Of a stretch of 23,461 bases of DNA, positions 1-23,461 are shown one piece after another. The notes under the pieces are model-generated. The model did not search any database. It was given only the letters and a program-made list of their open reading frames with translations, and was not told the DNA's origin. Each line of letters begins with the position of its first letter. Positions within the stretch are counted from its first letter, which is position 1. A program made the translations under genes and the position numbers. The DNA is from a virus, in the IMG/VR virus record IMGVR_UViG_3300009008_000259, positions 1-23,461 of that record; one strand, written 5' to 3'.

Positions 1-11
1 AGCACGGAGTT

Positions 12-332
12 ATGTTTACAGATTATTTTCACGGTACGCCGGGAGTTATGTTAACTGTACCGGTTGACAAGAACACCACTTTATCAGAGTTATTGCAGGG
101 ATTGAAAGATGAAATAACTTTAGTGTACGATCATATCGAATCCACAGCAGAGTATCATAAAACCAAACCTGAATTGGTATTTAGCTTTTTAGTAGAAGAG
201 CTTGACAGGATGGAGTTATTCATATCTCAGAAACCGGATGAACTGTGCAACCCTGATTTAGATTACACTTTTGATACAGCAGATGAAAACGAAGAGTTAC
301 CAATGGCCATATTTAGTCTTGAATTTGATTAA
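12..332 (+). CDS. hypothetical protein, 106 aa
   Basis: I do not recognise this protein. It is acidic overall, with no clear membrane segment or signal peptide and only one cysteine. The middle (about residues 30-75) reads as amphipathic helix and the C-terminus is strongly acidic (DTADENEELP). A weak ribosome binding site (CGGAG) lies just before the ATG. It is the first gene of a run of short unrecognised genes that precedes the replication block, a position where phages often carry host-takeover or anti-defence genes; that role is only inference from position. Anything upstream lies outside the window. Confidence 0.6.
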   Translation: MFTDYFHGTPGVMLTVPVDKNTTLSELLQGLKDEITLVYDHIESTAEYHKTKPELVFSFLVEELDRMELFISQKPDELCNPDLDYTFDTADENEELPMAIFSLEFD

Positions 333-377
333 ATCTTTTGTCCTGGGTATGACTATAAACTGCCTGAAAGGAGTATC

Positions 378-557
378 ATGGAACCAATAAAAACCTTAAA
401 CGATTATATAGAAGCATACAACGACAGCATTTATCACACAATTAGAAGTCATGGCGTACCCGCTCATTTTATTGACCATGAAGAAATGGAAAACTGGGTG
501 CTAAACAATGAAGGACTGTATAACCATGCTATCGAGTGTGGTGTAACTGACATATAA
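378..557 (+). CDS. small hypothetical protein, 59 aa
   Basis: A short open frame beginning at an ATG 5 bases after a good ribosome binding site (AAAGGAG). The product starts MEPIKTLNDYIEAYND and ends ECGVTDI. It is acidic and probably helical, with several histidines and no membrane segment. It sits 45 bases after the previous gene and about 50 bases before the next, in the same direction. I recognise no family. The support is the ribosome binding site, the intact frame and its fit between two same-strand genes. Confidence 0.55.
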   Translation: MEPIKTLNDYIEAYNDSIYHTIRSHGVPAHFIDHEEMENWVLNNEGLYNHAIECGVTDI

Positions 558-607
558 CAAACCAAACCGACCTCGGCAAGTCAGAAAACTGCCGGAAAGG
601 GAAAATT

Positions 608-838
608 ATGGAATACACTATTAACAGCCGAAAATATAAGAGTGAGATAACATTTAGCCGACCCGGATCATCCTATGTTTTTGTAGACCTGGGCGGCAGA
701 GAGGGTTCTCTCGGTCACCAGATATGTGAGGGGGGTTTGCTGATGGGGGAAACCATCACAGCCGAAAACGTCAACCAAGAAGAGTTTGAAACCATCTGTA
801 AAAGGTGGTGGGCAGCATTTCTCAGGAATGAACGATAA
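608..838 (+). CDS. hypothetical protein, 76 aa
   Basis: Unrecognised small protein. The first half looks like beta strand (SSYVFVDLGGREGSLGHQIC) and the second half like helix (QEEFETICKRWWAAFL), suggesting a compact alpha/beta fold. The ribosome binding site is purine-rich (GGAAAGGG) and comes directly after a short inverted repeat, CGGCA at 574-578 with TGCCG at 590-594. Bases 661-780 are clearly richer in G+C (over 50 percent by my count) than the rest of the window, which may mean a different history for this gene. A minus-strand frame over the same bases is its shadow. Confidence 0.55.
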   Translation: MEYTINSRKYKSEITFSRPGSSYVFVDLGGREGSLGHQICEGGLLMGETITAENVNQEEFETICKRWWAAFLRNER

Positions 839-861
839 TCTGCAATAAAATAATATAACCG

Positions 862-879
862 AGCCCGGTTCGCCGGGCT
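862..879 (+). promoter_or_regulatory. GC-rich UUCG-type hairpin between genes
   Basis: AGCCCGG and CCGGGCT are perfect inverted repeats around a TTCG loop, so the RNA would carry a very stable 7-bp stem capped by a UUCG tetraloop. The stem is followed by TCCAAAAAAAGG and not by a T tract, so it does not look like an intrinsic terminator for + strand transcripts. It lies about 25 bases before the next start codon. UUCG hairpins of this kind occur between phage genes as processing or stabilising elements; that role is inference. Confidence 0.5.
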
Positions 880-905
880 TCCAAAAAAAGGAGAGAAGAA
901 TAAAT

Positions 906-1187
906 ATGCAAAAAACATTTATATTTTATACAGATCCGGGACATGGCTGGGGGAAGGTACCAATAAAACTCTTAATAAATCTGGGGATTGCAGACAAGAT
1001 CTCTACATTCAGTTATACAAGAAATGGGTTTGCTTTTCTTGAAGAGGACTGTGATTTACCCCTTTTCATTAAAAAATTAAACACAATAGGAGTAACCCCA
1101 AAATTCAAACCGCAACATACAGATAGAAATAGTAGAATCAGAAATTACCCATATTATAGAAAGGAGTTATATGCCAATGAAACATGA
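906..1187 (+). CDS. hypothetical protein, 93 aa
   Basis: The beginning FIFYTDPGHGWGKV followed by a later LEEDCD motif resembles a small phage protein family of unknown function that I have seen in other tailed phages; I cannot name it. The layout suggests alternating strands and helices (residues 1-60) and then a basic tail (PKFKPQHTDRNSRIR). There is no membrane segment. The ribosome binding site AGGAGAGAAG lies about 10 bases before the ATG. The 3' end overlaps the start of the following small membrane protein by 17 bases, so the two are probably co-translated. Confidence 0.6.
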   Translation: MQKTFIFYTDPGHGWGKVPIKLLINLGIADKISTFSYTRNGFAFLEEDCDLPLFIKKLNTIGVTPKFKPQHTDRNSRIRNYPYYRKELYANET

Positions 1188-1317
1188 TAAAGAATGGGAC
1201 TTTTATGAAGAGCCACCTTTAATAGAAAAGATTTTAATCAAAACAATACAGGTAATCTCATGTGGAGCTGCTATGGTTATCCTTTATACTTTAACAGTAA
1301 TTATACTTAGCTTATAA
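1171..1317 (+). CDS. small single-pass membrane protein, 48 aa
   Basis: A strong ribosome binding site (AAAGGAG, 1160-1166) lies 4 bases before this ATG, inside the end of the previous gene. The product begins MPMKHDKEWDFYEEPP, a charged, cytoplasmic-looking N-terminus. From about residue 21 to the end it is hydrophobic (SCGAAMVILYTLTVIIL), long enough to span the membrane once. Function is unknown. Small inner-membrane phage peptides of this size include superinfection-exclusion and host-takeover factors, but nothing here singles out one of these. The coding call rests on the ribosome binding site, the intact frame and the transmembrane pattern. Confidence 0.55.
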   Translation: MPMKHDKEWDFYEEPPLIEKILIKTIQVISCGAAMVILYTLTVIILSL

Positions 1318-1326
1318 GGAGGGTCT

Positions 1327-1545
1327 ATGGTTTTTGATAGGATTGAGTTTACTTCGGTAAACTGGACAGATTTACAGTTTGCAGAATGGTTGGCTAAACA
1401 GGATATGAAGTGGACAACAAAACATATCCACTCAACTATTCAATACATTGCAAATAAAGAAATTGTAGCTACAGTAAGATTTAAAAGGTTGAATAAAGAA
1501 CCATTTATGGTTAAAACTCTAAATATAAGAAAGGATCTTTTATGA
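1327..1545 (+). CDS. hypothetical protein, 72 aa
   Basis: Unrecognised small basic protein with a strong ribosome binding site (AAGGAGGG, 1317-1324) close before the ATG. The middle (KHIHSTIQYIANKE) looks helical and the end (IVATVRFKRLNKEPFMVKTLNIR) looks like a beta hairpin. It has no cysteines and no membrane segment. The stop codon overlaps the next start (ATGA arrangement at 1542-1545), so translation of the two genes is probably coupled. It lies just upstream of two genes leading into the helicase. Confidence 0.6.
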   Translation: MVFDRIEFTSVNWTDLQFAEWLAKQDMKWTTKHIHSTIQYIANKEIVATVRFKRLNKEPFMVKTLNIRKDLL

Positions 1546-1817
1546 AAACAGGAGTCCCTTTTGAAAAGGATTTAGTTCATTTTTTAATAGAAAACAATGT
1601 AGCAATCCGGTTTACCCGAAATTTAAAAGAGTCAAGGTTTGGGATTGTCAGAAAAGGGGTTAAATTAAAAACATCCAGACTTCTGAGACCTCTTCCCCCT
1701 GAAAAATATATCCAGAGTTTTTCATGGGATCATACAAAACAAGGAAAACCTTTCTGGCTGGATATCCACAAGAAATGGATTGAGAGGTTACAAAGGATTA
1801 AAAAGGAGAGTTTATGA
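1542..1817 (+). CDS. hypothetical protein, 91 aa
   Basis: Unrecognised basic protein, rich in lysine and arginine throughout (RNLKESRFGIVRKGVKLK), with a predicted helical C-terminus (WIERLQRIKKESL). It is flanked by 4-base ATGA overlaps on both sides, which ties its translation to the gene before it and to the helicase after it. The basic character and the coupling to a helicase would suit a nucleic-acid-binding accessory protein, but no motif proves that. No membrane segment or metal-binding cysteines are seen. Confidence 0.6.
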   Translation: MKTGVPFEKDLVHFLIENNVAIRFTRNLKESRFGIVRKGVKLKTSRLLRPLPPEKYIQSFSWDHTKQGKPFWLDIHKKWIERLQRIKKESL

Positions 1818-3181
1818 TAAAATCAAAAACACAAACAATTATCTTGTCAAACAAGATACTCTTAAAAAGCCCTGTATTATATGAGAAAGATATATGCAGT
1901 GCTTTCTCCATAACAAACCCGGCATATATAAACTCCTGCAAATATGGAAAAAGTAGATTTAAACCAAAAAAGAAACTCCTTTTCTGGGAAAAGAAGAAAG
2001 AAGGAATCTATCTTCCAAGAGGAGCTTTTGAAAAAATCAAAGCTTTTTATAGAAACAGACAGGTAAAGATTGAAAAGATTGAAAGATATACCTCAATCAA
2101 GCCGGAAAATTGGACGTTTAAAGGCCAATTGATAAAAGAAAAGGGGCAGCTTGCCATTAAGAAGTTTACTGGGAATTGTGGTATAATTAAAGCCCCTACA
2201 GGCACAGGTAAAACAGTGATGGGATTATGGCTGATGGCAAAACTCGGAGTTCCTACAATAGTTGTTGTGCATACTGGCTCTTTGGCAGCACAGTGGCCTA
2301 ATCGAATCGAAACCTTTTTAGGGATTCCAAAAAGTCAGATAGGGGCTATTGGCGGAGGTAAATTAAAAGTAAAAGGAATTACAGTGGCTCTGATGCAGAC
2401 ATTACACAAACACCCAAAGATACTCGAGCAGTTTGGATGCATGATCGTAGATGAAACTCACAGAGCTCCTTGCAATACCTATGTTAAAATCATTAATAAT
2501 TATTCTGGCAAATACCTGATAGGATTGAGTGCAACCCCAAAAAGAAGGGATGGGCTTACCAGTGTAATGAAATGGCATGTTGGGGGAGTTAATGTTTCAA
2601 TTTCCTTGGATAAAGCCAAACTCTGCAAATGTAAATATAAAATAATCCCCACAGACTTCAAGGCGGAGGAATGTTTTCAAAGGAATTATTCAAAAGCATT
2701 GGTAGAAATGGCAAGAAATCAAGGCCGGAACAAATTGATTGTCGAAAATGTTTTAAAACAGATTGATTTTTTCGGAATTCATCTTATTATAAGTCAGAAT
2801 AGATCCCAGTGTTTAAAACTTTTTAAAATGATGCCAAGCCATATCCGACTAATCTCAAGGGTATTAACTGGAAAAGTTAAAGAAAAAGAAAGGAGAGAAA
2901 TCATTCAAGAAGCAGAAAAAGGCAAATTGAAAATATTAATTGCTACAGATAAGCTGATCGGTGAAGGGTTTGATGAGCCTTTATTAAGTGTTCTGCACTT
3001 AACCAGCCCCATAGCAGATAAGAACAGATTGATTCAATATGTTGGGAGGGTCAGAAGGACGGTAAAAGGTAAAAAGGAAGCTTTAGTTTATGATTACTTT
3101 GATCCACATGAACCCATATTGAGAAATGGTGCAAAGAAAAGGGTGCAAACATACCGGGATAACAATATTACAAAAATGTAA
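1814..3181 (+). CDS. superfamily 2 DNA helicase, UvsW/XPB-like
   Basis: A DNA/RNA-dependent ATPase of helicase superfamily 2. In order: a basic N-terminal region (1-100); Walker A APTGTGKT at about 127-134; DETH (motif II) at about 213-216; SAT (motif III) at about 239-241; then the second RecA-like lobe with IATDKLIGEGFDEP (motif V) and QYVGRVRR (motif VI). The 455-residue length suits a compact UvsW- or XPB/RadD-like enzyme. In T4, UvsW remodels forks and Holliday junctions and drives the shift to recombination-dependent replication. With RecA, endonuclease VII and SbcCD-like genes in the same window, that role is plausible. The SF2 class is clear; the UvsW analogy is inference. Confidence 0.88.
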   Translation: MIKSKTQTIILSNKILLKSPVLYEKDICSAFSITNPAYINSCKYGKSRFKPKKKLLFWEKKKEGIYLPRGAFEKIKAFYRNRQVKIEKIERYTSIKPENWTFKGQLIKEKGQLAIKKFTGNCGIIKAPTGTGKTVMGLWLMAKLGVPTIVVVHTGSLAAQWPNRIETFLGIPKSQIGAIGGGKLKVKGITVALMQTLHKHPKILEQFGCMIVDETHRAPCNTYVKIINNYSGKYLIGLSATPKRRDGLTSVMKWHVGGVNVSISLDKAKLCKCKYKIIPTDFKAEECFQRNYSKALVEMARNQGRNKLIVENVLKQIDFFGIHLIISQNRSQCLKLFKMMPSHIRLISRVLTGKVKEKERREIIQEAEKGKLKILIATDKLIGEGFDEPLLSVLHLTSPIADKNRLIQYVGRVRRTVKGKKEALVYDYFDPHEPILRNGAKKRVQTYRDNNITKM

Positions 3182-3199
3182 CTTTTAAGGAAAAGATCA

Positions 3200-4102
3200 A
3201 TGAGTCTAGCCCAGTTATTCAAAAACATAGATACAGCTCCTTCAAGTTCTAAACACAGAAGATATGGTTGGTTAAATATAAAATGCCCGTACTGCAACAA
3301 AGGAGGAGATCATTACCATTTAGGATTCCATATTAAAAGGCAATATTTTAATTGCTGGTCTTGTGGCAAAAAACCCCTGTTTAAGACTTTAAAAGTTTTA
3401 ACGGGGCTTCCCTATTCAGAAATGAAGGAAATGCTTAAAACAGCCAATAAAGGTAATTTAAATGGCATATCCAAGCAACAATACAAAGATCCAAAGGTAC
3501 CTTTTAAATTCCCACCTAAAACAAAACAAATCACAAAACTAAAACACCACAAAGAGTATCTCAAAAAAAGGGGATTCAAACCTGAATACCTGATGAAAAA
3601 ATACAAAATCAAAGGAACTTCCATCATAAGTAAATTAGATAATCTTGATTTGAGTTGGAGGATTGTTATTCCTATCTATCAAAACGGAGAAGCTGTAACA
3701 TGGCAAACCCGGGCAATTGGTAAAAAAGGACTTCCATATATTGCTTGTCCGAAAGAAAGAGAAAGGATTAACATTAAAAACTTAATTTACCCAGAAGAAA
3801 CAAGTCATACTCTTTTTCTGGTAGAAGGATTGTTTGATTGTTGGAAGGTTAGATTGGCTGGGTTTCCGGCTATTTGTGGTTTTGGGGTAGGATTGAACTC
3901 GCAACAAATAAGAATCTTAAGCAAAAGAAGATTGATTATCTTTTATGATGGGGATAATGCTGGAAGAATAGAAGCACAAAAGATTAAAGAAAGGATTGAA
4001 TTTATAAAGGGAAAAGAAGTTCAAATTGCAAAATGCCCAGAGGGAAAAGACCCCGGGGATTTAACAGTTAAACAAATTAATCAAATTTTAAAGGAGTATT
4101 AA
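3200..4102 (+). CDS. DnaG-type DNA primase, zinc finger plus TOPRIM
   Basis: Makes RNA primers for DNA synthesis. The N-terminus carries a zinc-binding module, CPYC at 29-32 and CWSC at 52-55, with histidines between them. The C-terminal half carries a TOPRIM fold: the catalytic glutamate in LFLVEGLFD (about 207) and the metal-binding aspartates in IIFYDGDNAGR (about 250). At 300 residues it is about half the length of cellular DnaG and has no helicase-binding C-terminal domain, closer in scale to the primase half of T7 gp4. The gene follows the helicase after an 18-base gap with an AAGGAAAAG ribosome binding site. It presumably works with the DnaB-like helicase at 7158. Confidence 0.88.
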   Translation: MSLAQLFKNIDTAPSSSKHRRYGWLNIKCPYCNKGGDHYHLGFHIKRQYFNCWSCGKKPLFKTLKVLTGLPYSEMKEMLKTANKGNLNGISKQQYKDPKVPFKFPPKTKQITKLKHHKEYLKKRGFKPEYLMKKYKIKGTSIISKLDNLDLSWRIVIPIYQNGEAVTWQTRAIGKKGLPYIACPKERERINIKNLIYPEETSHTLFLVEGLFDCWKVRLAGFPAICGFGVGLNSQQIRILSKRRLIIFYDGDNAGRIEAQKIKERIEFIKGKEVQIAKCPEGKDPGDLTVKQINQILKEY

Positions 4103-4288
4103 ATGGAAAATATGGAAATCGGAATACTGTTTATCTTTGTAGTTTTTATTGTTTTTCTTTTGGGAAGGATTGCATACCACCTATCCGGGATTGATAATAC
4201 CCTGAAAATACAGCTACTTATAGAAATGGATGAAATGCGATTAGAAGAAAATAAAAAATCAGTTGACAAGATTAAAAATACCATTTAA
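4103..4288 (+). CDS. small membrane protein, 61 aa
   Basis: Begins MENMEIG and continues with a strongly hydrophobic stretch (ILFIFVVFIVFLLG, about residues 8-21), which would span the membrane once or act as an uncleaved signal anchor. The remainder is a charged, probably coiled-coil segment (IEMDEMRLEENKKSVDKIKNTI) expected in the cytoplasm. The ribosome binding site AAGGAG lies 6 bases before the ATG, and the start directly follows the primase stop. Function is unknown. Its place beside replication genes could mean it tethers a replication protein to the membrane, but this is only a guess. Confidence 0.65.
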   Translation: MENMEIGILFIFVVFIVFLLGRIAYHLSGIDNTLKIQLLIEMDEMRLEENKKSVDKIKNTI

Positions 4289-4464
4289 GGTGAAGTCTGA
4301 TATTAGTTATCGGTTTAGCGGCTGATGATACGGGGTAGGATTAACTCAAAAAGTTAATAGCCCTACACTACCCCAAATATCATAAACCTTTGTAGGAAGG
4401 TAGTCGAATATAAATCAGCCTACAAAGAAAAGCAGTTAAATTAATAATTTAAGGAGGGTTTAGT
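4289..4464 (+). promoter_or_regulatory. structured non-coding gap, candidate RNA element
   Basis: No convincing open frame, but dense inverted repeats. TGATA plus GGGGTAG (4326-4338) pair with CTACCCC plus TATCA (4368-4382). Inside lies TTAACT/AGTTAA (4341-4346 and 4352-4357, CAAAA loop), which can also stack with an alternative GTAGG/CCTAC pair (4335-4339, 4362-4366). CTTTGTAGG (4388-4396) pairs with CCTACAAAG (4419-4427). GGCTGAT (4320-4326) can pair with ATCAGCC (4414-4420), overlapping the previous stem, so a pseudoknot or a switch between foldings is possible. TTAAATT/AATTTAA (4436-4442, 4446-4452) touches the ribosome binding site of the next gene. No tRNA fold or T-tract terminator is seen. 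Confidence 0.5.
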
Positions 4465-4818
4465 TTGATAAAAAGAAAAAAAGAAGAAATCGCAATTCCA
4501 AAAATCAAAGGCCAAACTACACAAACTATCCATGTTTTTGAGGATTGGTATCTAACAGCAGATAAATTTCAATTCATTCTATTCAGGTTAACCAAAACCA
4601 AAACCGGAAAAAACATTGGCAAATACTACGCTACAGATTTTAGATTTTACCCCACCTTGGAAGACATCTTACTCTACCTTCAAAGAAGAAATCTCTGGGA
4701 CAAACTGGAAAAAGGGGATGCAAAAACCCTTATTGAAATGCGAAATATTCTTGTAGAAACAAAAGAATTGTTTTCCAAAATCTTAAAAGAAAAACTCTAC
4801 AAAATTAAGAAAGGATGA
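4465..4818 (+). CDS. hypothetical protein, 117 aa, TTG start
   Basis: Starts at TTG, 6 bases after a very strong ribosome binding site (AAGGAGGG, 4451-4458). The product is basic. Its centre (FEDWYLTADKFQFILFRLTK, then KYYATDFRFYPTLEDILLYLQ) recalls a small family of phage proteins with the pattern WYxxxDKYxxIL followed by YxxLExAL; DUF5405 is a possible relative, but I am not sure. The C-terminal third is helical. A 7-bp hairpin overlaps the first bases of the ribosome binding site, and with the weak start codon this may allow translational control. It sits between the structured gap and the initiator gene, with a 3-base gap to the latter. Confidence 0.65.
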   Translation: MIKRKKEEIAIPKIKGQTTQTIHVFEDWYLTADKFQFILFRLTKTKTGKNIGKYYATDFRFYPTLEDILLYLQRRNLWDKLEKGDAKTLIEMRNILVETKELFSKILKEKLYKIKKG

Positions 4819-4821
4819 ACA

Positions 4822-5835
4822 ATGATTACCAAAAAGAAAGAAAAAATGACCTATGATCGGATGGAAGAACCAATAGTTTTGTCAAAAGGAGTCCTCGATC
4901 TTCTTCTTCAATCCAAAAAACCAAGTGACTGTATCGCTCTCTACACTTTTCTATATTATACGGCAAAATGGCAGAAAACCAATCATCCCAGAGCAACGGT
5001 AGCATACATTGGAAAGGCTTTAAATTGGGGAAAGACAAAAACAAGGGAAGTCAAGAAGGAGCTGAATTTATTAGGTTTAATTGAAAATATTCGGTATGTT
5101 GATGATCAAAATAAAACTATGGGATGGTATGTGAAAGTTAATTTCATCTGGGGGAGAGAGACCCACCCATCGGAAATTGAAGGGGTGGAAAAAGCCACCC
5201 ACCGTTTTTCCCAGGGGGTGGCTTTTCCGAACCCAAATGCTTTAAGTACTAATAGAGTAAATGCTTCAAGTACTGATAACTCTCCCCAAGATGGGATTCA
5301 GGGGTCTTTTTCAAATGGAAATATTTCTAATTCCAATCAATCAACCCAAATTAATAAATCAAATCAACCCAAACAAAAGAAATCAGATAAACCCATTAAG
5401 ATTATTAAAGTCAAAAAAACCAAACAACAAAAACAATATACATCCATTTCAAAGAAATTAGCTCAAATCATTTCATCCCATAAAAGAATAAATAAAACTT
5501 CATCCATCCATAAATGGAATAAAGATATTGAATTACTCTTTACCAAAGATTTGAAAATTAACGGAGATACCCATGAAGATATAAAGAAAAGAATTGATTC
5601 CGCTTTACAGTTTTACGCCAAAAACATAGGAGGTACTTATATTCCAGACATCCAAAGTGGTTCATCTTTTCGCAGAAAGTTTATAAGTCTTGAGAATGCC
5701 ATGCAGAACAGGGGGTATATTTCCGCAGATCTTGTAAAGAAGAGTGCCCCGAATATGATCCTTCCCAGTAAAGAAACCCTCGATAGATATACCATTGATG
5801 ATATGAATGCAACCGTAGTCGATCCGACAATTTAA
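4822..5835 (+). CDS. winged-helix replication initiator protein (lambda O-like)
   Basis: Residues 15-110 read as a winged helix-turn-helix: VLDLLLQSKKPSDCIALYTFLYY, then NHPRATVAYIGKALNWGKTKTREVKKELNLLGLI and a beta wing with GWYVKVNFIWG. A polar low-complexity linker rich in N, S, Q and K follows (about 150-205), then a helical C-terminal part (about 205-305; WNKDIELLFTKDLKINGD) like those of phage initiator and DnaD-type proteins. The family binds origin DNA and recruits the helicase-loader complex. The next gene is a DnaC-like loader and a DnaB-like helicase follows, the same logic as lambda O and P. The linker-coding DNA holds a cluster of repeats (see 5161-5470), as in lambda O. Family-level call by architecture. 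Confidence 0.72.
   Translation: MITKKKEKMTYDRMEEPIVLSKGVLDLLLQSKKPSDCIALYTFLYYTAKWQKTNHPRATVAYIGKALNWGKTKTREVKKELNLLGLIENIRYVDDQNKTMGWYVKVNFIWGRETHPSEIEGVEKATHRFSQGVAFPNPNALSTNRVNASSTDNSPQDGIQGSFSNGNISNSNQSTQINKSNQPKQKKSDKPIKIIKVKKTKQQKQYTSISKKLAQIISSHKRINKTSSIHKWNKDIELLFTKDLKINGDTHEDIKKRIDSALQFYAKNIGGTYIPDIQSGSSFRRKFISLENAMQNRGYISADLVKKSAPNMILPSKETLDRYTIDDMNATVVDPTI
5161..5470. other. candidate replication origin inside the initiator gene
   Basis: This stretch of the initiator gene combines several origin-like signals. The hexamer CCACCC occurs four times in alternating orientation (5163-5168 and 5195-5200 forward; 5183-5188 and 5216-5221 reverse). A 14-base arm at 5187-5200 is matched by an inverted 13-base arm at 5216-5228. 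Two 20-base direct repeats (5235-5254, 5259-5278) differ at 2 positions and have a 24-base period. A 12-base direct repeat (5339-5350, 5362-5373) has a 23-base period. An A-rich, T-poor tract follows (about 20 percent G+C at 5401-5460 by my count). The lambda origin has the same plan. Function is inferred. Confidence 0.5.
5235..5278 (+). repeat. two direct repeats of 20 bases (iteron-like)
   Basis: Copy 1 starts AAATGCTTTAAGTAC at 5235 and copy 2 starts AAATGCTTCAAGTAC at 5259. Over 20 bases they differ at two positions, and the start-to-start distance is 24 bases, a little over two helical turns. They fall in the low-complexity linker of the initiator gene and encode the similar peptides NALSTN and NASSTD. 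A recent duplication of linker codons is an alternative to an initiator-binding iteron. Only two copies are present. Confidence 0.65.
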
Positions 5836-5843
5836 GGAGCAAA

Positions 5844-6464
5844 ATGAAAAGACCCAGAAAAGATGATGTTGTATTTAGATTATTGGAAACAAGATATAAA
5901 ATACCAGTAGGATTGTTAGAAACCATGAAGGAGATACTCCCAAACAAGACTGCCAAAGATTATTTAAATAAAAGCCTTTTCATTTTCGGAGCTCCGGGAA
6001 CCGGGAAAACAATCTTCAGCTTGTGCCTTTTATATTACTATTTGAAATCCAAAGCTCCTACAACAGCAAATTCAATTTCTTTTATATCTATTCCTGATTT
6101 ATTAATCTCCTTAAAGAATTATTATAAGTTACTTTCTGCCAAACCTGATTTTGGCATTGAAATTGATCCAATAACAAACCAGTTAAATACCCCAGAAGGG
6201 ATTTTAACTAATCAATGCAAGTATACCCGTTATCTAATTTTGGATGATCTTGGGGTTGGAAGAAGTACAGATTGGACAAATGAAATACTCTATTCCATAA
6301 TAAATCACCGGTATGTTCACCGGACAAAAGGACATTATACTATAATCAACACAAACTTCTCCAAAAAGGAACTTTCTGAAAAGGTAGATGAGAGGATTGT
6401 TTCCAGAATATTTGAAATGGCAGAAGTCCTTAATTTTAAAAAACAACTAAGGGGTAATATTTAA
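5844..6464 (+). CDS. DnaC-like AAA+ helicase loader
   Basis: An ATPase expected to deliver the DnaB-like helicase onto single-stranded DNA at the origin or at stalled forks. Walker A is GAPGTGKT at residues 49-56, Walker B is YLILDDLG at about 130-137, sensor I is the asparagine region TIINTNF, and the arginine-bearing DERIVSRIFE comes near the C-terminus, all in the order seen in DnaC and DnaI. At 206 residues it is shorter than E. coli DnaC (about 245), mainly in the N-terminal helicase-binding region. Its ribosome binding site AAGGAG overlaps the end of the initiator gene, so the two are probably made together. Confidence 0.85.
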   Translation: MKRPRKDDVVFRLLETRYKIPVGLLETMKEILPNKTAKDYLNKSLFIFGAPGTGKTIFSLCLLYYYLKSKAPTTANSISFISIPDLLISLKNYYKLLSAKPDFGIEIDPITNQLNTPEGILTNQCKYTRYLILDDLGVGRSTDWTNEILYSIINHRYVHRTKGHYTIINTNFSKKELSEKVDERIVSRIFEMAEVLNFKKQLRGNI

Positions 6465-6594
6465 TCGTCAGATTGTCTGTAGGACGTTTTAAGGGGTTAG
6501 GGACATGCTTGGGTATGCAGATACCCCTTAATTTGTCTTAAACAGCACGTAAAGGGCGTTATTTTTAAAATAATTTAAACATGAAAGGGGTCAA
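6465..6594 (+). promoter_or_regulatory. structured leader with alternative hairpins
   Basis: A 130-base non-coding gap between the loader gene and 6595. CAGA-TTG-TCTG (6470-6480) forms a small hairpin. TTAAGGGGT (6489-6497) pairs with ACCCCTTAA (6523-6531), but GGGTAT (6511-6516) also pairs perfectly with ATACCC (6521-6526). These two foldings share bases and exclude each other. Further on, TTATTTT/AAAATAA is an AT palindrome (6559-6573). The arrangement resembles leader or attenuator switches, or an additional origin-associated element. No T-tract terminator follows either stem. Function is inferred. Confidence 0.45.
6505..6531 (+). CDS. possible 8-codon leader peptide
   Basis: ATG at 6505 opens a frame encoding MLGYADTP followed by TAA. 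An SD-like AAGGGG (6491-6496) lies 8 bases upstream, which is good spacing. The frame lies across the two competing stems described for this gap, so a translating ribosome would decide which stem can form, as in classical leader-peptide attenuation. A frame this short can arise by chance, so this remains tentative. Confidence 0.25.
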   Translation: MLGYADTP

Positions 6595-6813
6595 ATGGAC
6601 AAAACTGAACAACATATGAAAAAAGCAGCCGGAATACTTCAATCTCTTTTCCCGGAATATGGATTTGCTTTTGTTGTTTTTCCTTTTAATGCAGTGGGAA
6701 CTTTAAACTTTATCTCCAATGCAAGCAGGGAAGATATGATTAAAATTTTAAAAGAGGCTGTAGATCGGTTGGAAAAAAACCAATACATACCACCAACGGA
6801 GGGAAATGCATAA
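6595..6813 (+). CDS. conserved phage protein of unknown function, 72 aa
   Basis: An N-terminal helix (TEQHMKKAAGILQSLF) is followed by a hydrophobic strand pair (YGFAFVVFPFNAVGTLNFISN) and a helix with the pattern REDMIKILKEAVDRLEK. The combination ISNASREDMIKILKEAVDRLEK strongly resembles a small phage protein seen often near replication genes, whose function I do not know. AAAGGGG (6584-6590) is a somewhat close ribosome binding site, 4 bases from the ATG. The stop codon overlaps the next start (TAATG), so the two are translationally coupled. Confidence 0.7.
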   Translation: MDKTEQHMKKAAGILQSLFPEYGFAFVVFPFNAVGTLNFISNASREDMIKILKEAVDRLEKNQYIPPTEGNA

Positions 6814-7142
6814 TGATCAGACGTAAAAAAAGAAAACCAAAAATGATAAAGTATTTGGTTCTTTTTTATTTTGGAGGCTGTATTAAAGAAGTTGAAATTG
6901 AAAAAGAAGGTAAAACAGAGGTAATCCTGTCTAAAGTCAGTGATTTTCACAAGGGAACCAGAATCTCTAAAGTTATGAAAAAACAAACTGAGGATCACAT
7001 GATTTGCAATACCTTCCAAGCAGCTAAACAGAACCTGATAGATCACCACTATAAAGAAATAAAGCTCTACAAAGAAGAACTCAGTAACTTAACAAAGAAA
7101 ATTAAAAACTTAAAAAGAACTAAGTCTTTTACAGAATTATAG
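6813..7142 (+). CDS. hypothetical protein with C-terminal coiled coil, 109 aa
   Basis: Unrecognised, highly basic protein. The N-terminus (MIRRKKRKPKM) is strongly positive, and a beta-rich segment follows (KYLVLFYFGGCIKEVEIEKEGKTEVILSK). The last 40 residues (YKEIKLYKEELSNLTKKIKNLKR) have the heptad look of a coiled coil. It is coupled to the preceding gene by TAATG and ends 15 bases before the helicase start. The charge pattern could suit a DNA- or protein-binding accessory factor, but no motif supports a specific role. Confidence 0.6.
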   Translation: MIRRKKRKPKMIKYLVLFYFGGCIKEVEIEKEGKTEVILSKVSDFHKGTRISKVMKKQTEDHMICNTFQAAKQNLIDHHYKEIKLYKEELSNLTKKIKNLKRTKSFTEL

Positions 7143-7157
7143 GATTGATTATATAAA

Positions 7158-8747
7158 ATGGCTGAAGATCTGAGTTACCACATTGAAAGAAGAATTGTTA
7201 CCGGTCTTATTTTAAGTACAGAATATCTTGAAAAGATTGAGCCTTTAATCAAGATTAAGTTCTTCAAAACAGAAGAATCCAAGAGAGTTTCCAATTGGTG
7301 CTTAAAGTATTTCAGGAAATATAAGATAGCCCCAAATAAAGAAATCAAAGAAATCTATTTCTCCAAAATAGAAAAACTGGATAATGAAGTTGCTGGACTT
7401 ATTGAAGATACCCTTTTCAGTCTGGATCAGGAATACAAAAGATTCCTTAATAATAAAAATCAATTAAATGTAGAACTCCTTCTGGATGATACAGAACGGT
7501 ACTTTAAGAAAAGACAACTCCAGATATTGATTCAAGAAGCTCAGGAAGAATTGGACAATGACAATTTACAGGAAGCCACAAGGATTGCCAATGAATTTGA
7601 GCCTGTACAAAGAATAAAAACTAAAAGCATAATTCCTTTAAGTTCTCCGGAAATGATCAGGACTACATTTGAAGATCAATTTAATCCTTTGTTTAGTTAT
7701 GGTGATACTCCTTTAGGGAATTTAGTAAACAGATCTTTATGCCGGGGTTGTTTCACAGCTTTGCTTTCCCAGAATAAGGGTGGAAAAAGCTTTACTTTAG
7801 GGGAGATGGCCTTAAAAGGGGTTTTTAATGGAAATAATATTGCTTTCTTCCAAGCAGGGGATATGTCTGAAGCTCAGCAGATGCGTAGGCAGGGAATAAG
7901 ATTGGTTGGAAAAAGCGATCTCCCGGAATATTGTGGAAGATTGTTTATTCCTGTTTTGGATTGTGCCTATAACCAGAACGGAGAATGTGATTTGGCTGAT
8001 TGCGAAAGTGATGAATCTCCTTTTGAGAACTACACAGTAGGTCAATTAAGAGAAGAAGCAGAAATTAACAATATAAAAACAGAAGAATTGAAAGAAATAG
8101 TAGAGGACTATCCCCATCATAAACCTTGTTCTAACTGTATCCGGGGTTTTGATTCTAAGAAGTATAAAAACTTTAAAGGTACCCTTTGGTATAAAATCAG
8201 GGATGCAGTGGAGCCTTTAACATGGAAGGAGGTATATCATGCGGTTAAAAAAAGGTATGTAGTTAAGCTTAAAAGATTGAGAATGTTTACTTATGGAAAT
8301 GAAACTTTAGATGTTTCCACAATGAAACAAGATTTACTTCTCTTGGATAAAGAAGGATTTAAAGTAGATATTGTAATTGTGGACTACATGGACATCATGG
8401 CAGCAGATGCAGATACAAAACATCTTTCCATAAGGGACCAAGAGCATAAGAAATACCAAAGATTGAGAGCTCTAAGCACCGACCGGAATATTTTAGTTCT
8501 TGGGGCTACACAAGCAGATGCCCAATCTTTTAATAAGAGAGTTTTGGATAAGACAAATTTCAGTGAAGATAAACGTAAATTGGATCATTTAACGGATTTA
8601 TTTGGTTTAAATATGACCAAAGAAGAAAAAGTTAAAGGGATCATGAGATGGAACAGTATTGTAAGCAGGGAAAGTGAAGGGGCAAAATTGGTGCATGTAG
8701 CACATAGACTCCAGATAGGAAAACCTTCCTTATTTTCTTTTTATTAA
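7158..8747 (+). CDS. DnaB-like replicative helicase with cysteine-rich insertion
   Basis: The ring helicase expected at the fork. The N-terminal half (1-170) is helical, like the DnaB N-terminal and linker regions. The RecA-like domain has Walker A SQNKGGKS (204-211), Walker B VIVDYMDIM (D409), and LVLGATQ as the following motif. The end (RESEGAKLVHVAHRL) fits the final strand region. Walker A and Walker B are about 198 residues apart, against roughly 100 in E. coli DnaB, because of an inserted segment (about 265-345) with cysteines 269, 277, 282, 324 and 327 that may bind metal. Length is 529 residues, against about 470 for DnaB. No good ribosome binding site is seen before the ATG (GGATTGATTATATAAA). 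Confidence 0.82.
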   Translation: MAEDLSYHIERRIVTGLILSTEYLEKIEPLIKIKFFKTEESKRVSNWCLKYFRKYKIAPNKEIKEIYFSKIEKLDNEVAGLIEDTLFSLDQEYKRFLNNKNQLNVELLLDDTERYFKKRQLQILIQEAQEELDNDNLQEATRIANEFEPVQRIKTKSIIPLSSPEMIRTTFEDQFNPLFSYGDTPLGNLVNRSLCRGCFTALLSQNKGGKSFTLGEMALKGVFNGNNIAFFQAGDMSEAQQMRRQGIRLVGKSDLPEYCGRLFIPVLDCAYNQNGECDLADCESDESPFENYTVGQLREEAEINNIKTEELKEIVEDYPHHKPCSNCIRGFDSKKYKNFKGTLWYKIRDAVEPLTWKEVYHAVKKRYVVKLKRLRMFTYGNETLDVSTMKQDLLLLDKEGFKVDIVIVDYMDIMAADADTKHLSIRDQEHKKYQRLRALSTDRNILVLGATQADAQSFNKRVLDKTNFSEDKRKLDHLTDLFGLNMTKEEKVKGIMRWNSIVSRESEGAKLVHVAHRLQIGKPSLFSFY

Positions 8748-8769
8748 TTTTTCTTAAAGGAGAAAATAA

Positions 8770-8862
8770 ATGGATGAATTGATTTTAGATGTAATGGTTA
8801 ATTGGGTGTTTGAGAAGAAAAAAAGCAAACTTAATTACAATAGGTTAGTAGGTGGTGTATAA
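8770..8862 (+). CDS. possible small protein, 30 aa
   Basis: A short frame with a strong ribosome binding site (AAAGGAG, 8756-8762) 7 bases before the ATG. The product begins MDELILDVMVNWVFEKKKSK: an amphipathic helix and then a basic tail. It has no recognised family. It lies directly downstream of the helicase and ends just before the promoter at 8888. The well-placed ribosome binding site is the main support; the small size keeps confidence low. Confidence 0.4.
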   Translation: MDELILDVMVNWVFEKKKSKLNYNRLVGGV

Positions 8863-8887
8863 AGTTTTATACTTTTTATAAAAAGAC

Positions 8888-8914
8888 TTGACTTTAAAGT
8901 AAAAAAGCTATAAT
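8888..8914 (+). promoter_or_regulatory. sigma70-type promoter
   Basis: TTGACT at 8888-8893 and a perfect TATAAT at 8909-8914, separated by 15 bases, in an AT-rich gap upstream of the gene at 8979. A dyad, TTAGTT (8922-8927) and AACTAA (8934-8939), begins where transcription should start and could be an operator or a hairpin at the 5' end of the RNA. The spacer is 2 bases shorter than the usual 17. The second promoter in this window has the same spacing. Confidence 0.65.
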
Positions 8915-8978
8915 AAGGATGTTAGTTGTTTTTAACTAAATGTAATTGTTCATTAATTTATTAAGAAAGGAGTAAAAC

Positions 8979-9827
8979 ATGGCAAAAGTGACAAGGGCAG
9001 ATCTAATCAAGACTGCTAATGATTTGTGTGAAAAACTGGAATTGGAAGACTCGAAGGGGGGTCCGGCAATTCCCACAACAAAGACAACAAAAACCAGTAC
9101 AATCCAGAGTGGCATTATTGAAGCTGCTGGATATATTGAAGAGGAAGATTTACAGGATCTGGAAGTAGAAACAAAAGATACCCTGAAATCCCTTGAATGT
9201 ATGCCCAGTTTCGGTAAGGAAGAACCTGAAGATGAGCCCCTGGAAGAATCAGAAGAAGATGCTGATGAACCCGAAGATGAAGAAGATGATTCTGAAGAAG
9301 AACAGGATGAGGAGGATGAACCCGAAGAGGAACCAGAACCGGAAGAAGAAGTAGAACCACCTTCCCTTTTGGATGTTTTGAAATCCACAAAGAAACTTGC
9401 AGATTTAAAAGAGTTAGTTGAAAAAGAAGATACTTTTAAAACTTTAAGAAAAGGATTATCCAAGTTTAAAGGATTGCAGGGACCTCGGCAGTTGAAACCA
9501 AAAATGGTTGCACTATTGAAAAAACAAAGGAAGGCTGAAGAACCAAAACAGGAAGAAGTAAAATCAGAAAAGAAAAAAGCTCCGGAAAAGAAAGCAGCTG
9601 CCTGGTTAACCCGATATCAGGCTGTTTTTAATTTCATAAAAGAAAAGAAAGTTTTCACCATGAAAGAAGCAATCATGGGGTCAGATGCCCTCTTTGTTGC
9701 AGCAGGGGGTAACAGCAATACAAAAGCAACCAATGTTGTAAGATATATTATGCAGGGGTTAGTTGCTTTTAAGGTACTTTCCTTAAAAGATGGGACTTAT
9801 ACTTTAAACGCTAAGTATAATAAATAA
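8979..9827 (+). CDS. acidic-linker protein, possible replication accessory factor
   Basis: I do not recognise a named family. A helical N-terminus (TRADLIKTANDLCEKLELE) is followed by a very acidic tract (about residues 80-126, runs of E and D). Next come a SAP- or HeH-like helical segment (LLDVLKSTKKLADLKELVEKE, about 128-180), a lysine-rich linker, and a C-terminal winged-helix-like domain (about 205-282; YQAVFNFIKEKKVFTMKEAI). Similar architectures occur in phages near RecA and SSB genes. It is the first gene behind the promoter at 8888, with a strong ribosome binding site (AAAGGAG), and is followed by the Mom-like gene, clamp and polymerase. The acidic tract may contact other replisome proteins; this is inference. 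Confidence 0.65.
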   Translation: MAKVTRADLIKTANDLCEKLELEDSKGGPAIPTTKTTKTSTIQSGIIEAAGYIEEEDLQDLEVETKDTLKSLECMPSFGKEEPEDEPLEESEEDADEPEDEEDDSEEEQDEEDEPEEEPEPEEEVEPPSLLDVLKSTKKLADLKELVEKEDTFKTLRKGLSKFKGLQGPRQLKPKMVALLKKQRKAEEPKQEEVKSEKKKAPEKKAAAWLTRYQAVFNFIKEKKVFTMKEAIMGSDALFVAAGGNSNTKATNVVRYIMQGLVAFKVLSLKDGTYTLNAKYNK

Positions 9828-9842
9828 TCATTAGATGATTAT
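9824..9842 (+). promoter_or_regulatory. hairpin that holds the start codon of the Mom-like gene
   Basis: ATAATCAT (9824-9831) and ATGATTAT (9835-9842) are perfect inverted repeats around a 3-base TAG loop. The ATG start codon of the Mom-like gene is the first three bases of the right arm, and the left arm contains the stop codon of the previous gene. No ribosome binding site precedes this ATG, although nearly all neighbouring genes have one. The hairpin could hide the start codon until ribosomes finishing the upstream gene, or a trans-acting factor, open it. The repeat is directly visible; the function is inferred. Confidence 0.5.
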
Positions 9843-10563
9843 CCGTAGAAAAAAGAAAGCAGAAAAGATATCTAAGGGTTTTGTCTTTTCTGCTTTTTCA
9901 CCTTTAAGGTTAATAGGAAAGCCCATTATTATTGGTTTTCAGAGTGATCAGTTGAAGGTAGTTGAAATCAACAGGAATATTGCCAATAAGCTGATCCTTG
10001 AAAATCACTACTCAAAGAAGTTCTATAATGCATCTTATATACATTTAGGGTGCTACATCAAAGAAGAACTGGTAGGGGTACTCCAGTTTGGATATGCCAT
10101 GAACCCAAACAGTATGGGAAGTGTTGTAAAAGGCACAGAATTAAATGAGTATTTAGAATTAAACAGAATGTGGTTTAAGGGTGGGGTGTTTAAAAACATC
10201 AAAAGCATGGCAATCAGTTACTCTTTTAAGTATATTAAATATAAGTATCCTGATATTAAGTGGATTCAGTCTTTTGCAGATGAGAGGTGTTTTAAGTTTG
10301 GTATTGTCTATCAGGCCAGTAACTTTACTTATCACGGAGAACATACAGCAATCTTCTGGGAATTTGATGGTGTTTATTATCACAACAGTTTAATGACCAG
10401 AAATCCAAACCTGAGTAAAAGTGCAAAATACATTCAGGATAACAGGGAAAAGGCTGTTAAATATACATTAAGGCAATTCAGGTACTTATATTTTCTCAAA
10501 CCCAAAGAAAGAAAAAACTGCCTAATACCCCAGCAAAAATACCCAAAACATTATAAGGAATAA
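9835..10563 (+). CDS. Mom-like GNAT-fold DNA adenine modification enzyme
   Basis: Resembles the Mom family, named for phage Mu Mom, which converts adenines in phage DNA to a carbamoylmethyl derivative and so protects it from restriction. Features in order: ILENHYS with the H58-Y59 pair, a GNAT-like strand and turn (LGCYIKEELVGVLQFG), LELNRMWF, IKSMAISYSFKYIK, then IQSFADE (D149) and GIVYQASNFTYHG. The order and spacing of these motifs match what I know of Mom proteins, where a histidine-tyrosine pair and an aspartate are important. At 242 residues it is close to Mu Mom in size. It lies between an accessory factor and the clamp. No Com-like gene is adjacent. The start lacks a ribosome binding site and lies in a hairpin. 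Confidence 0.75.
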   Translation: MIIRRKKKAEKISKGFVFSAFSPLRLIGKPIIIGFQSDQLKVVEINRNIANKLILENHYSKKFYNASYIHLGCYIKEELVGVLQFGYAMNPNSMGSVVKGTELNEYLELNRMWFKGGVFKNIKSMAISYSFKYIKYKYPDIKWIQSFADERCFKFGIVYQASNFTYHGEHTAIFWEFDGVYYHNSLMTRNPNLSKSAKYIQDNREKAVKYTLRQFRYLYFLKPKERKNCLIPQQKYPKHYKE

Positions 10564-10565
10564 AA

Positions 10566-11576
10566 ATGGAAATAAATAGGAAAGAGCTGTTACGGGCTTT
10601 AAATATTGTAAAGCCCGGGATCGCTACAAATGAAGATATTGAACAGACTACAAGTTTTGCTTTTATGAAGGAGAGGATTGTTTCTTATAACGACAGTATA
10701 AGTATCAATGTTCCTTTTGCTTCAGGGATTGAGGGGGCTGTTTCTGCAAAAGAATTGTTTGCCCTTCTGTCCAAAATAAAAGAAGAAACTCTAACTTTTA
10801 CAACAACTAAGAAGGAAATCCTTCTTGGAATTGGAAAAAAGGCAAAAGCTGGATTAGCTTTCTCACAGAAGATAAAACTTCCGCTGAATAAGATTGATAA
10901 AAACCAAAAGTGGATACCGGTGCCAAAAAGACTCATAAAAGCTTTAGACTTCTGTACTTTCAGTGTTTCAAAAGATCACAGCAAGCCCTTACTGGCCTGT
11001 ATCCATGTTAAAGGAGATAAAGTAGAAAGCACTGATAATTTCAGGATCAGTCAATATATTCTGGATGAAAAGTGTCCTGAGTTTATCCTTCCTGGGGATG
11101 CTGTTAAACATTTGAAAAAGTTACCCGTAGTAAAATATTGTGTCGGTAAGTCGTGGGTTCATTTCCTGACCTCTGATGATGCTGTATTTTCTTGCAGAAT
11201 ATTCAATCAGGTTTACCCGGATACTTCAAGGGTAACCTCTATTTCTGGAAAAAAGATGCGTTTTCCTGAAGAAATAAAAGAGGGAGTTGAAAAAGCTGTT
11301 ATCTTTTGTGAAAAAGAAGACGGAGCAAATAACTTAATGGTTGATATTACTTTAGATAAAAACTCCCTTACAATTACAGGAAAAGGAAAAGTTGGCTGGT
11401 TTAAGGAAACAACCAAAGCAAGATATGTAGGGGAAAGAATCTCCTTCAGGATTAATAGTAAATTCCTTCTGGATATTTTGGAAAAAACAAGAATATGCAA
11501 TATTGATTACAAAGCAAAAAAGATAAGTTTTAAAACATCTGAATGGATACATTTATTTTTACTTTTGGTTGAATAG
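10566..11576 (+). CDS. DNA sliding clamp, DnaN-like
   Basis: Ring-shaped processivity factor for the polymerase. The N-terminus (NRKELLRALNIVKPGI, then ERIVSYNDSISINV) has the usual start of a beta-clamp subunit, and KVESTDNFRISQYIL (about 154-168) corresponds to the conserved T-D-x-x-R-L strand of DnaN. The length of 336 residues suits three tandem clamp folds, slightly short of cellular DnaN (about 366). The extreme C-terminus (WIHLFLLLVE) takes the place of the usual MPM-type ending. It precedes the exonuclease and polymerase genes, and the clamp loader is at 14535. The ribosome binding site is AAGGAA, with a 2-base gap from the Mom-like gene. Sequence divergence keeps this below certainty. 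Confidence 0.8.
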   Translation: MEINRKELLRALNIVKPGIATNEDIEQTTSFAFMKERIVSYNDSISINVPFASGIEGAVSAKELFALLSKIKEETLTFTTTKKEILLGIGKKAKAGLAFSQKIKLPLNKIDKNQKWIPVPKRLIKALDFCTFSVSKDHSKPLLACIHVKGDKVESTDNFRISQYILDEKCPEFILPGDAVKHLKKLPVVKYCVGKSWVHFLTSDDAVFSCRIFNQVYPDTSRVTSISGKKMRFPEEIKEGVEKAVIFCEKEDGANNLMVDITLDKNSLTITGKGKVGWFKETTKARYVGERISFRINSKFLLDILEKTRICNIDYKAKKISFKTSEWIHLFLLLVE

Positions 11577-11583
11577 GAAAAAT

Positions 11584-12813
11584 ATGGAAGGTTTTTTTGA
11601 TACTAAAGAAATACAATCAGATCATTTTAAAAAAGGAAAGCATCTGTCTTGTGTCTCCTGTGGGCTGTATAAGCACGTTCTTTCTCCAAAGATAAAACCC
11701 TATGGGGATTTTAAAAAGAAAGTAATGGTAATAGAAGAAGCCCCCGGAAAGAATGAAGATAGAAGGGGCAAACCTTGGCAGGGCAAGATGGGGAATAAAT
11801 TGAAAAGGAAGCTCCGGCATCTGGGTTTTGATTTATTTAAAGATGCTGTTTCTTTAAACAGCTGCCAATGTCGTCCTCCAAAAAATGCAACACCAGATAC
11901 CCACCAGATAGATTGTTGCAGAACAAAAGTTCAACAGGCGATTCATGAGTATAAGCCTAAAGTTATTATTCTTTTAGGAAATTGTGCTATTGAATCTGTT
12001 ATTGGCAAATACTGGTTAAAAGACTTAGGTGGAATTACTAAGTGGAGGGGTTGGACAATCCCGGATCAGAATTATAAAGCTTGGATTGTTCCAACATATC
12101 ATCCCAGTTTTATTGATCGTCAAAAGGAACCGGAGATTGTAAATCTATTATGGAAACAAGATCTTCAAAAAGCAATTGACTGCATTGAAAAACCTATGCC
12201 TGTAATGCCTGTATTTGAAGATAGAATCGTTTACTGTTATTCTGATAGGGAACATATCAAAGCAATGCAGGAAGTCGCTAAATCAAAGTATTTTGCTTTT
12301 GATTATGAAACTACAGGACTAAGACCATATCGAAAAGGGCATAAGATAGTATGTACCAGTGCAGCTATTAAGGATAAAAGTTTCGTTTGGGAAAATACTC
12401 CAGAAAGAAACAAGACCTTTTCCAGAATCTTAAGGGATATGCGAATTAAGAAAAGTTCCCATAATGTTTTCTTTGAAGATATGTGGAGTTCTCATTTCAT
12501 ATCAAAAGTAAATGGCTGGGATTGGTGCAGTCAAAACACAGCTCACATTTTGGATAACAGACACGGGATAACAGGATTAAAATTCCAAACTTATATTCAT
12601 TTTGGTATTGCAGATTATGACGGAGATGTTTCTTATTATTTAAAATCAGTAGATCAAAAGAAACACGGGGCAAATAGTTTCAACAGGATAGAACATTTTA
12701 TTCAGAAGTTTGGGATTAAAAAACTCTTGACCTATTGTGGATTGGATTCCTTATTTGGATATAAATTGACAATGATACAAAAGGAGATGATTGAAAATGA
12801 TTCCAACAACTAA
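11584..12813 (+). CDS. uracil-DNA glycosylase fused to 3'-5' exonuclease domain
   Basis: Residues 20-200 match family 4/5 iron-sulphur uracil-DNA glycosylases: C23-x2-C26, EEAPGKNED with the catalytic-site E52, CRPPKNATP starting at C96, C111/C112, and the HPS motif at 173-175. Residues 235-405 match the DEDD proofreading domain of family A polymerases: FDYETTG (D240, E242), SHNVFFED (294-299) and YCGLD (Y384, D388). The product would remove uracil and proofread, working with the polymerase encoded next, which lacks its own exonuclease. SPO1-type polymerases carry a UDG-like domain in the same chain, as I recall; here the chain is broken after the exonuclease. I chose ATG 11584 behind TAGGAAAA over an upstream TTG at 11569. 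Confidence 0.85.
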   Translation: MEGFFDTKEIQSDHFKKGKHLSCVSCGLYKHVLSPKIKPYGDFKKKVMVIEEAPGKNEDRRGKPWQGKMGNKLKRKLRHLGFDLFKDAVSLNSCQCRPPKNATPDTHQIDCCRTKVQQAIHEYKPKVIILLGNCAIESVIGKYWLKDLGGITKWRGWTIPDQNYKAWIVPTYHPSFIDRQKEPEIVNLLWKQDLQKAIDCIEKPMPVMPVFEDRIVYCYSDREHIKAMQEVAKSKYFAFDYETTGLRPYRKGHKIVCTSAAIKDKSFVWENTPERNKTFSRILRDMRIKKSSHNVFFEDMWSSHFISKVNGWDWCSQNTAHILDNRHGITGLKFQTYIHFGIADYDGDVSYYLKSVDQKKHGANSFNRIEHFIQKFGIKKLLTYCGLDSLFGYKLTMIQKEMIENDSNN

Positions 12814-14182
12814 AGATGCTCATAGATTGATTCATGAAGGGACCCTTGCCTTAAGCAATGCCACTAAATATGGCATGAGGGTTGATGTAGATTATTGTAA
12901 GAAAACGGATGCAGAATTGAAAAATCGCCTTTTTGATCTGGAAGATGGGGTAAAGAAGTCAAAATTGGGTAAAACATGGAAAAAGGCTTTTCCAAAAATC
13001 AATATAAGAAGTGATCAACAATTGTCTTTTCTCCTTTTTAAGATATTAAAACTTCCAGTAATTGATTATACCGATAAAGGAAATCCCAGTGTAAATGCTA
13101 CAACCCTAAATATTCTCTCTAAAAAGATTCCAGATATAGAATTGATCAATAAATATAAAAAGATATATATTGTACACAATACATTTATTAAGAGCTTTTT
13201 AAGGGAACAGGTAGACGGGTATCTCCATCCTTTCTTTAACCTGAATAATATCAAAACATTCCGGTCCAGTTCGGGGAACCCTAACTTTCAGCAGTTTCCT
13301 AAAAGGGACAAAGAGCAGAGAACATTGGTAAGACAGGCAATTCGACCCAGAAAAGGACATCAATTGATTGAAGTTGATTATAGTGGAATTGAAGTTCGGG
13401 TTGCTTGCTGTGTAACAAAAGATAAGAAATTGATATATGATACCATCCATGGGGATATGCATAGGGATATGGCAATCGAAATCTTTATGCTGGATAAATT
13501 TGAGAAAAAGAAGTTTGAGAAAGAATTAAGGTTTGCAGCTAAAAGTGGTTTTGTTTTTGCTCAATTCTATGGGGATTATTATGGTAATAATGTTCCCTCC
13601 CTGTTAAGGCTTGCTGAATTACCCCTTGAAGGACGGTTTAAGAAAACAAACAGTAAAGAACTATTAACGGGGATTCATTTAGGAGAGAATTTAATCAATA
13701 AGGGAGTTAAAGATGTAGATCAATTTTCAGACCATGTAAAAAACATTGAACATCTTTTCTGGAATAAACGGTATAAAGCATATGGAAAATGGAGAAAGGA
13801 TCAGGTTGCCCGGTTTAAGAAGAAAGGATATCTTAAAATGGTAACTGGTTTTACATGCAAGGGCAATATGTCAAAAAATGAAATCACAAATGCCCCAATG
13901 CAGGGACCGGCTTTTCATTGCCTGTTAAAGTCATTTATTCAACAAGATAAGGATCAAAGAAGAAATAAGTGGAATACAAAGGCAATTGGACAGATCCACG
14001 ATGCAATTGTTTTAGATGTTGATCCAAATGAGAAAGATTATATCTTAGAACACCTAAATAATACAATGACAAAAAGGCTGCCTGAACAATGGGATTGGAT
14101 AATAACTCCATTAGAAGTTGAAGCAGATATATTTCCAGTGGATGCAACTTGGGCAGATGAAGCAGAATCTTTAGTTTTATAG
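12797..14182 (+). CDS. family A DNA polymerase, polymerase domain only
   Basis: The replicative polymerase. It starts just where the exonuclease ends in an intact Pol I and contains thumb, palm and fingers: the template-binding pattern FRSSSGNPNFQQFP (155-168), motif A IEVDYSGIEVR (D194), motif B RFAAKSGFVFAQFYG (R245, K249, Y258), and motif C QIHDAIVLDV (H401, D402). Motif C has alanine where E. coli Pol I has glutamate. Motif B has one extra residue between lysine and tyrosine, as in a phage subclade with FVFPxFYG. Length is 461 residues. ATG 12797 sits 10 bases from AAGGAG (12781-12786); a TTG at 12791 is also possible. It overlaps the exonuclease gene by 17 bases, in the +1 frame. Confidence 0.9.
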   Translation: MIPTTKDAHRLIHEGTLALSNATKYGMRVDVDYCKKTDAELKNRLFDLEDGVKKSKLGKTWKKAFPKINIRSDQQLSFLLFKILKLPVIDYTDKGNPSVNATTLNILSKKIPDIELINKYKKIYIVHNTFIKSFLREQVDGYLHPFFNLNNIKTFRSSSGNPNFQQFPKRDKEQRTLVRQAIRPRKGHQLIEVDYSGIEVRVACCVTKDKKLIYDTIHGDMHRDMAIEIFMLDKFEKKKFEKELRFAAKSGFVFAQFYGDYYGNNVPSLLRLAELPLEGRFKKTNSKELLTGIHLGENLINKGVKDVDQFSDHVKNIEHLFWNKRYKAYGKWRKDQVARFKKKGYLKMVTGFTCKGNMSKNEITNAPMQGPAFHCLLKSFIQQDKDQRRNKWNTKAIGQIHDAIVLDVDPNEKDYILEHLNNTMTKRLPEQWDWIITPLEVEADIFPVDATWADEAESLVL

Positions 14183-14196
14183 GAGAATAGACGATT

Positions 14197-14601
14197 GTGT
14201 TTAAAAAGAAAACAACATTTAGAAAATTAAAGTCAATAAATGAAATCATGAAAAAGTTTCCGGATTTTCGTTTAGAAAGAGATTATGTCAGTTCTTCTGG
14301 TGGTTGTTTTTTTATCCCATATTATCAATGTACAAAAGATGAATATTGGGTTGGTTTAATAAGAGATAACCATCGAATTGAACTTGTAGGAAGGCAACCA
14401 AATAGGAAAATATATAGAACATGCGGAAACATTGCAAGATTGCCAACATCTCATTTAATGAGAAGAAAAGCCCATACAATGGCCTTGGTATTTAAACATA
14501 CAGTTGGTAAGTTAGCATATAAAAAGGAGATAAAATGGAATTATATAGAAAGTACAGACCACAAACTTTTAGAGAGTTTACTGGAAATAGGGATACCATA
14601 A
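14197..14601 (+). CDS. hypothetical protein, 134 aa, GTG start
   Basis: Unrecognised basic protein with a GTG start behind AGGAGAA (14181-14187). It contains a beta-rich centre (GGCFFIPYYQCTKDEYWVGLIRDNHRIELVGRQP) and a basic helical second half (RRKAHTMALVFKHTVGK). Its last 67 bases overlap the clamp-loader gene in another frame, more than any other overlap in this window. The clamp-loader start is secure, so either the overlap is real or this frame is less certain than it looks. Its place between polymerase and clamp loader suggests co-expression with the replisome. Confidence 0.55.
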   Translation: MFKKKTTFRKLKSINEIMKKFPDFRLERDYVSSSGGCFFIPYYQCTKDEYWVGLIRDNHRIELVGRQPNRKIYRTCGNIARLPTSHLMRRKAHTMALVFKHTVGKLAYKKEIKWNYIESTDHKLLESLLEIGIP

Positions 14602-15473
14602 GCAGTATCAGGACCAAACTGGACCAGAATAAAATACCCCATGCTTTGCTTTTGACCGGGGCAAGTGGAACTGGGAAAACAACCCTTGGAAGAATTATTG
14701 CAGAAAAGATTGGAGCAACCGGATTGGATTATCATGAAGTTGATAGTGCAGACTTCCGGGGGATTGATACTGTAAGAAAAATAAGAAGGCAAATGCAGTA
14801 TGCTCCAAGTGAAAGTAAAAATGTAGTTTGGCTTTTAGATGAGTGTGCATTACTTGGCTCTGGGGGAGCCAGTGTAAAGAATCTTTCCCAAAGTGCGTTA
14901 TTAAAAGCACTCGAAGACCCACCGGATCACTGCTATTTCATCTTATGTACAACAGACCCACAAATGCTGATGAAGACAATCAAATCCAGATGTACTCATT
15001 ATGAGATGGAGACACTAACAGACAGACAGATTCAAATGGTCTTAACCCGGATAATTAAAAAAGAAAAGGTAAAGATCCCAAAAGAGATTGTTACCAGTAT
15101 TGCAAAAGCAAGTAAAGGCAAACCCAGAAAAGCCCTGACTATTCTTGAGAAGGTAATACATCTTCCTGTGGATAAGATGCAGATACAAATTCAGAATGAA
15201 AATGAACAAGAATCCAGTGCTTTTAAATTAGCCCAGTTGCTGTTTAAAGGCAGTTCATGGAAAGCAGCTATTCCGATATTAAAAGGGCTTAAAAATGAAA
15301 ATCCTGAAACAATAAGAAGGGTAATTAACAGTTATATGATAACTGTTATATCCAAAGGTTCCAATGAAAAGGCAGGGGATATTTTATTCTATTTTAAAGA
15401 GCCTTTTTATGATGATGGAATGACGAGACTCTGGTTTATATGTCACCAGTATCTAAATGGATTTGAACTATAA
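14535..15473 (+). CDS. clamp loader ATPase, DnaX/RFC-like
   Basis: Opens the sliding clamp and loads it on primed DNA. It begins MELYRKYRPQTFREFTGN, the classic N-terminus of DnaX and RFC subunits. Walker A is GASGTGKT at 42-49, Walker B is VVWLLDECALL (DECA in place of the common DExH/DEAH), and the arginine-finger region KSRCTHYEME has the SRC motif. The C-terminal part (about 215-312) is the helical collar. There are no zinc-module cysteines of the bacterial DnaX type, and at 312 residues it looks like a single-gene phage loader; no second subunit gene is visible here. The ribosome binding site AAGGAG lies 6 bases before the ATG. Confidence 0.87.
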   Translation: MELYRKYRPQTFREFTGNRDTISSIRTKLDQNKIPHALLLTGASGTGKTTLGRIIAEKIGATGLDYHEVDSADFRGIDTVRKIRRQMQYAPSESKNVVWLLDECALLGSGGASVKNLSQSALLKALEDPPDHCYFILCTTDPQMLMKTIKSRCTHYEMETLTDRQIQMVLTRIIKKEKVKIPKEIVTSIAKASKGKPRKALTILEKVIHLPVDKMQIQIQNENEQESSAFKLAQLLFKGSSWKAAIPILKGLKNENPETIRRVINSYMITVISKGSNEKAGDILFYFKEPFYDDGMTRLWFICHQYLNGFEL

Positions 15474-15483
15474 AAAATAGTTC

Positions 15484-15510
15484 TTGACATCCTTTTATAA
15501 CTTCTATAAT
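15484..15510 (+). promoter_or_regulatory. sigma70-type promoter
   Basis: A perfect TTGACA (15484-15489) and a perfect TATAAT (15505-15510) with a 15-base spacer, in the 82-base gap between the clamp loader and the gene at 15556. The spacer and the base before each hexamer (C) match the promoter at 8888. A 10-base AT palindrome, ATTTATAAAT (15514-15523), lies at the expected transcription start. It would drive the mediator, SSB and RecA group. Confidence 0.7.
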
Positions 15511-15555
15511 ATGATTTATAAATAGTATTTTTAATTTATATATAAAGGGGAAAAG

Positions 15556-16077
15556 ATGAGTGTTTTAAACTATGAAGAAGATATGAAGATTGATGAAACT
15601 GCTTTAGATGTAGAATGGTTAGAGCAGTCTTCTTTGGCTAATAAATACAATCAAGAATTTGCTAAAATCAGCAAAGATGTTGCTTTAGCAGAAGAGGAGG
15701 TTAAAACAGTAAGATCCGATCTGATCAAGGAAGCCCACGCAAACCCAAAGGAAACATGTGGAGTAGCAAAGGCTACAGCACAACAGGTTGAAGCATATTA
15801 TCGGACACATCCAGATTATAAGGATGTAGTTGCTGAACTCATTGATCTTCAGTATGAAAAAACAATGGTGGAATTGGCAAAGAATGAAATCAATTTTACC
15901 AGAAAAACAGCATTGGAGGAGCTTGGGGCGTTGCTGGCACAGCAGTATTTTTCAGGTCCAAGATCTCCCCGAAATTTAACAAAAGAAGCAAACAAAAGAA
16001 GACAGGAAAGGGGGGAAAGGGTAGCTAAAAAGATTGGTAAAGGCATGAGAAGAAAGAAAAGACAAATTAAAAAATAA
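15556..16077 (+). CDS. possible recombination mediator (UvsY-like position), 173 aa
   Basis: A mostly helical protein. The N-terminus has DVEWLEQSSLANKYNQEFA, and then come long charged helices that may form a coiled coil (about 30-120). ALLAQQYFSGPRSPRNL lies near 130-145, and the tail is very basic (KKIGKGMRRKKRQIKK). The combination WLEQxSLxxKY ... QQYFxGPxxPR resembles a phage family that usually lies directly before a gp32-like SSB gene; I have seen such proteins described as UvsY-like, but I cannot confirm this. UvsY helps the recombinase displace SSB from single strands. It is the first gene behind the promoter at 15484, with an AAAGGGG ribosome binding site, and is followed 9 bases later by the SSB. 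Confidence 0.5.
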   Translation: MSVLNYEEDMKIDETALDVEWLEQSSLANKYNQEFAKISKDVALAEEEVKTVRSDLIKEAHANPKETCGVAKATAQQVEAYYRTHPDYKDVVAELIDLQYEKTMVELAKNEINFTRKTALEELGALLAQQYFSGPRSPRNLTKEANKRRQERGERVAKKIGKGMRRKKRQIKK

Positions 16078-16086
16078 GGAGAAAAG

Positions 16087-17232
16087 ATGGCAAGAAAGAT
16101 TAAAAAAACTAAAAGAAGAAGGATGGGTTCTGGGGTTCGCAGGGCAGCACTGGCTGCAAAATCGGGGGTTATCTATTTGAACCTCCCCAAAGGGGTAAAG
16201 CTCTTTAAAGAAGAAGAAGATACAAGATATCTTCTTGATGTTGTTCCTTATGTAGTCAAAGACCCCAATACACATCCAGACAGTCAATTTATTGAAGATG
16301 ATATCTGGTACAGGTACCCATATAAATTGCACAAAAACATTGGACCAGATCGGAAAGATGTTGTCTGCCCGAGATCCATAGGCAAAACCTGTAAGATTTG
16401 CAATGATCGTCAAAAACTGTATGAAGATCCTGAAGGGGATGAAGAGATTGCAAAACTCTTAAAACCAAAGGACAGAACCCTTTACGTTGTTATTCCCAGA
16501 AAGAATCGGAAATATCCAGAGAAACCACATATATTTGATATCAGTTATTACAATTTTGGTAAACGGCTGGATAAAGAATTGGATTATGAGGAAGAATATG
16601 AAACCTTCGCAGAATTGGAAGGAGGATATACCTTAAAAGCCCGTTTCGTCAAAGCCCAGTTCGGCAAATTTACTTTTGCTCAATGTGATCGGATTGATTT
16701 TAAACCAAGGGATGATTTTGAAGATGATATTCCAGATGAAATGCCTGTTTTGGAAGATTGTTTAATCATTTTGTCTGAAGAAGAGATTGATTCCATTTAC
16801 AGTGGTATTGATGATGTTTCAGATTATAAAGATCCCGATGATGAGGATGATGAGGATACTTTTGATGAGGATGATGAGGATGACGATGCGGAAGAAGTTG
16901 ATGCTGACGATGATGAGGAAGGGGTTGAAATAACTGAAGCCGATATCAAAGCCATTGATGAGGTTATTCAAGACGAGCTGAATAAACAAGTTAATGTTAT
17001 GAAGAAAAAGGAATTGATTGATCTCATCAAATCAGAAGAGTTGGATGTTGACTTGAGGAAACATAAAAGGGTTGCAGACCTCAGAAAAGCTGTAATCATT
17101 GCCGTAGGACTCGGGGAAGAAGAAGACGATAACCAATGTCCTCATAAATATGTCTTTGGAAAAGACAATGGGGAATACCATGAGTGCAGTGATTGTGATG
17201 TATACGATGACTGTCTGGATGCCTTAGAATAA
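16087..17232 (+). CDS. gp32-like single-stranded DNA-binding protein
   Basis: Coats single strands during replication and recombination. A very basic N-terminus (ARKIKKTKRRRMG) is followed by an OB-fold region with a zinc site H82, C94, C102, C105; the pattern H-x11-C-x7-C-x2-C closely parallels the HCCC site of T4 gp32. An acidic tract follows (about 255-290), as in the gp32 protein-interaction tail. Unlike gp32 the protein continues: a SAP/HeH-like helical segment (KKKELIDLIKSEELDVDLRK, about 305-345) and a cysteine-rich end with C351, H353, C367, C370 and C376 that may be a second metal site. At 381 residues it is longer than gp32 (about 300). The ribosome binding site is AAGGAG. Confidence 0.8.
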   Translation: MARKIKKTKRRRMGSGVRRAALAAKSGVIYLNLPKGVKLFKEEEDTRYLLDVVPYVVKDPNTHPDSQFIEDDIWYRYPYKLHKNIGPDRKDVVCPRSIGKTCKICNDRQKLYEDPEGDEEIAKLLKPKDRTLYVVIPRKNRKYPEKPHIFDISYYNFGKRLDKELDYEEEYETFAELEGGYTLKARFVKAQFGKFTFAQCDRIDFKPRDDFEDDIPDEMPVLEDCLIILSEEEIDSIYSGIDDVSDYKDPDDEDDEDTFDEDDEDDDAEEVDADDDEEGVEITEADIKAIDEVIQDELNKQVNVMKKKELIDLIKSEELDVDLRKHKRVADLRKAVIIAVGLGEEEDDNQCPHKYVFGKDNGEYHECSDCDVYDDCLDALE

Positions 17233-17247
17233 TCATGAATTAAAAAA

Positions 17248-17276
17248 GGAGGCTTTTACAGCCTCCCTTAAGGAGG
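17248..17276 (+). promoter_or_regulatory. hairpin with two competing ribosome-binding-site pairings
   Basis: GGAGGCT (17248-17254) pairs with AGCCTCC (17260-17266) around TTTAC. The same CCTCC can pair instead with the GGAGG (17272-17276) that is the ribosome binding site of the next gene, around a CTTAA loop. In the first form the site is free; in the second it is buried. The next start is a weak TTG. Read on the minus strand, the stem is followed by six Ts and would work as a terminator, but no minus-strand gene is seen. Confidence 0.5.
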
Positions 17277-17280
17277 AATT

Positions 17281-17688
17281 TTGGCTTTTGGATTTGATGA
17301 AAAAGTGAAAAAAACATTGATAGGTGCTTATGTTCCTTTCTCCGTTCGTGATCGGTTTAAATTATATGCCCTGTCAAAAGGTACTTATTCCGGTTCTTTG
17401 TTTATAAGTATAGTTATGGATTACTTGAAAGATAAACCCACTGAAGAAGAATTGATCCATATTTTAGCTAAACAAAGATATGCCGAATGGGATAAAGCAG
17501 TTATTGAAAGATCAGGAAAGGTTAAATGGAGAACCTCAAACCAGATATCCAGACGCTTTGAAGATTTTCTTAATGAGACAAAAGATGAATTGAAAAAAAG
17601 AAGATCCCGACAAGACGTAATAAATGCAATTATTAGGGAAATTGAGCAACTGGAGATAAACAGGGGGGTTTTTAATGATAAGGAATAA
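17281..17688 (+). CDS. ribbon-helix-helix-like protein, 135 aa, TTG start
   Basis: Starts at TTG, 4 bases after AGGAGG (17271-17276). Residues 12-50 fit a ribbon-helix-helix plan: a strand (LIGAYVPF), helix A (VRDRFKLYALSKG) and helix B (SGSLFISIVMDYLK). Residues 80-127 (VKWRTSNQISRRFEDFLNETKDELKKRRSRQDVINAIIREIEQL) look like a second, similar unit, so this may be a tandem DNA-binding protein. If so it could act as a transcriptional regulator, but no target is evident. It lies between SSB and RecA and overlaps the RecA start by 14 bases. The upstream hairpin may control its translation. The fold assignment is by eye. Confidence 0.6.
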   Translation: MAFGFDEKVKKTLIGAYVPFSVRDRFKLYALSKGTYSGSLFISIVMDYLKDKPTEEELIHILAKQRYAEWDKAVIERSGKVKWRTSNQISRRFEDFLNETKDELKKRRSRQDVINAIIREIEQLEINRGVFNDKE

Positions 17689-18736
17689 AATATCAAAACA
17701 AATTAAACGTAGACTTGTTAAAAAGAAAAAAGAAAAAACAACCGGTCTGTGGACTCCACCAAAAGGAACAGATAAGTTTCTGTTGAGTACAGGAAGTACC
17801 CTTGTAGATTTAGCCATTACCGGCAGAAGGTTTACAGGGGGAGGAATCCCCATGGGTATCTTTGTAGAGATATTCGGTGCGAGTGCAAGGGGAAAAACTG
17901 TTATGTTATTAGAAATGGCAGGGAATGTACAAAGGATGGGTGGGGATTATCTCTTCTTAGATCCAGAAGCAAGAGTTAATCCTTCCTTTGCTTCTATCTT
18001 TGGTTTTAATATCAGTGATGATAAGTATAAGAAACCCAGTATAGTGGAAGATGCTTTTACCTTAATAAAGAAATGGAAACCAGAAGGAAAAGGACCCCAT
18101 GTTGTTTTCATCGACAGCATTGCTGCCCTTGTTGCAAAAGAAGAAGATGAAGATAAAGGAGATGAATACAGCGGAGCAAGAAGGGCAAGGGATTTTTCTC
18201 AACAACTTAGGCAAATAACCAGAATAATAAATCAAAGGGATCTTTTAGTTATTTGCACAAATCAGGTCAGGCAGAATCTTGGGGCTGGTCCTTATGGCAA
18301 AAAAACAAAAGCTACAGGGGGGGAAGCTCCTAAATTCTATTCTTCTTTACGGTTGGAATTAAAAGCCCCTTCAAGTGAAGGAGTAGTTAAAGAAAAGAAG
18401 AAGATTAAAGGGGTTTTGCATACCCGGAATATTGGGGTTCAAACAGATATTTTCATCGAAAAATCAACCATCGCAACTCCATATCAAACCGGATTAATGC
18501 GGATTCTTTTTGATTATGGTGTAGATGATATTGTTCCCAATTTGAGATTCTTAAAAAAGAATACCGGCAGTTCCCAATTTGTTTTAGGAGGAGAGAATAT
18601 AGGAAATACCCTAAATGCTGCTGTTTCTTATATAGAAGAAAACAGTCTGGAAGGAGATTTAAAAGAAGAAGTTACAAATCTTTGGCTCACTATTCAAGAA
18701 CAATTAACCCCAAACCGTAAAAGGAAAATAAGATAA
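17675..18736 (+). CDS. RecA/UvsX-like recombinase
   Basis: Forms filaments on single-stranded DNA and carries out strand exchange. Walker A is GASARGKT (68-75), in place of the usual GPESSGKT. Walker B is VVFIDSIAAL (about 143-152), and the loop-1 region with ARRARDFSQQLRQ follows. Then come ICTNQVRQNLG (the strand ending in NQ) and the loop-2 and C-terminal core elements (KATGGEAPKFYSSLRLEL), all in RecA order. The length of 353 residues equals that of E. coli RecA. The basic N-terminus (KQIKRRLVKKKKEK) is longer than usual. It follows SSB and a possible mediator, as expected for a recombination module. The ribosome binding site is a G-run (CAGGGGGG) inside the preceding gene. Confidence 0.9.
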   Translation: MIRNKISKQIKRRLVKKKKEKTTGLWTPPKGTDKFLLSTGSTLVDLAITGRRFTGGGIPMGIFVEIFGASARGKTVMLLEMAGNVQRMGGDYLFLDPEARVNPSFASIFGFNISDDKYKKPSIVEDAFTLIKKWKPEGKGPHVVFIDSIAALVAKEEDEDKGDEYSGARRARDFSQQLRQITRIINQRDLLVICTNQVRQNLGAGPYGKKTKATGGEAPKFYSSLRLELKAPSSEGVVKEKKKIKGVLHTRNIGVQTDIFIEKSTIATPYQTGLMRILFDYGVDDIVPNLRFLKKNTGSSQFVLGGENIGNTLNAAVSYIEENSLEGDLKEEVTNLWLTIQEQLTPNRKRKIR

Positions 18737-19440
18737 TGAAAAGGAGGATGACAAAAAAGAAAAATACAATAATGTCTCATTTTCCAGGGGAGTATCTGCA
18801 AAGAAAGATTCAAACAGATACTCCTCTTATATCTGGAACATATCTTTGTTTTATAAAACCAGATCCTCCGGAAGCATGGAATCATTTTCCTATTTGTCGA
18901 ATGGGATTAATTGATTTTAAAGAGGATCAATGGCAAGAATCTAAAATAATCTTGGGATGGATTGGTCCCTTGCCTGTTCTTTCTTTAGATGAATTAGAAG
19001 ACTTTTCTCCAAGGGATTCTGGGTTTATCTTTTATTTTATTGGGTATATGGATGATTCGGAGTTGTTTATTTTTGAAAAAGGTCCCTTTTATCAAAGTAT
19101 TGATGCCAAGTTTCAGGAAGGGGAAGCTGGTCAGTTTATTTATCAGGTAAACTCAAGAACAGCAAAATCAGTTCCTATTTCTGAATGGAAAGATGGAAAT
19201 TGGTATCCTGTAAACGAGGAAAGAACATATACTGTGTGTACTTTAAAGGAGATGATAAATAGAGAATACAAAGAACAAAGTTTAGGTTCTGCCCTTAAAA
19301 CAGAATCAAAAAAGGGATATTACATTTTTGAAATTAATAAGGAATCAATTACACCAATTCATCAGTGGAATAGTGGTTGGGCTGCATTATCCGGCAATAA
19401 AACCAGAAAAATCAAGGAAAGGATAGGTGTTGTATGTTAA
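18736..19440 (+). CDS. hypothetical protein, 234 aa
   Basis: Starts at the TAATG overlap with RecA. The N-terminal third (LISGTYLCFIKPDPPEAWNHFPICRMGLIDFKEDQW and GWIGPLP) loosely recalls the DUF551 pattern, in which a GxYL strand is followed by a W-containing hairpin and a W-x-PLP ending. The similarity is weak and I do not assign it. The remainder is rich in strands and aromatic residues (FIFYFIGYMDDSELFIFEKGPFYQ), suggesting a beta-rich soluble protein. There is no signal peptide or metal motif. It overlaps the endonuclease VII gene by 7 bases. Its role in the recombination operon is unknown. Confidence 0.6.
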   Translation: MKRRMTKKKNTIMSHFPGEYLQRKIQTDTPLISGTYLCFIKPDPPEAWNHFPICRMGLIDFKEDQWQESKIILGWIGPLPVLSLDELEDFSPRDSGFIFYFIGYMDDSELFIFEKGPFYQSIDAKFQEGEAGQFIYQVNSRTAKSVPISEWKDGNWYPVNEERTYTVCTLKEMINREYKEQSLGSALKTESKKGYYIFEINKESITPIHQWNSGWAALSGNKTRKIKERIGVVC

Positions 19441-19922
19441 GGGCCATCCAGTTAAAGCAAAAAGACATTGAAAGAATAAGAAGAAAGATTTTGAAAAAGC
19501 AAAAAGGTAAATGTGCTATCTGCGGTCAGGTTCCCAGAACACCATGCCTCGATCACCACCATGTAAAACGTATTAAAGGGACTGGGAAAGTAAGAGGAGT
19601 TTTGTGTAATGCCTGTAATGTATTCATTGCCAAATCAGAAAACAATGCTGTCCGGTATGGAGTAAGTCAAGAACAGTTACCGGAAAGATTAAGGCAGTTT
19701 GCTGATTACCTTGAAATGAAACAATACCCTTTTATGCATCCAGATGAAGCTCCTCCAATACCTTTATTGATGAAATCCAGTTATAATCAATTGGTGAAGC
19801 AATTAAAAGCTCAGGGGTATACTAAAAAGATTCCTGATTTTCCTAAGTCCGGTAAGATGATAAAACCCCTCCAACAGCTATATGATAAGATCAATCTTCA
19901 ACCAAAATATTATAAGAGGTAA
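19434..19922 (+). CDS. recombination endonuclease VII
   Basis: A Holliday-junction-resolving, HNH-type (beta-beta-alpha metal) nuclease like T4 gp49. The zinc-binding pairs are C27-x2-C30 and C58-x2-C61, the catalytic segment is CLDHHH (D40, H41-H43), and RGVLCNACN ends in N62. T4 endonuclease VII has zinc cysteines 23, 26, 58 and 61 and active-site residues D40, H41, H43 and N62, so the spacing agrees almost residue for residue. The length of 162 residues matches gp49 (157). The C-terminal helices would form the dimer. It clears branched DNA before packaging or resolves recombination intermediates, consistent with neighbours RecA and SbcCD. Confidence 0.9.
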   Translation: MLRAIQLKQKDIERIRRKILKKQKGKCAICGQVPRTPCLDHHHVKRIKGTGKVRGVLCNACNVFIAKSENNAVRYGVSQEQLPERLRQFADYLEMKQYPFMHPDEAPPIPLLMKSSYNQLVKQLKAQGYTKKIPDFPKSGKMIKPLQQLYDKINLQPKYYKR

Positions 19923-19924
19923 AT

Positions 19925-20989
19925 ATGATTGAAAAGATTCAAATAGAAAACTTCCAAAAACATAAAAACATAGAGATTAAATTAGATCCCGGGGTTAATG
20001 TCATTGTTGGGAGTTCTGATACTGGTAAATCCAGTATCGTACGGGCTTTGAAATGGTTATTTCAAAATAGACCACAAGGAGATGGTTTTAGAACCCATGG
20101 GATTAAACCAAAAGATGAAACCAGAGTATGTGCTGTATTTGAAGATGGTCAGACCCTTTCCCGGGATAGGTCTAATAAGGTTAATCAATACACCTTAAAT
20201 GCAGATACTAAATTAAAAGCCCTAAGATCAGATGTTCCTCAAGATGTTAAAGACATTGCAAAGATGAAAAGTTTCAATCTGCAAAGCCAGCATCCAGAAG
20301 ATCAGTATTTCTTATTAACAGATTCTCCGGGGAATGTGGCAAAGAAGTTTAATAAAGTTACAAATTTAGAAGTTATGGATAGAGCTCTTTCCAATATAAA
20401 ATCAAAAGTAACAGCAGCAACTCAAAAAGATAAGTTCTATGATGAAGAGATAAAAAACAAAAAAGAAGAATTGAAAGAATTGAAATGGGTACCCGAAGCA
20501 AAAAGGGAAGCCCTGCAAATCAAAGAACTCAAAGATACAATAGAAGATACACAAGAAGATTTATCTGCCCTTTATCGGTTATTAGAATCCATTACAGGTA
20601 TTGAGGATAAATTAAAAAGTTACAAAAATGTAACTTTTGCTTTAGAGGCATTAAAACAGTTAAAAATTGATGAAAAGGTTTTGGAAGATAAAAAGAAGCA
20701 CTTAAATACCTTAAAGAATACCTGTAAGGTGATCTATAAGGGACAAACAGACCTTCTGACATATAAAGGCATTCCTAAAGCAATAAAAGCCTTAAATAGG
20801 CTAAAAAAGCAAGATAAGCTTATTTCTGATAAAAATACAGAAAGAATTAAACTGATACAAAAAACAGAACAATATATAGATTTAAAATCAAAAACCAAAA
20901 AACATATATCCGAATTAAATAAAATGGAAAAGGAGTTTGGGGATTACTTAAAAGATAAAGGATGTCCTTTATGTGGGAGGAAAATGTAA
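19925..20989 (+). CDS. SbcC/Rad50-like ATPase, N-terminal half with zinc hook
   Basis: The N-terminal half of an SMC-type nuclease ATPase (T4 gp46, SbcC, Rad50). The beginning MIEKIQIENFQKHKN is typical. Walker A is GSSDTGKS (29-36), and the Q-loop is NLQSQHPEDQYFLL (Q120/Q122). From about 150 to 340 it is a long coiled coil. It ends exactly at a CPLC zinc hook (C347, C350) with only four residues after it, so there is no return coil, signature motif or Walker B. Those lie in the separate gene at 22130. The break appears genuine: it falls at the hook, is followed at once by the nuclease gene, and no frameshift remnant is seen. Confidence 0.88.
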   Translation: MIEKIQIENFQKHKNIEIKLDPGVNVIVGSSDTGKSSIVRALKWLFQNRPQGDGFRTHGIKPKDETRVCAVFEDGQTLSRDRSNKVNQYTLNADTKLKALRSDVPQDVKDIAKMKSFNLQSQHPEDQYFLLTDSPGNVAKKFNKVTNLEVMDRALSNIKSKVTAATQKDKFYDEEIKNKKEELKELKWVPEAKREALQIKELKDTIEDTQEDLSALYRLLESITGIEDKLKSYKNVTFALEALKQLKIDEKVLEDKKKHLNTLKNTCKVIYKGQTDLLTYKGIPKAIKALNRLKKQDKLISDKNTERIKLIQKTEQYIDLKSKTKKHISELNKMEKEFGDYLKDKGCPLCGRKM

Positions 20990-20991
20990 AC

Positions 20992-21906
20992 ATGAAATTT
21001 ATATGCTGTGCCGATTTGCATTTTACAGATAAAACACCACCAAATAGAGTGGACAACTATTTTGAAACACAATGCCAGAAGCTCCATTTTATTTTACATC
21101 ATACAGAAATAAACAATGCTGCCCTTTTAGTTGCAGGAGATATATTTGATTCAGCTAAAGCTCCTTATAAAGTTACTAAAAGGATAATGAATATCATTCA
21201 AAAATATAATGTACCTATTTATATTACATTTGGACAGCATGATTTAAATTATCACAAAAAAGGATTGGAAAATACTCCATTGGGAACGCTTTCTACATTA
21301 GAAAATATTACTATTCTACAAAACGATAAAACTGTCAATGTGGGTGGTATTACAATAATAGGGGCTGGATGGAATGAAGAGCCAGAAATAGAAGCAGATA
21401 TTCTTATTACACATCAAATGATAACACATAAGGGTCCTTTGTTTCCCGGGCAAAAAGACTATTCTACTGCAAGACGAACCCTCAAAAAGTATCCATGGGC
21501 AAAAGTTATTGTTTCGGGAGATAACCACGAAGCTTTTGTTCTAAGAATGAAAAAGCAAAAACTGATAAACTGCGGATCAATGATGAGAAAAAGAAAAGAT
21601 CAAATGTGGTACTTTCCATGCATTTGGCTTTTGGATACTGATAATTGGTTAATAGAAGAGATTGAAATAGATATACAGGCTTCTTCTGATGTCTTTGATC
21701 TGGAAAAGATTGAAAGGGAAGAGATTCAAGAAGATATGCAAAAGCAAGCAAAAGAAAATATAAACGATCTTATAGACTCTTTAGATATGAAAGAAAAGAC
21801 CAAACCTAAATTTGAAACGATGCTTGCCCGAGTCATCAAAAAAACAAAACCAAATAAAAATGTTGTAAATATTATTAATGATTTAATGGAGGAAGTTGGT
21901 GTATGA
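20992..21906 (+). CDS. SbcD/Mre11-like nuclease (gp47-like)
   Basis: A calcineurin-type phosphoesterase that would form the nuclease subunit with the SbcC-like halves. The metal motifs are CADLHF (D8, H10), AGDIFD (D50, D53), FGQHD (H83, D84; Q82 replaces the usual asparagine of GNHD), ITHQM (H141), and SGDNHE (H179, where GHxH is more common). The C-terminal 90 residues are helical (DLEKIEREEIQEDM ... NDLMEEVGV) and probably bind the ATPase coil. I chose ATG 20992, 11 bases after GGGAGG (20975-20980). An upstream in-frame ATG at 20962 lies inside the zinc hook codons and lacks a ribosome binding site. It lies between the two ATPase halves. Confidence 0.87.
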   Translation: MKFICCADLHFTDKTPPNRVDNYFETQCQKLHFILHHTEINNAALLVAGDIFDSAKAPYKVTKRIMNIIQKYNVPIYITFGQHDLNYHKKGLENTPLGTLSTLENITILQNDKTVNVGGITIIGAGWNEEPEIEADILITHQMITHKGPLFPGQKDYSTARRTLKKYPWAKVIVSGDNHEAFVLRMKKQKLINCGSMMRKRKDQMWYFPCIWLLDTDNWLIEEIEIDIQASSDVFDLEKIEREEIQEDMQKQAKENINDLIDSLDMKEKTKPKFETMLARVIKKTKPNKNVVNIINDLMEEVGV

Positions 21907-22130
21907 ATTTAGAAAGAATTAAGCAAAAGATTGATCGGAGTAAATCTGAAAAGGACAGATTGGAAGGAAGATTGGAAGGATATCTGCAAGAACTGAAAGA
22001 TATGGGCTTTGAAAATATTGATCAGGCTGAAAAAGCAATAGTTAAAATTGAAGAGGAGCTTATAGACCTAAAGACAGAATTTGAAGATTCCTTTTCCGAT
22101 TTTAAAACAACATATCAGGATTTAATATAA
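21903..22130 (+). CDS. small coiled-coil protein, 75 aa, likely part of the SbcCD complex
   Basis: Almost entirely charged helix (IKQKIDRSKSEKDRLEGRLEGYLQELKDMG, then QAEKAIVKIEEELIDLKTEFEDSF), with a short break near DMGFENID that could let it fold back as a helical hairpin. It overlaps the nuclease by ATGA and the next ATPase half by TAATG, so all three are translationally coupled. Position and shape suggest it supplies coiled coil for the split ATPase, whose N-half has about 190 residues of coil and whose C-half has only about 70. No sequence motif proves this. Confidence 0.6.
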   Translation: MNLERIKQKIDRSKSEKDRLEGRLEGYLQELKDMGFENIDQAEKAIVKIEEELIDLKTEFEDSFSDFKTTYQDLI

Positions 22131-22714
22131 TGATTTCCATTGAACAATACATTGGTATTTTAAATGAAAAAGAGGCCAACCGGAAATACATTAAAAAAGA
22201 ATTGTTAAAGCATAATAAACACAAGAAAACAAATCTTAAATATTTAAAAGATCTGAAAGAAGCAAGGAGTATAATTCAGGTTGCAGCACAGGCCACACAG
22301 CAATTCTTAAAAGATCGAATTTCTACAATTGTTTCTAATGCCCTTAAAGCTGTATTTGAAGATCCCTATACATTTAAAATAGAATTTGTTAAACGTAGGA
22401 ATAGCATGGAATGTGATCTTCTTTTTGAAAAGAAGGGACAAAGCATGGGTCCTTTAGATTCTTGTGGGTATGGGGCTGCGGATGTTGCCAGTTTAGCTTT
22501 AAGGATTGCATATTGGAAGCTGGATGGGGATTGTCGTAACCTGTTAGTATTAGATGAACCAACAAGGAATTTAAGCAGGGATAAACAACCCTTAGCTGGG
22601 CAAATCATTAAGCATCTTTCTGAATCTTTTAATTTACAATTCTTAATTGTAACACACAATAAAGCACTCATTGATTCAGCAGATAAAGTATTTGATATCT
22701 CTAAACTAAAATAA
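22130..22714 (+). CDS. SbcC/Rad50-like ATPase, C-terminal half
   Basis: Carries the motifs missing from the half at 19925. A coiled-coil N-terminus (1-70) leads to the signature-like SCGYGAADVASLALR (111-125), in the place of the LSGGE motif. Walker B follows as LLVLDEP (D142, E143), and the H-loop is IVTHN (H176). It has no Walker A and no zinc hook, so it cannot bind ATP alone and must pair with the N-half. At 194 residues it is too short to be a whole SMC protein. It is the fourth gene of a tightly coupled set: N-half, nuclease, coil, C-half. Confidence 0.87.
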   Translation: MISIEQYIGILNEKEANRKYIKKELLKHNKHKKTNLKYLKDLKEARSIIQVAAQATQQFLKDRISTIVSNALKAVFEDPYTFKIEFVKRRNSMECDLLFEKKGQSMGPLDSCGYGAADVASLALRIAYWKLDGDCRNLLVLDEPTRNLSRDKQPLAGQIIKHLSESFNLQFLIVTHNKALIDSADKVFDISKLK

Positions 22715-22722
22715 GGATACAG

Positions 22723-23226
22723 ATGATAAAAACAAACAACTCATTGTCAAAAATAGAAACAGTTGAACAAGCTCAATTCCTATTATTTGTAAAAGGAATA
22801 AAATCACAACGGGGAATCCCAAATATATTTTATGCTTGTGGAAATATAACTTCTTTAAATTCAGATCCAGCTATTTGCAAATATTTTCCGGAAACAGGCG
22901 TTAAAAACAGAAGCTGCCCTGTTTGTGAAAATTACTCTGCTCTTCTTACCAAGTTTAAAAAATGTACATGCGGAGCAACATATATAGGAAAACGGGTTCA
23001 GTCAAGTGTCTCTTGTGCTAGATGTGCCAATTATAATTCTCCAAAAAAAGCAAAAATAATCAAAATAAAAAAGTCCAAATATACAGCAGGAGACCAAACA
23101 GACCCCGAAAGATGGGATTGTACTGAAAGGGAGCACTGCATGGATAACTATAAAGACCCAAGAAATAGGAGTATACCTTGTAAAGGTTGTTTATTTTATA
23201 AATCAGCAATGGAGGATTTAAAATGA
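22723..23226 (+). CDS. cysteine-rich zinc-ribbon-like protein, 167 aa
   Basis: Unrecognised. It has C65-x2-C68 (CPVC), C81-x-C83 (KCTCGATYIG), C98-x2-C101 (CARC), C133, C139 and C153-x2-C156 (CKGC). The segment from 80 to 102 reads as a zinc ribbon, and the others may form one or two further metal sites. A lysine-rich stretch (KKAKIIKIKKSKY, 108-120) lies between them, so nucleic-acid binding is plausible. Its start follows the SbcC C-half by 8 bases with AAGGA. It overlaps the next, also cysteine-rich, gene by ATGA. Confidence 0.6.
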   Translation: MIKTNNSLSKIETVEQAQFLLFVKGIKSQRGIPNIFYACGNITSLNSDPAICKYFPETGVKNRSCPVCENYSALLTKFKKCTCGATYIGKRVQSSVSCARCANYNSPKKAKIIKIKKSKYTAGDQTDPERWDCTEREHCMDNYKDPRNRSIPCKGCLFYKSAMEDLK

Positions 23227-23461
23227 CTAAAGAAAAACTTGAAGTTTTAATTAAGTTAAAGGAACGATTAAAAGGTAAATGCTCAGACACTATGTGCCCA
23301 GAAAAATTACTTATTGATAAGCGTGCTACTTGGACTTGTAGAGATTGCAATCGTTATTTTTCATGGTCATTTGACACACCTTACGATCTAAACATATCTA
23401 TCTATCCTTGCCCGTGCTACTACAGTTCTTGTGCCATTGAGGCACTTGATGAGGTTATTCA
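23223..23461 (+). CDS. cysteine-rich protein, cut by window end
   Basis: A frame open to the window edge, 79 residues visible, starting MTKEKLEVLIKLKERLKGKC. It shows C-x4-C (CSDTMC), C-x2-C (CRDC) and then CPCYYSSC, a pattern suitable for a small metal-binding fold. The ATGA overlap with the previous gene and an upstream GGAGG at about 23211-23215 support the start. The 3' end and function are unknown. Confidence 0.55.
   Translation, partial: MTKEKLEVLIKLKERLKGKCSDTMCPEKLLIDKRATWTCRDCNRYFSWSFDTPYDLNISIYPCPCYYSSCAIEALDEVI

Follow-up and report, generated by a model that had tools for sequence, protein, structure and literature searches.

A candidate theta-type replication origin embedded in the initiator gene of an uncultured phage lineage

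The DNA analyzed here, called the window throughout, is a virus fragment of 23,461 bases from an incomplete contig. Along the window, a helicase gene (1814) is followed by a primase (3200), small genes, the initiator, a DnaC-like helicase loader (5844) and DnaB (7158), with a clamp, a polymerase and further replication genes downstream of DnaB. The central genes and domains are as follows.

3200..4102, plus strand: DNA primase (phrog_47, E 8.8e-37)
4822..5835, plus strand: initiator gene, coding for a winged-helix domain, a disordered linker and a helical C-terminal domain
4879..5145, plus strand: winged-helix coding part, residues 20-108 (AF2; HMM E down to 3.8e-53 in relatives)
5422..5709, plus strand: C-terminal helical domain, residues 201-296 (AF2 and comparison with relatives)
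5844..6464, plus strand: DnaC-like helicase loader (phrog_50, E 2.7e-32; PRK08116, E 2.3e-23, below the PRK08116 cut-off)
7158..8747, plus strand: DnaB-like helicase (phrog_19, E 1.3e-23)

An earlier note, made from the sequence of the window, had placed a DnaC-like loader behind the initiator, and the phrog_50 match agrees well with that reading. AF2 run on the initiator sequence alone gave a pLDDT of 37; the usable model came from 12 aligned rows, in which residues 20-108 form a winged helix (pLDDT about 82-95) and the linker at residues 110-199 is disordered (pLDDT <50). Foldseek searches with this 12-row model returned generic winged helices only (best E 0.04), and the window initiator had no O-like match among protein families. 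Its C-terminal domain is common to the relatives L115, L134, L140 and G004 (E 2e-11 for G004 against the C-terminal part of the window initiator), with another type in L114, L149 and L132. L134, with the C-terminal domain of the window, matches phrog_391 'replication initiation O-like' (1e-5) and phrog_4880 'replisome organizer' (1.2e-5), and the L132 initiator matches phrog_678 'O-like' at 5.6e-11.

Several other features of the window deserve mention in their own right. The small gene directly before the initiator (4465-4818) matches phrog_154 'replication initiation protein' (3.5e-11), and its product has weak matches to coliphage and Salmonella phage proteins, one of them named DUF5405. 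Upstream of the initiator, a structured element (GATATT..TTATCnGTTTAGCGGCnGATRATACGGGG[loop]CCCCAAATATC) lies at 4296-4390 of the window and at 3680-3773 of the relative L052. Compensatory changes separate the two copies and Rfam holds no match; among 81 sources the element is clear in these two and weak in L074, and it is possibly a new structured RNA. The intergenic stretch after the loader gene (6465-6594) forms a stable hairpin (z -2.8) that is kept in a near-identical contig. A family-A DNA polymerase is encoded in two overlapping genes, 11569-12813 (UDG-like/exonuclease part) and 12791-14182 (polymerase part); relatives in the lineage also have the two parts, adjacent or separated, and the split looks lineage-wide. 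At 19925-22714, a putative SbcC-like ATPase, read from the sequences, occurs in two pieces (19925-20989 and 22130-22714) that flank an SbcD-like nuclease gene (20962-21906). Strong RNA folds mark the beginning of a gene whose product is very acidic and repetitive (8979-9194; mRNA fold z -6.7 against synonymous permutations) and two gene junctions (9766-9975 and 18691-18865; z about -5 to -5.8).

The repeats on which our argument turns are coded within the disordered linker of the initiator, where they span gene nt 342-457 and follow a step of 24.

5140-5158 / 5280-5298, no strand: outer arms of a long nested inverted repeat, in the window only
5163..5221, no strand: box A cluster, CCACCC at 5163+, GGGTGG at 5183, CCACCC at 5195+ and GGGTGG at 5216, two interrupted palindromes
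5187-5200 / 5216-5228, no strand: inverted repeat GGAAAAAGCCACCC / GGGTGGCTTTTCC, 14/13 bases, one bulge, 11 bases exact
5219..5221, plus strand: TGG, 20 bp before the GCTT of iteron 1 (spacing in homologues)
5235..5254, plus strand: iteron 1, AAATGCTTTAAGTACTAATA, conserved in L114 and L115, both fetched by primase
5259..5278, plus strand: iteron 2, AAATGCTTCAAGTACTGATA, period 24
5336..5437, plus strand: A-rich tract, a possible unwinding region by base composition
5339-5350 / 5362-5373, plus strand: 12-base direct repeats, AATCAACCCAAA twice, exact, period 23

Most of these elements had been reported in the earlier note as parts of an origin in the style of lambda O, and we recovered the four CCACCC hexamers in alternating orientation (5163+, 5183-, 5195+, 5216-), the near-perfect 14/13-base inverted repeat and the two 20-base direct repeats (18/20 identical, period 24). 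The hexamer is ordinary in total (8 in the window against 6.4 expected), and four of the eight fall within 59 bp; at that rate we put the expected number of clusters of this kind below 1e-5 per window. When the gene was permuted among synonymous codons, the score of the 20-base pair was reached in only 1-2 of 60-100 permutations, the best inverted repeat alone was borderline (3/60 to 6/100), and the score of the 12-base pair was attained in 16/60. The 12-base repeat is thus exact with the period of 23 claimed for it, but it is not distinctive and is absent from L114 and L115, and it is probably not part of the signal. Iterons of the lambda type are each an inverted repeat of 18-19 bp; here the units of box A are interrupted palindromes, but the 24-bp-spaced iterons repeat directly and have no more symmetry than a CTTNAAG core. 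The nested inverted repeat at 5140-5158/5280-5298, missed in the earlier reading, accounts for the strong fold of 5140-5300, which is far more stable than expected (z -5.6 against dinucleotide shuffles; z -4.7 and 0/300 against synonymous permutation). Comparison of relatives gave no support for this outer stem or for the 12-base repeats.

The A-rich tract downstream is present and strand-biased as proposed (5336-5437: 59% A, 17% T, 4% G), but it is no outstanding low-stability site within the window. The least stable 80-bp stretch near it starts at 5480, and neither is outstanding, with 3.7% (40 bp) and 1.3% (80 bp) of window positions less stable than the region. In relatives, the AT content after the iterons is about the gene mean. 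Cumulative GC skew over this 23-kb fragment dips without clear reversal around the initiator gene and lends the origin no support.

The window initiator seemed an orphan until scans with a polymerase motif and a primase profile revealed its lineage. Direct look-up returned no relatives because short peptide patterns miss proteins that are 40-50% identical. The loader, DnaB and RecA as single-sequence queries recovered one near-identical contig only, which begins inside the loader gene and is therefore without the origin region, and an alignment of loaders yielded no or poor search patterns. Rfam gave nothing at gathering scores, and we took its weak eukaryotic matches at relaxed E as chance. 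Among 391 genomes from the class to which the Ruminococcus seed belongs, only the seed genome itself gave a match. L114 and L115, fetched by primase alone, carry the iteron pair of the window (AAATGCTTTAAGTnCTAATA twice, period 24) at the same place in the linker. A pattern scan for the pair found 13 viral and 10 genomic stretches, of which 12/13 and 3/10, respectively, lie within the linkers of winged-helix initiators. Searching every fetched locus with a winged-helix profile defined 19 distinct members including the window (E < 1e-25); L150 had to be added by hand, because its contig cuts through the winged-helix domain. Twelve of the 19 had been fetched by the iteron pattern, and seven had been chosen without it (the window, L114, L115, L111, L122, L071 and L124). 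The winged-helix homologues are 37-51% identical, and some form close groups (for example L131 with L149, and L132 with L141 and L142), so they do not amount to 18 independent events.

A composite signal is present at the same place of the gene in all 19 homologues, which come from viruses and prophages: a GC-rich cluster of TGG/CCA inverted repeats, followed by the 20-bp iterons, usually two with 24-bp spacing. A single recognizable copy is found in L111 and L122, and the second copy of L071 is degenerate. A TGG precedes the iteron core by exactly 20 bp in 15/19 and by 19 bp in 4/19; with a TGG background rate of 1.9%, the binomial tail for 15/19 is 4.6e-23, a figure to be read with the members not fully independent. 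The iteron is almost invariant (a mean of 1.7 bits per position, inflated by ascertainment), and the box is a palindrome that varies from phage to phage. The case named in the earlier note as refuting the origin, relatives with the initiator and without the repeats, was not found among the 19, every one of which keeps iteron and TGG at fixed spacing. The repeats are thus conserved as DNA in the relatives that keep the initiator domain, as in origins of the lambda-O/SPP1 type.

The comparison indicates that selection acts on the DNA here, and not only on the peptide, because the GGGTGG/CCACCC hexamers occur in all frames and orientations, synonymous sites are fixed, and C-terminal domains are swapped while the signal stays. 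The hexamers number 34 in the 2172 nt upstream of the iteron versus 2 in 14679 nt elsewhere in the 19 genes, and they occupy all three frames in both orientations. Valine at the TGG box is encoded by GTG in 12/12, a codon that makes up 15% of valine codons elsewhere in the genes, and the alanine of the first iteron is coded by GCT in 7/7 non-ascertained members versus 37% elsewhere. Where the spacing changes from -20 to -19, the peptide frame shifts and the DNA motif is kept. By sequence identity the signal ranks among the best-conserved DNA of the initiator gene: in most relatives 39-72 nt of it are 83-89% identical, against 69-86%, mostly 69-80%, for winged-helix stretches that are shorter or scattered. 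Moreover, the C-terminal domains belong to at least three unrelated types by PHROG (phrog_270, phrog_678, or phrog_2514/391/4880), and the winged helix and the DNA signal are kept while the type of this domain differs.

These observations bear directly on a reading in which the pattern is a by-product of protein repeats (NALSxN) or of a protein-binding linker. The iteron lies in one reading frame (frame 0) in 19/19, which leaves some room for a peptide role, and one relative has a weak match to PF20080 (E 0.0023, below cut-off). The fixed GCT and GTG codons argue otherwise, as do TGG boxes that lie in different frames over different peptides, and L124, whose first copy reads NAYR instead of NALS, yet both of its DNA copies share the same changed core. 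We consider protein repeats a highly unlikely source of the pattern. The PF20080 'ALTTAQ repeat' match falls in the L149 initiator (427-1266, minus strand), over the peptide that the iterons encode; among short protein repeats in annotations, some may be translated DNA iterons. A comparably slight chance attaches to the fold of 5140-5300 being an mRNA structure, whether attenuator, pause or stability element. The fold scores already given favor it, but no conservation of the outer arms was found, only 7/19 homologues fold strongly (z <= -3) in the segment before the iteron, the palindromic boxes account for part of the fold, and iteron hairpins of lambda have been described likewise (PMC7466680).

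Two further possibilities concern where replication begins. The initiator might bind inside its own gene as an operator, for autoregulation or as a roadblock, with the origin elsewhere; palindromic sites in the gene for a DNA-binding protein would fit, and terminator-like hairpins were flagged on both strands at 5183-5200. A site several hundred bases into the gene would be unusual for an operator, however, iteron-type repeats of differing sequences recur at the same linker position in most initiator genes of the lineage, and the lambda repeats at the corresponding linker position are the origin. This makes an operator improbable. Alternatively, replication could start in the structured intergenic DNA at 4289-4464 or at 6465-6594. 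Both are more stably folded than their shuffles (z -3.5 and -2.8), and L052 carries a counterpart of the element at 4296-4390 in a comparable position. That element, which resembles a structured RNA, recurs in one other locus only among the 81 sources, whereas the in-gene signal is found in 19/19; an intergenic start is, in our judgment, very improbable.

The reading that we prefer is that 5163-5278, together with the DNA just downstream, is very probably a theta-type replication origin located in the phage's own initiator gene, in the part that encodes the linker. The earlier proposal of a candidate origin in the style of lambda O is thereby strengthened, by a signal kept in 19/19 homologues and by elements whose place and step resemble those of lambda. 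The repeats, their conserved anatomy and spacing, the selection at the DNA level and the gene order of initiator, loader and helicase are seen directly, and from them we infer how the initiator might bind and melt the DNA, how the helicase might be loaded and how synthesis might start. The winged-helix domain would bind one or both of two targets, the palindromic TGG/CCA boxes and the 24-bp iterons, and the two types of repeat may be read by one protein or by several. The fixed distance of 20 (or 19) bp between box and iteron suggests that bound initiator would build one ordered complex on the two, and that complex may strain the A/T-rich DNA downstream. The C-terminal domain and the DnaC-like loader would then place DnaB on the opened strands. 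The fixed spacing also offers a handle on how two classes of repeat build one initiation complex.

A loader gene stands next to the initiator in L114, L132, L134, L138, L140, L142 and L150, and near it in L131. Primase or DnaB lies nearby in the window, L134, L138, L140, L114/L139, L115, L111, L122, L071 and L124, which suggests phages with a replisome of their own. Other phages or prophages with the signal show initiator and loader only (L131, L132, L142 and L150); some of these loci are short, so the absence of primase or DnaB is no proof. It is tempting to speculate that the winged helix and the origin DNA behind it form a portable cassette, a reader plus its address, that moves between phages, an idea that we find plausible while stopping short of calling it probable. 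Such a cassette would have been joined to unrelated C-terminal domains, and the same origin would serve helicase loading in phages with their own replisome as well as in small phages that borrow that of the host. Its transfer is unproven because the winged-helix tree of the homologues gave no resolved topology.

Repeats of this kind extend to the wider lineage, gathered through the polymerase motif and the primase profile. Direct repeats beyond synonymous permutation (p <= 0.05) occur in 28/49 of its initiator genes, versus 3/106 control genes from the same loci (2/49 primases, 0/34 dnaB and 1/23 loaders); some of the 49 are A-rich and of low complexity, which makes their repeats less informative. 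Most repeats center between gene nt 300 and 530 and have periods of 12-24, and many are interrupted palindromes like those of lambda, with a sequence particular to each virus (TTAGCAAAAATGCTAA in L130, ACTGAGTACAAAAATGTACT in G004). In a panel of phages with a loader like that of the window, we located the strongest direct repeat in the gene that precedes the loader; in most cases it falls at gene nt 300-480, and it often exceeds synonymous permutation. Lambda O follows this pattern too. As in lambda-O/SPP1-type origins, the DNA-binding domain is thus followed here by repeats that exceed the needs of the protein. Other lineage members (G004/L045, L130, L084 and L078) resemble the window in gene order and linker repeats, some of them palindromic as in lambda; they differ in that each has its own iteron sequence and several are without a loader gene between initiator and DnaB.

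These results offer a concrete origin candidate for an uncultured lineage of phages with primase, DnaB, clamp and polymerase genes of their own, and suggest that initiation of the lambda/SPP1 type extends beyond phages dependent on the host replisome. Further, a search for initiator-linker repeats that exceed synonymous permutation could locate origins in many metagenomic phages.

Origins embedded in initiator genes are already known (lambda O, SPP1 38, probably 80alpha ORF20); the composite class appears to be new. Among the papers searched by text, neither the iteron sequence nor its peptide led to one on this signal, which does not prove novelty. In lambda, ori lies inside gene O, with iterons, adjacent AT-rich DNA and the loader gene P next (PMC3349717, PMC7466680), and the minimal unwinding unit consists of two iterons and AT-rich DNA (PMC7466680). 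The iterons of lambda O begin at gene nt 349 and follow in steps of 20, 24 and 23 (annotated positions). The window likewise has its iterons midway through the initiator gene, immediately behind the DNA-binding domain and with the loader gene next, and its two iterons match the number in the minimal unwinding unit of lambda. It has no detectable sequence similarity to lambda, however, and combines TGG/CCA palindromes with 24-bp direct iterons at fixed spacing, where lambda has four 18-bp iterons of one kind. Unlike lambda, the window has a loader of the DnaC/AAA+ type, codes its own primase, DnaB, polymerase and clamp, and has no outstanding AT-rich element.

SPP1 carries oriL inside gene 38, with phage-coded gp39 as loader and gp40 as DnaB (PMC6316719). 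By description, not by sequence, it is like the window in its origin within the initiator gene and in its phage-coded loader and DnaB; it differs in its use of host primase and polymerase and in its second origin, oriR. In Staphylococcus phage 80alpha, the ORF20 initiator and the DnaC-like loader ORF21 are necessary and sufficient for replication, and the origin is inferred to lie in ORF20 (PMC5499656). In another staphylococcal phage, phiNM1, the gene that precedes the loader has its strongest repeats at nt 379-435. 80alpha thus shares with the window an initiator with a DnaC-like loader and an origin inferred within the initiator gene, and differs from it in initiator sequence, in repeats and in the use of the host helicase.
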